A stretch of DNA of 64,000 bases from Bradyrhizobium oligotrophicum S58 (GTDB taxonomy: Bacteria > Pseudomonadota > Alphaproteobacteria > Rhizobiales > Xanthobacteraceae): NCBI RefSeq assembly GCF_000344805.1, contig NC_020453.1, positions 1,116,001 to 1,180,000 of the forward strand. Reading direction: 5' to 3'. This document shows, piece by piece, positions 1 through 64,000 of the stretch. Positions within the stretch are counted from its first letter, which is position 1. Each line of letters opens with the position of its first letter. Position numbers and translations under genes: made by a program. The notes beneath the pieces were generated by a model. The model was not told the DNA's origin. It was given only the letters and a program-made list of their open reading frames with translations, and made no database searches.

Positions 1-5371
<5,371 letters not shown>

Positions 5372-5469
5372 TGCCGAGCTTCTTATTGCTTGATCGAAGG
5401 GACGACACTGCCTCGACGGCGACGGTCAAGTCGACGAAGGCTTTATATCGGTAGCGGCTGCGTGCGTCG

Positions 5470-5688
5470 TTATCGCGCGTCAGCTATCTGGGATGAGGCG
5501 AGGCTCTGTGGCCTCATATCCTTCCAGTGCGCCTCGATATATTCGAGGCAGTCTGCTCTGATCGAGGGTCCAAAAGCGATCTTCCAGCCGGGTGGAACTT
5601 CAATCGAAGTTGGCCAAATTGAATACTGCCCCTCATCATTCCTCAAAGCGCAGTAGTGGGCCGTTCCATCCTCAAACGGATTCGACAT
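5470..5688 (-). CDS. MbtH-like NRPS accessory protein
   Basis: A 72-residue protein of the MbtH family, small partners that bind adenylation domains and are needed for their solubility or activity. It begins MSNPFED and carries the family pattern NDEGQYSIWP, followed by PPGWKIAFG and a short C-terminal helix; length is normal for the family. The ATG at 5688 is preceded by GAGGA about nine bases upstream, so I prefer it over an in-frame TTG at 5709. The gene ends 98 bp before the NRPS start on the same strand, so the two are probably co-transcribed. This supports the NRPS being functional and MbtH-dependent. Confidence 0.93.
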   Translation of the reverse strand: MSNPFEDGTAHYCALRNDEGQYSIWPTSIEVPPGWKIAFGPSIRADCLEYIEAHWKDMRPQSLASSQIADAR

Positions 5689-6625
5689 TGCATATCCTCG
5701 AACAACCAAAAGCTGCGCCAGACTTTGTCGTGACTACGACATTACCTTAGGTTGAACGAACTACCAGCGAAAATCAAGCGCAACATTCAAGACCTATTTG
5801 CTTTCCATTATCTCGCGAATGGATGTGCGCTGCAAACAAGATGCGCGTCACGCGCATGCACAGTAGATGAAGAGGCTCGCGTGTCATGGGGGATCCAAGA
5901 AACCAACGCATTACAACGATGTGATCTGCCCGATAAAAAGAGCGTGGCTACGACGCCAGGGCGCCGACCGCGTCGATGTTTGGGCGAACGACGGTCAGTT
6001 CAACTGTTGAGTTTTGCTGAGCACGACTGGCACATCGAATGCCTGTGTATAGAGCGATGGGGTCGTGCTAGTCGGCGAGAGCAGGCGATCTGCCCAGCGA
6101 TTGAGTAATCTCATAAATACAACCCATCTATCGAAGGTTGCAAAGTACCGCAAAATGAGCTATTAGGTTTAACGTTGAAGCTAAGGCGCACTCGGTGGTG
6201 GGAATGTTGGTAGGATCTACGCCCAACATGGGCGAACGCTTTGGGACGCAGCTCCGGCGTGATCATCGCCCGCAGCGTGAGTGGTTCAATTCGATCGCCC
6301 GCGGCCGCCAGGGCCGCAGAGGAAACGGGTAGCCTCCGACTCGAAGGGCTTCATCTAGCGAGCGTGTGTAGGGCGTGGTCGTCGGCGAGACGTCGTCTCA
6401 GATCGGCTGATCTGCCGTTGATCATCGCTTGTTAGTGTGAGTCGATCTCGTGAAGGGTGGAATTGCACGGTGCCGACCGGCCGTCGCCGGCGATCGATGT
6501 CGTTTGAATGTATCAGGATATCTAATGATGCGGGATGCGGATTTGGTCGATGCGGCGCTGCCCGCAGCGGCCGTGGCCTTGTGAATGTCTCCGATCGAGT
6601 AGCAAGTTTAGGATAGGGGCAAGAG
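5689..6625. other. Divergent intergenic region, no recognised gene
   Basis: About 0.94 kb between the MbtH start (minus) and the aminotransferase start (plus), presumably with promoters for both directions. The open frames here (for example 5752-6108 and 6241-6435) have no recognisable motif and no convincing ribosome site. Segments around 6040-6110 and 6360-6420 resemble each other loosely (GTCGGCGAGA followed shortly by GATCTGCC), like decayed copies of one repeat. I could not identify an insertion sequence. Confidence 0.5.
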
Positions 6626-7954
6626 ATGTCTGATCTAGAACTTCGCGCGCTTGAACGGCAACACGTCGTTTACGGCTGGCAGCCCCAGAGGCTGGCCGCG
6701 CCATTGTTGGTGACGCGGGCGGAGGGAGTAAATTTCTGGGATAGCTGCGGAAATCAATATCTCGATCTTTGTTCCGGGCAGATCAACGTCAATGTTGGCT
6801 ATGGCCATCAAGCCATCATTCAGGCCATGAAGCGACAGCTGGATTGCCTCACCTACATTGCGCCGGGCTTCGCAACCGAGCCTCGCGTGAGGCTTTCTTC
6901 GATGGTAGCGAAGAGATGTCCCGGTGATCTTCAATATGTATTCTTTAGTAACAGCGGGTCGGAGGCCATCGAGAACGCAATTAAGATTGCCCGCGCAGCT
7001 ACCGGGCGGCTGAAAATCTACTCGGCATGGCAAAGCTATCATGGCGCAACGGCTGGAGCTTCGGCCATTTCAGGAGATCCTCGGCGCCTGTTCGCGGAGC
7101 CGGTGGTGCCTGGAGTTGCAAAATTTCACTACGCGGCGTGCTATCGCTGCCCATTCGGACAAAGTGCCCCACCGGATTGCGGGTTCTCGTGCTTGGCGAG
7201 CCTCGAACGCCAGATCGATCATGACGGTCCAGAGACGATCGCGGCAATCGTGCTTGAGCCGATCGTGGGGACCAGTGGGCTTTATGTCCCTCCGGTCGAC
7301 TTCATAAAGGGCATTCGCAAGCTGTGCGACGAGCATGGCGTTCTGTTGATATTCGACGAAACGATGACCGGGTGGGGACGCACAGGCAGATGGTTTGCGT
7401 GTGAGCACTTTGATGTCGTGCCTGACATCCTAGTGACTGCCAAAGGGATCACCTCGGGCTATGTGCCGCTCGGAGTTACTGTATTCACCCCAGCAATTCG
7501 CGAGAAGTTCCTGGACACCGCGTTTGTCGGAGGGCTGACAAACGAAGGGCACACTCTCGCTTGCGCCGCGGGCATCGCGAATATCGAGGTGTATGAGCAA
7601 GAGGGGCTTATCGAACGATCTGCCGCCTTAGGCGAATATCTCAACAAGAGCCTGCTCGAGTTGCAGGCGATGCACCCGAGTGTCGGTAGCGTTCGAGGAA
7701 AAGGCTTGTTCGCTTGTCTCGAGCTTTCGTCTGATCGTGAACGACGGATCGGAATTGCTGGATATCGAAACGCGCGATGCACTATTGCCGGAGAGATCAC
7801 GAGCAGAATGCTGCAGATGGGTGTCTTCGTCGTTGCCAAGTGGGACTTCATATTTGTTGCACCACCGCTGATCATATCGAGGACGGCGCTCACAGAAGCA
7901 ATCGAAAAGCTCGATAAGGTGCTTGCCTACACAGATGAACTGGTCCGCTGCTGA
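6626..7954 (+). CDS. Class III PLP-dependent aminotransferase
   Basis: A 442-residue enzyme of the omega-amino/acetylornithine aminotransferase family, cytoplasmic, moving an amino group from an amine or omega-amino acid to a keto acid. Visible landmarks: SNSGSEAIENA (phosphate loop, about 108-118), SYHG near 137-140, FDETMTGWGRTG with the PLP-ring aspartate at 244, and TAKGITSGY with the Schiff-base lysine at 273. Length fits the family. It is followed after 87 bp by an acylating aldehyde dehydrogenase, which suggests its product is an aldehyde channelled to an acyl-CoA, as in taurine or beta-alanine breakdown. The actual substrate cannot be read. It heads a five-gene same-strand run. The ATG is preceded by GGGGCAAGAG. 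Confidence 0.88.
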   Translation: MSDLELRALERQHVVYGWQPQRLAAPLLVTRAEGVNFWDSCGNQYLDLCSGQINVNVGYGHQAIIQAMKRQLDCLTYIAPGFATEPRVRLSSMVAKRCPGDLQYVFFSNSGSEAIENAIKIARAATGRLKIYSAWQSYHGATAGASAISGDPRRLFAEPVVPGVAKFHYAACYRCPFGQSAPPDCGFSCLASLERQIDHDGPETIAAIVLEPIVGTSGLYVPPVDFIKGIRKLCDEHGVLLIFDETMTGWGRTGRWFACEHFDVVPDILVTAKGITSGYVPLGVTVFTPAIREKFLDTAFVGGLTNEGHTLACAAGIANIEVYEQEGLIERSAALGEYLNKSLLELQAMHPSVGSVRGKGLFACLELSSDRERRIGIAGYRNARCTIAGEITSRMLQMGVFVVAKWDFIFVAPPLIISRTALTEAIEKLDKVLAYTDELVRC

Positions 7955-8041
7955 TTGAGGTGGGTGTGCCTCCCACGAGGGCCGGCACGGCTGCCGGCCG
8001 AAGAGAGTATAGACCAACCACATAGTCCGCCGGAGACTCCG

Positions 8042-9472
8042 ATGCATACGCTATCTGCGAGCGCCAACGAAGTGACGTTTATAGTCCAGCGCGCTCGCAT
8101 TGCGCAAAAGTGCTTCGAGGGGGCGCAGCAACGCGAGATCGATCTGGCTGTTGCCGCTGCTGGATGGCGTTGTTATCGGGACGAGACGGCTCAAGAACTA
8201 AGTTCACTGGCCATTGAGGAGACGGAGCTCGGAAACGCCGTTGATTCCTATCAGCGTTTGCGCAAGCGCATCCTTGGGACATTGAGGGACTTGGCTGATG
8301 CGGTCACTGTGGGTCTTGTTCACGAGGATGTCGCCAGGGGTGTTCGAAAATTTGCGAAGCCGGTTGGGGTAATCGCAGGAATTACGCCCGCGACTGCGCC
8401 GGCGGCCGCCGCAATCGTGAACTCGTTGTCCTCTTTGAAAACCAGAAATGCCATCATATTTTGTCCAAATCCGCGGGCGCACCGTACCGTAGGCAGAGTC
8501 GTGGAACTGGTTCGTGATGCGCTCCGGGAGGTTGGTGCGCCGGTCGACCTTGTGCAGTGTGTGGGCGTGCCGACGCGCTCAATCTCTGAGGAATTGATGG
8601 CGACGGCGGACCTGACCATCGCGTCAGGGGGAGCAAGCACGGTCCGGCGCGCGTATCGCAGCGGAAAGCCCGCGCTGGGCGCGGGTGTTGGCAACGCGGT
8701 CGTAGTTGTTGACGATACTGCAGACCTCGACGCCGCAGCTTCCATGATTATCGCTGGAAAATCCTTCGACTATGGAACGTCGTGTTCGTCCGAAAGCTGC
8801 ATTCTCGTTGATGAGTCGGTTTCGGATCAGCTGATCGGAAAACTGGTCGAAAACGGTGCATATATGTGCAGCGGCCCAGAGATGGCCAGTTTACGCAGGA
8901 CAGCGTGGCCGGATGGCGAGCTGGCGCGAGAGATTGTCGGCAAGAGCGCCAAGCAGATCGCCGATCGAGCATGTATCGAGGTTCCGCAAAAGACACGCGT
9001 CTTGCTGACCCTGCCAGAAACGACTCATGCAGAGCCACTGGGCGGCGAAAAATTGTCTCCCATCCTTGCCCTCTGGAAGTTTGCGCAATTCGATCATGCC
9101 GTTGGTCTCGTGCAGCGCCTTGTTGCAGCCAGTGGAGCTGGCCACAGCTGCGCGATTCACACGAACGTCAGAGAGCGTGCTGAAATTCTGGCGCGTACGA
9201 TTAATGTGAGCCGCGTTCTTGTAAATCAGTCGACCGGCATGGGAAATTCCGGAAGCTTTGACAACGGCCTGCCATTCTCGGTGACGCTTTCTTGCGGAAC
9301 CTGGGGAGGGGGATCGACCACGGACAACGTGAATTGGCGGCACTTCCTCAACTATACGTGGCTGTCCGAAACGATTCCGAAGAATGAGCCGCGGCCGGAA
9401 GACCTCTTTTCCGAGTACTGGAGCGTCTACCATCCCACAGCGTCTTACGTAGGGCAGTTAGGCGGGATGTAG
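8042..9472 (+). CDS. CoA-acylating aldehyde dehydrogenase (sulfoacetaldehyde/acetaldehyde dehydrogenase-like)
   Basis: A 476-residue enzyme of the acylating aldehyde dehydrogenase family (EutE, N-terminal half of AdhE, SauS), which turns an aldehyde plus CoA and NAD(P)+ into acyl-CoA. The sequence shows GVIAGITPATAP (about 109-120), SLKTRNAIIF (131-140), ASGGAS, and the catalytic segment FDYGTSCSSE with the nucleophile Cys248. I chose the ATG at 8042 because GGAGA lies just upstream; an earlier TTG (7955) only adds a low-complexity leader. The preceding aminotransferase could supply the aldehyde. With that pairing, sulfoacetaldehyde (from taurine) or malonate semialdehyde (from beta-alanine) are candidates, but this is inference. 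The C-terminal part (GTWGGGSTTDNVNWRHFLNYTW) is typical of the family. Confidence 0.85.
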   Translation: MHTLSASANEVTFIVQRARIAQKCFEGAQQREIDLAVAAAGWRCYRDETAQELSSLAIEETELGNAVDSYQRLRKRILGTLRDLADAVTVGLVHEDVARGVRKFAKPVGVIAGITPATAPAAAAIVNSLSSLKTRNAIIFCPNPRAHRTVGRVVELVRDALREVGAPVDLVQCVGVPTRSISEELMATADLTIASGGASTVRRAYRSGKPALGAGVGNAVVVVDDTADLDAAASMIIAGKSFDYGTSCSSESCILVDESVSDQLIGKLVENGAYMCSGPEMASLRRTAWPDGELAREIVGKSAKQIADRACIEVPQKTRVLLTLPETTHAEPLGGEKLSPILALWKFAQFDHAVGLVQRLVAASGAGHSCAIHTNVRERAEILARTINVSRVLVNQSTGMGNSGSFDNGLPFSVTLSCGTWGGGSTTDNVNWRHFLNYTWLSETIPKNEPRPEDLFSEYWSVYHPTASYVGQLGGM

Positions 9473-9855
9473 ATCTTGTCGGGCACGGCTGTGAACGCAT
9501 TTCGGGCCGATCTGCAAAGGCAAGCGATCGAGGCAGATCGCGCAAGGAGGGATTGCCGGCTTTCGCCGATCGAACGCCGAGGCCCTTGCTCGCTAAGTCT
9601 TCGTCGTCATGTCCGGCTGTGCGTTGGAGCGCACGTTGGCGATAGCTGGAGCGTCTTGGTGGATGAGTACGGGAGCGCCAGCGCTTGTTCGGTCGCTCCG
9701 ACACTTGATCTCGGTGAACAGCGCGGTCGTTCCCTCGGCCTCCGCTCGTCCGAGGTCTGGAAGTGCGAAGCTAACGGTCACCGAGCTGCAAAATCTGGAC
9801 GCCAGCTGTCCGGAATAAGACCGTCAAACGTGAGCACGGTAGAGCGGAAAGGTGC
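9473..9855. other. Spacer within the five-gene cluster
   Basis: This 383-bp gap separates the dehydrogenase from the large cytochrome c protein. Both strands contain open frames (for example 9593-9781 minus), but none shows a recognisable domain or a good ribosome site. It may carry a separate promoter for the three haem/DUF genes downstream, or be the scar of a lost gene. I see no clear hairpin terminator. Confidence 0.4.
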
Positions 9856-12800
9856 ATGATGGCGGTAGTGGGAGATATCGCTCGATCCCTTCGCCTTTCG
9901 GGTAGAGGATCGTTTGTCTTGAAAGCGCTGATCGGCAGCGGACTGGTCGGGGTCGCCGCTTCTGCGACTGTGTTTGGCTTCCGGCTTCAAGGTGGCGGGT
10001 GGCCGGCGGTGTACGGCGAAGAGTTGCCTGACGTCATCAGTTACAACACGGACGTTCGGCCGATCCTCTCGCAGAATTGCTTCCGTTGCCATGGCCCGGA
10101 TGCTGCTGCCCGCAAGGCGGGCTTGCGCCTAGATGTACCGGAATCGGCCTATGCCGAGTTGCCGAAACATCACGGGGCATATCCGATCGTTCCAGGGAAA
10201 CCCAGAAACAGCGAGCTGCTTCGGCGCCTGGCGGCATCCGATCCCGACGAGCGAATGCCGCCCCCGGATACTCACTTGTCGGTGTCGAAGCGTGAAGTTG
10301 CGCTCTTGGAGCGATGGGTCCAACAAGGAGCCCGCTACGAGCGGCATTGGGCCTTTATTCCACCGAGCAAGAGCGTTCTGCCTCGGACGCCGTGGGACAC
10401 CCGGGCAAATAATGAGATTGATCGATACGTGTACGGTAAACTGGCACAGCACAATCTGGTGCCATCGGCTGAAGCGGACAAGGAGACCCTGATCAATCGC
10501 GTTGCGATGGATCTGACAGGATTGCCGCCAACGTTGCAGGAAGTTGACTCATTTCTTGCAGATAACGATGCCAACGCCTACGAGAAGGTCGTCGAACGGC
10601 TTTTGGGCTCCCGAGCTTATGCGGAGCGGCAGGCGAATATCTGGCTCGATGTCGCGCGCTATGCTGATAGTGACGGCTTCACGATTGATGCGCTTGGACG
10701 GTTTCAGTACCCCTATCGCGACTGGGTGATCAGCGCCTTTGATAGGAATATGCCGTATGACAAGTTTGTAACTTGGCAGATTGCGGGCGACAAACTGCCA
10801 AACGCCACACCCGAGCAAGTGCTTGCGACCGCGTTTGCCAGAGCTGGAAAGAAGAGTGCCGAGCTGGGCATTACCGATGAGGAATATCGCGTCGAATATG
10901 CCAGCGAGCGAACTGATCTAATTGGGAAGGCAGTCCTAGGCTTGACCGTCGGCTGCGCAAAGTGTCACGATCACAAGTATGACGAGATATCGCAGGCCGA
11001 ATACTACTCACTTATGGGGTTCTTCAACTCGGTAGATGAGCGTGGTATTGCTGACTATGCTGGGTGGGGGCCGACTCTGGCCTGGCCGAGCCCACAACAG
11101 TCAGCACAACTTGCGATCTTGCATAATGAGGTCGAGCGTCGTTTTGAGGAGTTCAAGGCAATTTTCGCTGCCGCCAAGGCCAGCGCCGAGTCAACCGCGC
11201 CGCGCGAGGTGGGCGACACGGGAGAGCTGATCCAATCTCTCGTCACGGAAGCCCAGCAGGCCTACTACCCGTTTGAAAATAGCTACAAAGCCTCATTTGA
11301 GCCGCTAACCATTGGGAAGTACCCCGCGAGGATTCCAAACAGTCCGGTTTTCGGGGTGGCTCCCGGTCAGGATCACGGCGGAGGCCGGGCAGCAGAAGAG
11401 CTCGACGCTGCCGCTGTCAAAGCGGCCAACGGCAATCGGCCGCCTGAGGTTATGCAGAAGGCCCTCCTGATCGGCCTGGATGAACAGAAGCTAGCTTATT
11501 CGGCAGATGGGGTCGATCCGAGTGCGCCTGGGGCAATCAATGGCGCTCACGTCGTCGATGGCCCGCCCGGCAAAGGGAAGGCGATCATGATCGACGATAC
11601 CATCGCTTTCGCCAACAAGAAGGTTGGACAGTTCGAGCGAACAGATCCCTTTACTCTCGATGTTTGGCTGAAGTTGAGGGCAGACAAGACATACTCGGAA
11701 GTGCCCGTGCTCTACAATTCCGATATACGAAGTGGTGGCTATGAGCTGAGGCTGGACGAGAATGTGCTGAGCTTCAATCTCCGGCACACGGCCCCGTACG
11801 ACATGATCGAAGTTGCGATGACATCTCCGCTGCCGACGGGGCAGTGGACTCATGTCACAGCGACGTATGATGGAAGTAGCAGCGCTGCTGGGGTGCATCT
11901 TTATGTTGATGGCGAGAAGGTTCGGACAGAGGTCCTTCATGACCGGCTAACCCGTTCGATCCTTCCGAATCCAAGGAAAGGGATTTATGGGTGGTTCATG
12001 GGTTTGTCCTTCGGACGAACGTTCGGAGCGCCGGAATTCAATGGAGGTTCTATCGACGAGTTGCGCGTCTTTACTCGGGCATTGACGCCTGTTGAAGTTT
12101 CATATCTCCACGACCCGTCGTCTGTAATAGGATTGCCGCACGAAACCGTCCAAGGCCAGTTGTCGGATGCGCTTGCGGAGCGCGATGTCAAAGTCAAGAT
12201 TGCTCGCGCGAACCTCAGGGAGGCGGTGCTCGCAGAGCAGACCGAATATACGAAGGTGCCACAGATCGACGTGCTGATGGATCGCCCGAAAGAGCGACCA
12301 ACCTATTTGCTCGAGCGCGGTAGCTTCGATCGTCGTCTTCAGCAGGTGCCAGTTCAGGCGCTTGGCCGCATCTTCCCCTGGAAGAGTGAATTACCCCGAA
12401 ATCGTTTAGGTTTGGCGGAGTGGCTATTTGATCCGCAAAATCCGCTCACGGCCCGTGTGTACGTCAACCGCATTTGGCGAGACCATTTCGGGACCGGAAT
12501 TGTCGAAACCGTCGAAGACTATGGTACTCAGGGATCGAATCCCAGCAATCCAGAGCTGCTTGACTATCTTGCGACTGAACTCGTGCGCTCTGGTTGGGAC
12601 ATCAAGCATATTCATAGGCTGATCGTTATGTCGGCGACGTATCGACAGTCTTCGGTGATGACGGCGGAAACTAGCAAAAAGGATCCGCGGAATGTCTACC
12701 TGGCACGTGGACCGCGATATCGCCTATCAGCTGAAGCCATTCGCGACAATGCGCTAGCAGCCTCGGGCCTCCTGGTTGACCGAGTCGGCGGCGACAGCGT

Positions 12801-13347
12801 GTTCCCTTACCAACCAGGCGGTCTCTGGTTTATGACGGGAGCAGCGAACCAAGTCTACCCAGACCGGTCACTGATTCCGGCGGATGAGCTGCATCGACGG
12901 TCGATGTACACTTTCATCAAGCGAAATTCTCCACCACCTGCCATGTCGGTGTTCGACCTCGCGGACAGAAACGTATCCTCAGTATCGCGGTCTCTGTCAA
13001 ATACGCCCTTACAGGCTCTGGTGCTGCTGAACGACCCACAATTTGTGGAGGCGTACCGGAAGTTGGCGGAGCGTGGGATCCGAAGCTCATCGGACGGCGA
13101 CCAGCAAATTGTCACTGTGTTCCGTCTCGTCACCCGTCGGCATCCGTCGAACCAGGAACTCGAGACGCTTCGCAAATACAGAGCTTCGCAAGTTGAAGGG
13201 TTGAGTGCGTCACCGCAAGACGCTGCGGCGATCCTGAGTGTGGGCAACCCGGCTTCAGATCTCGGCGCCAATCCCGCTACGCTTGCCGCAATGACGCTGG
13301 TCACCGCGGCGATCATGAATACACCCGACGCCTATTCTTTACGCTAA
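9856..13347 (+). CDS. Planctomycete-type cytochrome c / DUF1549 / LamG / DUF1553 protein
   Basis: A 1163-residue exported protein. Order of parts: N-terminal hydrophobic segment (about 21-45); PSCyt1 cytochrome c domain with haem site CFRCH (Cys75, Cys78, His79) and a distal RMPPPDT; DUF1549/PSCyt2 with a second CAKCHDHKYD haem site (Cys367, Cys370); a LamG/concanavalin-like segment (about 600-755, FTLDVWLKLR ... YDGSSSAAGVHLYVDGEKV ... GGSIDELRVFTRALT); and DUF1553/PSD1 (about 840-1130, NPLTARVYVNRIW, ATYRQSS, LQALVLLNDP). From family knowledge this architecture abounds in Planctomycetes and Verrucomicrobia and is rare in Alphaproteobacteria; its biochemical role is unknown. The next gene encodes DUF1501, its usual partner. 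GC is moderate (36 of 60 bases in 10801-10860), which with the family distribution suggests transfer. GGAAAGG precedes the ATG. Confidence 0.9.
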   Translation: MMAVVGDIARSLRLSGRGSFVLKALIGSGLVGVAASATVFGFRLQGGGWPAVYGEELPDVISYNTDVRPILSQNCFRCHGPDAAARKAGLRLDVPESAYAELPKHHGAYPIVPGKPRNSELLRRLAASDPDERMPPPDTHLSVSKREVALLERWVQQGARYERHWAFIPPSKSVLPRTPWDTRANNEIDRYVYGKLAQHNLVPSAEADKETLINRVAMDLTGLPPTLQEVDSFLADNDANAYEKVVERLLGSRAYAERQANIWLDVARYADSDGFTIDALGRFQYPYRDWVISAFDRNMPYDKFVTWQIAGDKLPNATPEQVLATAFARAGKKSAELGITDEEYRVEYASERTDLIGKAVLGLTVGCAKCHDHKYDEISQAEYYSLMGFFNSVDERGIADYAGWGPTLAWPSPQQSAQLAILHNEVERRFEEFKAIFAAAKASAESTAPREVGDTGELIQSLVTEAQQAYYPFENSYKASFEPLTIGKYPARIPNSPVFGVAPGQDHGGGRAAEELDAAAVKAANGNRPPEVMQKALLIGLDEQKLAYSADGVDPSAPGAINGAHVVDGPPGKGKAIMIDDTIAFANKKVGQFERTDPFTLDVWLKLRADKTYSEVPVLYNSDIRSGGYELRLDENVLSFNLRHTAPYDMIEVAMTSPLPTGQWTHVTATYDGSSSAAGVHLYVDGEKVRTEVLHDRLTRSILPNPRKGIYGWFMGLSFGRTFGAPEFNGGSIDELRVFTRALTPVEVSYLHDPSSVIGLPHETVQGQLSDALAERDVKVKIARANLREAVLAEQTEYTKVPQIDVLMDRPKERPTYLLERGSFDRRLQQVPVQALGRIFPWKSELPRNRLGLAEWLFDPQNPLTARVYVNRIWRDHFGTGIVETVEDYGTQGSNPSNPELLDYLATELVRSGWDIKHIHRLIVMSATYRQSSVMTAETSKKDPRNVYLARGPRYRLSAEAIRDNALAASGLLVDRVGGDSVFPYQPGGLWFMTGAANQVYPDRSLIPADELHRRSMYTFIKRNSPPPAMSVFDLADRNVSSVSRSLSNTPLQALVLLNDPQFVEAYRKLAERGIRSSSDGDQQIVTVFRLVTRRHPSNQELETLRKYRASQVEGLSASPQDAAAILSVGNPASDLGANPATLAAMTLVTAAIMNTPDAYSLR

Positions 13348-13362
13348 TTCGGAGATAGACGC

Positions 13363-14847
<1,485 letters not shown>

Positions 14848-14865
14848 CCCAGTGACTGGCGGATT

Positions 14866-14885
14866 CGTCTCAAGGAGCTGAGACG
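14866..14885 (+). promoter_or_regulatory. Hairpin carrying the ribosome binding site in its loop
   Basis: CGTCTCA (14866-14872) and TGAGACG (14879-14885) form a perfect 7-bp stem. The 6-nt loop holds the AGGAG ribosome site of the next gene (GTG at 14890). This could display or regulate the site in the mRNA. Confidence 0.5.
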
Positions 14886-14889
14886 TCGA

Positions 14890-16578
14890 GTGGTCGAGAA
14901 AAAGCGGCTGTTTATGGTGCGAGAATCCAGCGTCCCGGTCTGCAATGCTCCGTCGGCACGCGTATCGTCGGGCCCGCGCGATAGATATTCCACGGTCGCC
15001 GTCTTACTGCACTGGGGGATTGCCGCCATATTGTCGGTCCAGATCTTCCTGGGTTGGCGTTTGGAGGGCGAGGAGCGCTTTGTCAGTTCTGGCTTTCTGA
15101 AAGTCCACAAAACGATCGGAATCCTGATACTGGCGCTCACACTCGCGCGTGTGCTTTGGAGAGTGTGGAAAAGACCGCCAGCTCGAGACAATCCTCTCAA
15201 ACCAATCGAGCAGGTGCTGGCTGGGTCGGTGCACGCTTGCTTCTATGTCCTGCTTTTGGTGCTGCCCCTTTCTGGCTGGGCCATCGCTTCGATGCGATCC
15301 ATGGGCTCGGTTCAGCTTCTAGGCTTCATGTCCTTGCCTCAGTTTCCGCTTATTTCGCTGTTGTCTGATGAGAGGCGAGACAATCTTTCTGTAGGCCTTA
15401 GTGATGCTCACGCGTTGATGACGTGGCTCATGATTGGACTCGTTGCAATACACGTCGCCGGCGCTCTTAAGCATCATCTAGTGGCAAGAGACGGAACGGT
15501 CGGTCGAATGCTTCCGGGCGTTCCATCCGTGGCCGTCGGGTATTTTCTTCTGGCGAGCCCATTCTGTGTCGCTCTTCTTGGGGCACTTGTTTATTCGGCG
15601 GAGCTGCCAGGTCCTGCTCTTCGGCCCAAGCCGGCCGGTCTGCGGGAAGCAGATCTCTTTCTGGATGTGATCAAGCCCGCCCTCGAGCAGCGGTGTGGTT
15701 CCTGTCATAACGAGGACAATCGGCGTGGGGGGCTATCTGTCACGAATCTCGAGGCACTGATGCAGGGCGGACGGGGTGGGCCGTCCGTAGTTGCGGGGCA
15801 GCCGCTCGCAAGCGAACTCCTTCGTCGCATTTCGCTGGCTCCAGAGGATCCGAAGTTCATGCCGAGGAGTGGGCGCCGCCCCCTTAGCTCTTCACAGATA
15901 TCGGCGATTCGACTTTGGATCGAGGCGGGTGCGTTGATGCCCGAGCCTGTCGCAGCTTTGCATTTGTCGGAGGAGCAAAGCGGCATGCTCGTACGCTTAT
16001 TGGGCGAAAGTGGCGCTCCAGACCAGCCGGGTCCTGCATCCGAACCGCTTCCGGTCGTTGCCAAGGCGGATCCTGAGGCGGTTACGCAGCTTTTTGAGCA
16101 GGGCTTCGTTGTCAGAAGAGTATCGTTGACTAGCGAATTGCTCGCGGTCGACTTCACCGGTCGCGGACCGCTATCCGAGGCAGCTTGGTCTGCATTGGCC
16201 AAAATCGCGATACAGACCCGCAGCCTGAATCTTCGTAGTGCTGGCGTGACCGACGAGAACTTGAGCAGGCTCGGAGATTTCGGGAACCTTACGCAGCTGA
16301 GGCTCGAATCTAATGCTATCGGCGATGACGGTGCTGCGCATCTGACATCATTGCGGGCACTGGTTAGTCTAAACGTCGTGAACACGCGAGTGGGCGACTT
16401 GGGAGTGAGGAAGCTCGCGGCCCTTCCCATGCTGCGGCGCATTTACGTCTGGCGGAGCATGGTTTCCCCAACGTTGGTCGCAGACTTGCGCCAAGCCCAG
16501 CCGGGTCTGGTGCTGATTACAGGTGTTGGGCCTGACATTGTTGGGGTGAACTCAAAGCCCTCCGATATGCCGAATTGA
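14890..16578 (+). CDS. Cytochrome b561 - cytochrome c (PSCyt1) - leucine-rich-repeat fusion
   Basis: A 562-residue membrane protein with three parts. Residues about 35-205 are a cytochrome b561-type domain (RYSTVAVLLHWGIAA, HKTIGILILALTLARVLWR, SDAHALMTWLMIGLVAIHVAGALKH) with several transmembrane helices and paired haem-ligand histidines. After a further membrane segment (about 213-236) comes a planctomycete-type cytochrome c domain with CGSCH (Cys269, Cys272, His273) and a distal FMPRSGRRPLS. The C-terminal 120 residues are leucine-rich repeats (LNLRSAGVTDENLSRL, LTQLRLESNAIGDDG, LVSLNVVNTRVGDLG). It probably passes electrons between the quinone pool and periplasmic haem proteins, such as the DUF1549 protein encoded two genes upstream. 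A GTG at 14890 follows AAGGAG by 12 nt; an ATG at 14923 is the alternative start. Confidence 0.85.
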   Translation: MVEKKRLFMVRESSVPVCNAPSARVSSGPRDRYSTVAVLLHWGIAAILSVQIFLGWRLEGEERFVSSGFLKVHKTIGILILALTLARVLWRVWKRPPARDNPLKPIEQVLAGSVHACFYVLLLVLPLSGWAIASMRSMGSVQLLGFMSLPQFPLISLLSDERRDNLSVGLSDAHALMTWLMIGLVAIHVAGALKHHLVARDGTVGRMLPGVPSVAVGYFLLASPFCVALLGALVYSAELPGPALRPKPAGLREADLFLDVIKPALEQRCGSCHNEDNRRGGLSVTNLEALMQGGRGGPSVVAGQPLASELLRRISLAPEDPKFMPRSGRRPLSSSQISAIRLWIEAGALMPEPVAALHLSEEQSGMLVRLLGESGAPDQPGPASEPLPVVAKADPEAVTQLFEQGFVVRRVSLTSELLAVDFTGRGPLSEAAWSALAKIAIQTRSLNLRSAGVTDENLSRLGDFGNLTQLRLESNAIGDDGAAHLTSLRALVSLNVVNTRVGDLGVRKLAALPMLRRIYVWRSMVSPTLVADLRQAQPGLVLITGVGPDIVGVNSKPSDMPN

Positions 16579-16808
16579 GCTTCTGACATCCGCCCGCCGC
16601 GGATCCGGAGGGAGTCTCTCACGCAACCGTCAGGACCGCAAGACGAGCTCTTGTAAGAAGCCCAATCATGCAGGCCGAGATCCCGATCTTTCCGGCGCAG
16701 GGCGAGCGGGGCGCTGGGTACACTGGCGGGTACGCTGGCATAGGTATGCGACGAAAATTCTAATTATTTCAATCATATGAGAGAGCAAGTGATTCCGCCC
16801 CTGGGCAC

Positions 16809-16870
16809 CACGCTTCGCCCTACGGGCTACGCGTGGCGCAGCCGCGCCGTAGCCCGTAGGGCGAAGCGTG
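16809..16870. repeat. Palindromic element, 23-bp perfect arms
   Basis: Arms 16809-16831 and 16848-16870 are exact reverse complements around a 16-nt loop. The core (CGCTTCGCCCTACGGG) belongs to the style of rhizobial REP-like palindromes seen elsewhere in this window. No T-tract follows, so it is a repeat rather than a classical terminator. Confidence 0.85.
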
Positions 16871-17522
16871 CCCGGCGAAGCCTCTTGGCGAAGCCGGGCG
16901 TTTGAGCCCCCCAAGTCTTATTTGGCAAGTCTCGCTTGAGCCGCGCTCTCTGATCCCAATCAACCCTGTCAAACAGCCCGCCGCGCGTGGCAGCCGTAGC
17001 TCGCGCCCATGCCGCCGCAACCTCGCGGCCGGACCGGCCCGAGCTCTGCTGCAGTTGGCGTCCTCTTCAATTGAGAGGGCGCAGGGAAGGCCGAGTGCCG
17101 ACTGGCACCCATGGCCCCCGTGCGAAAGAAGTGCACGGGGCAGGAACCACAGGCTCAGCCGGAAACAACCCGGCCTTCCCTGCGCAATGGTTTGAACGGC
17201 TGCTCCGTGCTCTCCCTGGGGACCGGGCTTGTTTGCCCCCGTCATCGGCATCGTCGCCAACCAAGACACCGGCATCGGGGTGTCGGGACCACACGGCTTG
17301 ACCGTCCGCGGCACGACGTTCGTCCGCACCCCAAAAGAAATGCTGCGTCGCCCCGCGGCCACCGCTCCCCGCCGCAACGTCCCGTGACGATCGCGATACG
17401 CCCCTCTTAGTGCAGGCGGGATGGCGGGAATAAAACCACTGATTTGGGGACCGTGTCAATAAATTTTCTGGTATTCAGAATAAGCTGCTTCGCAGGGGGC
17501 TGCGACCGAACGAAGACAAAAA

Positions 17523-17560
17523 TCCACTTTAGCCGGGCGAATTGTTCCCGCTAAAGTGGA
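17523..17560. promoter_or_regulatory. Inverted repeat upstream of the DUF262 gene
   Basis: TCCACTTTAGC (17523-17533) and GCTAAAGTGGA (17550-17560) are perfect 11-bp arms with a 16-nt spacer, about 105 bp before the chosen start. It could be an operator, or an end remnant of a mobile element. I cannot tell which. Confidence 0.5.
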
Positions 17561-17664
17561 GGTCTTCCCTGGGCACATCGGGGATTTCGCGTTCTTTGAC
17601 GGATATATCGTTAAACCGCCGGCCGGGCGAGGCCATTGCTGAGCATGAAATTGGAGACTTGATC

Positions 17665-19923
17665 ATGAAGGACGCGCAAAAGCCTGATCACATCAGCCTT
17701 AACACGCTGATAGGTCGGCTCCGGGAAGGCCGTTACGTGATCCCGGATTTTCAGCGTGAGTTCGAATGGCGCCCCTGGGATATCCGGGATCTGATGCGCT
17801 CGATCTTCCTTGATTACTACATCGGCAGCCTGCTGCTGTGGAAAGGGACGAAGAAGAATTTCGACGCGCTCTCCTGCGAGAAGATCTACGGCTACAGCGG
17901 CAGCGGTAGCCCGGAGTACATCGTCCTTGACGGTCAGCAGCGGCTGACCGCGATGCACTATGCCTTTTTGTCCCCGGACAGGCCGCTGCCCAACCGCGCC
18001 AACCGCTTCGTCTACTTCATCCACATAGACAAGTTCGCGGAGGAGATGTTCGACGAAGCCTTCGGCTATGACTCGCTCTCCAAGCGTTGGTCGAAACTGC
18101 TCAAGAACCGTGAGGCGCAGTTCGCCGATCATATCTTCCCGCTTTCGGTGATGGGCGCAGGTAGCTGGGACCTGCCGAACTGGATGCAGGGCTACGAGCA
18201 GTACTGGAAGGACAAGGCCGAGCAGGCGAGAGCCGCCGGCAAGGCGGACGACGCGCAGGCCGCGAAAGCACACGGGGTGAACGCACGGGAATTCGGCGAG
18301 CACCTGAAGGGGATCACCGAGCAGTACCAGATTTCCTATATCGAGCTTGACCGCGACCTTGAGGTGGACAAGGTCTGTGACATCTTCACGCAAATCAACA
18401 GCAAGGGCGTCCGGCTCGATGTTTTCGACCTGATCAACGCGCTCCTCAAGCCCAAGGGGCTGCCGCTCAAGCATCTGTGGCGCGAGGCGGCGCCGCGGCT
18501 TGAGTTCGTGGATACCGAGAAGATGAACGTCTACATCCTACAGGTGATGTCCATCCTGCGGCAGAGCTACTGCTCGCCAAAATACCTGTATTTCCTGCTG
18601 CCCGGACAGGAGAAGCCGGTGCGCGATCCGGATGGCACGCGGCGCAAGGAAATCCTGGTTGCGAACATTGACGAGTTCCGGACGCGGTGGACCGCTTCCG
18701 TCGCCGCACTTGAAAAGGCCATCACCGTCCTGCGGCATCCGCAGGAGTTCGGGGCGATCTCGTCCAACTATCTGCCCTATGTCTCCATCCTTCCCGTGTT
18801 CGCGGCGCTTCAGGCGCATGTCGATGCGGTGCCTGCGCACCGGCAGCTGACAGCGCAGCGGAAGATTCGGCACTGGTACTGGGCCTCGGTCTTCATCAAC
18901 CGCTATTCGGGCTCGGTCGAATCCACGAGCGCGCGCGATTTCCTGGATATGAAGGCGTGGATCGAGGACGACGCGGCAGAACCGGCGCTGATCGCGGATT
19001 TTGCGTCCCGCTTCCGCACGCTTGACCTGCGCGGTGAAACCAAGCGCGGTACGTCGGTCTATAACGGCATCTTCAACCTGTTGGTGCTGCAGGGGGCGCG
19101 CGACTGGATGAAGGGCAGCGTGCCGCAATACGGCGATCTCGACGACCATCACATTGTGCCGGCGTCCTGGGGCGCGAAAAACATCAAGGGCGGGCTCATT
19201 CATTCGATCCTCAACCGCACGCCGCTCACCGCCGATACGAACCGGCGCGTCATCAACGAGGATTTGCCGAACAAATACCTGCCGGTGCTGATCCGGGAGA
19301 ACGGCGAGCCGACGGTGCGGGCGATTCTGGAGACGCATTTCATTTCAGCAAAGGCCTTCGCCACCCTGCTGCGCGATCCGTTCGGTCCGGAGGACTTCGA
19401 AGCCTTCATCGCCGAGCGGCAGAAGACGATTCAGGAAGCGATCGAGAACCTCCTGATCAAGGGACGCATTGACCTGCCGGTTCAGCTACGCGAGACGGAT
19501 GAGCAGATCGAGCAGATCGAGCTGGGCCTGCGGGCCGAAGTGGTCGCAGCGCTTGCGGGCGATGCTAGGCTGCTGCCGCCCGGCCTTGCGCAGAAAGTGG
19601 ATGAGAGGATCGGGCAGGCGCTCAAGAAGAACGCGGCGCTCGATCCGGAGCAGTTCAGGCCGCTTGAGCGAAGGCTTGAATATTTCGACCTGCGCGACGT
19701 GCAGGAAGTGATGACGGGGAAGGCGCTCTGGCCCCGCTTTGAAGCGCGCTTTGCCAACAAGGACGTGGTGACGGGCAAATTCAATCAGCTCGCGGAGCTT
19801 CGCAACTCACTGCGCCACAGCCGCAGCGTGGATGAGATCACCCGCAAGGAAGGCGAGGCGGCAGTGCTGTGGTTCAGCCAAGTTTTGAGCAAACCCAAAC
19901 CCGTAGCGGGAGCATCCGCCTAA
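17665..19923 (+). CDS. DUF262/HNH (GmrSD-like) nuclease-type protein
   Basis: A 752-residue protein joining a DUF262 ParB/sulfiredoxin-fold domain at the N terminus (IPDFQREFEWRPWDIRDLMRS, about 26-46; the nucleotide-handling motif DGQQR at 89-93; FTQINSKGVRLDVFDLINA) to a DUF1524-like HNH segment (DDHHIVPASWG, about 493-503, followed by LTADTNRRV). In GmrSD-type IV restriction systems such proteins cut modified phage DNA using a nucleotide. Here both parts are on one chain, plus a charged C-terminal extension (about 590-752). The start at 17665 has GGAGA upstream; an extended reading from 17542 runs through a hairpin and is unlikely. No partner gene is adjacent, so antiviral defence is inferred from family only. 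Confidence 0.8.
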   Translation: MKDAQKPDHISLNTLIGRLREGRYVIPDFQREFEWRPWDIRDLMRSIFLDYYIGSLLLWKGTKKNFDALSCEKIYGYSGSGSPEYIVLDGQQRLTAMHYAFLSPDRPLPNRANRFVYFIHIDKFAEEMFDEAFGYDSLSKRWSKLLKNREAQFADHIFPLSVMGAGSWDLPNWMQGYEQYWKDKAEQARAAGKADDAQAAKAHGVNAREFGEHLKGITEQYQISYIELDRDLEVDKVCDIFTQINSKGVRLDVFDLINALLKPKGLPLKHLWREAAPRLEFVDTEKMNVYILQVMSILRQSYCSPKYLYFLLPGQEKPVRDPDGTRRKEILVANIDEFRTRWTASVAALEKAITVLRHPQEFGAISSNYLPYVSILPVFAALQAHVDAVPAHRQLTAQRKIRHWYWASVFINRYSGSVESTSARDFLDMKAWIEDDAAEPALIADFASRFRTLDLRGETKRGTSVYNGIFNLLVLQGARDWMKGSVPQYGDLDDHHIVPASWGAKNIKGGLIHSILNRTPLTADTNRRVINEDLPNKYLPVLIRENGEPTVRAILETHFISAKAFATLLRDPFGPEDFEAFIAERQKTIQEAIENLLIKGRIDLPVQLRETDEQIEQIELGLRAEVVAALAGDARLLPPGLAQKVDERIGQALKKNAALDPEQFRPLERRLEYFDLRDVQEVMTGKALWPRFEARFANKDVVTGKFNQLAELRNSLRHSRSVDEITRKEGEAAVLWFSQVLSKPKPVAGASA

Positions 19924-20252
19924 TGACACGGGGGTATTACCAGGGGGGACGGTAACAGTGCACAGAACTCCGCGGGGGCATGGCGCGAGTGGACTTGATA
20001 GCGACAGCGGGCAGGTCCCAGAGGTTTAATGCACTGTCACCGTAGTGCTCGACATCTTTGAGGTTCGGGATCGCCTTGCCGCCGGGCTCGGCGGTGCTCC
20101 GCCAAGTTCATTATCGGCGGTGTCGGGATGCGGGGATGCGTGTGCAGTCCCCCTGCGGCCGAGCGTCCGGTTTCCGCCTGGATGCCAACGCGAACTGTCG
20201 ACCGAAGGCGGTCCTTAGGATCGCCAAACAGGTCAAAGGTGCAGGACAAGCA
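19924..20252. other. Intergenic region with imperfect inverted repeat
   Basis: 329 bp without a supported gene. It contains GGTAACAGTGCA (19951-19962) and TGCACTGTCACC (20030-20041), inverted with one mismatch. Similar GGGGAC-plus-GTGTCA sequence lies left of the DUF262 gene near 17440-17455. Such motifs often flank repeat-associated or mobile DNA, so they may bracket a transferred segment. Confidence 0.4.
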
Positions 20253-20657
20253 TTAGACGGAGTAATCCACAACCCTTAAATCGGTGTCGCCACTTTCCCA
20301 GATGTTTTGGCGGGTAGCACGCGACATGACGATGCAGCCGTGAGACGCGGCACCGGTCCGCCTCGGAGGCTCAGTGCGCTTATAATCGCCATGAATATAG
20401 AAATTTTTCCTTGGCGGATTGCACACATCGGTACCTGGCTTTGGAATGAGCGGAAGTGCATAATCAGTAGGTCCAACTACAGGTGCGCCGATTACGTAGT
20501 CGCCACGCGGAATTGGTCCGGTGTCTTCTAGACACTGCATATCAGGATTGTTGAGTCCGGCTCCGCCTCCCGCATATCCAGCCTCCATCGCGGTCGGCTT
20601 ATCTCCGACAACGGACTGCCTGTAGATCGTGCCGAGAGCCTGAGAGTAGATCCACAT
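20253..20657 (-). CDS. DUF2778 / Tlde1-type L,D-transpeptidase-fold protein
   Basis: A 134-residue protein with the catalytic layout of the DUF2778/Tlde1 family: FYIHG (His89) followed by SHGCIV (nucleophile Cys108), preceded by IPRGDYVIG. Family members act on peptidoglycan stem peptides; in Salmonella Tlde1 is a type VI secretion effector delivered into rival cells. There is no signal peptide, which fits delivery through a secretion machine. No type VI structural gene is in the window, and the usual immunity gene is not recognisable. It lies 84 bp downstream of the secreted MACPF-like gene on the same strand. GC is clearly lower than in the surrounding core genes, suggesting recent arrival. 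The effector role is inference; a housekeeping wall enzyme is the alternative. Confidence 0.78.
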   Translation of the reverse strand: MWIYSQALGTIYRQSVVGDKPTAMEAGYAGGGAGLNNPDMQCLEDTGPIPRGDYVIGAPVVGPTDYALPLIPKPGTDVCNPPRKNFYIHGDYKRTEPPRRTGAASHGCIVMSRATRQNIWESGDTDLRVVDYSV

Positions 20658-20741
20658 CGCTACCGACCTTTTTTCGCTAAGTTAAAGCGCAGGCAATGAG
20701 GCCTTGCGACGACAGGTTGGTTTTGATCGTGCACCGCTAAC

Positions 20742-22487
20742 TCACTGTGGAGCTACTAGCGAACGAACCAACGCTTTTGTCTCTAGGGCATCCAATTGCT
20801 GCGGCATAAATACTGAGATCATCGGTTTCGGCGGTTCTTTTGGTTCTAAAAAGCATCCATCGTCTCCGTCGCCGGGGCCGCCGACCTGGCAAAATTTGAG
20901 GTCGATTTGCGGCCTTATGACCCCAGCGTCAGGGCCAGTGCTGGGCACAGCACCTGCCTCCTGATAATCAAATGGAGTCGGTCCTTGCGCGGCTCCGCCT
21001 TGAACGGGGCCGTTTTGTCCAGGCTTAACAGTGAACCAACCGTTCCCACCTACCCGAACTCCGACAGTTCCAGAATATATGGTGAGAACGTTAGCGTTGC
21101 GAGGCATCCCCGAACATTGCCGAGTGAACAGATCGCCAGGAACCGTTATTCTGCGGGTCACGAATTCGCACTTTGTGCAAACGCATTGCCCATTTATTCT
21201 CGCACGAGCCTTACAACCGTCGTTGGTCGCTTCGTCGGCAGAAATTGCACATTTCTGAAGCATCCGTATCGCCGGAAGTTTTTCTATCGTGGCGTCTGCC
21301 AGAAGAGGACATCCAGTGGCGGCTTTAATGGATTTCACGCAATTCTTCGCCAATGACTGCAGTACTGATACGCGACCTGCGATGCGATCATTGTATGCTT
21401 TTAAAACAGCTGGCTTATTGATGTCTGCGCCTTCAAAAAGCTCAGGATTTGAGATCGCCGACGTAATAACGTCAAAATTGCTGCGCGCTTTCTCATACGT
21501 ACTGACAATAAGCTCTAAATTATCTAATCCCGGATCAAAATTAAGCAACTTGTCGCGCTTATATTTCTGGAATAAGATTATTGCTTGTGGCAATTGCGAG
21601 AACGATAGCCAATATGCCCTAAATGGACGAGCTTGAATGTCGCTTGGCTTGTCTTTATCGGTGCAGGGTCCACCAGGTACACTAGTGGCCGGTTCCGGCA
21701 GCGTTCCTAGTCCCCCGCAAAGCAGCATCCTCGAGAACCTTCGAGCATGATCTATCAGCGCAAGAGGGTCTTGGAACGGCGGCAAGGGAACTGTCGCGAG
21801 CCCTATTTGTTGCGTGGTTATGTCGAGCTCACTAAAGAGTTTCTTATCCAACATTTCGCGCAATTTTTTTGCATCCGCCTCCGCTCCTTGATAGGCGGCA
21901 CTCGCTTCCAGCCGCACGTTTTCTGCGACTTCGTTGGATATCGCTTTATGCTTCACTACAGCTTGAAGCCCCGCTCCATCCTCAATTTCATGTATAAATG
22001 CGTCACCACAAGCTTTAGTAAATAGACTTCCAGTTGGGTCAATCTCGATAAGTTTTTCAGCCGCAGACGTAAGGGATACTTTCGTTAAATCGATCTTGCG
22101 CTTTATTCCTGTAACTCGAACGTCCATGAACAACTGCGAAATGTCGGTATTCAGCGAATTGTCCAAAAATTCGGATGCAGATATCGAGAGCTTACTTCCG
22201 AATCCAAAGTAAGCGGCATATCCACTAATTTCTTGAAGTTTCCGAACTTGATTAACTGAAGCCGAGTAAGTAATCAGCGTGTCTTGACGCGCTCCGCGCA
22301 CCTCTGGCGGCATAGTGGCGCCAGCTAAGTTTAGACAGGGTGCACCTTCTTCCCCTGTCGCTGTTATTATGCCCTTGCCCAGTTCCCACTGCGGACCTTG
22401 TTCTTGGATTAACGTACTATTTTGCGCACATGCGAACGTAGATAGTGAGGAGAACACGATTGCCAAAGCATATGTAAGCCATCGCAT
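20742..22487 (-). CDS. Secreted MACPF-like protein, possible pore former
   Basis: A 581-residue exported protein. The signal peptide is MRWLTYALAIVFSSLSTFACAQ, with a likely cleavage after residue 20 or 22. The central part (about 60-200) has the feel of MACPF/CDC pore-forming proteins: SGYAAYFGFGSKLSISAS, DVRVTGIKRKID, then CGDAFIHEIEDGAGL (160-174), comparable to the conserved Y-G-T/D-x-F/Y...GG signature. The C-terminal region is cysteine-rich (CVCTKCEFVTRRITVPGDLF, CFLEPKEPPKP) and proline/glycine-rich. I prefer the ATG at 22487, since GGAG sits six bases before it; the ATG at 22499 is the alternative. AT content is high (24 of 60 bases G or C in 21481-21540). Pore formation is a hypothesis from motif likeness; the export signal is seen. 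Confidence 0.6.
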   Translation of the reverse strand: MRWLTYALAIVFSSLSTFACAQNSTLIQEQGPQWELGKGIITATGEEGAPCLNLAGATMPPEVRGARQDTLITYSASVNQVRKLQEISGYAAYFGFGSKLSISASEFLDNSLNTDISQLFMDVRVTGIKRKIDLTKVSLTSAAEKLIEIDPTGSLFTKACGDAFIHEIEDGAGLQAVVKHKAISNEVAENVRLEASAAYQGAEADAKKLREMLDKKLFSELDITTQQIGLATVPLPPFQDPLALIDHARRFSRMLLCGGLGTLPEPATSVPGGPCTDKDKPSDIQARPFRAYWLSFSQLPQAIILFQKYKRDKLLNFDPGLDNLELIVSTYEKARSNFDVITSAISNPELFEGADINKPAVLKAYNDRIAGRVSVLQSLAKNCVKSIKAATGCPLLADATIEKLPAIRMLQKCAISADEATNDGCKARARINGQCVCTKCEFVTRRITVPGDLFTRQCSGMPRNANVLTIYSGTVGVRVGGNGWFTVKPGQNGPVQGGAAQGPTPFDYQEAGAVPSTGPDAGVIRPQIDLKFCQVGGPGDGDDGCFLEPKEPPKPMISVFMPQQLDALETKALVRSLVAPQ

Positions 22488-22798
22488 CGGCGGCTCCATC
22501 CATGAGAACGCTCTTTAAAAATCTTGACGTTTTTTGATTAGTTTGTATCGGTTTCACGACCCTGGCAAGCGACAAAATCCACCATCGCGAACATCAAGCT
22601 GCGTTCTGCTCCGATAGGTGGTCGCACAGGTAGGCCGAAAGCGGAGACGGCCCGGGGGCGATTGGGACGACTAGTTCTCGAACAGAGCAGCGTGTTGGGG
22701 TTAGACGGCGGATTCTAGTTTGAAGTGCAGCACCCCGTACATATATCGAGGGTGAGCATGGGACGCCACTACAGTCAATTGAGCGCGACAGCACGTAG

Positions 22799-22828
22799 GG
22801 CGGATTAGTTAGCGGAGCGTAATCCGCC
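22799..22828. repeat. REP-like palindrome (GGCGGATTA type)
   Basis: Arms GGCGGATTA (22799-22807) and TAATCCGCC (22820-22828). The flank GTAGGGCGGAT is mirrored in the element at 22969-22994, which lies in opposite orientation. Confidence 0.75.
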
Positions 22829-22968
22829 ATGCGGGATCATTCGATGTCGGCTTTGGACCGTCGACCGCAAGCTCGATGGGCAACCACTAGCGGATCAAGC
22901 TGGTTCACGGCAGGAACGAGCTTCCTCCAGGAATGAGCGCCGACGGTTGTTGGCAAGCAGCGTAAGCT

Positions 22969-22994
22969 GGCGGATTGCGCTGCGCTCATCCGCC
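22969..22994. repeat. REP-like palindrome, inverted partner
   Basis: Arms GGCGGAT (22969-22975) and ATCCGCC (22988-22994), followed by CTACG. With the copy at 22799 it forms an inverted pair about 140 bp apart. Confidence 0.7.
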
Positions 22995-23147
22995 CTACGA
23001 ACTACGCTGACGATTGCGGACTCGAAGTTGCAGGCATCCCACGCTAGTCACGAATCCACCTTTGACTCCAAGTTGCCGAAGTGATCATCTTCTCCATTGA
23101 CGGGAGAGGCAGGCTCCAGCCAATCACACGCATCCAGGGAGGCGATG

Positions 23148-23900
23148 ATGAACGGCAACAACAACAAGCTCGTGGCGGAGGCGATCGGGACGTTCTGGCT
23201 GACGTTCGGCGGTTGCGGCAGTGCGGTGATCGCGGCCGGGGTGCCGGATGTCGGGATCGGGATGCTCGGCGTGGCGCTGGCGTTCGGGCTTACCGTGGTG
23301 ACGATGGCCTATGCGATCGGGCACATCTCGGGCTGTCATCTCAATCCGGCTGTCACGGTGGGGCTGGCGTGCGGCGGGCGGTTTCCGACCAGCCTGATCG
23401 TGCCCTACATCATCGCGCAGGTGGTCGGCGCCATCGTCGGCGCGGCCGTGCTGTATGCGATCGCCAGCGGCGCGCCGGACTTCAGCATGGCCGGCGGCTT
23501 TGCCGCCAATGGCTATGCGGAGCATTCGCCCGGCAAGTATGGGCTCGGGGCCTGCCTGCTCAGCGAGTTCGTGCTGACGATGATGTTCCTGTTCGTCATC
23601 ATGGGATCGACCCATGGCAGGGCGCCGGCCGGCTTTGCTCCGCTCGCGATCGGGCTGGCGCTGACGCTCATTCATCTCATCAGCATCCACGTCACCAACA
23701 CCTCGGTGAACCCGGCGCGCAGCACCGGGCCGGCGCTGTTCGTCGGCGGCTGGGCGCTGGCGCAGCTCTGGCTGTTCTGGGTGGCGCCGCTGCTCGGCGG
23801 CGCGGCCGGCGGCTTCGTCTATCGCTGGCTGAGCCCGGAGCCGGCCGGCGTGGTGACCGGCGAGCGGACGGGGCAAAGCGCGGTCGCGAAGAGCGCATAG
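23148..23900 (+). CDS. aqpZ: Aquaporin Z
   Basis: A 250-residue water channel of the inner membrane, MIP family. Six helices and the two half-helix motifs are evident: [15 protein letters not shown] (first NPA) and [13 protein letters not shown] (second NPA with the selectivity-filter arginine). The stretch [14 protein letters not shown] and the segment [10 protein letters not shown] match the well-known E. coli protein closely. AGGGAGG lies directly upstream; of two consecutive ATGs (23145, 23148) the second has the better spacing. It stands alone, preceded by repeat DNA. Function is confident; regulation is not visible. Confidence 0.96.
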
Positions 23901-24104
23901 GCGACATCTCCTCACGGGGGCGGATCGGGCCGTATCACGGCATGGCGCGATTGCGCGGTCGCACCGCTCTTGATCTCCAGCGGCTCTGCTGGATCATGCG
24001 CCCACGACCCTCTCCATCGTCGCGCGCACGGTCCAGGCTCGCGCGGTGGAGCGGACCATCCGGCGCAGCTAGCCTGGTGCCATGAGCAGACAAGGAGACC
24101 GCGG

Positions 24105-24290
24105 ATGTTCATCGATGCACCCGCCCATTGGCCTGATGATCCCAAGCCGGAGCCGCCGAAGCGGCGGCTGTCGCCGCGAGGCGAGAAGCTGCTGCTGGTG
24201 CTGCTCGGCTTCAACATGATCCTGCTCGTGGTCGCGCCGATCGGCGGCGTCAGCTTGCTGCATTGGCTGGTTGCCGTGCTCGGGCGCTGA
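24105..24290 (+). CDS. Small membrane protein, unknown function
   Basis: A 61-residue protein: a proline-rich, charged N-terminal half (PDDPKPEPPKRRLSPRGEK) and a hydrophobic C-terminal half (LLLVLLGFNMILLVVAPIGGVSLLHWLVAVLGR) that would make one long or two short transmembrane helices. AAGGAG precedes the ATG at good distance, which supports it as a real gene despite its size. No known family recognised. Confidence 0.65.
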   Translation: MFIDAPAHWPDDPKPEPPKRRLSPRGEKLLLVLLGFNMILLVVAPIGGVSLLHWLVAVLGR

Positions 24291-24499
24291 GGCGCGCCCC
24301 GCGACCATCGCGGCGGACGGGCGCGCGCCCTTGCGTTGCAGCACAACGCCAAGTGGACATCGCGTTTGAGTTGTGAGACGTTTGTCGGGTTCACGCGCTT
24401 CCAATCGCTAACTACACGATCCATTTGAAAATGGTGACGGCGAATTCGGCCTGGCTGTTTCAGGCAGGACTCGACGTGTGACCATGGTGAGGTCAGTGC

Positions 24500-25264
24500 A
24501 TGACCACTTTTACCGGGCCGCCAGCGGACGCTGTTCGTAACAAGCCGATCTCGGACGAGTTGAAGCGCGTGCTCGAAGCCGCGGCCGAGGCGGCAGCGAT
24601 CGATACGATCCGGATCACATCGGGCGGGCAGGATGCGCTCGGCGAAGGCACGCGCCGTACCGGGTCGACGCGTCATGATCGCGGGCGCGCGGCGGACCTG
24701 CAATGCGTCGTCGGCGGCACGACGCTGACCTTCACGGATCAATCGGCCCCGCCCGGCATCCTCCGTTTCGTGACCGCGGCTGCCGCGGCGGGCGCGAACG
24801 GAATCGGCGCCGGCGTCGGCTACATGGGAAACCGGACCATCCACGTCGGATTCGGCACCTCCGTGAGCGACCATGCGGAGCTGACATGGGGCGCGGGCGG
24901 CCGGTCCGCGACCGCGCCGCAATGGCTGCGGGACGCCGCGGCCGCGGGTTGGGCGACGCCAGCGCCGCCGACGATCGCGCCTGCTGCCGCTGGCGCCGCC
25001 GCTGCGCGAGGCCGTTACGCCGTGATCGCGCGCAACGGCTTGAAGCTGCGCGGCGGCCCGGGCACGAATTTCGGCTCCGAGATCACGCTGCATGCCGGGA
25101 CCGAACTCGAGGTCGTCGAGAGGTCCAGCGTGGACCCCGCATGGGTCCGCGTCGACGTGCAGGGCGATGGCCTGCTCGACGGCTACGTGTTCGCGGCCTT
25201 CCTGGCGCCGGTGGCCTCAGGGCCGAACAGTGAAGATGCGGCAGAGCCGGGCGGCATGAGTTGA
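24500..25264 (+). CDS. Peptidase M15-like protein with C-terminal SH3b domain
   Basis: A 254-residue protein. The N-terminal 150 residues carry the zinc pattern of M15/D-Ala-D-Ala peptidases: STRHDRGRAADL (His59, Asp66) and TIHVGFG (His115). After an alanine/proline linker (about 152-170) comes a bacterial SH3 domain (171-236, YAVIARNGLKLRGGPGTNFGSE ... DGYVF). It would cleave peptidoglycan cross-links or peptides. There is no signal peptide, so it must leave the cell another way or act in the cytosol. The next gene encodes a lysozyme-like protein with a very similar SH3 module, implying a shared module origin and paired action. The catalytic glutamate is not certain from reading. Confidence 0.75.
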   Translation: MTTFTGPPADAVRNKPISDELKRVLEAAAEAAAIDTIRITSGGQDALGEGTRRTGSTRHDRGRAADLQCVVGGTTLTFTDQSAPPGILRFVTAAAAAGANGIGAGVGYMGNRTIHVGFGTSVSDHAELTWGAGGRSATAPQWLRDAAAAGWATPAPPTIAPAAAGAAAARGRYAVIARNGLKLRGGPGTNFGSEITLHAGTELEVVERSSVDPAWVRVDVQGDGLLDGYVFAAFLAPVASGPNSEDAAEPGGMS

Positions 25265-25313
25265 GCGGACTAGCAAGGCCATTTTTCATCGTACGTTGCG
25301 ACGGAGCGTTTTC

Positions 25314-26261
25314 ATGGTGACAGCCGACGATATCGGATGGTTCAAGCGGCAGTTTCGCACCCAGGTCGAGGCGGCCCTTCCGGGAACGCCGTTCGATCTC
25401 GACATGATCGTCGCCATCGCCTGTCAGGAGACGGGCTACATCTGGGCCGTGCTCCGCAAGAAGGAGCTTCCGCTCGATCGCGTCCTGGCGCTGTGCGTCG
25501 GCGACACGATCGACTTCAAGGGGCCGGGCAAAGGCCGGCAGGCCTTCCCGCGCAACAAGGACGCCCTGGTCGCCGAGCCGAACGGGCAGGCGATGTTCGA
25601 CATCGCCCGCAAGGCGCTGGAGGACATGGCGGCCTTCATTCCCGGCTACCGGGACGCGGTCGCCAACCCGAAGAAGTTCTGCCACGGTTTTGGGGTGTTC
25701 CAGCGCGACCTGCAGTTCTTCAAGGACGACCCCGACTACTTTCTCCAGCGGCGCTACGAGACTTTCTCCAACACCCTCGCGCAATGCCTCGGTGAGTTGC
25801 GGCGCGGGCTGAAGAAGCTCGGCTTCGAGTCCCGGACCAGTCTCACCGACATCGAGTTCGCGAGGGTCGCGATCGCCTACAACACCGGCGGCTACAACGC
25901 CGCCAAGGGATTGAAGCAGGGATTTTTCGACGGCGAAAAGTTCTATGGCGAGCGGATTTTCGATTTCGTGGAATTGTCGCGCAGCGTCGAGGTCGGCAGG
26001 GCGGTTGCGGCCGGACGCTACGTGGTGGTGGCGCGCGGCGGCCTCAAGCTGCGGGGCGGGCCGGGAACGAATTTCGCATCCGAAAAGACGCTTGCTGCCG
26101 GCACCGAATTGACCGTGGTCGAGAGCGACAGCCAGGATCCGTCATGGGTCCGGGTGGATCTGGAAGGCGACGGTCTGCTCGACGGCTACGTCTTTGCGAG
26201 CTTTCTCGCGCCCGCCGAACTGCATGCCGCCAGCCGCGAGGATGCGCCGGAGCCGGGTTGA
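25314..26261 (+). CDS. Lysozyme-like protein with C-terminal SH3b domain
   Basis: A 315-residue protein. The N-terminal region reads DMIVAIACQETGYIW (about 31-45), with Glu39 placed like the catalytic glutamate of lysozyme-type folds, and VAIAYNTGGYNAAKG further on is typical of transglycosylase-like domains. The C-terminal SH3b module (about 237-300, YVVVARGGLKLRGGPGTNFASE ... DGYVF) matches that of the preceding gene almost residue for residue. No signal peptide. The ATG at 25314 follows GGAG at normal spacing; a TTG at 25296 is the alternative. Glycan cleavage is inferred from fold-like motifs, not from a firm family match. Confidence 0.65.
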   Translation: MVTADDIGWFKRQFRTQVEAALPGTPFDLDMIVAIACQETGYIWAVLRKKELPLDRVLALCVGDTIDFKGPGKGRQAFPRNKDALVAEPNGQAMFDIARKALEDMAAFIPGYRDAVANPKKFCHGFGVFQRDLQFFKDDPDYFLQRRYETFSNTLAQCLGELRRGLKKLGFESRTSLTDIEFARVAIAYNTGGYNAAKGLKQGFFDGEKFYGERIFDFVELSRSVEVGRAVAAGRYVVVARGGLKLRGGPGTNFASEKTLAAGTELTVVESDSQDPSWVRVDLEGDGLLDGYVFASFLAPAELHAASREDAPEPG

Positions 26262-26311
26262 CGGATGATGTGACGTTCTGCCGTGGCCCACTCGCCCGGC
26301 GGGGACGACGT

Positions 26312-26722
26312 CTACACCTTCATGTCGATCACGGTGCGGCTCATCTCGTCGCTCACCTTCAGCACGCGCGCGTTGGCGGCGAAGCTGTATTTGGCGACGA
26401 GCTGGCTGATCATCTCCTGCGCGAGATCGACATTGGGCGACGCGACGAGGCCGTCCTTGTTGGCGAACGGCGCGGTGGGATCGTAGCTCGCCGATGTTCC
26501 GGAGCTTGAGCGGGTGATGGTCGTCTGGGTGCCGCCGCCTGCGGCGTCGGTCTGCACCAGGTCGAGCGGCTGATAGGCCTTCGGGGCACCTGCCGGCAGC
26601 GTGCCGTCGGCATTGGGCAGCGCGCCCGTGCTCCTGGCATTGGCAACGTTCGAGGCGGAGACCTCGAGCCGGCGCGATGCCGCATTCATGCCGGAGACTG
26701 CGATGGTGGCGGTGGGGCTCAT
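26312..26722 (-). CDS. Flagellar basal-body rod (FlgC-like) protein
   Basis: A 136-residue protein with the N-terminal rod motif (AVSGMNAASRRLEVSASNVANARSTG) and the C-terminal flagellar domain (FANKDGLVASPNVDLAQEMISQL ... DEMSRTVIDMKV). This is the layout of proximal-rod proteins such as FlgC, exported through the flagellar type III apparatus. No other flagellar gene is nearby, so it is an isolated copy, perhaps serving a second flagellar system or being a leftover. A perfect palindrome sits just before its start (26737-26751). The position between a lysozyme-like gene and an unrelated gene does not explain it. Confidence 0.82.
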   Translation of the reverse strand: MSPTATIAVSGMNAASRRLEVSASNVANARSTGALPNADGTLPAGAPKAYQPLDLVQTDAAGGGTQTTITRSSSGTSASYDPTAPFANKDGLVASPNVDLAQEMISQLVAKYSFAANARVLKVSDEMSRTVIDMKV

Positions 26723-26736
26723 GGGGCGCTTGCTGG

Positions 26737-26751
26737 TGACGTGACACGTCA
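26737..26751. promoter_or_regulatory. Perfect palindrome upstream of the flgC-like gene
   Basis: TGACGTG-A-CACGTCA, 7-bp arms around one base, 14 nt before the start codon on the minus strand. Such a position would block transcription or translation start; the cognate protein is unknown. Confidence 0.5.
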
Positions 26752-26966
26752 GCTAAGCCCGGGGTCTGCGAAGCAAGCGTCAAGACCGCTGACGGCATTC
26801 GAACGACACGGGCAAGGATTCGTTCACCATCGGCCGGCTCCGGTCACATCTGAGCGGCCCGCTCCGTGCAGCCGACCGGCCGCCGCATCTTCACGGTGGA
26901 TTGCGTAGGGCGCTGCTTATGAACGGCGGCCTTTCGCGGTAAATGGGCCGAGCAAGGAGATTTCCG

Positions 26967-28592
26967 ATGGCCAAATCAGGCGCGAAGCCCGCCGGTCTCG
27001 ACGACCATGCCAAAAAGCTGGCGGTGAGGCTTGCCAAGGGACGGCTGCCTCAGCCGACGCCGGAGCTCGAGCGCTTTCTGCTGACCCATCCCACCGAGAT
27101 CTTCGCGGCGGCCGAGGGTGTCCGCCGCAACATGCCGCCGGCCGGGGACGACGAAGCGCTCGGCATCGGCTATCTGTTTCTGCTGCAGATGCTGCTCGCG
27201 AGCCTGAACGAGCGGGAGAAGCGCGGCGCCAAGGATGCCGCCGAGCTGATCGCGCGCTTCCAGTCCGACCTGGCGGCGCAGGCCGAGGCCGGGGAAATCG
27301 ACGGCACCTTGCTCGCTTATCTCGGTGGCGCACTGCAGCAGGCCGGGATCGCCGCGTCTCCCGAGCTCACCGCCGCTTCGGTCGAGCTCGGCAACGAGGA
27401 TGAAGACGACGTGCTGCCGGATGACATCGTCTCGGTGCTCGAAGACATTCTCGAGGCCTGCGACGGCGATCCGTTCCAGATGGTGTCCGCCTTCGCCGAG
27501 GGCGCGCATCTGATGCCCGACGATGCCAAGATCGCGCTGGCCATCCATCTGGCGCAGAACGAGCAGCCGGATGCGCGTGCAGCCGCGGTGCTGTTCCTGC
27601 AGAACGGCAGCGCGGCGGTGCGCAACGCCACGGCAGCGGCGCTGGTGGAGCAGGCTGCGCGGCTGTCGCCCGTCGACCTCCGGCGGGTGATCGCGATACG
27701 CAACTGGCGGCCGGAACGCGAGCGCGCCGGGGTCGACGCGATCATCCAGAAGGCCCGGGCGGCCGGCGTAGCCTGCGCGCCCTGGGCGAAGGGGACGGTC
27801 GACAAGCTCAGATCCAGTGCGACCGACGGCTCCGGCACGCAGCTGTTGGTGGCGGTGTCGCCGGTCGACCGCAAGACGCAGCGGATCGCGACGATCTTCA
27901 CTCGCGATGGAATCTCCGAGGCGATGGCCAGCCAGCCGCAGCCGCTCCAGGCGGTCAAGGAGATCCTGGCCGGTCTGGCCGCGCAGGGGCGGCTGCTGGA
28001 CGTCAGCCGTGCGTTTATCGACCGCATGATCGGTCATCATCTCGGGCTCACTGTCAGACGCGGTGAGGTGCCGCCGGCGGGGCTGTTGCAGGTCGCTGAG
28101 ACCATCGGCGGCGCCGACTGGCAGCCGGCTCCGATCGCCCATCGCGAGCTCCTGAACGAGCTGATCGCCGATCTGCCGGACGATCTGCGCGTTCCCGAAG
28201 AGGTCACGATGGCCCTGGCCGACAGCGGCGACATCCCCGAACTCGACGGTGTCGAGGATTCCTGGTTCGAGGACGATGCCGCGCTGGAGGAGAAGGTGAA
28301 GAGCGCCGGCCGCCGCGCCCGCGAAAAGCTCCCCGCCAAGCTGCTGCAGAACGACGGCGCGATCGGCGCGCAGCGTGCGCGCTGGGCCGAGCTGTTCGTG
28401 CTGACGGCGCTGTGGATGCGCGAAGGTCCGCGCGACGAATGGTCCGCCTGGGCCGATCTCGCGGTCGTCGCGCGCGCGGTGCTCGACGGCCATGATCTCA
28501 ATCAGATCGGGTTGATGCGCAACATCGCCGAGCGGACGGTCGCATGCCTGGCCCGGGAGGACGACGGCGATTTTCAGGACGATTTGTTCTGA
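26967..28592 (+). CDS. Hypothetical alpha-helical protein, 541 aa
   Basis: I do not recognise this family. The protein is cytoplasmic (no signal or membrane segment), rich in Ala, Leu, Asp and Glu, and largely helical. The section around residues 165-260 (DPFQMVSAFAEGAHLMPDDAKIALAIHLAQN, then ARAAAVLFLQNGSAAVRNATAAALVEQ) looks like HEAT-type repeats. Two acidic patches (GNEDEDDVLPDD, EDSWFEDDAALEE) and an acidic tail DDGDFQDDLF are visible. The ATG at 26967 has AAGGAG upstream. Its end overlaps the convergent ferredoxin-like gene by 19 bp. Confidence 0.8.
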   Translation: MAKSGAKPAGLDDHAKKLAVRLAKGRLPQPTPELERFLLTHPTEIFAAAEGVRRNMPPAGDDEALGIGYLFLLQMLLASLNEREKRGAKDAAELIARFQSDLAAQAEAGEIDGTLLAYLGGALQQAGIAASPELTAASVELGNEDEDDVLPDDIVSVLEDILEACDGDPFQMVSAFAEGAHLMPDDAKIALAIHLAQNEQPDARAAAVLFLQNGSAAVRNATAAALVEQAARLSPVDLRRVIAIRNWRPERERAGVDAIIQKARAAGVACAPWAKGTVDKLRSSATDGSGTQLLVAVSPVDRKTQRIATIFTRDGISEAMASQPQPLQAVKEILAGLAAQGRLLDVSRAFIDRMIGHHLGLTVRRGEVPPAGLLQVAETIGGADWQPAPIAHRELLNELIADLPDDLRVPEEVTMALADSGDIPELDGVEDSWFEDDAALEEKVKSAGRRAREKLPAKLLQNDGAIGAQRARWAELFVLTALWMREGPRDEWSAWADLAVVARAVLDGHDLNQIGLMRNIAERTVACLAREDDGDFQDDLF

Positions 28593-28897
28593 TCATCGCG
28601 CAGCAGCGCCAAGGCGCCCGGGATGTCCTGGGTGTCGGAGACGAGCACGTACTCGCCGCGCTGGGCGCGGACGCCGCCGGTGACGACGACCGCCCGCTTC
28701 GGGCAGAGGCCGAAGCAGCTCGTCATGACGATGCGTGCGGGCTTCTCGCGCGGGCCGCTGCCCCGGTCGTCCTCGGGTCTCAGCGCGTGCTTGATCGCCT
28801 TCCTGAAGGCTTTGGGGTCATCGCTGCGCTTGAGGCATTTGCGGCAGACGAGCACTGGGGCAGCGCGGCGGGGGCGGACGATCGAGGGGAGAGCCAT
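28574..28897 (-). CDS. Thioredoxin-fold [2Fe-2S] ferredoxin-like protein
   Basis: A 107-residue protein with four cysteines in two pairs, VCRKC (Cys18, Cys21) and SCFGLC (Cys61, Cys65), with PKRAVVVTGG after the second pair. This resembles small thioredoxin-fold [2Fe-2S] ferredoxins; the first pair is closer together than in the classic version, so cluster type is not certain. It converges on and overlaps by 19 bp the large hypothetical gene. Partner and pathway unknown. Confidence 0.65.
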   Translation of the reverse strand: MALPSIVRPRRAAPVLVCRKCLKRSDDPKAFRKAIKHALRPEDDRGSGPREKPARIVMTSCFGLCPKRAVVVTGGVRAQRGEYVLVSDTQDIPGALALLRDDQNKSS

Positions 28898-29199
28898 GGG
28901 ATCGAGCTAAGCGCCCGCCCGAGGCGCCGCATCCCTCATGGACGCGCAGCCGCCGTGCGATCGGCGGGGTTCCGGGGGCTGTTGCGCCCGTCGCCGCGCC
29001 GCGACCCGGCGCCGTTGGGCTATTGCCCATGGGTGGAGCATATGATCTGGTTCGCGCGAGCCGTCTCGTCCGCCCCTTGGGGATGGCTGCGCGGGTCGGT
29101 TCCCGGCGCCGTGGCGGCCATGGCATAGTGCGGACCGGTCCGCGCCGAGCCCGTGCTCGGGTGAGGACGAGGGTGTTCGAAGGAGATCAATCCGGCGTC
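28898..29199. other. Upstream region of the SorC-family regulator gene
   Basis: About 300 bp between the divergent ferredoxin-like and regulator genes. It contains a perfect 14-bp palindrome (29130-29143, listed separately). No further gene is apparent. Confidence 0.4.
29130..29143. promoter_or_regulatory. Palindrome GCGGACCGGTCCGC
   Basis: A 14-bp perfect palindrome 56 bp before the start of the SorC-type regulator; candidate operator, possibly for autoregulation. It does not resemble the inverted repeat before the transporter gene (30253-30285). Confidence 0.35.
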
Positions 29200-30147
29200 A
29201 TGGCGGGCGACAGCGACAAATCACGGCTCGACGACGCCGCCCGTGCCGGCTGGCTGTATTTCATCGCCGGCCACACCCAGGACGAGATCGCCCGGATGCT
29301 GCAGGTGTCGCGCGCCTCGGCGCAGCGGCTGGTCTCGCTGTGCCTCGCCGAGCGGCTGATCACGTTCCGGCTCGAGCACCCGATCGCCTCCTGCATGGCG
29401 CTCGCCGCGCAGCTGAAAGAGCGCTTCGCGCTGGTGCATTGCGAGGTGGTGCCGACCGATCCGGCCGCGCCCACGGGGTCTGCCGGGATCGCCGAGCGCT
29501 GCGCCAACCTGCTGGAGACGACGTTGCGGGCCGAGACCCCCGTCATCATCGCGCTCGGAACGGGGCGGGCGGTGCGGGCCGCGGTCGAGCGCGTGTCGCC
29601 TGTCGACCGTCCCGAGCACCAGATCGTCTCGCTGGTCGGAAACATCCTCGCGGACGGCTCCGCCAGCTTCTTCGACACTGTGGGCCGGCTCGCCGACCGC
29701 ACCGGCGCGCGGCATTATCCGATGCCGCTGCCGTTCCTGATGGGCAGCGAAGACGAGCGCGACCGCATGGTGCGGCTCGATGCCATCGCCAAGGTCAAGG
29801 GCGTTGCCGACAAGGCCGATCTCAAGCTGATCGGCATCGGCCAGATGGACCAGAAGGCGCAGATGCATGTCGACGGCTTCGTCACCCGCGACGAGCTCAC
29901 CGAGATGATGCGGTTAGGGGCCATCGGCGAGATCACCGGCTGGGCCTATGACGCCAGCGGCAAGGTGATCGAAGGCGGCACCAATCGCAGGCTCACCAGC
30001 ATTCCGCCCGACGTGCCGGCCCGCGCCATGACCATTGCCGCGGCGCTGGGGCCGGCGAAGATCCCGGCTATCCGTGCGGCGCTGACCGGCCGGCTGATCA
30101 ACGGCCTGATCACGGACGAGGCCACGGCGCGCGCCATCCTGGCGTAA
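29200..30147 (+). CDS. SorC/DeoR-type sugar-binding transcriptional regulator
   Basis: A 315-residue DNA-binding regulator. The N-terminal helix-turn-helix reads HTQDEIARMLQVSRASAQRLVSLCL (about 25-49), and the long C-terminal sugar-phosphate-binding domain carries ALGTGRAVRAAVE and the family-typical VTRDELTEMM and AMTIAAALG. It precedes a polyol ABC transporter and catabolic genes on the same strand, so it probably senses a polyol, a ketose or its phosphate and controls that operon. The ATG at 29200 follows AAGGAG by about 14 nt, slightly long. Confidence 0.88.
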   Translation: MAGDSDKSRLDDAARAGWLYFIAGHTQDEIARMLQVSRASAQRLVSLCLAERLITFRLEHPIASCMALAAQLKERFALVHCEVVPTDPAAPTGSAGIAERCANLLETTLRAETPVIIALGTGRAVRAAVERVSPVDRPEHQIVSLVGNILADGSASFFDTVGRLADRTGARHYPMPLPFLMGSEDERDRMVRLDAIAKVKGVADKADLKLIGIGQMDQKAQMHVDGFVTRDELTEMMRLGAIGEITGWAYDASGKVIEGGTNRRLTSIPPDVPARAMTIAAALGPAKIPAIRAALTGRLINGLITDEATARAILA

Positions 30148-30229
30148 ACGCCTGCGGCGCTGCTCCTCACTATTCAATCACAGGACTGATTCCTGTCGCG
30201 CCGCACAACCTGTGGGCGCCGGCGCATGC

Positions 30230-30285
30230 TTGACAAAGCCCGATCAGTGTTGTGAACATAAGCCCAGCCCGTGAGCATATATTCA
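30230..30285 (+). promoter_or_regulatory. Candidate promoter and operator of the polyol operon
   Basis: TTGACA (30230-30235) is a good -35 box; the -10 element is weak (TGAACA at 17-bp spacing). From 30253, TGAACATA and TATATTCA (30278-30285) form an inverted repeat with one mismatch and a 17-nt spacer, overlapping the presumed start region. Likely target of the SorC-type regulator next door. Confidence 0.45.
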
Positions 30286-30310
30286 AGAACCGCGGGAATG
30301 GGAGGAGACC

Positions 30311-31642
30311 GTGAAGATCATCTTCACTCGGACGAGCATGCTTGCCGCCCTGATGGGTGCCGCCGCGCTGCTGACCAACGCGCCCGCGATGGCGGAGACG
30401 AGCCTGACCATCGCCACCGTCAACAACGGTGACATGATCCGGATGCAGGGCCTCACCAGCGAATTCACCAAAGCCAATCCCGACATCTCCGTGAAGTGGG
30501 TGACCCTGGAAGAGAACGTGCTGCGCCAGCGCGTCACCACCGACATCGCCACCAAGGGTGGCCAGTTCGACGTCCTCACCATCGGCACCTACGAGGTGCC
30601 GATCTGGGCCAAGAAGGGCTGGCTGGTGCCGCTCGACAAGCTCGGCGCCGACTATGACGCAGGCGATATCCTGCCGAAGATCAAGGATGCGGTGTCGGTC
30701 GACGGCAAGCTCTACGCCGCGCCGTTCTACGGCGAGAGCTCGATGGTGATGTACCGCACCGATTTGTTCGACAAGGCCGGGCTGAAGATGCCGGAGAGCC
30801 CGACCTGGGACTTCGTCATCGACGCCGCCAAGAAGCTCACCGACAAGCAGGCCGGCACGTTCGGCATCTGCCTGCGCGGCAAGGCCGGCTGGGGCGAGAA
30901 CATGGCGTTCCTGACCGCGATGTCGAATTCGTTCGGCGCGCGCTGGTTCGACGAGAAGTGGCAGCCGCAGTTCAACACGCCGGAATGGAAGAAGACGCTG
31001 ACGACCTACGTCGATCTGATGAAGGAGGCGGGACCTCCCGGCGCCAGCTCGAACGGCTTCAACGAGAATCTCGCGCTGTTCAATTCCGGCAAATGCGCGA
31101 TGTGGATCGATGCGACGGTGGCGGCGTCGTTCGTGACCAATCCGAAGGAGTCGAAAGTCGCCGACAAGGTCGGCTTCGCGCTGGCGCCCAACACCGGGCT
31201 CGGCAAGAACGCCAACTGGCTGTGGGCGTGGAGCCTCGCGGTCCCCGCCGGCTCGCAGAAGGTCGAGGCGGCCGAGAAGTTCATCGCCTGGGCGACCAGC
31301 AAGGACTACCTCAAGCTCGTCGCCTCGAAGGACGGCTGGGCCAACGTGCCGCCGGGCACCCGCACCTCGCTGTACAAGAACGAGGAGTATCTGAAGGTCG
31401 CGCCGTTCGCCAAGCTGACCCTGGCCTCGATCGATGCCGCCGATCCGAACAAGCCGACGGTCAAGCCGGTGCCTTACGTCGGCGTACAATACGCCGCGAT
31501 TCCTGAATTCCAGGGCATCGGCACCGCGGTGGGGCAGCAGTTCTCGGCCGCACTCGCCGGCTCGATGACGGTGGATGCGGCACTCAGCGCGGCGCAATCG
31601 GCCACCGAACGCGAGATGAAGCGCGCCGGCTACATCAAATAG
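30311..31642 (+). CDS. smoE: Polyol (sorbitol/mannitol-type) ABC transporter binding protein
   Basis: A 443-residue periplasmic solute-binding protein. The signal peptide is MKIIFTRTSMLAALMGAAALLTNAPAMA. The mature part shows the family 1 binding-protein pattern (SEFTKANPDISVKW, DVLTIGTYEVPIWAKKGWLVPLD, LYAAPFYGESSMVMYRTDLF, NGFNENLALFNSGKCAMWIDATV). Close resemblance to SmoE/MtlE-type sorbitol/mannitol binders, with a polyol kinase and dehydrogenase downstream, supports a polyol substrate. GTG start with GGAGG six bases before it. A strong hairpin terminator follows, so this protein is probably made in excess over the permeases. Confidence 0.9.
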   Translation: MKIIFTRTSMLAALMGAAALLTNAPAMAETSLTIATVNNGDMIRMQGLTSEFTKANPDISVKWVTLEENVLRQRVTTDIATKGGQFDVLTIGTYEVPIWAKKGWLVPLDKLGADYDAGDILPKIKDAVSVDGKLYAAPFYGESSMVMYRTDLFDKAGLKMPESPTWDFVIDAAKKLTDKQAGTFGICLRGKAGWGENMAFLTAMSNSFGARWFDEKWQPQFNTPEWKKTLTTYVDLMKEAGPPGASSNGFNENLALFNSGKCAMWIDATVAASFVTNPKESKVADKVGFALAPNTGLGKNANWLWAWSLAVPAGSQKVEAAEKFIAWATSKDYLKLVASKDGWANVPPGTRTSLYKNEEYLKVAPFAKLTLASIDAADPNKPTVKPVPYVGVQYAAIPEFQGIGTAVGQQFSAALAGSMTVDAALSAAQSATEREMKRAGYIK

Positions 31643-31708
31643 TCGCGCCAAAAATAGGCGCGCCAAGTCTATCAGCTCGACATGAAACTCCTCCCGAGCT
31701 GATCACTG

Positions 31709-31743
31709 GCGGCCATCCCTCCCTACAGGGATGGCCGCATTTT
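31709..31743 (+). terminator. Hairpin after the binding-protein gene (attenuating terminator)
   Basis: GCGGCCATCCCT (31709-31720) and AGGGATGGCCGC (31727-31738) form a perfect 12-bp stem with a 6-nt loop, followed by ATTTTCT. Lying inside the transport operon, it likely lowers expression of the downstream permeases. Confidence 0.8.
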
Positions 31744-31770
31744 CTCTCCGCTGTCGACGCCTACGGGACC

Positions 31771-31859
31771 CGTAGGGTGGGCAAAGCGCAGCGTGCCCAC
31801 CGTCCCGCGCGAACGTGAAGCTGGTGGGCACGGCGCTGCGCGCCTTTGCCCACCCTACG
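31771..31859. repeat. Palindromic repeat, CGTAGGGTGGGCA type
   Basis: Left arm 31771-31801 and right arm 31823-31859 are imperfect inverted copies, both containing the GTAGGGTGGGCAAAG core or its complement. It sits between the binding-protein gene and the first permease. Confidence 0.8.
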
Positions 31860-31872
31860 CAAGCCATCAGTT

Positions 31873-31954
31873 CGTCATTGCGAGGAGCGAAGCGACGAAG
31901 CAATCCAGAGCCCCGCTCACGACGCTGGATTGCTTCGCTTCGCTCGCAATGACG
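31873..31954. repeat. Palindromic repeat, CGTCATTGCGAG type (copy 1)
   Basis: Begins CGTCATTGCGAG and ends CTCGCAATGACG, with inner GCAATCCAG/CTGGATTGC arms. The same family recurs at 46491-46608 and 49998-50078. I recall this element type as abundant in Bradyrhizobium and relatives. Confidence 0.88.
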
Positions 31955-32003
31955 GCGGTGTTCACCGACCAAGCAGTGTTCATCGAGCAAAACGGATAGC
32001 GAC

Positions 32004-32876
32004 ATGGCCACCAGACAGACGCAACTGCTCGCCCGTGCGCTGCTGTCGCCGGCGGTGATCCTGCTGTTCATCTGGATGATCGTGCCGCTGGCGCTGACGG
32101 TCTACTTCTCCACCTTGCATTACAGCCTGCTCGATCCGGGCTCGGAGAGCTTCGTCGGTCTGGAGAATTTCGAATACTTCCTCACCGATCCCGCCTTCCT
32201 GGCCTCGCTGCAGAACACGCTGGTCCTGGTCGGCTCGGTGCTGCTGCTGACGATCGGTCTTGGCATCCCCCTGGCGATCCTGCTCGACCAGCCGGTGATC
32301 GGCCGCAACATCATCCGCCTGATGGTGATCGCGCCGTTCTTCGTCATGCCGACGGTCAGCGCGCTGGTGTGGAAGAACCTGCTGATGCATCCGGTGTCCG
32401 GCCTGTTCGCCTGGATCGCGACCTCGCTGGGTCTGACCCCGATCGACTGGTTCACCGATGCGCCGCTGCTCGCGGTGATCTTCATCGTCGCCTGGCAGTG
32501 GCTGCCGTTCGCGACCTTGATCCTGCTGACCGCGCTGCAGTCGCTCGACGAGGAGCAGAAAGAGGCGGCCGAGATGGACGGCGCCAGCGCGCTGTCGCGC
32601 TTCATCTACCTGACCGTGCCGCATCTGGCGCGCCCGATCACCGTGGTGATCCTGATCGAGACGATCTTCCTGCTCACCGTGTTCGCCGAGATCTTCGTCA
32701 CCACCGGCGGCGGGCCGGGACTGCAGACCACCAACATCGCCTTCCTGGTTTATTCGCAGGCGCTGATCCAGTTCGACGTCGGTACCGCCTCGGCCGGCGG
32801 CCTGGTCGCGGTCGTCATCGCCAATATCGTCGCCTTCTTCCTGGTCCGCATCGTCGGCCGTAACCTCGAGGCGTAA
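32004..32876 (+). CDS. smoF: Polyol ABC transporter permease 1
   Basis: A 290-residue inner-membrane permease of the MalF/SmoF type: six hydrophobic helices (ALLSPAVILLFIWMIVPLAL, VLLLTIGLGIPLAILL and so on) and the cytoplasmic EAA loop (EEQKEAAEMDGASALSRF, about 186-203) that contacts the ATPase. Works with the following permease and the ATPase. Separated from the binding-protein gene by a terminator and two palindromic repeats; only 4 bp before the next permease gene. Confidence 0.92.
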   Translation: MATRQTQLLARALLSPAVILLFIWMIVPLALTVYFSTLHYSLLDPGSESFVGLENFEYFLTDPAFLASLQNTLVLVGSVLLLTIGLGIPLAILLDQPVIGRNIIRLMVIAPFFVMPTVSALVWKNLLMHPVSGLFAWIATSLGLTPIDWFTDAPLLAVIFIVAWQWLPFATLILLTALQSLDEEQKEAAEMDGASALSRFIYLTVPHLARPITVVILIETIFLLTVFAEIFVTTGGGPGLQTTNIAFLVYSQALIQFDVGTASAGGLVAVVIANIVAFFLVRIVGRNLEA

Positions 32877-32880
32877 CAGC

Positions 32881-33711
32881 ATGGCGCGCAAGGTCACCGG
32901 ACGTCATGTCGCAATCTCCACGGTCGCCGCCTGGCTGGCAGGCTTCGTGATCTTCTTCCCCATCCTGTGGATGGTGCTGGCGAGCTTCAAGACCGAGCTG
33001 GAGGCGTTCGCGACGCCGCCCTCGTTCCTGTTCTTCCACTGGACCACCGAGAACTACGCCATCGTGCAGGAGCGCAGCGATTATCTGCACCACGCGCTGA
33101 ACTCGCTCATCGTCGCCGGCGGCTCGACCTTGATCGCGATGCTGATCGCTATACCCGCGGCCTGGTCGATGGCGTTCTCGCCGACCAAGCGCACCAAGGA
33201 CATCCTGCTCTGGATGTTGTCGACCAAGATGATGCCGCCGGTCGGCGTGCTCGTGCCGATCTATCTGATCTACAAGAACATGGGGTTGCTCGACACGCGC
33301 ACCGGACTGGTCTTCATCCTCTGCCTCGGCAATCTGCCGATCGTGATCTGGATGCTGTTCACCTACTTCAAGGAGATCCCGAAGGACATCCTCGAAGCGG
33401 CGCGGATGGACGGCGCCACGATCGGGCGCGAGCTGATCTATGTGCTGACGCCGATGGCGATCCCAGGCCTCGCCTCGACCCTGCTGCTCAATTTGATCCT
33501 GGCCTGGAACGAGGCGTTCTGGACCTTGAACCTGTCGACCCTGAATGCGGCGCCGCTCACGACCTTCATCGCCTCCTATTCGAGTCCGGAAGGCCTGTTC
33601 TGGGCGCGGCTGTCGGCGGCCTCCACGCTCGCGATCGCGCCGATCCTGGTCATCGGCTGGTTCAGCCAGAAGCAGCTCGTGCGCGGGCTGACCTTCGGCG
33701 CAGTGAAATAA
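32881..33711 (+). CDS. smoG: Polyol ABC transporter permease 2
   Basis: A 276-residue permease of the MalG/SmoG type, with an N-terminal helix (AWLAGFVIFFPILWMVLASF), further helices, and the EAA loop (DILEAARMDGATIGREL, about 173-189). It starts 4 bp after the first permease and ends 15 bp before the ATPase gene, a tight operon. Forms the heterodimeric membrane channel with the preceding protein. Confidence 0.92.
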   Translation: MARKVTGRHVAISTVAAWLAGFVIFFPILWMVLASFKTELEAFATPPSFLFFHWTTENYAIVQERSDYLHHALNSLIVAGGSTLIAMLIAIPAAWSMAFSPTKRTKDILLWMLSTKMMPPVGVLVPIYLIYKNMGLLDTRTGLVFILCLGNLPIVIWMLFTYFKEIPKDILEAARMDGATIGRELIYVLTPMAIPGLASTLLLNLILAWNEAFWTLNLSTLNAAPLTTFIASYSSPEGLFWARLSAASTLAIAPILVIGWFSQKQLVRGLTFGAVK

Positions 33712-33726
33712 CGAAAGGCTGGGATC

Positions 33727-34731
<1,005 letters not shown>

Positions 34732-34778
34732 GAGGTGACGTCCCCTCCGGACGTCAACGACAACAACGGACCACGACG

Positions 34779-35552
34779 ATGTACCTGGAAAAATTCAAGC
34801 TGAACGGCAAGACCGCCCTGATCACCGGCGGCGGGCAGGGCATCGGCCTCGCCTGTGTCGAGGCGCTGGCGGAGGCGGGCGCCCGCGTCGTGATCGCCGA
34901 TCGCGATGCCAAGGCGGCGGCGGCCGGGCAGGCGGCGATGAAGGCAAGGGGATTCGACACCGAGACCGCGCTGATGGACGTCACCAATTCGGCCGAGGTC
35001 ACCGAGATTGCCGACGATCTGGTCGCGCGCTACGGCAAGGTCGACATCCTGGTCAACAATGCGGGCATCGCGCGCAGCGAGACGCCGGCCGAGACCGTCA
35101 CCGATGAGCACTGGCTCAACGTGCTCGACGTCAATCTCAACGGCACCTTCTGGTGCTGCCGCGCCTTCGGCAAGCACATGCTGGCGGCCAAGAGCGGCGC
35201 CATCGTCAACATCGGCTCGATGTCCGGCTTCATCGTCAACAAGCCGCAGGAGCAGTGCTTCTACAACGCCTCCAAGGCCGCGGTGCATCATCTGACCAAG
35301 TCGCTGGCGGCCGAGTGGGGCGCGCGCGGCATCCGCGTCAACGCGGTCGCGCCGACCTATATCGAGACGCCGCTCAATGCCTTCGTGAAGAGCAATCCGC
35401 GCATGTACGACGCCTGGATCGGCGGAACCCCGATGGGGCGCATGGGGCAGGTCGAGGAGATCGCCTCGGTGGTGCTGTTCCTGGCCTCCGAGGCGGCAAG
35501 TTTGATGACCGGCAGCGTCGTCGTTGTCGATGGCGGCTACACTTGCTGGTAA
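34779..35552 (+). CDS. Polyol dehydrogenase, SDR family
   Basis: A 257-residue short-chain dehydrogenase. Cofactor motif TGGGQGIG (about 17-24) with an aspartate after the second strand (IADRD), suggesting NAD preference; NNAG near 92; catalytic Ser-Tyr-Lys visible as NIGSMSG and YNASK. It ends GSVVVVDGGYTCW. Between the transporter and an FGGY kinase, its likely job is oxidising the imported polyol (sorbitol, arabitol or similar) to a ketose. The ATG at 34779 is chosen as the start of the conserved fold; the longer reading upstream overlaps the ATPase gene. Confidence 0.88.
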   Translation: MYLEKFKLNGKTALITGGGQGIGLACVEALAEAGARVVIADRDAKAAAAGQAAMKARGFDTETALMDVTNSAEVTEIADDLVARYGKVDILVNNAGIARSETPAETVTDEHWLNVLDVNLNGTFWCCRAFGKHMLAAKSGAIVNIGSMSGFIVNKPQEQCFYNASKAAVHHLTKSLAAEWGARGIRVNAVAPTYIETPLNAFVKSNPRMYDAWIGGTPMGRMGQVEEIASVVLFLASEAASLMTGSVVVVDGGYTCW

Positions 35553-35581
35553 GCTCTCGTCAAAATTGACGGGAGCGGAAC

Positions 35582-37228
35582 ATGCAGGCCTTTATCGGTG
35601 TCGATGTCGGCACAACCAGCACGCGCGCCGGGATTTTCGACCATAACGGCCGCCTGCTCGGCGCGGCGCGGCATCCGATCCAGAGCTGGCATGAGGCCGG
35701 TGACGTCGTCGAGCAGTCCTCCGACGACATCTGGCGCGCCTGCTGCGCCTCCGTCAAAGCCGCGCTAACGGAAGCGGCGATCGCGCCGGAGCTGATCAAG
35801 GGCATCGGCTTCGATGCCACCTGCTCGCTGGTGGTGCTCGATCGCCAGGGCGCGCCGCTGACCGTCAGCGGCTCCGGCGACGCCAGCCGCAACGTCGTCG
35901 TCTGGATGGATCATCGCGCGCTGACGGAGGCGCGCGACATCAATGCGACCGCGGATGAGGTGCTGCGCTATGTCGGCGGCTCGATCTCGCCGGAAATGGA
36001 GATGCCCAAGCTGCTGTGGCTGAAGCGGCACCTGCGCACGAGTTTCGATCGGGCCGGGCATTTCTTCGACCTCGCCGACTTCCTGACCTGGCGTGCGTCA
36101 GGCTCGCTGGCGCGCTCGATGTGCACCGTCACCTGCAAATGGAATTATCTCGCGCATGAGACGCGATGGAGCGCGGCCTATTTCCGGCGCATCGGGCTGG
36201 AGGATTTCGTCGCAGAAGACTACGCGCGGATCGGCACCGAGATCGTCGCCCCCGGCACGCCGCTCGGCCGCGGGCTGTCGCGCGCCGCAGCCGACGAGCT
36301 TGGGCTGGCCGCGGGCACGCCGGTCGGCGCGGCGCTGATCGACGCCCATGCCGGCGGCATCGGCGCGATCGGCGGCCGCGCGGCCGATGGCGGCGAGGTC
36401 GATGTCTGCGACCGCCTCGCCTATATCATGGGGACCTCGGCCTGCATCATGGCGACGACGCGGGCGCCGTCCTTCGTGCCCGGCGTATGGGGACCGTACT
36501 ATCAGGGCATGGTGCCTGGATTCTGGCTCAACGAGGGCGGCCAGTCCGCCGCGGGGGCGGCGATCGATCATCTGCTGCGCTCGCACCCGGCCTCTGCCGA
36601 GGCGAGCGCTGCGGCGCGCACGGAAGGGCTCGACCTGATCAGCCTGCTCGAAAAGCGGATCATGGCGCGGGTGCCGAATGCCGGCAGCGCGGCGCTGCTG
36701 GCATGTGATATCCACATTCTCCCGGAATTTCTCGGCAACCGCTCGCCCTATGCCGATCCGGATTCGCGCGCCGTCATCGCCGGCCTCGATCTCGATGCCG
36801 ATATCTCGGCAATGGAGCGGCTGTTCGTGGCGGGGCTGTGCGGGCTCGCCTATGGCCTCGCCGACGTGATCGATGCCTTTGCCGCCAACGGCGTCGCCAG
36901 CCGAACCCTGGTCATGGCGGGGGGCGCGTCGCGCAGCCCGCTGGTGCGGCAGATCATGGCTGACACGACCGGGCTCACGGTGGCCTTGCCCGGCACGCAG
37001 GAGCCGGTGCTGCTCGGCGCGGCCATGCTGGGCGCGGTCGCCAGCGGCGCCTTCCGCTCGATCGGCGACACGATGGCCTCGATGTCCACGCTCGGCCGCC
37101 TCAGCGATCCGACCGACCCAGGCGTCGCCGCCTTCCATCGCCGCAAGCGGTGCATCCATGGCATGCTGCGGGCGCTTGATCGCGACAGCCGTTCCGTGAT
37201 GCATGGTGCTGATGGGGAGGCACGCTGA
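35582..37228 (+). CDS. FGGY-family carbohydrate kinase (ribulokinase-like)
   Basis: A 548-residue sugar kinase with the N-terminal ATP/phosphate motif GVDVGTTSTRAGIFD (about 6-20) and the C-terminal domain motif VMAGGASRSPLVRQIMAD. The middle section SPYADPDSRAVIAGL (about 395-409) is typical of the D-ribulokinase branch of FGGY kinases. It would phosphorylate the ketose made by the upstream dehydrogenase. GGAG precedes the ATG; the stop overlaps the next start (TGATG), implying coupled translation with the PfkB kinase. Confidence 0.88.
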   Translation: MQAFIGVDVGTTSTRAGIFDHNGRLLGAARHPIQSWHEAGDVVEQSSDDIWRACCASVKAALTEAAIAPELIKGIGFDATCSLVVLDRQGAPLTVSGSGDASRNVVVWMDHRALTEARDINATADEVLRYVGGSISPEMEMPKLLWLKRHLRTSFDRAGHFFDLADFLTWRASGSLARSMCTVTCKWNYLAHETRWSAAYFRRIGLEDFVAEDYARIGTEIVAPGTPLGRGLSRAAADELGLAAGTPVGAALIDAHAGGIGAIGGRAADGGEVDVCDRLAYIMGTSACIMATTRAPSFVPGVWGPYYQGMVPGFWLNEGGQSAAGAAIDHLLRSHPASAEASAAARTEGLDLISLLEKRIMARVPNAGSAALLACDIHILPEFLGNRSPYADPDSRAVIAGLDLDADISAMERLFVAGLCGLAYGLADVIDAFAANGVASRTLVMAGGASRSPLVRQIMADTTGLTVALPGTQEPVLLGAAMLGAVASGAFRSIGDTMASMSTLGRLSDPTDPGVAAFHRRKRCIHGMLRALDRDSRSVMHGADGEAR

Positions 37229-38175
37229 TGATCCTGAGCTGCGGCGACGCGTTGATCGATTTCGTGCCCGCCCGACTGGCCGACGGACGTGACGCCTTGA
37301 GACCGGTGGTCGGCGGCTCATGCCTGAACGTCGCCGTCGGCGTCGCCCGGCTCGGCGCGCCCACGGGATTCGTCGGCGGCATCTCGACCGACCTGTTCGG
37401 CAGCATGATCGCGTCACACGCGCAAGGCTCGGACGTCGATCTCGGCTATGCCACGCGCAGCCCGGACCAGACCACGCTGGCGTTCGTGCGCCATGTCGGA
37501 GGCGAAGCGCAGTATGCCTTCTACGATGCCGAGACCGCGGCCCGGAAATGGACCTTCCGGCCCGGCAGCATCCCGTTCGGGACGATCGAGGCGATTCATA
37601 TCGGCTCGACCACCCTCATCCATGAGCTCGGTGCGGCAGAGACCCGCGCCTTGATCGCCGCCACGCAAGGCGCGGTGACGATCTCCTTCGACCCGAACTG
37701 CCGGCCGAACCTGGTGCAGGACAAGGCCGCCTATTGCGCGCAGATGGACCGCTTCGCCGGTGCGGCCGACCTCATCAAGATGTCGGATGTGGATTTCGAC
37801 TATCTGCATGGCCATCAGGACTACGCCGCGCGGGCGGCGGCGCTGTTGGCGCGCGGCACCAAGGTCGTGGTCGTCACCCGCGGGCCGAAGGGGGCGCTGG
37901 GGTGGCATGCCGCGGGCGGCGCGGTCGAGGTCGCGGCGCCGGCCATTGAAATCGTCGACACGATCGGTGCCGGCGACAGCTTCCAGGCTGCGCTGCTGTT
38001 CGCGCTACGCAAGCTCGGCAGGCTCGGCAAGGACGCGCTGAGCGCACTCGACCACGCCGAACTGCGCCGTGCACTCGCTTTCGCCGTGTCCTGCGCAGCC
38101 GTGACGTGCACCCGGCAGGGTGCCGACCCGCCGGGTTGGACCGAGATGACCGCGACATGGAATGACCTGGGCTGA
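37228..38175 (+). CDS. PfkB-family carbohydrate kinase (fructokinase-like)
   Basis: A 315-residue kinase of the ribokinase/PfkB family. It opens with MILSCGDALIDFVP, carries the glycine-rich substrate motif GGSCLNVAVGVARLG (about 29-43), and the active-site signature DTIGAGDSFQAALL near residue 245 with the catalytic aspartate. Overlapping the FGGY kinase stop, it belongs to the polyol operon, probably handling fructose from mannitol or sorbitol oxidation. Two kinases in one operon suggest use of more than one polyol. Confidence 0.9.
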   Translation: MILSCGDALIDFVPARLADGRDALRPVVGGSCLNVAVGVARLGAPTGFVGGISTDLFGSMIASHAQGSDVDLGYATRSPDQTTLAFVRHVGGEAQYAFYDAETAARKWTFRPGSIPFGTIEAIHIGSTTLIHELGAAETRALIAATQGAVTISFDPNCRPNLVQDKAAYCAQMDRFAGAADLIKMSDVDFDYLHGHQDYAARAAALLARGTKVVVVTRGPKGALGWHAAGGAVEVAAPAIEIVDTIGAGDSFQAALLFALRKLGRLGKDALSALDHAELRRALAFAVSCAAVTCTRQGADPPGWTEMTATWNDLG

Positions 38176-38320
38176 AGCACCCCATTGCACTCCGCATTGG
38201 GAACTGGTTGGCTGTTTCCCCGTCATATGAACGTACCGGTAGCGCATCCGGGCCTTCGAGGCCGGCGCGCCCGGACCCGACGAACTCATGACGCGACAAC
38301 GAGTTGCAGGGAGGAGAACT

Positions 38321-39586
38321 ATGGCACCCGCCGCCAGGACCGAGCCGCTGTCCCGTCATGCGCTGGCCTTCGTGTTGGCAGGCGGCCGCGGCAGCCGCCT
38401 GCTCGAACTCACCGACCGGCGCGCCAAGCCGGCCGTCTATTTCGGCGGCAAATCGCGCATCATCGATTTCGCGCTGTCGAACGCCGTCAATTCCGGCATC
38501 CGCCGTATCGCGGTCGCCACGCAATACAAGGCGCACAGCCTGATCCGGCATCTGCAGAACGGCTGGAACTTCTTCCGTCCCGAGCGCAACGAGAGCTTCG
38601 ACATCCTGCCCGCCAGCCAGCGCGTCTCGGAGACGATGTGGTACGTCGGGACGGCGGACGCCGTGTATCAGAACATCGACATCCTGGAGACGTACAACAC
38701 CAAGTACATCGTCGTGCTGGCCGGCGACCACATCTACAAGATGGACTACGAGCTGATGCTGCAGCAGCACGTCGACCAGCGCGCCGACGTCACGGTCGGC
38801 TGCCTGGAGACGCCGCGTGCGGAATCCTCGGGTTTCGGCATCATCCACATCAACGAGGACGAGACGATCCGGGACTTCATCGAGAAGCCCGCAGATCCGC
38901 CGCCGATCCCCGGCAAGCCCGACATGTCGCTCGCCAGCATGGGCATCTACGTGTTCGATGCCAAATTCCTGTTCGAGGAGCTGAAGCGCGACGCTGCAGA
39001 CCCGAAGTCGAACCATGATTTCGGCCGCGACATCATCCCCCATATCGTCAAGAACGGCCGCGCCGTGGCGCATCAGTTCACGCGTTCCTGCGTCCGCGCC
39101 GGCGACGATCCGCGCAGCTACTGGCGCGACGTCGGGACGGTCGACGCCTATTGGGCCGCCAATCTCGACCTGACGGACGTCGTGCCCGAGCTCGATCTCT
39201 ACGACCGCTCGTGGCCGATCTGGACCTATTCGGAAATCACACCGCCGGCGAAGTTCGTTCATGTCGACGAGGGCCGCCGCGGCGAGGCGACCTGCTCGCT
39301 GGTCTCAGGCGGCTGCATCGTCTCAGGTGCGTCGGTGCAGCGCTCGCTGCTGTTCACCGGGGCTCACCTGCATTCCTATGCCAAGGTGCAGAACGCGGTG
39401 CTGCTGCCCTATGTCAACGTCGCCCGCCACGCGCGGCTGACCAACGTGGTGGTCGACCGCGGCGTGCAGATTCCGGAAGGGCTGGTGGTCGGCGAGGATC
39501 CGGAATTCGACGCCAAGCGGTTCAGGACCACCGAGAACGGCGTGACCTTGATTACCCAGCCGATGATCGATGGGCTCAATTCATGA
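38321..39586 (+). CDS. glgC: Glucose-1-phosphate adenylyltransferase
   Basis: A 421-residue enzyme making ADP-glucose, the committed step of glycogen synthesis. The nucleotidyltransferase start [26 protein letters not shown] (about 19-44) is characteristic; [32 protein letters not shown] and GFGIIHI follow, then the left-handed helix region. GGGAGGAG lies just upstream of the ATG. The gene overlaps glgA by 4 bp (ATGA), so the two are translated together. Confidence 0.96.
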
Positions 39587-41043
39587 CGCCATTGCGCGTT
39601 CTGTCGGTTGCCTCCGAGGTCTATCCCATCATCAAGACGGGCGGCCTCGCCGATGTGGTCGGCGCGCTCCCCTGGGCGCTGTTGGCCGAGGACGTCGAGG
39701 TCCGCACGCTGATCCCCGGCTATCCCGCCGTCATGAAGGCGCTGGAGCAGGCCAGCGAGATCAGCTCGTTGCCGAATTTCTTTGGCGGCAATGCCCGGCT
39801 GCTCGGCGGCAGCCATGGCGCGCTCGATTTGTTCGTGCTCGATGCGCCGCATCTCTATGACCGCGAGGGCAATCCTTATCTCGGCCCCGATGGCAAGGAT
39901 TGGCCGGACAATGCGTTTCGCTTCGCGGCGCTGGCGCGCGCGGCGTCCTATATCGGCCTGGGCGCCGTGCCGAGCTTCGTGCCCGATATCGTCCACGGTC
40001 ACGACTGGCAGGCCGGCCTCGTGCCGGCCTATCTGCTCTACAGCCACCGGCCGCATCCAGGCACGGTCATGACCGTGCACAATCTGGCGTTCCAGGGCCG
40101 CTTTCCGCGGCACCTGCTGATGCCGCTCGGCCTGCCGCCGGAAGCGTTCTCGATCTACGGCCTCGAATATTACGGCGACATCAGCTTCCTCAAGGCGGGA
40201 CTGCAGTTTGCCGACAAGATCACGACGGTGTCGCCGACCTATGCGCGCGAGATCCAGGGCGACGAGCACGGCATGGGCCTCGGCGGCCTGCTGCGGCAAC
40301 GTGCGTCCGATCTGGTCGGTATCCTCAACGGCATCGATACAGCGGTATGGGATCCCGGCAGCGATCCGGCCATCGCCTCGCATTTCGGCATCGAGCGGAT
40401 CGAGGCGCGGGCGCCCAACAAGGCGGCGCTGCAGACCCGCATGGGCCTGCAGGTGTCGCCGGAGACGTTCCTGCTCGGCGTCGTCAGCCGACTGACCTCG
40501 CAGAAAGGGCTTGATCTGCTGCTGTCGTGCCTGCCGACTCTGACCGGCAGCGGCATCCAGCTGGCGCTGCTCGGCGACGGCGAGGCCGAGCTGCGCGACG
40601 CGTTCCGCGTCGCGGCCGCGCACCATCCCGGACAGATCGGCGTCGTCATCGGCTATGACGAGAGCCTCGCGCATCTCATCCAGGCCGGCTGCGACGCGCT
40701 GGTCGTGCCGTCTCGCTTCGAGCCGTGTGGCCTGACCCAGCTGTGCGCGCTACGCTATGGCGCGCTGCCGATCGTCACCGCGGTGGGCGGGCTTGCCGAC
40801 ACCGTGATCGACGAGACCGAGGCCGGCGTCGCCGCCACCGGCTTCAAGTTCGCGCCGGTCACGGCGGAGGCGCTCGACCATACGCTGCGCCGTGCCGCGG
40901 CCGCGTTCTACGCCGCGCGCAGCAACGCCTCGAACTGGACGCGCATGCAGCTCAACGCGATGCTGACCGACGTGTCGTGGCGGCACCGCGCCGGCCGCTA
41001 TGCCGAGCTGTACCGGCAGATCGTCGCGCAGCGCGGAGGGTGA
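39583..41043 (+). CDS. glgA: Glycogen synthase (ADP-glucose)
   Basis: A 486-residue GT5 glycosyltransferase. The ADP-glucose site [13 protein letters not shown] (about 15-27) and the C-terminal motif [21 protein letters not shown] are present; length matches bacterial GlgA. Start overlaps the glgC stop. Extends alpha-1,4-glucan from ADP-glucose. The 38-bp gap to the convergent alcohol dehydrogenase gene holds GTGGC...GCCAC followed by CTTTT, a weak candidate for shared termination. Confidence 0.96.
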
Positions 41044-41081
41044 GACGGCGTTGCCGTGGCCTGCGCGCACGCCACTCCCTT

Positions 41082-42119
41082 TTAGGCCTCGATGAGAACC
41101 TTCAGCGCATGCGTCTTGGCCGCGGCGCCGAAGGTCTCATAGGCATCGAGGATCTGATCCAGCTTGAAGCGGTGAGTGATCAGCCGCTTCGGCTCGAGCT
41201 TCTTGGACTGCACGGTCTTGAGCAGCATCGGCGTCGTCACGGTGTCGACCAGCCGTGTCGTGATCGCGATGTTGCGGTCCCAGAGCTTCTCCAGATGCAG
41301 GTCGGCCTTGACGCCGTGCACGCCGACATTGGCGATGACGCCGCCGGGGGCGATGATGTCCTCGCAGGTGACGAACGTTGCGGGCACGCCGACTGCTTCG
41401 ATCGCCGTGTCGACGCCGCGGCCGTTCGTCAGGGCCATGACCTTGTCGACCGCCTTGCCATCCGCGTTGTTGACGACCTTGGTGGCACCGAAGCGGGTGG
41501 CGACCTCGAGCCGGTTATCGTCGAGGTCGATCATGATGATCTCGGCCGGTGAATAGAATTGTGCGGTCAAGAGCGCCGCCAATCCGATCGGACCGGCGCC
41601 GACGATCGCCACCGTCGAACCCGGCTCGACCTTGCCGTTGAGCACGCCGCATTCGAAACCGGTCGGGAGGATGTCGCTCAACATCACCAGCGCGTCCTCC
41701 TCGGTGCCGGCGGGCACGTGGTAGAGGCTGGTGTCGGCGTGAGGCGTGCGCACGTACTCCGCCTGGGTGCCGTCGATCTTGTGACCGAGGATCCAGCCGC
41801 CGTGGCGGCAGTGCGAATACATGCCGCGGCGGCAATAGTCGCAGGTTCCGCAGGCCGAGATGCAGGAGACGATGACATGGTCTCCCGGCTTGAACGCGCG
41901 CACGGCGCTGCCGACCGCATCGACCACACCGACACCCTCATGACCGAGGATGCGGCCGGGTGTGCAGGTCGGCACGTCGCCCTTGAGGATGTGGAGGTCG
42001 GTCCCGCAGATCGTGGTCTTCAGGATTTTGACCACGGCATCGCCGGGCTCGAGGATCGTCGGCTTGGGGCGCTCATCGAGGGATTTCTGGCCGGGGCCAT
42101 GATAGACCAGGGCTTTCAT
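41082..42119 (-). CDS. Zinc-dependent alcohol dehydrogenase
   Basis: A 345-residue medium-chain dehydrogenase. Catalytic zinc residues sit in CGTDLHI and GHEGVG; the structural zinc cluster is CGTCDYCRRGMYSHC (about 92-106); the NAD motif is VGAGPIGLAALL. GGAGGACC lies just before the ATG at 42119. Similar proteins oxidise simple secondary or primary alcohols, but the substrate cannot be read here. Convergent with glgA and upstream of a 370-bp non-coding stretch. Confidence 0.9.
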   Translation of the reverse strand: MKALVYHGPGQKSLDERPKPTILEPGDAVVKILKTTICGTDLHILKGDVPTCTPGRILGHEGVGVVDAVGSAVRAFKPGDHVIVSCISACGTCDYCRRGMYSHCRHGGWILGHKIDGTQAEYVRTPHADTSLYHVPAGTEEDALVMLSDILPTGFECGVLNGKVEPGSTVAIVGAGPIGLAALLTAQFYSPAEIIMIDLDDNRLEVATRFGATKVVNNADGKAVDKVMALTNGRGVDTAIEAVGVPATFVTCEDIIAPGGVIANVGVHGVKADLHLEKLWDRNIAITTRLVDTVTTPMLLKTVQSKKLEPKRLITHRFKLDQILDAYETFGAAAKTHALKVLIEA

Positions 42120-42490
42120 GATGGTCCTCCGCAAAGGTTGCTGTGCGAAGGATGCGACAAGAGAGGTTGCGGGCGGTTGAGGCGTATCAATCCACGGCGG
42201 CGACCCGCATCACTATCATGTGTTCTATTTGGTGGGAGTGCTGCGGTCGCCAAGCATTGCAGCCTCTCACGGTGCGCTCGATGCACCTCGCCCAACTCGT
42301 GGCGCCGTGGCTCGAAGAGCGAAGCTCGTCGCGACCCCGAAAGAACGGGGAGAGGGAGCGCAGCCGCAAAGTGCGGGCTCAAACATATCGGCAGTGCAGC
42401 CAAGCGTGCGCGCCATGCCGATCGCGCTGGACGCACCAATATGTCCGGCGGATAGTCTCGCTAGCTTTGATCCATTTTGCGCGAGACCCT
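42120..42490. other. Divergent promoter region between ADH and D-aminoacylase
   Basis: 371 bp. It contains imperfect inverted sequence (GGCGACCCGCA near 42194 and TGCGGTCGCC near 42240) and, around 42330-42365, text of the ACGGGGAGAGGGAGCGCAGC style common in rhizobial intergenic repeats. No gene is supported; the plus-strand reading upstream of 42491 has no family similarity. Confidence 0.4.
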
Positions 42491-43963
42491 ATGACCGACA
42501 GCCAGCCTTCGCCCGAGCCCTTCGACCTCATCATCCGCGGCGGCACCGTCGTCGACGGCACGCGGGCGCCGCGCTTCGCGGCCGATGTCGGCATCGAGGA
42601 TGGCCGCATCGTCGCCATCGGCGAACTCGGAGGCAAAGAGGCGCGGCGCGAGATCGACGCCACCGGCCGGATCGTCGCGCCGGGCTTCATCGATTCCCAC
42701 ACCCATGACGACAGCGCCGTGCTGGTCGATCCCCAGATGACCTGCAAGGTCTCGCAAGGCGTGACCACGGTGGTGACCGGCAATTGCGGCGTCAGCATCG
42801 CGCCGCTGAAGCCGGGTTCGCCGCGGCCGATGCCGCTCGGCCTGCTGTCGCCCGGCGAGGGGCGGGTGGTCGAGTATGCGGCGTTCGCGGACTACGTCGC
42901 CGCGTTGCGTGCGGCGCCTGCTGCGGTCAACGTCGCGCCGATGGTCGGCCACACCGCGCTGCGCGCCTCGATCATGAGCGATCTCGGCCGCGCCGCGACC
43001 GACGCCGAGATCGCCGAGATGCGGGCGCATGTGCAGGAGGCGCTCGATGCCGGCGCCATCGGCGTCTCCACCGGGACGTTCTATCCGCCGGCGGAAGCGG
43101 CGCCGACCGAGGAGATCATCGAGGTCTGCCGTCCGCTCACCGGCAGCGGCGGCGTCTATGCGACGCATATGCGCAATGAGGCGAACGAGGTGATCCAGTC
43201 GCTGGAGGAGAGCTTTGCGATCGGCAAGGCGCTCGACGTCCAGGTCGTGATCTCGCATCACAAGGTGGTGGGACCTGCCAATTTCGGCCGCACCAGGGAG
43301 ACCTTGCCGCTGATCACGAAGGCGATGAGCTGCCAGTGCGTCGCGCTCGACTGCTATCCCTACAACGCCTCCTCGACCATGCTGCACACCGATCCGGCCA
43401 AGCTGCAGGTCAAGGTCGTCGTCGCGGCCTCGGGTCCGCATCCGGAAGTCGCGGGCCGCGATCTCGCCGACATCGCCGCCGACTGGGGCGTCGACCGGCT
43501 GGAAGCTGCGAAGCGGCTGCAGCCGGCGTCGGCGATCTACTTCGCGATGGATGAAGCCGACGTGCAGACCATCCTGAAGTTCGAGCCGACCATGATCGGC
43601 TCCGATGGGCTGCCGTTCGGCGAGCGTCCGCATCCACGCCTGTGGGGCACGTTCCCGCGCGTGCTCGGCTATTACTGCCGCGAGCTCGAGCTGTTCCCTC
43701 TGGAGACCGCGGTGTGGAAGATGAGCGGGCTGACCGCGCAGAATTTCGGCATCAAGGGGCGCGGCACCATCGCGGTCGGCAACCATGCCGACATCACGAT
43801 CTTCGATGCGTCGACCGTACGCGACAGCGCGACCTATGATGACCCGTGCGTGCCGGCCGCCGGAATCGAGGCCGTCATCGTCAACGGCGCGGTGACGTGG
43901 TGGCAGGGCCGGCATCAGGACGCGCGTGCCGGACAGGTGATCGCGCGCGCCTCGTTGCAGTGA
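42491..43963 (+). CDS. D-aminoacylase / N-acyl-D-amino-acid deacylase
   Basis: A 490-residue amidohydrolase-superfamily enzyme. Visible metal motifs: GFIDSHTHDD (about 62-71), the conserved cysteine in GNCGVS near 98, SHHK (about 256-259), and GSDGLPFGERPHPRLWGTF near the C terminus, followed by NFGIKGRGTIAVGNHADITIFD. This matches N-acyl-D-amino-acid deacylases, which release D-amino acids from N-acyl forms. The ATG at 42491 begins the family homology. Its stop is directly abutted by the stop of the convergent LacI-type gene. With M24 and beta-hydroxyacid dehydrogenase genes nearby, a catabolic role for unusual amino acids or amides is likely. Confidence 0.88.
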   Translation: MTDSQPSPEPFDLIIRGGTVVDGTRAPRFAADVGIEDGRIVAIGELGGKEARREIDATGRIVAPGFIDSHTHDDSAVLVDPQMTCKVSQGVTTVVTGNCGVSIAPLKPGSPRPMPLGLLSPGEGRVVEYAAFADYVAALRAAPAAVNVAPMVGHTALRASIMSDLGRAATDAEIAEMRAHVQEALDAGAIGVSTGTFYPPAEAAPTEEIIEVCRPLTGSGGVYATHMRNEANEVIQSLEESFAIGKALDVQVVISHHKVVGPANFGRTRETLPLITKAMSCQCVALDCYPYNASSTMLHTDPAKLQVKVVVAASGPHPEVAGRDLADIAADWGVDRLEAAKRLQPASAIYFAMDEADVQTILKFEPTMIGSDGLPFGERPHPRLWGTFPRVLGYYCRELELFPLETAVWKMSGLTAQNFGIKGRGTIAVGNHADITIFDASTVRDSATYDDPCVPAAGIEAVIVNGAVTWWQGRHQDARAGQVIARASLQ

Positions 43964-45025
43964 TCACGACCGGGGCGGCGCCGTCGAGCCGCGCACGATC
44001 AGCGTCGGCGGCAGCACGAGGTGTTCGCGCGTGCCCGCGGGATCGGTGATGCGGTCGAGCAGCAGGCGTGCCGCCGCTTCGCCCATGTCGTGTTGCGCGA
44101 TTCGCACCGTGGTGAGCGGCGGCGACACCATGTCGACGAAGGGCATGTCGTTGTGGCCGACCACCGACACGTCGTCCGGGCAGGCGAGGCCGCGCGCGGC
44201 GAGCGCATCATAGACGCCGAGCGCAAGCAGATCGTTGGCGGCAACGATCGCGGTCGGCCTGGGCTTGCGGCCGAGCAGACGCAGGGCAGCCTCGCGTCCG
44301 GCCGCGCGCGTATAGGTCGGGGCCGTTTCGACCGGCATATTGCGACTGGCGAGTCCGGCGTCCCCGAGACTTGCCTCGAAGCCGGCCCGGCGCCGCGCGC
44401 CGGTCGATATCTCCTGCGGTCCGGCGACGTGGCCGATGCGCTTGTGACCGAGCGCAACCAGGTGCTCGACGGCGAGCCGCATGCCGCCCTCATCATCGCC
44501 CGCCACCGAAGGCAGCCGCGCGCCGCGGTCGAGCCGGTTCACCAGCACGACCGGCAGCGCGCTGTCCAGGCAATGGGTCACGATTGCGTCATCCAGCATC
44601 ACCGTCGCAAGGACGAGGCCATCGATGCCATGGGCGATCAGCCGGTCGACGAGATCCTGCTCCGAGCCCTCCGTCCCGACATCGGCGACGATCGTCGCAT
44701 AACCCTGCGCATGGAGATGATCGGCGATGCCGGACAGCACCGGCGGAAAGCCGGGGTCGGCGATATCGGGCGCGAGCACGCCGATCAGGCCGCTGCGCCC
44801 GGTGCGCAGGCCCTTGGCCGCCCTGTTGAGCCGATAGCCCAACGCGTTGGCGGCCGCCTGAATCCGGTTCGCGACGTCGGCCGCGACGAGATGCTTCATC
44901 GCCGGGCTGAGCGCCCGCGAGACGGTGGAAGGATGTACGCCGCAGCGCGCGGCGACGTCCTTGATGGTCGGCCGTGGCGCCGTCGCCGTGCGCATCTCCG
45001 CCGATCGCAATGCCGTCCGCTTCAT
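43964..45025 (-). CDS. LacI-family transcriptional regulator
   Basis: A 353-residue repressor. The DNA-binding head TIKDVAARCGVHPSTVSRALS (about 20-40) is followed by the hinge VANRIQAAANALGYRLN and a periplasmic-binding-protein-like effector domain (LIGVLAPDIADPGFPPVLSGI). GGAGGCGGG precedes the ATG at 45025. A palindromic operator (45110-45123) lies in the divergent promoter region shared with the M24-family gene, so it likely controls that gene and itself. The effector is unknown. Confidence 0.92.
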   Translation of the reverse strand: MKRTALRSAEMRTATAPRPTIKDVAARCGVHPSTVSRALSPAMKHLVAADVANRIQAAANALGYRLNRAAKGLRTGRSGLIGVLAPDIADPGFPPVLSGIADHLHAQGYATIVADVGTEGSEQDLVDRLIAHGIDGLVLATVMLDDAIVTHCLDSALPVVLVNRLDRGARLPSVAGDDEGGMRLAVEHLVALGHKRIGHVAGPQEISTGARRRAGFEASLGDAGLASRNMPVETAPTYTRAAGREAALRLLGRKPRPTAIVAANDLLALGVYDALAARGLACPDDVSVVGHNDMPFVDMVSPPLTTVRIAQHDMGEAAARLLLDRITDPAGTREHLVLPPTLIVRGSTAPPRS

Positions 45026-45073
45026 CCCGCCTCCGTCATGCCGCGGCGCAGCGACGTTTCGCGCACGCCTTGC

Positions 45074-45101
45074 CTTGACACTACTACCACAATGGCAATA
45101 A
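45074..45101 (+). promoter_or_regulatory. Candidate promoter of the M24-family gene
   Basis: TTGACA at 45074-45079 and AATAAA at 45096-45101, spaced 16 bp. The LacI-type operator lies just after the presumed transcription start. Confidence 0.55.
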
Positions 45102-45109
45102 ATCTCGGT

Positions 45110-45123
45110 CTGCAATCGATTGC
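45110..45123. promoter_or_regulatory. LacI-family operator
   Basis: TGCAATCGATTGCA is a perfect 14-bp palindrome with the central CG step typical of LacI-family operators. It sits between the divergent regulator and M24 genes, overlapping the region right after the candidate promoter, as expected for a repressor site. Confidence 0.75.
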
Positions 45124-45147
45124 AATAATCGGGAAGGAAACGTCCAC

Positions 45148-46449
45148 ATGACAGCCAGCGCGCTGAAGCCGCATCTGGTCAGCCCGGAGCATCTCGATCC
45201 GCATTGGCGCTGGGGCCGGGCGATCCCGTCTCATGGCCACGTCTCCGTCGACTTCGAGCGCCGGGTCGATTTCGACCGTCTCAGGCGTTACCGCCTGGCG
45301 CGGGCCCGTACGGCGCTGAAAAACTCCGGCTGCGGTGCGCTGCTGCTGTTCGATGTCAACAACATCCGCTACGTCTCCGGCACCAAGATCGGCGAGTGGG
45401 AGCGCGACAAGCTCTGCCGGTTTGCGCTGCTGGCCGGCGACGGCGAGCCGATCGTGTGGGATTTCGGCTCGGCCGCCGTGCACCATCGGCTGTTCTGCGA
45501 CTGGCTTGCGCCCGACAACTGCCGCGCCGGCATGCTCGGGATGCGCGGCACCGTGCCGCCGGCGGTCGGCCTGATGAAGGCGCACGCCGAGGAGGTGATG
45601 AGCCTGCTGCGCGCCGCCGGCGTCGCCGACATGCCTGTCGGCGTCGACCTTGCGGAAACCGCGATGTTCTTCGAGCTGCAGAAGGCCGGCATGAAGGTGG
45701 TCGACGGCCAGCAGGTCATGCTGGATGCGCGCGAGATCAAGAACATCGACGAGATCATGCTCTTGAATCAGGCCGCGGCCATGGTCGATGGCGTCTACCA
45801 CTCGATCTACGAGAATCTGAAGCCGGGCATTCGCGAGAACGACATCGTCGCGCTCGCCAACAAGATGCTCTACGAGATGGGCTCTGACGACGTCGAGGCG
45901 ATCAACGCCATCTCCGGTGAGCGCTGCAATCCGCATCCGCATAATTTCACCGACCGCATCCTGCGTCCGGGCGATCAGGCGTTCTTCGACATCCTGCAGT
46001 CCTATCAGGGCTACCGGACCTGCTACTACCGCACCTTCAATGTCGGCCGCGCCACGCCGGCCCAGCACGATGCCTACAAGCAGTGCCGCGAGTGGCTCGA
46101 CAGCGCCATCGCGCTGATCAAGCCGGGCGTCTCGACCGACACCGTCGCCAAGGTCTGGCCGGCTGCTGAGGAGTTCGGCTTTCCCTCGGAGATGGCGGCA
46201 TTCGGCCTGCAGTTCGGCCACGGGCTTGGGCTGGCGCTGCACGAGCGTCCCATCATCTCGCGGCTGGTCTCGCTGGAGAATCCGATGGAGATCAAGACCG
46301 GCATGGTGTTCGCCCTTGAGACCTACTGTCCCGCGACCGACGGCTTCTCGGCCGCGCGTATCGAGGAGGAGGTCGTGGTTACAGACAAGGGCTGCCAGGT
46401 GATCACGCTATTCCCGGCGGAAGAGCTGCCGATCGCCAACCGCTACTGA
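45148..46449 (+). CDS. M24-family (creatinase/Xaa-Pro peptidase fold) protein with altered metal site
   Basis: A 433-residue protein with an N-terminal creatinase-like domain (LLLFDVNNIRYVSGTKIGEWERD) and a pita-bread C-terminal domain. M24 metal ligands: first Asp281 (FFDILQ), His358 (GHGLGLALHERP), Glu391 (ALETYCP) and Glu406 (RIEEEVVV). The second Asp, expected eleven residues after the first, is Cys292 (RTCYYRTF). This suggests a non-peptidase activity, or a single-metal or metal-free enzyme, as in creatinase and the DMSP lyase DddP. It is repressed in all likelihood by the divergent LacI regulator. Substrate unknown. Confidence 0.82.
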   Translation: MTASALKPHLVSPEHLDPHWRWGRAIPSHGHVSVDFERRVDFDRLRRYRLARARTALKNSGCGALLLFDVNNIRYVSGTKIGEWERDKLCRFALLAGDGEPIVWDFGSAAVHHRLFCDWLAPDNCRAGMLGMRGTVPPAVGLMKAHAEEVMSLLRAAGVADMPVGVDLAETAMFFELQKAGMKVVDGQQVMLDAREIKNIDEIMLLNQAAAMVDGVYHSIYENLKPGIRENDIVALANKMLYEMGSDDVEAINAISGERCNPHPHNFTDRILRPGDQAFFDILQSYQGYRTCYYRTFNVGRATPAQHDAYKQCREWLDSAIALIKPGVSTDTVAKVWPAAEEFGFPSEMAAFGLQFGHGLGLALHERPIISRLVSLENPMEIKTGMVFALETYCPATDGFSAARIEEEVVVTDKGCQVITLFPAEELPIANRY

Positions 46450-46490
46450 GCGAATGGACAGTGCGACCAGTAGAGTGGTCTTCGTGTTTT

Positions 46491-46608
46491 CGTCATTGCG
46501 AGCGAAGCGAAGCAATCCAGAGCGGCAACCGTGACTCTGGATTGCTTCGTCGCGGAGCCTGTCATCGGGCCGCGCTTTGCGCGGACCCGTTGGCTCCTCG
46601 CAATGACG
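46491..46608. repeat. Palindromic repeat, CGTCATTGCGAG type (copy 2)
   Basis: Starts CGTCATTGCGAGCGAAG and ends CTCGCAATGACG, with GCAATCCAG/CTGGATTGC inside. Longer than the other copies because of extra sequence around 46550-46590. It lies between the M24 gene and the dehydrogenase gene. Confidence 0.85.
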
Positions 46609-46640
46609 GCATCCATGATGAGTAGGACGAGGAGACGACA

Positions 46641-47606
46641 ATGACCACGACGCATTCGCTCGGCTGGATCGGCATGGGGCGCATGGGCTATCCGATGGCG
46701 GAGCGCCTGCTCAAGGCCGGCCACAAGGTGTCGATCTTCAATCGCACCCGTGCCAAGGCCGAGCCGCTCGCCGCCAAGGGTGGCGTGATCGTCGATCATC
46801 CGAGTGATCTCGCCGCGTGCGAGATCGTGTTCACGATGGTGTCGACCGGCAAGGATCTCGAGCAGGTCTATTTCGGCGACAACGGCCTCGTCGCCTCGAG
46901 CTCGGGCCCGCGTCCCAAATTCCTCGTCGACTGCTCATCGATCGGCATCGAGCAATCGGAGGCGATCGCCGCCAGGCTGAAGCAGCTCGGCTGCGAGTTC
47001 GTGCGCGCGCCGGTGTCGGGCAACGGCAAATGCGTCAAGGCCGGCAAGCTGTCGTCGGTCGTGTCCGGCTCCAAGGCGGCATTTGACGTCATCGCTCCGT
47101 ATCTGGCCAAGATCGCCGTCTCCGGCGTGTCCTATGTCGGCGAGGGCGAGCTCGCGCGCATCTGCAAGATCGCTCACAACGTGTTCCTCGGCGTCGTGAT
47201 CCAGAACCTCGCCGAGATCACGATCCTGGCGCAGAAGGCCGGCGTGCCACGCCACGCCTTTCTCAATTTCATGAACGCGAGCGTGATGGGCTCGACGTTC
47301 ACGAAGTACAAGAGCAACGCGCTGGTCAATCTCGACTGGACCACGACCTTCACGCCACCGTTGCTGCGCAAGGATCTCGATCTCGGCCTGTCGGCAGCGC
47401 GCCAGCTCGACGTCGCGATGCCGGTGACGGCCGCGACCCGCGAGGCGCTGCAGTCCCACGTCGGCGCCGCCTCGCTGCAATCCGATCCCGCAGGCTATCT
47501 GGAGAAGGATTTTGCCGCGCTGCTGGAGACGGTGGCGCTTGCGGCCGGGCTCAAGCTGCAGCCCGAGAACGTGCCGATGCCGACCGGGCTGGAGACCGAG
47601 GGGTAG
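46641..47606 (+). CDS. Beta-hydroxyacid dehydrogenase (3-hydroxyisobutyrate dehydrogenase family)
   Basis: A 321-residue NAD(P)-dependent dehydrogenase. Rossmann motif LGWIGMGRMGYPMAERLLKAGH (about 7-28) with Asn34-Arg35-Thr36 at the cofactor end, suggesting NADP use; substrate motif APVSGNGKCVKAGKLSSVVSG; catalytic lysine in CKIAHNVFLG. GAGGAG lies before the ATG. Downstream of the M24 gene across a palindromic repeat, it may be part of the same LacI-controlled catabolic unit. Exact hydroxyacid unknown. Confidence 0.87.
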   Translation: MTTTHSLGWIGMGRMGYPMAERLLKAGHKVSIFNRTRAKAEPLAAKGGVIVDHPSDLAACEIVFTMVSTGKDLEQVYFGDNGLVASSSGPRPKFLVDCSSIGIEQSEAIAARLKQLGCEFVRAPVSGNGKCVKAGKLSSVVSGSKAAFDVIAPYLAKIAVSGVSYVGEGELARICKIAHNVFLGVVIQNLAEITILAQKAGVPRHAFLNFMNASVMGSTFTKYKSNALVNLDWTTTFTPPLLRKDLDLGLSAARQLDVAMPVTAATREALQSHVGAASLQSDPAGYLEKDFAALLETVALAAGLKLQPENVPMPTGLETEG

Positions 47607-47610
47607 ACGC

Positions 47611-48924
47611 TCAGCTGTCGGTGAGAGCCCGCCACCGCGCATCGCGCGCGGAGGGGCGGCGGTGCAGGCGGGCATCGAGCAGGTCGCGCGCCTGGGGCAG
47701 CGCGCCGCTGCGGATCAGCGCCAGGATGTAGGTGTCCTCGATCACCTCGCGTTGGGCATGGCTGCCGCCGATGCGGGCGAGATCGCGGATCACAGGTGCG
47801 AGCTCGCGGGCGCAGCCGCGCCAATTGCCGTCGGCGAACGCGCGCAAGGCGCGCAGCATGTGCGGCACGATGCGACCCGCCGGGAGCTCGCCCTCGGCCA
47901 GCCGCCGCTCCACCGCAGCGAGGCGTCCCTTGAGCGCGGCCTGGTCGTGCGTCGCTGCTGCGATCATCACCAGATGCATCTCGACGAAGGCCAGGCTCGA
48001 AGCCGTGAAGCGGTGGTTCGCATAGTCCGATAGGTCGGTCCAGGCGTCGGGCGGCACGGTCTGCTGTTCGGCCGTCAGTCGCCACAGCAGCGAGGCGCAG
48101 TCCGACAGCGTGTTGAGCGGTGGCGCCGAGTCCATCGTCGGCACCAGCACGTCGGTGTAGACCGCCAGCGCCTTGGCCACATCGCCCCGGTCCAACGCGC
48201 CCAGCGCCTGGTGCCAACAGATGTGACCGTGCAGCATCCCGGTGCGGTCATAGTCGCCGATCCACCCCTCCACCAGCGCATCGGCCTCATCCACCGCGCC
48301 GTCCTCGAACATCGCATGCAGCAGCGCATGCACGGCATAGGCATTGTGCCGGCGCAGCGCGAAGCTGCGCTCGGTGATGGCCCGGCCCTTCGCAACCTCG
48401 CCGGCCTCCGTCAGCGCCCAGCCGTGATTGGACATGAACCACCAGTCCTCGCCGTAGTCGGCGGCAAAGCGGTCGCAGAGGTCGCGGCGGGCGGCATCGT
48501 GATCGGCGCGGCCGGAGAACGCCAGCAGGCCGAAGGCGCCGAGCGGCAACGCCATCACCATCGCGTCGCGCGGCCAGCTCGCAAGATGCGCCAGCGTCGA
48601 AGTCAGCGCTTCCGCGCCGCGGCCTTCGATGGCGAGCGATAGCGCCGCGACGTGGCCCCGCTCGCGCTCGGTGCCGCCTGTCGCGACCAGCTTGCGCGCG
48701 CGACCGATCGTCTGCAGGGCAGGCTCGCGCTGCTGATAGATCGCATGGATGCGGGCGCGGGCCGCATGCGCCAGCGCGAAATCCGGATCGAGCATGATCG
48801 CCCGCTCGAACGCATCCGTCGCGCCGGGCCAGAAGGCAAGCAGCAGATCCATGCCCTCGCGATAGGCGGCAGCCGCATCAGTGGAGGCGGTCGACAGCGG
48901 CAGGCCGTAGCGATCCTCTTCCAT
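47611..48924 (-). CDS. Tetratricopeptide-repeat protein (TTC38-like)
   Basis: A 437-residue helical repeat protein without signal peptide. Helix pairs of TPR type run through most of it (FERAIMLDPDFALAHAARARIHAIY, GHICWHQALGALDRGDVAKALAVY). Its overall pattern resembles the TTC38/YbgF-unrelated family of bacterial TPR proteins of unknown activity. It starts one base after the stop of the aldo/keto reductase gene, so the two are translationally coupled. Convergent with the dehydrogenase gene with only 4 bp between stops. Confidence 0.78.
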   Translation of the reverse strand: MEEDRYGLPLSTASTDAAAAYREGMDLLLAFWPGATDAFERAIMLDPDFALAHAARARIHAIYQQREPALQTIGRARKLVATGGTERERGHVAALSLAIEGRGAEALTSTLAHLASWPRDAMVMALPLGAFGLLAFSGRADHDAARRDLCDRFAADYGEDWWFMSNHGWALTEAGEVAKGRAITERSFALRRHNAYAVHALLHAMFEDGAVDEADALVEGWIGDYDRTGMLHGHICWHQALGALDRGDVAKALAVYTDVLVPTMDSAPPLNTLSDCASLLWRLTAEQQTVPPDAWTDLSDYANHRFTASSLAFVEMHLVMIAAATHDQAALKGRLAAVERRLAEGELPAGRIVPHMLRALRAFADGNWRGCARELAPVIRDLARIGGSHAQREVIEDTYILALIRSGALPQARDLLDARLHRRPSARDARWRALTDS

Positions 48925-48925
48925 G

Positions 48926-49936
48926 TCAGCCCACCCGCGGCCGGCGGCCTTCGATCGGGTAGGCCGGATCGTTGTAGCCGGGCGTCGAGGCGTGGCCGGT
49001 CACGACCATCAGATCGATCAGCGCCTCGTCGTCGGCGGCAAAGGGATAGTCGAGCGCGCGGATGTAGTCGTCCCATTGCGCCTCGGTGCGCGGGCCCGCG
49101 ATGACCGAACTGATGAAGGCGGAGTTCAGCACCCACGCCACGGCAAACTGGCCGGGCGCAAAACCCTTGGCTTCGGCGTGGTGCTTGATGTCCTGCGCGA
49201 GCTTCAAGGACTCCGGCCGCCACTCGGTCTGCATCATGCGGGTGTCGTTGCGGCCGGCGCGGCTGTCCTTGTCCGGCGCCGCATCGGGGCTGTACTTGCC
49301 GGTCAGCACGCCGCGCGCCAGCGGGCTGTAGGGCACGACGCCGAGGCCGTAATAGCCGCAGGCCGGCAGGTGCTCGACCTCGGGCATCCGGTTCATCGCG
49401 TTGTAGTAGGGCTGGCTGACCACGGGGCGGTCGATGCCGATGGCGTCGCAGAGATTGCAGATCTCAGCGAGGCGCCAGGCGCGATAGTTCGACACGCCGA
49501 AATAGCGGATCTTGCCGGCGCGCATGAGGTCGCCGATTGCCCGGACCGTCTCCTCCAGTGGCGTCGCATGATCCTCCTTGTGCAAATAGTAGATGTCGAT
49601 GTGACCGGTGCCGAGCCGCCTCAGGCTCTCGTCCGCGGCCTGCAGCACCCACCGCCGCGACAGGCCGGCGCGATTGGGATCATCGCCCATCGGGTTGGCG
49701 AGCTTGGTCGCGACGATCCAGCGGTCGCGTTCGCCTGCGATGGCGCGGCCGACCACCTCTTCCGACGCGCCCTTGTTGTAGGCATCCGCGGTGTCGATGA
49801 AGTTGATGCCGGCGTCGCGGGCCTTGGCGATGATGCGTCCTGATGTTGCTTCGTCGGTCGGGCCCCCGAACATCATCGTTCCCAGGCAGATCGGCGATAC
49901 TTTCAGGCCGGAGCGGCCGAGCTGGCGATATTTCAT
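48926..49936 (-). CDS. Aldo/keto reductase
   Basis: A 336-residue NADPH-dependent oxidoreductase of the (beta/alpha)8 type. Catalytic tetrad is visible: FIDTADAY (Asp and Tyr), ATKLANP (Lys) and YYLHKED (His). LGRSGLKVSPICLGTMMFG at the N terminus is typical. The ATG at 49936 has GAGG at good distance; two earlier ATGs (49951, 49966) are possible. First gene of a two-gene unit with the TPR protein. Substrate unknown. Confidence 0.92.
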   Translation of the reverse strand: MKYRQLGRSGLKVSPICLGTMMFGGPTDEATSGRIIAKARDAGINFIDTADAYNKGASEEVVGRAIAGERDRWIVATKLANPMGDDPNRAGLSRRWVLQAADESLRRLGTGHIDIYYLHKEDHATPLEETVRAIGDLMRAGKIRYFGVSNYRAWRLAEICNLCDAIGIDRPVVSQPYYNAMNRMPEVEHLPACGYYGLGVVPYSPLARGVLTGKYSPDAAPDKDSRAGRNDTRMMQTEWRPESLKLAQDIKHHAEAKGFAPGQFAVAWVLNSAFISSVIAGPRTEAQWDDYIRALDYPFAADDEALIDLMVVTGHASTPGYNDPAYPIEGRRPRVG

Positions 49937-49997
49937 GGAGGCCTCATTCATGCCACAACCGCGCACGGATATTCGAAAGAAGATAGCTCCCTCAGCC

Positions 49998-50078
49998 CGT
50001 CATTGCGAGCGCAGCGAAGCAATCCAGAACTGCTTCCACGGCGGGATTCTGGATTGCTTCGCTGCGCTCGCAATGACG
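49998..50078. repeat. Palindromic repeat, CGTCATTGCGAG type (copy 3)
   Basis: CGTCATTGCGAGCGCAGCG at the left end and its near-perfect complement at the right, with GCAATCCAG/CTGGATTGC arms. It occupies most of the gap between the aldo/keto reductase and thioesterase genes. Confidence 0.88.
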
Positions 50079-50093
50079 GGGGGAGAGCAGGGC

Positions 50094-50516
50094 TCACTCG
50101 CTTTTCAGGATCTTGAACACGCCCGAGGCCATCGCGATCACGCGATGGCCAGCCGTGACCTCGGTCGTGATGAACACGAGGCTGCGGGTGATCCGCACTA
50201 CATGCGGCCGTGACACCAGGGTCTCGCCGATCTTGCCCGACTCGACGAAATGCGTGTCGAACTGGACCGTCGCCATCTGCTCCTTGCCGGCGGCATAGCG
50301 GGCCGTCATGCCACAGCTGCGATCGGCCAGCGTCATGATCACGCCACCCTGGACCAGGCCGCGGCGGTTGTGGTGCTTGTCCTCGGTCACGAGGGCGTAT
50401 TCATGGCTGCCCTCGACGACGCGCTGCCACAACGGGCCGATCAGATGCAGGAAGCCGGAGGTATCGACGATCTCCCAGCCATCGGATGTCATCCTGGCCG
50501 CGGCTGATTTCGTCAT
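50094..50516 (-). CDS. Hotdog-fold thioesterase (PaaI family)
   Basis: A 140-residue acyl-CoA thioesterase-like protein. The motif NRRGLVQGGVIMTLADRSCGM (about 50-70) is the PaaI/YbgC-type active-site helix region, and the strand VQFDTHFVESGKIGETL follows. It likely hydrolyses aromatic or other acyl-CoA thioesters. Divergent from the Nudix gene. Confidence 0.85.
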   Translation of the reverse strand: MTKSAAARMTSDGWEIVDTSGFLHLIGPLWQRVVEGSHEYALVTEDKHHNRRGLVQGGVIMTLADRSCGMTARYAAGKEQMATVQFDTHFVESGKIGETLVSRPHVVRITRSLVFITTEVTAGHRVIAMASGVFKILKSE

Positions 50517-50608
50517 CTCTCGACACCTTCCCTGTCAGCCAATCCGGCTTGCAAGTCGTTTCATTGCATGCTGTTTCATCCGTCGCTTGCCTGGTGTAGT
50601 CAAGCCGC

Positions 50609-51238
50609 ATGCCCCTGCCGTTCGACGATGCCACAAGGCGGAAAATCGCAAGCCGTTGTGCTGATTTCGTGCGCCTGGACGCGACTGACCCGCCGACATC
50701 GCTCAAGCGCGCGGCGGTGGTGGTCGCGCTGGCCCCTGATCACGAGACCGACGCTACGGCCCTGCTGCTGACCCTGCGTGCCGCAGGGCTGCGCAGCCAT
50801 GGTGGGCAGTGGGCGCTGCCGGGCGGTCGCTGCGACGCCGGCGAGACACCGGTCGAGGCCGCCCTGCGCGAACTCGCAGAGGAGCTCGGGCTCAGCCTGG
50901 CGCCGGATGCCGTGCTGGGCCTGCTCGACGACTATCCGACGCGATCCGGCTATCTGATTACCCCCGTGATCGTCTGGGCGGCCAATGGCCGCACGCTTCG
51001 GCCGAATCCAGACGAGGTCGCCTCGGTGCATCGGATCGGCCTGGAGGCCATCATGGCCAATGATGCGTTCGATTTCACCGCGATCCCCGAGAGCAGGCGC
51101 CGTGTGATCCGGTTTCACGCCCGCGAGGGCCTGATTCATGCGCCCACCGCCGCATTGATCTATCAGTTCCGCGAGGTGCTGGCCGGCCGCGACACCCGTG
51201 TCAACGAGCTGGAACAGCCGGTCTTTGCCTGGAAGTAG
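50609..51238 (+). CDS. Nudix hydrolase (CoA pyrophosphatase-like)
   Basis: A 209-residue hydrolase. The Nudix box GGRCDAGETPVEAALRELAEELG (about 71-93) is complete, with the RELAEELG metal-binding core. The flanking LKRAAVVVAL and QWALPGG are typical of the CoA diphosphatase subgroup (NudL/YeaB). It would cleave CoA or similar nucleoside diphosphates. No strong ribosome site is seen. Confidence 0.88.
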   Translation: MPLPFDDATRRKIASRCADFVRLDATDPPTSLKRAAVVVALAPDHETDATALLLTLRAAGLRSHGGQWALPGGRCDAGETPVEAALRELAEELGLSLAPDAVLGLLDDYPTRSGYLITPVIVWAANGRTLRPNPDEVASVHRIGLEAIMANDAFDFTAIPESRRRVIRFHAREGLIHAPTAALIYQFREVLAGRDTRVNELEQPVFAWK

Positions 51239-51263
51239 CCGCCGTTTCGGCTACAAGGTCGGC

Positions 51264-52445
51264 ATGCTCCATCAGCCGATTCGCAAGCTTGCCCTGATTC
51301 TCGCCTGCGCCGTCTCGGGCGCATCGCCATTGCTCGCCGCGGAACCTGGCTTGGCCACAGCGCCGCGTGACGCACTGGCCCAGATGGCCTCGCCCGATGC
51401 GATCGCGGAGTACCGGCGCCGACTCGCCGAATACCAGCAGGCGCGCGCGGAATTCGAGCAGGACGCGGGCGCCTATTGGAAGGCGATCTCCGATAAGCGC
51501 CGTGTCCGCAATGCCAAGCGCCGCGACCGCCAGCCGATCGGGCTCGACGACTACGTGCTGGAGCAGCCGCCGGTCTACACCGGGCCGAAGCGGCCGGTGA
51601 ACCCCGAGCCGGAGCCCGAAGGCGAGCCGCGCGAGCGCAAATACATTCCCGTGGTCGCCGATCTCCTGAAGGCTGCGCAGGAGCATTTCCAATGGTCGCC
51701 GCAGCGGCCGACCACCGACACCGATTTCAAGCGCGCTTATGCCCGCTTTGCCGCCGCCGCCGGGCTGACGCGTGAGCAGGCGGTGCGCGTCTATGCCTTC
51801 GAGACCGGCGGCAACGGCAAGCACGATTCGCAATCGGGATTCAAAGGCAACCGCGCGATCTCGACGGCCATCGGCTACAATCAACTGCTCACGACCAACA
51901 GCGTCGAGCTGCTGGCCGAGCAGGGCCCGCTGTTCATCCGCCTGCTCGGCGAACGCGTGGCGCAGACATCCGGCCCGGGACGCGGCGCGATGGAGCACAA
52001 GCTCACGGTGCTGAAGAAGATGGTCGCGATCGCGCGCTCCGTGCCCGACGACTGGTCGGCGCATGAGAAGATCGGCAACACGCCGCAGGGCTGGGCGATG
52101 CATGCGATGGTGCTCGACATCGATGTCGGGCCGATGCTGCAGACCCACAAGCTCTTGACCTCGGTGCTGTTCGCGCGCGCCAAGGGCTACACGCGGCCGC
52201 TCTCGGCCGCCGAGCTCGAGATGATGAACCTCACCGGCGACGGCACCGGCTTCGACATGGTGACGATGCCGCTCGAGATGCGCGACCAGGTCCCGACCGC
52301 GAACTTCTTCCAGCGCGGCGGCTACGAGCGCAATCCGGTTGCCGTGCGCCACAACACGGTGGCGAAGCTGCTTGCGGTCACCGACGCCAGGATGGATTCG
52401 CTCAGCAGCCTGCCCGGCGCGAAGGAGCTGGCGGCGGCGTTCTGA
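51264..52445 (+). CDS. Secreted lysozyme/transglycosylase-like protein
   Basis: A 393-residue exported protein: signal peptide MLHQPIRKLALILACAVSGASPLLAAEP. A charged, proline-rich section (about 75-125) is followed by a domain with YAFETGGNGKHDSQSGF (about 173-189), placing a glutamate as in lysozyme-like folds, and ISTAIGYNQLL, reminiscent of transglycosylase AxGxxQ. Probably cuts or remodels peptidoglycan in the periplasm. Starting 25 bp after the Nudix gene, it may share its transcript. Confidence 0.7.
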   Translation: MLHQPIRKLALILACAVSGASPLLAAEPGLATAPRDALAQMASPDAIAEYRRRLAEYQQARAEFEQDAGAYWKAISDKRRVRNAKRRDRQPIGLDDYVLEQPPVYTGPKRPVNPEPEPEGEPRERKYIPVVADLLKAAQEHFQWSPQRPTTDTDFKRAYARFAAAAGLTREQAVRVYAFETGGNGKHDSQSGFKGNRAISTAIGYNQLLTTNSVELLAEQGPLFIRLLGERVAQTSGPGRGAMEHKLTVLKKMVAIARSVPDDWSAHEKIGNTPQGWAMHAMVLDIDVGPMLQTHKLLTSVLFARAKGYTRPLSAAELEMMNLTGDGTGFDMVTMPLEMRDQVPTANFFQRGGYERNPVAVRHNTVAKLLAVTDARMDSLSSLPGAKELAAAF

Positions 52446-52479
52446 GGCGTTGCGCAGGCCATCCCGCTCCCACATTCCG

Positions 52480-52545
52480 CTGTCGTCCCGGGCAAGCCTT
52501 GGCGTCGCATCGCGACGCCGAGGCGCCGACCCGGGACCCATAGCC
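52480..52545. repeat. REP-like element, TGTCGTCCCGG type
   Basis: Contains GGCGTCGC-ATC-GCGACGCC (52501-52519), extendable to about 11 bp, inside outer CCCGGG arms. The leading CCGCTGTCGTCCCGG recurs at the right end of the window (63978 onward). Confidence 0.7.
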
Positions 52546-52652
52546 ACCGGCCGTCGTGATTGCGAAGAACGTAGCTCCAGCGTGCTCAACAACCGGGGGG
52601 CGTCGGTTATGGCTCCTGGCTTCGCCAGAGCGACACCATCGATCGGGCGTGC

Positions 52653-52955
52653 TCACTCATCGGCGCCGAACGAGAAGCTGCCGTCGCCTTCGAGATAGGG
52701 CGCCGTCCGCATGTAGAGCTGGCCGTTCTGGCCGAGGAAGAACAGCGTGCCCTTCGGTACCTTCTTGGCGCCCTTCAACAACATGTCGGCGTTCTTGGTG
52801 CCCATCTTGTAGGCGAGCGTCTTGCCGTCCTTGCCGTAGGCGTAGCCCATGCTGGGCTGCAGCTCCCACGGCTCCGGCGGTGCGGCGCGGCTCATGCTGG
52901 TCAACGCGCACAGCGCACCGAGAGCGATCAGGGCTTTCAGAACCAGGCTCTTCAT
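52653..52955 (-). CDS. Small exported protein, unknown function
   Basis: A 100-residue protein with signal peptide MKSLVLKALIALGALCALTSMSRA. The mature part (EPWELQPSMGYAYGKDGKTLAYKMGTKNAD ...) is basic with several glycines and has no family I recognise. GGAGGAC precedes the ATG at 52955, strongly supporting this start over the longer frame. Divergent from the next exported protein. Confidence 0.75.
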   Translation of the reverse strand: MKSLVLKALIALGALCALTSMSRAAPPEPWELQPSMGYAYGKDGKTLAYKMGTKNADMLLKGAKKVPKGTLFFLGQNGQLYMRTAPYLEGDGSFSFGADE

Positions 52956-53144
52956 GTCCTCCTCCAATCGATTTCGTTTTCGAACAAATCGCGAACATTG
53001 TTGCGGTGTCACATGATTGCGGTGTCAATGTCGTCCCGTCGCAGCGCATGCGATCGTTTCCGCATTTCCACTCGCTCATCTCGCGATTATCCTGCAGCGT
53101 GGTTTAGAAACATAGGGCAAGAAATCACTTTGGGGATGATTCGG

Positions 53145-53624
53145 ATGAGCCTCGTCACGAAGATCGGTTGGGTTGCGGCATTGTCGCTGGTGACGTTGGC
53201 CTCCGTCGCCCGGGCCGACGACTTCAAGCTGTCCAACAACCAGCGCATCGCCTGCAGCCGCGGCCTCTCTGCGGGCAAGCTCAATACGGCCATCTGCAAA
53301 TCCTACGCCTACCTCTTCAACGTCAAGACCTCCGAATATTTCCGCTGCCAGGTCTCGCTGTCGCTGACCCGGGACAACAAGGAGGTCATCAACGTCCAGA
53401 CCGATGGCGGCTGCACCAAGAAGCCGCGGGTGTTCGACACCGATTCGAAATACGAATTCGACGCCACCGAGACCGAGCCGGCGAACACCAACTCCTTCTT
53501 CGGCAATGGCGGCTACGCGATCTGGGTGGCGGACACGACCCAGCAGAAGGTGCGCGGCTGCATCACGATCTCGTCCGGGCTCGGCTCCGACATCTCCAAA
53601 TGCCTCGACATGACGTTCCAATGA
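53145..53624 (+). CDS. Small exported protein, unknown function
   Basis: A 159-residue protein: signal peptide MSLVTKIGWVAALSLVTLASVARA, then a cysteine-containing beta-rich domain (IACSRGLSAGKLNTAICKSYAYLF, RCQVSLSLTRDNKEVINVQTDGGC, RGCITISSGLG). Four or more cysteines could form disulphides in the periplasm. GGGGA lies eight bases before this ATG; an ATG nine bases upstream is the alternative. No family recognised. Confidence 0.75.
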   Translation: MSLVTKIGWVAALSLVTLASVARADDFKLSNNQRIACSRGLSAGKLNTAICKSYAYLFNVKTSEYFRCQVSLSLTRDNKEVINVQTDGGCTKKPRVFDTDSKYEFDATETEPANTNSFFGNGGYAIWVADTTQQKVRGCITISSGLGSDISKCLDMTFQ

Positions 53625-53840
53625 GGGCGCAGCCCGATTGAAGCATCCGCCCCTGGGGACGCGCTGGCCGAACCTCGCGGCGAGGAGCGAGGCACCGTCA
53701 ATGCAAGGTTGATCGGCGCGGCCGCGTTGTTCCAGACAATGCGGCGGGCGCTCGGCAGATGGCGGCCCGCCAGCCATTCGGATGGGTTGACCGCGCGCCT
53801 GCATCCGTCCAATTTGCCGGCAAAATCAATGGGAGGACCA

Positions 53841-54803
53841 ATGCGTTTTTCGAAATCCTTTGGCACTGCAACCGGTCTCATTCTGGCCGCGGCCTGCGTG
53901 CTGGCAGCCCCCGCGGCGCGGGCGCAGAGCTTCATCAACGTCCTGACCGGGGGCACCTCCGGCGTCTATTATCCGCTCGGCGTCGCGATCGGAAAGATCT
54001 ACGGCGACAAGATCCCCAATGTGAAGACCCAGGTGCAGGCGACCAAGGCCTCGGTCGAGAACCTGATCCTGCTGCAGCAGGGCCGCGGCGAGATCGCTTT
54101 TGCGCTCGGCGATTCCCTGAAGGCTGCCTGGAACGGCGAGGAGGAGGCCGGCTTCAAGACCAAGCTCGACAAGCTGCGCACGATCGGCGCGATCTATCCG
54201 AACTACATCCAGATCGTCGCGACCGCCGAGTCCGGCATCAAGACGCTGGCTGATCTCAAGGGCAAGAGCCTGTCGGTCGGCGCGCCGAAGTCCGGCACGG
54301 AGCTGAACTCGCGCGCGATCCTGGCGGCCGCTGGCATGAGCTACAAGGACCTCGGAAAGGTGGAGTATCTGCCCTTCGCCGAATCCGTTGACCTGATGAA
54401 GAACCGACAGCTGGGCGCCACGCTGCAATCGGCCGGCCTCGGCGTCGCCTCGTTGAAGGATCTGTCGACCTCGTCGCCGATCACCGTGGTGTCGGTGCCG
54501 AAGGAGGTCGTCGACAAGATCGGCGCGCCGTTCGTTGCGGCGATCATCCCGGCCAACACCTATACCGGCCAGGACAAGGACGTGCCCACGGCCGCGGTGA
54601 TCAACTATCTCGTCACCAGCTCGGCGGTGTCGGACGATCTCGCCTATCAGATGACCAAGCTGATCTTCGAATCGCTGCCGGAGCTCGCCAATGCGCATGC
54701 GGCCGGCAAGGAGATCAAGCTGGAGACGGCGGCGCAGGACAGTCCGGTGCCGCTGCATCCGGGAGCGATCCGCTACTACAAGGAAAAGGGCATCCTCAAG
54801 TAA
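53841..54803 (+). CDS. TRAP transporter solute receptor, TAXI family
   Basis: A 320-residue periplasmic binding protein with signal peptide MRFSKSFGTATGLILAAACVLAAPAARA. The TAXI pattern is clear: FINVLTGGTSGVYYPLGVAIGKIYGD near the mature N terminus, VQATKASVENLILLQQGRGEIAF, and GAPKSGTELNSRAILAAAGM. It hands a carboxylate or similar solute to the fused permease encoded next. GGGAGG sits before the ATG. A hairpin follows the gene, suggesting higher expression than the permease. Confidence 0.92.
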   Translation: MRFSKSFGTATGLILAAACVLAAPAARAQSFINVLTGGTSGVYYPLGVAIGKIYGDKIPNVKTQVQATKASVENLILLQQGRGEIAFALGDSLKAAWNGEEEAGFKTKLDKLRTIGAIYPNYIQIVATAESGIKTLADLKGKSLSVGAPKSGTELNSRAILAAAGMSYKDLGKVEYLPFAESVDLMKNRQLGATLQSAGLGVASLKDLSTSSPITVVSVPKEVVDKIGAPFVAAIIPANTYTGQDKDVPTAAVINYLVTSSAVSDDLAYQMTKLIFESLPELANAHAAGKEIKLETAAQDSPVPLHPGAIRYYKEKGILK

Positions 54804-54829
54804 GGGGGCTGCTCGTCTCGTTTGCGATC

Positions 54830-54862
54830 GACTGCGCGGGAGACCCTTCCGCGCAGTCTTGT
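54830..54862 (+). terminator. Hairpin after the TAXI receptor gene
   Basis: GACTGCGCGG (54830-54839) and CCGCGCAGTC (54849-54858), a perfect 10-bp stem with a 9-nt loop, followed by TTGTC. The weak T-tract suggests partial termination between receptor and permease. Confidence 0.6.
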
Positions 54863-54918
54863 CATTCAAAGTGGTTGCGGCCGTGGTCGGCAATGCCTGA
54901 CGACGCGTTGGGGGGATC

Positions 54919-57033
54919 ATGACGATTGAAGCCGTGAACATGGAAACGCCTGTGAAGGTCGAGTTCGACAATTTCGAGCACGGCTTTCCGGAGGGCTTCG
55001 GTCCGGGCCGCTGGGGCTACCTCGCCTATGGCATCGGGCTCGCCTTCGCGCTGTTCCAGCTCTACGTCGCCGCCTTCAACTATCTGCCGAGCCAGGTCGT
55101 GCGCGGCGTCCATGTCGGCTTCCTGCTCCTCTTGACCTTCGGCCTGATCGGCAACTTCACCGCCAAGACCGATGCGGGGCGCATCGCCGGCTGGACCATC
55201 GGCGCCATCGGCTTTCTTTGCGGGCTCTATCAGTGGATCTTCTATGCCGACCTGATCGCGCGCGATGGCGATCCGACTCGCGTCGATCTCGTCGTCGGAA
55301 CCTTGCTGGCCGTGCTGATCTTCGAGGGCACGCGGCGGCTGATGGGGTTGGCGCTGCCGCTGATGTGCGGCGCCTGCCTGCTGTACTGGTTCTTCGGCCA
55401 GTATCTGCCGGCGCCGCTCAACCATCGCGGCTATGATTTCGATCAGATCGTCACCCATCTGTCGTTCGGCACCGAGGGCTTCTACGGCGTGCCGATCTAC
55501 GTCTCGGCGACCTACATCTTCCTGTTCATCTTGTTCGGCTCGTTCCTCGAACATGCCGGCATGATCCAGCTGTTCACCGACGTCTCGCTCGGCCTGTTCG
55601 GCCGAACCCGCGGCGGCCCGGCCAAGGTCGCCGTGTTCGCTTCGGGCATGATGGGCACGATCTCCGGCTCCGGCGTCGCCAACGTCGTCACCGTCGGCCA
55701 GTTCACCATCCCCTTGATGATCAGGTTCGGCTATCGCCGCGCCTTCGCGGCCGGCGTCGAGGCCACCGCGTCGATGGGCGGCCAGATCATGCCGCCGGTG
55801 ATGGGCGCGGTCGCCTTCATCATGGCCGAGACCTTGGGTGTCGACTACTCGGTGATCGTCAAGGCCGCGGTGATTCCGGCCATCCTGTATTTCGCCTCCG
55901 CGTTCTGGATGGTGCACCTCGAGGCCGGCAAGCACGGCCTGACCGGGATGAAGCCGTCTGAAATTCCGAGCGCCTGGAAGGCGCTGGTCGAGCGCTGGTA
56001 CCTCGTGCTGCCGCTGGCCGCGCTGGTCTACATGCTGTTCGAGGGTTTCACGCCGCTTTATGCGGGCTCGATGGGCCTCGCGCTCACGGTGGCGCTGATC
56101 CTGGGCACCTCGATCACGATGGGCTTCTCCAACCAGGTGCTGCGCTACGTATTCTGGATCGGGCTCGCGCTCGTGGTCGGCGCGCTCTCGCGCAACGGCC
56201 TGCAGATCGTGCCCGTTGCGGCCGTCGTCGTCGCGCTCGTCGTCCTCACCAGCTTCGTGCGCGGCGGCATGGGCACCTTGCACGCCTGCCGCGACTCGCT
56301 GGCCGAGAGCGCGAAGTCGGCGCTGACCGTCGGCATGGCCTGCGCCATCGTCGGCGTCATCATCGGCATGATGACCCAGACCGGCGTCGGCTCGATCTTC
56401 GGCGGCTGGGTGATCGGCCTCGGCAAGACCAGCCTGTTCGCGGCGCTGATCATGACCATGCTGCTGTCGATCCTGCTCGGCACGGGCATTCCGACCATTC
56501 CGACCTACATCATCACGGCGGCGCTGGCAGCACCCGCGCTCGCCAAGCTCGGCGTGCCCTTGATCGCGAGCCACATGTTCGCGTTCTACTACGGCATCAT
56601 GGCCGACCTCTCGCCGCCGGTGGCGCTGGCAGCGCTCGCGGCAGCGCCGATCGCCAAGGAGAACCCGGACAAGATCGGCTGGGAGGCGATGCGGATCGCG
56701 CTGGCCGGCTACGTCATCCCCTTCATCTTCGTCTACTCGCCGGCGCTGATGCTGCAGGCCGGTGACCCGATGGAGGCGCAACTCGGTTTCCTCGGCGCGG
56801 TCGCCTATGCGAGCGTCAAGGCGCTGATCTCGATCGCGCTGTTCGGCATGGTCGCGATCGGCTTCCTGTATGTACGCATGACCGTGATCGAGCGGCTGCT
56901 GGCGTTTGGCGCATCGGTCTGCCTGCTCGGCGAATTCCCGTACAGCGACCTCTTGGGTTTCGCGCTGGCCGTCGCGATCGTGGGATGGCAGTGGCGACAG
57001 CGGCCGCCGTCCGCCGTGGTGGCCTCCGCTTGA
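54919..57033 (+). CDS. TRAP transporter fused permease (DctQM type, TAXI system)
   Basis: A 704-residue inner-membrane protein made of the small and large TRAP subunits fused, as usual in TAXI systems. More than a dozen hydrophobic helices; the large-subunit signatures FASGMMGTISGSGVANVVTVG and ATASMGGQIMPPVMGA are evident, and LSILLGTGIPTIPTYIITAALAAPAL later. It drives secondary uptake with the receptor upstream. GGGGGG lies before the ATG. Stop overlaps the DUF1850 gene start. Confidence 0.93.
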   Translation: MTIEAVNMETPVKVEFDNFEHGFPEGFGPGRWGYLAYGIGLAFALFQLYVAAFNYLPSQVVRGVHVGFLLLLTFGLIGNFTAKTDAGRIAGWTIGAIGFLCGLYQWIFYADLIARDGDPTRVDLVVGTLLAVLIFEGTRRLMGLALPLMCGACLLYWFFGQYLPAPLNHRGYDFDQIVTHLSFGTEGFYGVPIYVSATYIFLFILFGSFLEHAGMIQLFTDVSLGLFGRTRGGPAKVAVFASGMMGTISGSGVANVVTVGQFTIPLMIRFGYRRAFAAGVEATASMGGQIMPPVMGAVAFIMAETLGVDYSVIVKAAVIPAILYFASAFWMVHLEAGKHGLTGMKPSEIPSAWKALVERWYLVLPLAALVYMLFEGFTPLYAGSMGLALTVALILGTSITMGFSNQVLRYVFWIGLALVVGALSRNGLQIVPVAAVVVALVVLTSFVRGGMGTLHACRDSLAESAKSALTVGMACAIVGVIIGMMTQTGVGSIFGGWVIGLGKTSLFAALIMTMLLSILLGTGIPTIPTYIITAALAAPALAKLGVPLIASHMFAFYYGIMADLSPPVALAALAAAPIAKENPDKIGWEAMRIALAGYVIPFIFVYSPALMLQAGDPMEAQLGFLGAVAYASVKALISIALFGMVAIGFLYVRMTVIERLLAFGASVCLLGEFPYSDLLGFALAVAIVGWQWRQRPPSAVVASA

Positions 57034-57404
57034 GCCTCTGTCTCGCGTCATCAGGTGTGGTCAAGGCGCTGGCGCTCGTCGGCTTCACTCTGGCCTGGAC
57101 CCATTCGGTCGAGAAGACCGCGTGGCAGGAGGACTGGCGCGTCACGCCTGAGGGGCTCGAACTGCTGCAGGCGCGGGTCAAGGGCTCCGGGGCCGGCATG
57201 GAGCCGCCACCGGAGGCGCGGCTGGTCGACGGCTGGTTCCAGTGGCAGCCACAGCGCGGCCCGCTGTCGCGGATCGTGCTCGCCAATTCCGGCGTGGCCG
57301 GGGAATGGCGGGTTTGCGCCGAGGGACAATGCCGGACGGTCTCCGAGATCTTCGGCCATGATATCGGCGCCGCCACGATCACGATGAGCGCCTGTAACGA
57401 ATAA
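57030..57404 (+). CDS. DUF1850 protein, TRAP-associated
   Basis: A protein of about 124 residues with an N-terminal hydrophobic stretch (VVKALALVGFTLAW), then THSVEKTAWQEDWRV, GSGAGMEPPPEARLVDGWFQWQP and CAEGQCRTVSEIFG. DUF1850 proteins commonly sit beside TAXI-type TRAP transporters; function unknown. I take the TTG at 57030, whose TTGA overlaps the permease stop; an ATG at 56985 would overlap by 49 bp. Confidence 0.75.
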   Translation: MSLCLASSGVVKALALVGFTLAWTHSVEKTAWQEDWRVTPEGLELLQARVKGSGAGMEPPPEARLVDGWFQWQPQRGPLSRIVLANSGVAGEWRVCAEGQCRTVSEIFGHDIGAATITMSACNE

Positions 57405-57426
57405 CGAACAGCGACGGGAGAACGCG

Positions 57427-58227
57427 ATGCATCGTCTCGAGGGCAAGGTGGCGCTGGTGGTCGGCGCCGGATCGATCGGGCCGGGCTGGGGCAATGGCAA
57501 GGCCACCGCCGTGACCTTCGCGCGGCAGGGCGCAAAAGTGTTCTGCGTCGACCGCAACAAGGACGCCGCGGCCGAGACCGCCTCGATCATTGCGGGCGAG
57601 GGCGGCCAGGCCGCGGCGTTCACCGCCGATGTGTCGAAAGCGGCCGAGGTCGAGGCCATGGTGAAGGCCTGCCTTGCGGCCTATGGCCGCATCGACGTGC
57701 TCGACAACAATGTCGGCATCGCCGAGATGGGCAGCGTCGTCGACGTCGAGGAAGCCGAGTGGGACCGCGTGTTCGCGGTCAACCTCAAGAGCGCGTATCT
57801 GGCGATGAAGCACGTCATTCCCGTGATGATCGGGCAGGGCGGCGGCTCGATCATCAACATCTCCTCGGTCGCCTCGATCCGCCAGGTCGGCATCTCCTAT
57901 GTCAGCTACGGCGCCAGCAAGGCGGCGATGAACCAGATGACGCGCACGACCGCGGTCGAGTTCGCGGCCAGGCATGTCCGCGTCAATGCGATCCTGCCCG
58001 GCCTGATGAAGACGCCGATGGTCGAGCACTCCGCGGGATTGGCTGCGAGCTACGCCAAGGGCGATGTCGAGGAGATGTGGAAGAAGCGCGATGCGCAGGT
58101 GCCGATGGGGCACATGGGCGACGCCTTCGATGTCGCCAACGCCGCCCTGTTCCTCGCCTCCGACGAATCGAAATACGTCACCGGGATCACGCTGTTGGTC
58201 GATGGCGGGCTGACCTGCCGCAGCTAG
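57427..58227 (+). CDS. Short-chain dehydrogenase/reductase
   Basis: A 266-residue SDR enzyme. N-terminal cofactor loop GAGSIGPGWGNGKATA (about 14-29, longer than the usual TGxxxGIG), then the acidic residue CVDRNKD; NVGI in place of NNAG; catalytic INISSVAS and SYGASK. It ends TGITLLVDGGLTC. Following the TRAP genes on the same strand, it may act on the imported compound. Substrate unknown. Confidence 0.9.
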   Translation: MHRLEGKVALVVGAGSIGPGWGNGKATAVTFARQGAKVFCVDRNKDAAAETASIIAGEGGQAAAFTADVSKAAEVEAMVKACLAAYGRIDVLDNNVGIAEMGSVVDVEEAEWDRVFAVNLKSAYLAMKHVIPVMIGQGGGSIINISSVASIRQVGISYVSYGASKAAMNQMTRTTAVEFAARHVRVNAILPGLMKTPMVEHSAGLAASYAKGDVEEMWKKRDAQVPMGHMGDAFDVANAALFLASDESKYVTGITLLVDGGLTCRS

Positions 58228-58297
58228 GCCGAGCCGATTGCATCGCGCCGCCGCCTGCGTCATACCCTTACAGGGGCGATTTCATCGGGACGTGACG

Positions 58298-59068
58298 ATG
58301 CAGCCATGCCGCTTTGGAGCGGTCATCCTGGTCTTGTTGTCTGCGTGGCACGTCCTGCTCGCGGCGGAGGCGCATGCCATCGGCGCGTCCGAGCCGGGCA
58401 AGGAGCCGGTGGTGGACGCCGGGCCCTGCCTGTCCGCGTCTGAAGCCCGTGACGCCGACAAGGTGCTCACCGAATGCGGCGCGCTGATCGACAACACCAA
58501 GGTCGCCAAGAGTGACCGCATCAATGCGCTGATCGCGCGCGCTTCGATCTTCATCACCAGGGGCGAGCCCGATCGCGCGATCGCCGACTACGACGTCGCC
58601 CTGCAGCTCGATCCTTCGCTCGCCAACATCCTGAACGCGCGCGGCGAACTGTATCGCAAGAAGGGTGACCGTCCGAAGGCGCTGGCCGATTTCGCCGCGG
58701 CGCTGCGGCTCAATCCGGATCACGCGAGCGCGCGCAGCAACTATCACACGCTCGCCGTCGAGCTCGAGCGTCTCGGCGCCCAGATGGCGGTCGCCGGCCG
58801 GCCGAGCTTCAATTGCGCCACGGCGCGGCGGCCCGTCGAGAAGGCGATCTGTGCCGATCCCGAGCTCGCCAATCTCGATCGCGAGATCGACGGCTCGCAG
58901 GCCCGGGTCGTTCGCGAGGCTGCCGGGCCGGCCGCCGCGCGTGCCCTGCAGCGCGAGCAGGATGCCTTCATAGCGCAACGTAATGCCGAATTCGGCCGCG
59001 CCGGCTACGATCTCAAGAAGGCGATGCAGGACCGCCTGCGACGGCTGAACGGCGCCGACGGCTATTGA
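58298..59068 (+). CDS. Exported TPR-DUF1311 (LprI-like) protein, short paralogue
   Basis: A 256-residue protein: signal peptide MQPCRFGAVILVLLSAWHVLLAAEAHA, two or three tetratricopeptide repeats (about 75-155, PDRAIADYDVALQLDPSLANILNARGELY), then a DUF1311/LprI-type domain (FNCATARRPVEKAICADPELANLDREI, later FIAQRNAEFGRAGYDLKKAM). The next gene has the same architecture with more repeats. DUF1311 proteins are periplasmic; one mycobacterial member inhibits lysozyme. Role here unknown. Confidence 0.82.
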   Translation: MQPCRFGAVILVLLSAWHVLLAAEAHAIGASEPGKEPVVDAGPCLSASEARDADKVLTECGALIDNTKVAKSDRINALIARASIFITRGEPDRAIADYDVALQLDPSLANILNARGELYRKKGDRPKALADFAAALRLNPDHASARSNYHTLAVELERLGAQMAVAGRPSFNCATARRPVEKAICADPELANLDREIDGSQARVVREAAGPAAARALQREQDAFIAQRNAEFGRAGYDLKKAMQDRLRRLNGADGY

Positions 59069-59173
59069 CCACCGGCCTGGCGGCTTGAACCGGGTTTCGG
59101 CCGGAGACGACAACGGGAGAGACCAGAATCTCTCAGCCCGTCCCGATCGAAGATCCAAGCCGAGCCCACGCCG

Positions 59174-60556
59174 ATGCATGCTCTCGTTCATTCGATTTCG
59201 CCCCGCTCATCTTACCGTGCGCTCCGGCTTGCGGCCGGCCTCGTCGTTGCCCTCGGTACTGTGCCCGCGTTTGCCGCGGACACCGAATGTGCCCTGGGCA
59301 GCAAGGCGGCGCCGGCGGAGCTGATCAGCGCCTGCACCGCCGCCATCGAGCAGGCATCGCGTTCGCCGAGGGATCAATCCGCCGCCCTGGTCGCGCGCGC
59401 CGACGCCCATGCTCGTATCTCCGGCGGCCTGACCCAGGCCCTGAAGGACCTCGACCGCGCCATTGCGCTCGACGGTAAGAATGCGCGCGCCTACCGGCTG
59501 CGCGGCGACCTCATGCGCGAGGCCGGCGGCGATGCCGGCAAGGCGACGGCCGATCTCAGCATGGCGATCTCGCTCGACCCCAATGATGCCGAAGCCTATG
59601 AGCTGCGCGGCGTCGTTTATACCGGCCAGCGCCGGCTCGATCGCGCCTTGGCCGACTATGACCAGGCGATTCGCCTGAAGCCGGATTATGCCCAGGCCTA
59701 TGCCGATCGCGGCGTCGCGTTCTATCTGCGCGGTGACAACGAGAAAGCGGTGCGCGACTACGATGAGGCGATCCGCCTCGATCCCGATCGGCCGCGCACC
59801 TTCACCAATCGCGGCGCGGCCTACAAGAAGCTCGGCGAGATGGACAAGGCGCTCGCCGACGACAGCGAGGCGATCCGGCGCGATCCGAAAGTGCCGGAAT
59901 ATTACGACAATCGCGGTCTCACCCACGCTGCCATGAAGGACTACGACAAGGCGATCGCCGATTACGACCAGGCGATCAGGCTGCAGCCGAAGCCGAACTT
60001 CCTCACCAACCGCGGCGATGCCTATCAGTTCAAGAACGAGCTCGGCTCGGCGCTCAACGACTACGACGCGGCGTTGCGTCTCGATCCCGGTTTTGCGCTG
60101 ACCTACAACAACCGCGCCGTGCTGTTCAAGAAGATGGGCGAGCGGGCCAAGGCGCTGGCCGACTACGAGGCGGCACTGCGGCTCGATCCCGGCAACGAGA
60201 ACGCGGCCAGTGGCCGCCGCGTCATGATGGCCGAGATCAAGACGTTCGGTGCCGAACCGCAGCGTCCCTTGAATGCGCCGTCGGAGCGCAGCGGCCCGTC
60301 GTTCGATTGCGCCACCGCCGCGCGCGAGGTCGAGAAGGTCATCTGTGCGGACCCCCAGCTGTCGGTGTTGGATCTCGGCATTTCCGAAAGCTACGCCCGC
60401 CTGCTCAAGTCCTCCCGTGGCCGCGCCGCGGCCGAGCTGCGCAGCACGCAGCGCGACTTCCTCGCCCAGCGCAATGCCCGGTTCGGCAAGCCCGGCTACG
60501 ACCTTCGTCTAGCCCTGCAGCGGCGTCTGGACACGCTGCGCGACGCAGCGCATTGA
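59174..60556 (+). CDS. Exported TPR-DUF1311 protein, long paralogue
   Basis: A 460-residue protein: signal peptide ending VPAFAA, about nine tetratricopeptide repeats (residues about 65-365, units such as DYDQAIRLKPDYAQAYADRGVAFY), and a C-terminal DUF1311 domain (FDCATAAREVEKVICADPQLSVLDLGI, FLAQRNARFGKPGYDLRLAL). It is a longer relative of the preceding gene, 105 bp away, pointing to tandem duplication and expansion or loss of repeats. Periplasmic scaffold or inhibitor role is conceivable but unproven. Confidence 0.85.
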   Translation: MHALVHSISPRSSYRALRLAAGLVVALGTVPAFAADTECALGSKAAPAELISACTAAIEQASRSPRDQSAALVARADAHARISGGLTQALKDLDRAIALDGKNARAYRLRGDLMREAGGDAGKATADLSMAISLDPNDAEAYELRGVVYTGQRRLDRALADYDQAIRLKPDYAQAYADRGVAFYLRGDNEKAVRDYDEAIRLDPDRPRTFTNRGAAYKKLGEMDKALADDSEAIRRDPKVPEYYDNRGLTHAAMKDYDKAIADYDQAIRLQPKPNFLTNRGDAYQFKNELGSALNDYDAALRLDPGFALTYNNRAVLFKKMGERAKALADYEAALRLDPGNENAASGRRVMMAEIKTFGAEPQRPLNAPSERSGPSFDCATAAREVEKVICADPQLSVLDLGISESYARLLKSSRGRAAAELRSTQRDFLAQRNARFGKPGYDLRLALQRRLDTLRDAAH

Positions 60557-60591
60557 TCCGCCCGGGAAAATGACCGGAGCCCAGGTTACGC

Positions 60592-60605
60592 CTGATCTGG
60601 ATCAA
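60592..60605. promoter_or_regulatory. FixK/FNR-like box upstream of prpE
   Basis: CTGATCTGGATCAA differs from the rhizobial FixK2 consensus TTGATCTGGATCAA by one base in the outer half-site. It lies 70 bp before the prpE start, a suitable distance for activation under low oxygen. Confidence 0.5.
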
Positions 60606-60675
60606 TTCATGACGGCTTGAACTGTCGCTTTGTCCCGTGACAATAGTCGGGAATAAACACAGCTGGGGAAACGTC

Positions 60676-62580
60676 ATGAGCGCTGCGAGCCGCTATCACG
60701 AGGTCCATGCCCGATCGCTGCAGGATCCGGAGGGGTTCTGGGCCGAGGCTGCGCGTGCGATCGACTGGATCGAACCCGCGAAAAAGATCTTCGATCCCGC
60801 GATGGGCGCCTATGGCCGCTGGTTTGCCGGCGCCGTCGTCAACACCTGCTACAACGCGCTCGATCGCCATGTCGCCGCCGGCCGCGGCGAGCAGCTGGCG
60901 CTGATTCATGATTCGCCGCTCACCAATTCGGTTACGCGGCTGACCTATGCCGAGATGCTGAAGGAGGTGCAGACTCTCGCCGCCATCATGCAGGATTTCG
61001 GCGTCGTCAAGGGCGACCGCGTCATCCTCTATATGCCGATGGTGCCGGAGGCGATGGTCGCGATGCTCGCCTGCGCGCGCATCGGCGCGGTGCATTCGGT
61101 GGTGTTCGGCGGCTTCGCCGCCAAGGAGCTCGCCACCCGCATCGACGATGCGACGCCGAAGCTGGTGCTGTCGGCGAGCTGCGGCATCGAGCCCGGCCGC
61201 ATCGTGCAGTACAAGCCGCTGCTCGACCAGGCGATCGAACTCGCGGACAACAGGCCACAGGCCTGCATCATCCTGCAGCGGCCCGAGCATGTCTGCGAGC
61301 TGAAGCCCGGCCGTGATTACGATTGGGCCGCCTTGCGCAAATCCGCGCTCGTCAACGGCAAGCTCGCGCCGTGCGTGCCGGTGCTGGCGACCGATCCACT
61401 CTACATCCTCTATACGTCAGGTACGACCGGCAAGCCGAAGGGCGTGGTGCGCGACAATGGCGGGCACCTGGTCGCGTTGAAATGGTCGATGGAGTACCTC
61501 TACGGCATCAAGCCTGGCGAGGTGTGGTGGTGCGGCTCCGACATCGGCTGGGTGGTCGGCCACAGCTACATCATCTACGGCCCGCTGATCCATGGCGCGA
61601 CCTCGGTGATGTACGAGGGCAAGCCGGTCGGCACGCCCGACGCCGGCGCGTTCTGGCGCGTGATCGCCGAGCACAAGGCCGTGGCGTTGTTCACCGCGCC
61701 GACTGCGTTCCGCGCCATCCGCAAGGAGGATCCGGAAGGCACGCTGCTGCGCCAATACGACCTGTCGCAGTTCCGCACGCTGTTCCTGGCCGGCGAGCGC
61801 GCCGATCCGCCGACGGTGGAATGGGCCGAGCAGCAGCTCAAGGTGCCGGTGGTCGACCATTGGTGGCAGACCGAGACCGGCTGGTGCATCGCCGGCAATC
61901 CGGTTGGCCTCGGGCTGCTGCCGGTCAAGCACGGCTCGCCGACGGTCCCGATGCCTGGCTATCAGGTCGACATCGTCGACGAGGCATCGAAGCCCGTGCC
62001 GGCCAACACCATGGGCTCGATCGTGATCAAGCTGCCGATGCCGCCCGGCTGCCTGCCGACCTTGTGGCAGCAGGAGGACCGCTTCAAGGAATCCTATCTC
62101 AGCGAATTCCCTGGCTACTACAAGACCTCGGATGCCGGCTTCAAGGACGAGGACGGCTACGTCTTCGTGATGGGCCGTACCGACGACATCATCAATGTCG
62201 CCGGCCACAGGCTGTCGACCGGGGGCATGGAGGAGATCCTCGCTTCGCATCCGGATGTCGCCGAATGCGCGGTGCTCGGCATCAAGGATGCGATCAAGGG
62301 CGAGGTGCCTTGCGGCTTCCTCGTGCTCAAGGCCGGCGTGTCGCGCAGCCCCTCCGTGATCGAGAAGGAGATCGTGGCGCTGGTGCGCGACAAGCTGGGT
62401 CCCGTCGCCGCGTTCAAGCTCGCCATCACGGTCGGCCGCCTGCCAAAGACGCGGTCGGGCAAGATCCTGCGCGGCACGATCAAGAAGATCGCCGACGGCG
62501 AGCAATGGAGCATGCCGGCCACGATCGAGGATCCCAAGGTGCTCGACGAGATCGGCGAGGCACTGAAGAGCCGCGTCTAG
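60676..62580 (+). CDS. prpE: Propionyl-CoA synthetase
   Basis: A 634-residue AMP-forming acyl-CoA synthetase. The ATP motif YTSGTTGKPKGVVRDNGGH (about 253-271) and WWCGSDIGWVVGHSYIIYGPL are characteristic of PrpE rather than Acs; WWQTETGW, GYYKTSDAGF, and the catalytic lysine in PKTRSGKILRGT follow. Makes propionyl-CoA from propionate for the methylcitrate or methylmalonyl route. GGGGAA precedes the ATG. A FixK-like box upstream hints at oxygen-responsive expression. Confidence 0.92.
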   Translation: MSAASRYHEVHARSLQDPEGFWAEAARAIDWIEPAKKIFDPAMGAYGRWFAGAVVNTCYNALDRHVAAGRGEQLALIHDSPLTNSVTRLTYAEMLKEVQTLAAIMQDFGVVKGDRVILYMPMVPEAMVAMLACARIGAVHSVVFGGFAAKELATRIDDATPKLVLSASCGIEPGRIVQYKPLLDQAIELADNRPQACIILQRPEHVCELKPGRDYDWAALRKSALVNGKLAPCVPVLATDPLYILYTSGTTGKPKGVVRDNGGHLVALKWSMEYLYGIKPGEVWWCGSDIGWVVGHSYIIYGPLIHGATSVMYEGKPVGTPDAGAFWRVIAEHKAVALFTAPTAFRAIRKEDPEGTLLRQYDLSQFRTLFLAGERADPPTVEWAEQQLKVPVVDHWWQTETGWCIAGNPVGLGLLPVKHGSPTVPMPGYQVDIVDEASKPVPANTMGSIVIKLPMPPGCLPTLWQQEDRFKESYLSEFPGYYKTSDAGFKDEDGYVFVMGRTDDIINVAGHRLSTGGMEEILASHPDVAECAVLGIKDAIKGEVPCGFLVLKAGVSRSPSVIEKEIVALVRDKLGPVAAFKLAITVGRLPKTRSGKILRGTIKKIADGEQWSMPATIEDPKVLDEIGEALKSRV

Positions 62581-62597
62581 CTGGCGTGGGCGTGATC

Positions 62598-62620
62598 GCG
62601 CCCGGGGTTGACCCGGGCGC
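62598..62620. terminator. GC-rich hairpin after prpE
   Basis: GCGCCCGGG (62598-62606) and CCCGGGCGC (62612-62620), perfect 9-bp stem with a 5-nt loop. No T-run, so terminator or repeat remnant. Confidence 0.45.
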
Positions 62621-62674
62621 ACATTGTCGTCAAGCAACGGCCGAGGACAGCCTGATTGACGAATGGAACGCTCG

Positions 62675-62947
62675 ATGCGACAGACCTCCGCCCGCCTGGC
62701 CCTGGTGCTGATGGCCGTGCTTTCGCTTAACGCGTGCGCCTCGCGCAACCAGGGTCCCGCGGTCGCTCTCGGCAATGATGACGACGACGCGGTCTGTCAG
62801 GCCGGCGGCAAGGTCGCGCCGGGCTCGCCGGACTATGTGGCCTGCCGCAAGGATCGGGACGTGCAGCGGCAGCGGGCCGAGGCGCGCGCCGATCGCCGGC
62901 AGCGCGATCTCGGCGAATACATGATGAACCATCCCGACCGGCCCTGA
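62675..62947 (+). CDS. Small lipoprotein
   Basis: A 90-residue protein with lipoprotein signal MRQTSARLALVLMAVLSLNAC (lipobox LNAC, lipidated Cys21). The mature part has an acidic run GNDDDDAVC and a basic, arginine-rich tail. I chose the ATG at 62675 because the longer start (62663) puts a glutamate in the signal; either is possible. Function unknown. Confidence 0.7.
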   Translation: MRQTSARLALVLMAVLSLNACASRNQGPAVALGNDDDDAVCQAGGKVAPGSPDYVACRKDRDVQRQRAEARADRRQRDLGEYMMNHPDRP

Positions 62948-63024
62948 TTACGGTTGCAATCGCCTCTCATGGCGCGTGACATTGGTGCAACAGTCGCGTG
63001 ACTTCGGCACTGCAACCGTACCGA

Positions 63025-63038
63025 TTGATCGAGATCAA
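63025..63038. promoter_or_regulatory. Perfect FixK/FNR box upstream of ompW
   Basis: TTGAT-CGAG-ATCAA matches the FNR/FixK consensus TTGAT-N4-ATCAA exactly. It lies about 94 bp before the ompW start. It predicts control by FixK2 or a related Crp/FNR protein; E. coli ompW is also FNR-controlled. Confidence 0.8.
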
Positions 63039-63131
63039 ATCCAAGCGAACGGCGTCCCTGCCACACCTGTGACCGCAAGAGCGCGGCTGTGCCCGCGCAA
63101 ATGTAGCTCAAGTGTGGCTATGGGGACATCG

Positions 63132-63863
63132 ATGAACACAATATTGAAACTCTCGTCGTCGCTGCTGGTGCTGGCAGCGGTCTGCGGAGCCATGAGCTCC
63201 GCGCAAGCCGCCGACCTGCAGGCGGCGCCGGTCTATACCAAGGCGCCGGTGGTCGAAGCCTGGAATCCCTGGATGATCCGCGTCCGCGCGCTCGGCGTGC
63301 TGCCGGATGCCGGCGGCTCCACCGTGAACGTGACCGGGGTGCCGGCGCTGTCGTCGCCGAATTCCGGCCTGTCGATCTCCAACTCGGTCGTGCCCGAGCT
63401 CGACATCAGCTACTTCTTCACCAAGAACATCGCGGCTGAGCTGATCCTCGGCGTCACCCGGCATTCGATCAGCGGCACCGGCACGCTGAACGGCCTCAAC
63501 ATCGGCAAGTCGTGGCTGCTGCCGCCGACCCTCACTTTGCAATATCACTTCACCGATTTCGGCGCCTTCAAGCCCTATGTCGGCGCGGGCGTGAACTACA
63601 CGGTGTTCTACAATCAGAACGCCGCCAATCAGGTGTCGAACGGCCTCGCCGTCACCAACCTGCATATCTCCAACCAGTGGGGCGCGGCGGTCCAGTTCGG
63701 CTTCGACTACATGCTCGACCGGCATTGGGGCCTGAACGTCGACGTCAAGAAGCTGTGGCTGCAGCCGAACTACTCGGCGACCGTCAACGGCGCGATTCCG
63801 GTGTCCGGCCGGGCCAACATCGATCCGTGGCTGGTCGGCGCCGGCGTTACCTACAAGTTCTGA
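63132..63863 (+). CDS. ompW: OmpW-family outer membrane protein
   Basis: A 243-residue outer membrane beta-barrel protein. Signal peptide MNTILKLSSSLLVLAAVCGAMSSAQA; mature part with family landmarks WMIRVRALGVLPD, PELDISYFFTKNIAAELILG, LPPTLTLQYHF and FKPYVGAGVNYTVFY, ending GVTYKF with the C-terminal phenylalanine needed for barrel insertion. OmpW forms an eight-stranded barrel with a hydrophobic lateral channel for small molecules. GGGGA precedes the ATG at 63132. Regulated in all likelihood through the FixK box upstream; a strong terminator follows. Confidence 0.92.
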   Translation: MNTILKLSSSLLVLAAVCGAMSSAQAADLQAAPVYTKAPVVEAWNPWMIRVRALGVLPDAGGSTVNVTGVPALSSPNSGLSISNSVVPELDISYFFTKNIAAELILGVTRHSISGTGTLNGLNIGKSWLLPPTLTLQYHFTDFGAFKPYVGAGVNYTVFYNQNAANQVSNGLAVTNLHISNQWGAAVQFGFDYMLDRHWGLNVDVKKLWLQPNYSATVNGAIPVSGRANIDPWLVGAGVTYKF

Positions 63864-63889
63864 TTTTTGGAATTCCTCCCAAGACTGCC

Positions 63890-63921
63890 ATGGCGCCGGC
63901 ATCCCCGGCGCCATTTTTTTT
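63890..63921 (+). terminator. Rho-independent terminator of ompW
   Basis: ATGGCGCCGG (63890-63899) and CCGGCGCCAT (63905-63914), a perfect 10-bp stem with a 5-nt loop, followed by eight T. The clearest intrinsic terminator in the window. Confidence 0.93.
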
Positions 63922-63977
63922 GGGAAGACGTCCGTTTGTTGCGATTTGAGTGAGACAGGAGCCTCGCGTCTCCCCAC

Positions 63978-64000
63978 CGCTGTCGTCCCGGCCTTGAGCC
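63978..64000. repeat. Start of a REP-like element cut by the window edge
   Basis: CCGCTGTCGTCCCGG matches the start of the element at 52480-52545. The rest lies outside the window. Confidence 0.5.

Follow-up and report, generated by a model that had tools for sequence, protein, structure and literature searches.

We tentatively propose that a five-gene cluster of Bradyrhizobium oligotrophicum S58, located at positions 6626..16578 of the window (i.e., the whole 64,000-nucleotide stretch analyzed here), is a horizontally acquired island that joins two modules: a periplasmic redox/hydrolase trio and a cytosolic amine/aldehyde/acyl-CoA pair. The computed basis of this proposal comprises protein domains, a predicted fold, heme-binding motifs, conserved gene order within the trio, codon usage and linkage judged from equal contig sizes. 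In this foreign-looking island, a widespread heme-enzyme trio, whose b561 part in this cluster possibly passes electrons to the respiratory chain, lies beside two metabolic enzymes. Because the trio is present in a single copy, possesses a recognizable b561 subunit in place of a DUF2231-like one and adjoins two metabolic enzymes, its function can be tested by simple gene removals and assays.

An ORF check and a Pfam scan found five open frames on the + strand, and the coordinates and domains given for them in the original prediction are right, all domains scoring over their Pfam cut-offs. The genes encode a 442-aa class III (PLP) aminotransferase (AMT, 6626..7954; PF00202, E 4.9e-90), a 476-aa CoA-acylating-type aldehyde dehydrogenase (ALDH, 8042..9472; PF00171, over cut-off), a 1163-aa protein with two heme-c motifs (PSD, 9856..13347), a 494-aa DUF1501 protein (13363..14847; Pfam E 1.1e-146) and a 562-aa membrane cytochrome (CYTB, 14890..16578). 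The ALDH frame is open from TTG 7955; ATG 8042 is the better start, from which a public protein is matched at 100% coverage. AMT is separated from this ATG by 87 bp, ALDH from PSD by 383 bp, PSD from DUF1501 by 15 bp and DUF1501 from CYTB by 42 bp, and the genes therefore look like a 2+3 arrangement rather than a single tight operon, in which transcripts may be split at the 383-bp gap. The terminator scan, which found 18 terminator-like sites versus 10.5 by chance, found none on the + strand of this gap (9473-9855), while promoter-like sites were not above chance (3 versus 4.7) and Rfam gave no match within 4000-24000 of the window.

PSD consists of a PSCyt1 domain (residues 75-138; 10078..10269), a PSCyt2 (DUF1549) domain with the second heme-c motif (residues 187-394; 10414..11037), a Laminin_G_3/concanavalin-type lectin domain (residues 591-749; 11626..12102) and a PSD1 (DUF1553) domain (residues 849-1108; 12400..13179), all assigned by Pfam on the + strand. 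The scores of PSCyt1, PSCyt2 and PSD1 are 56.7, 262 and 324.1 bits versus cut-offs of 22, 29.8 and 28.5, respectively, and their presence in a single protein places PSD in the PSCyt/PSD cytochrome family, for which Laminin_G_3 is among the architectures reported in PMC5615132. After an N-terminal hydrophobic stretch, the heme-c motifs are C75FRCH and C367AKCH; C367, C370 and H371 are invariant in 22 aligned sequences, and C75, C78 and H79 are nearly so. The matches listed by a fold search with the PSD model look like matches to the lectin domain only, so that they give no functional clue for DUF1549/DUF1553. By profile search, the PSCyt2 of PSD is the only match in the 8.26 Mb genome, and none was found in the 59 others of the 60 genomes searched (own included). 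Around DUF1501 relatives, PSD and DUF1501 are adjacent in 73 of 80 loci, a count in which L003 was scored by the script as lacking PSD, although a PSD-matching frame adjoins DUF1501 there, and in which L007, L016 and L029 end at a contig edge near DUF1501.

The AF2 model of DUF1501 (pLDDT 79.6) matches the alkaline phosphatase superfamily fold by Foldseek and VIA-align; DUF1501 is assigned to this fold on a predicted model, although the TM-scores are low (TMq 0.27-0.37). The protein has many invariant D/H/E residues and was matched to the superfamily at the level of overall fold; it also carries a Tat-like signal with RR at 17-18. Its nearest relatives found are from a Caulobacterales MAG (65-66%), followed by those of an Acidobacteria MAG and gammaproteobacterial MAGs, and a quick tree groups it with the Caulobacterales copies (SH-aLRT 100) and then with Acidobacteria and Gammaproteobacteria MAGs (99). 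The "planctomycete-type" label of the original prediction accordingly suits the domains but not the kinship: Planctomycetes and Verrucomicrobia, expected as nearest kin from the family name rather than from any domain requirement, do not hold the nearest DUF1501 kin found.

CYTB contains a b561 membrane domain (residues 32-210; 14983..15519), a PSCyt1 domain (residues 269-325; 15694..15864) with a single heme-c motif, C269GSCH, and leucine-rich repeats (LRR_6 match, residues 466-482; 16285..16335), all from Pfam and on the + strand. With 98.5 bits against a PF01292 cut-off of 30.1, it is a b561 protein. H73, H188 and H195, the putative b561 heme-ligand histidines, are invariant in 18/18 aligned sequences, and 24 of the 25 b561 rows of the CYTB tree fall inside a single set of 26 rows. 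That electrons may go to quinone through b561, as suggested earlier, is upheld as reasonable. In the DUF2231-like parts, five histidines are unvarying in 38 sequences. Homology between b561 and these parts is not claimed, because the profile comparison gave a probability of only 64% (P 6.5e-5) with the smaller set of 13 sequences, a match partly due to a shared tail, and 4% with all 38.

AMT and ALDH likely interconvert amines, aldehydes and acyl-CoA. The best NCBIfam match of AMT is NF004718 (PRK06062; 460.2 bits, under the cut-off of 472), and its best solved relative is taurine:2-oxoglutarate aminotransferase 6jix (E 1.1e-93). The best NCBIfam match of ALDH is SauS (NF047625; 481.8 bits, under the cut-off of 600), and its CSSE motif aligns with that of the acetylating succinate-semialdehyde dehydrogenase 8cei of PDB (E 9.6e-86). 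The predicted CoA-acylating type of aldehyde dehydrogenase is supported at family level. These matches are what would favor sulfonate (taurine/sulfoacetaldehyde) catabolism, in which AMT would yield sulfoacetaldehyde and ALDH sulfoacetyl-CoA, but both NCBIfam matches fall under curated cut-offs, and among six loci of ALDH relatives read by eye, SucC- or SucD-like genes are nearby in four and Xsc-like genes in two, none of which is evident at the present locus. We consider this reading very improbable. As no Xsc in the genome scores over the cut-off (best 291.4 versus 676.4 bits), taurine breakdown through Xsc was dropped as the leading idea.

Codon usage is the same across all five genes. Divergent MbtH-like (5470..5688, - strand; named by eye from the sequence) and giant NRPS genes, which were absent from the original prediction, adjoin the cluster; the 5' part of the latter lies at 2..5371 on the - strand, and the gene continues beyond the window (~37.1 kb, ~12,377 residues). 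NRPS residues 1-423 match the five genes in their low GC3 (0.572) and codon usage, whereas the 1,367 residues that follow (424-1790) have a host-like GC3 of 0.885; the beginning of the NRPS gene thus seems to belong to the island. At the right flank, window 16791-17430 is shared (89%) with G089, the nearest relative found, as are parts from 24105 on. The 16.8-17.4 kb stretch has no match in plasmids and a second copy (70%) in the same locus; it looks like a non-coding repeat, and no exact right border of the island is therefore claimed.

Whether the two modules belong together is addressed by their occurrence elsewhere. ALDH and CYTB relatives of 68-77% identity appear to share two other contigs, as inferred from equal sizes, and AMT is not among the matches listed on either; nor was AMT seen with the PSD-DUF1501-CYTB trio elsewhere. 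The refuting outcome named in the original prediction, genes that never occur together, thus appears to be contradicted for ALDH and CYTB but not for AMT, and the single five-gene unit originally predicted holds in its composition, while its genes form two modules, each found without the other. Alternatively, a complete redox/hydrolase trio and a functionally unrelated amine/aldehyde pair may merely happen to be neighbors within the same acquired island, an explanation that we regard as somewhat unlikely though serious. ALDH is present in 0/80 loci around DUF1501 relatives, where AMT has one weak match; at 1e-40, ten genomes that carry DUF1501 relatives were searched for ALDH, which is missing from eight, among them G649, the closest trio genome, and matches at 32-33% in the other two. 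G649 has only a 34% aminotransferase, located elsewhere. By equal size, the AMT and ALDH match lists (120 entries for ALDH) have 15 contigs in common, and the AMT and CYTB lists none; the 383-bp gap between ALDH and PSD points the same way. Against chance neighbors stand the two apparently shared ALDH-CYTB contigs and the uniform codon usage. ALDH relatives often occur without AMT: in 33 ALDH loci, read to about 1.5 kb on either side, an AMT-like gene occurs in two, at 26%. Within the own order, 33/397 genomes have an ALDH match at 1e-105 (best other 51%), and AMT at 1e-115 is found in the own genome only.

The same shared contigs weigh against assigning AMT and ALDH to the divergent NRPS cluster, for which they would provide or modify a building block that is an amine or aldehyde, possibly working reductively, with the trio as a bystander. 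The MbtH and NRPS genes start 0.9-1.3 kb upstream on the opposite strand, the first 423 NRPS residues resemble the five genes, and an AMT homologue (51%) and an NRPS gene are 6.8 kb apart on a Methylobacterium plasmid; in that one locus examined, however, a transposase and an MFS gene intervene, and most of the NRPS portion inside the window has a host-like GC3. We judge this assignment improbable. Still less probable is that the trio is a carbohydrate-degradation module whose amino-sugar-derived product is handled by AMT and ALDH, although PSD has a LamG lectin domain and a carbohydrate-metabolism role was suggested from architecture and context in PMC5615132. On Catenovulum plasmids, trio-type genes adjoin GH43/GH115/GH98 genes and have fucP close by; others lie near a SusD-type gene in Haliscomenobacter, near a rhamnosidase and a GMC oxidoreductase in locus L119, and near a sulfatase in locus L117. 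Yet carbohydrate genes are not dominant among 114 neighboring frames, mechanically picked from 30 of 37 listed loci and some possibly spurious: among the 25 of 151 families listed are PEPCK (5), DnaG (4), bestrophin (4), NHL (4), TonB (3), amylase (3) and sulfatase (2). This tally weakens a general polysaccharide-locus reading of the trio, and the Pfam scans of window frames show no glycoside hydrolase.

For the acquired island of two joined modules, we propose that PSD, DUF1501 and CYTB may form a membrane-anchored unit with redox and hydrolase functions in the periplasm. DUF1501 would be exported by Tat in the folded state as a putative metal-dependent hydrolase or transferase of the alkaline phosphatase superfamily, PSD would contribute two c hemes and a lectin-like substrate-binding domain, and CYTB would anchor the complex, its one c heme and b-heme b561 domain exchanging electrons with the quinone pool in a direction that we infer. 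A substrate may thus be opened or oxidized outside the cytosol, and an amine- or aldehyde-bearing product could then enter the cytosol, where AMT and ALDH would interconvert amine, aldehyde and acyl-CoA. A bolder and rather unlikely extension is that the DUF1549/DUF1553-DUF1501 trio represents a general respiratory enzyme of the periplasm, in which an alkaline-phosphatase-fold metalloenzyme and a multi-heme oxidoreductase feed quinone via interchangeable b561 or DUF2231-like membrane heme domains, that DUF2231 is an unrecognized b-type cytochrome, and that the present island provides a new route by which an amine-bearing substrate is oxidized outside the cytosol and ends as acyl-CoA inside.

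As originally predicted, no description of this five-gene composition was found in the open-licence literature searched, and its parts have known counterparts. AMT is, like the taurine:2-oxoglutarate aminotransferase (6jix)/PRK06062, a class III aminotransferase, but scores under the PRK06062 cut-off; ALDH has the CSSE motif and SauS acylating sulfoacetaldehyde dehydrogenase (NF047625) as its best family match, but under the cut-off, and is 36-51% identical to the relatives listed in its own order. DUF1501 is 11-18% identical to members of the alkaline phosphatase superfamily (sulfatases, NPPs and PafA), a likeness at the level of overall fold. The b561-PSCyt1-LRR architecture of CYTB recurs, at 38-70% identity, in proteins from a Caulobacteraceae bacterium, from G649 and from metagenomes (P0001-P0021; L112, L113); unlike here, L112 has neither AMT nor ALDH as a neighbor, its contig spanning 6.9 kb and breaking off at the PSD end. 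The PSCyt/PSD "planctomycete-specific" cytochrome genes (PF07635, PF07583, PF07587 and PF07394) have the same domains and the same PSD-DUF1501 adjacency. The present cluster differs from them in its single copy, in a third gene with a b561 membrane part, in its AMT-ALDH neighbors and in the proteobacterial origin of the nearest DUF1501 kin found.

Reading frames and a domain scan confirmed all five predicted plus-strand genes in the window, with the described make-up: a class III aminotransferase (AMT, 6626..7954), a CoA-acylating-type aldehyde dehydrogenase (ALDH, 8042..9472; 8042 is the most likely start), a PSCyt1-PSCyt2(DUF1549)-LamG-PSD1(DUF1553) protein (PSD, 9856..13347), a DUF1501 protein (13363..14847) and a cytochrome b561-PSCyt1-LRR fusion (CYTB, 14890..16578). 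CxxCH motifs are found at residues 75 and 367 of PSD and residue 269 of CYTB, and are conserved or nearly so in the respective alignments (n = 22 and 18). The fold matches of the predicted PSD model (pLDDT 75.7) resemble lectin-type domains only. PSCyt2 has one match in the single 8.26-Mb contig of B. oligotrophicum S58, the only one of 60 genomes searched in which it is present. The full-length b561 fusion is found in this genome only among 385 drawn from the class, three others matching CYTB in the b561 part only, while AMT is found in this genome only among 242 of the genus (E 1e-110) and 397 of the order (1e-115). ALDH is more widespread, occurring in 12 of the 242 genus genomes at 1e-20 and 33 of the 397 order genomes at 1e-105.

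A DUF1501 scan confirmed 149 relatives, and neighbours were counted at 80 loci retained from these. PSD lies within 1.5 kb of DUF1501 on the same strand in 73 of the 80, and in 30 the PSCyt1-LRR half of CYTB has a matching gene no more than 6 kb away; the b561 half was matched within that distance in none, ALDH in none, and AMT by a single weak match. The Caulobacterales MAG containing locus L002 carries two full b561-PSCyt1-LRR genes on contigs other than L002. One of these two contigs, L112, repeats the window's gene order, with PSD (truncated where the contig ends), DUF1501 (65%) and the b561 fusion (42%); next comes a gene whose product has an alcohol dehydrogenase N-domain. In the DUF1501 tree, a quick tree with long branches, the window and Caulobacterales copies are grouped together (SH-aLRT 100), with L003 of Acidobacteria and three gammaproteobacterial MAGs next out (SH-aLRT 99). 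An NHL/6-bladed-propeller gene adjoins or sits inside the PSD-DUF1501-CYTB-type gene set in L116, L117, L118 and L143.

Ten non-b561 proteins encoded at the CYTB position were scanned with Pfam for DUF2231, which was above cut-off in L116 and L069, weak in L007, L114, L119, L121 and P0022 and marginal in L048; L117 and L024 gave no match. All 38 non-b561 membrane parts collected share five invariant histidines; two of them are seven apart as in b561 and occupy the same columns when aligned with b561 proteins. The PSCyt1-LRR tree places 24 of the 25 b561 proteins in one 26-row set (SH-aLRT 97). As this set also includes the non-b561 proteins P0022 and L114, exchange of the membrane part may have taken place. 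The DUF2231-like membrane part of P0022 and L114 (2921-4486) also matches b561 weakly, and could be a trace of either domain exchange or deep kinship.

Linkage was read from equal contig sizes in protein match lists (120 entries each for AMT and ALDH, the first 23 for CYTB; expectations from jittered sizes), an equal size being an indirect sign of one contig. The AMT and ALDH lists have 15 sizes in common besides the own genome, versus ~0.6 expected, and their first 30 entries have 10, versus 0.03-0.04. Over the 15 contigs plus the window, AMT and ALDH distances are correlated (16 pairs, r 0.75, permutation p 5e-5). A fixed pair is nevertheless disfavoured: an AMT-like gene (26%) is found in only two of 33 ALDH loci with ~1.5 kb flanks (L092 and L093). 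The best NCBIfam matches, PRK06062 for AMT and SauS for ALDH, are each below cut-off. By eye, SucC- or SucD-like genes are present in four of six loci of ALDH relatives and Xsc-like genes in two; Xsc was not found above cut-off in the own genome.

GC content is 50-61% in 2-kb windows between ~4 and 23 kb, versus 62-70% elsewhere. Upstream of the five genes are a divergent MbtH gene (5470-5688) and a minus-strand NRPS gene of ~37.1 kb, which starts at 5371, covers window 2-5371 and G000:C1:1084238-1116001 of the own genome, and ends at L152:2238. Its single open frame encodes ~12,377 residues, including condensation, adenylation, carrier, methyltransferase and terminal thioesterase domains (scan covering all but ~5,000 residues); an ABC transporter gene lies beyond its far end. 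NRPS residues 1-423 resemble the five genes (GC3 0.572, codon distance 0.80), and the next 1,367 have a GC3 of 0.885. Because of this sharp step, the NRPS gene seems to contain the island's left edge, at about 4.1 kb, and the first condensation domain looks as if it had been replaced. Directly right of the cluster, 16791-17430 is repeat-like with no clear gene; it matches L167 11041-11664 of a relative at 89%, and that locus holds a second copy at 70%. It is followed by a GmrSD_N gene (17542-19923, plus strand), of a restriction-endonuclease family by name, whose GC3 of 0.80 is unlike that of the five genes. Two adjoining minus-strand frames, one with Tlde1/YkuD (L,D-transpeptidase-like) domain matches (20253-20657) and one of 585 aa without a Pfam match at 1e-3 (20742-22499), sit in a 50-53% GC stretch and may form a toxin-type pair, as guessed from the name of the domain. 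Plasmid records with DNA like window 35500-43400 come most often from Sinorhizobium, Rhizobium and Agrobacterium, in keeping with an alphaproteobacterial host.

The original prediction treated the five genes as one catabolic unit that oxidises or hydrolyses a compound in the periplasm and completes its breakdown in the cytosol, and it is partly supported. All five genes have GC3 of 0.612-0.630 and similar codon usage, with a mean distance of 0.84 among them, against 1.27-1.72 to MbtH (a gene of just 73 codons), GmrSD, the gene at 20742 and three others in the window with GC3 0.82-0.91. The CYTB and ALDH lists also share two contig sizes, 19101 and 22501 (CYTB/ALDH ranks 2/2 and 1/3), versus ~0.1 expected. 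However, a 383-bp gap separates AMT-ALDH from the other three genes, some genomes carry one module only, and the CYTB and AMT lists have no size in common, AMT being absent from the 19101 and 22501 contigs among the matches listed. Joint function of the two modules is plausible, though somewhat less likely than not. Alternatively, AMT-ALDH may serve peptide synthesis, as suggested by MbtH and the NRPS gene divergently upstream and by a Methylobacterium plasmid on which a 51% AMT homologue and an NRPS gene are 6.8 kb apart, separated by a transposase and an MFS gene.

In the open-licence PMC literature we met no paper on DUF1501 and DUF1553 together and, in the parts covered (including PMC5615132 and PMC2754498), no assigned reaction for PSCyt1/DUF1549/DUF1553/"planctomycete cytochrome" or DUF1501. 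The underlying kind of gene set is known but unexplained; what is new is the b561 anchor, the amine-pair neighbour and the single copy.
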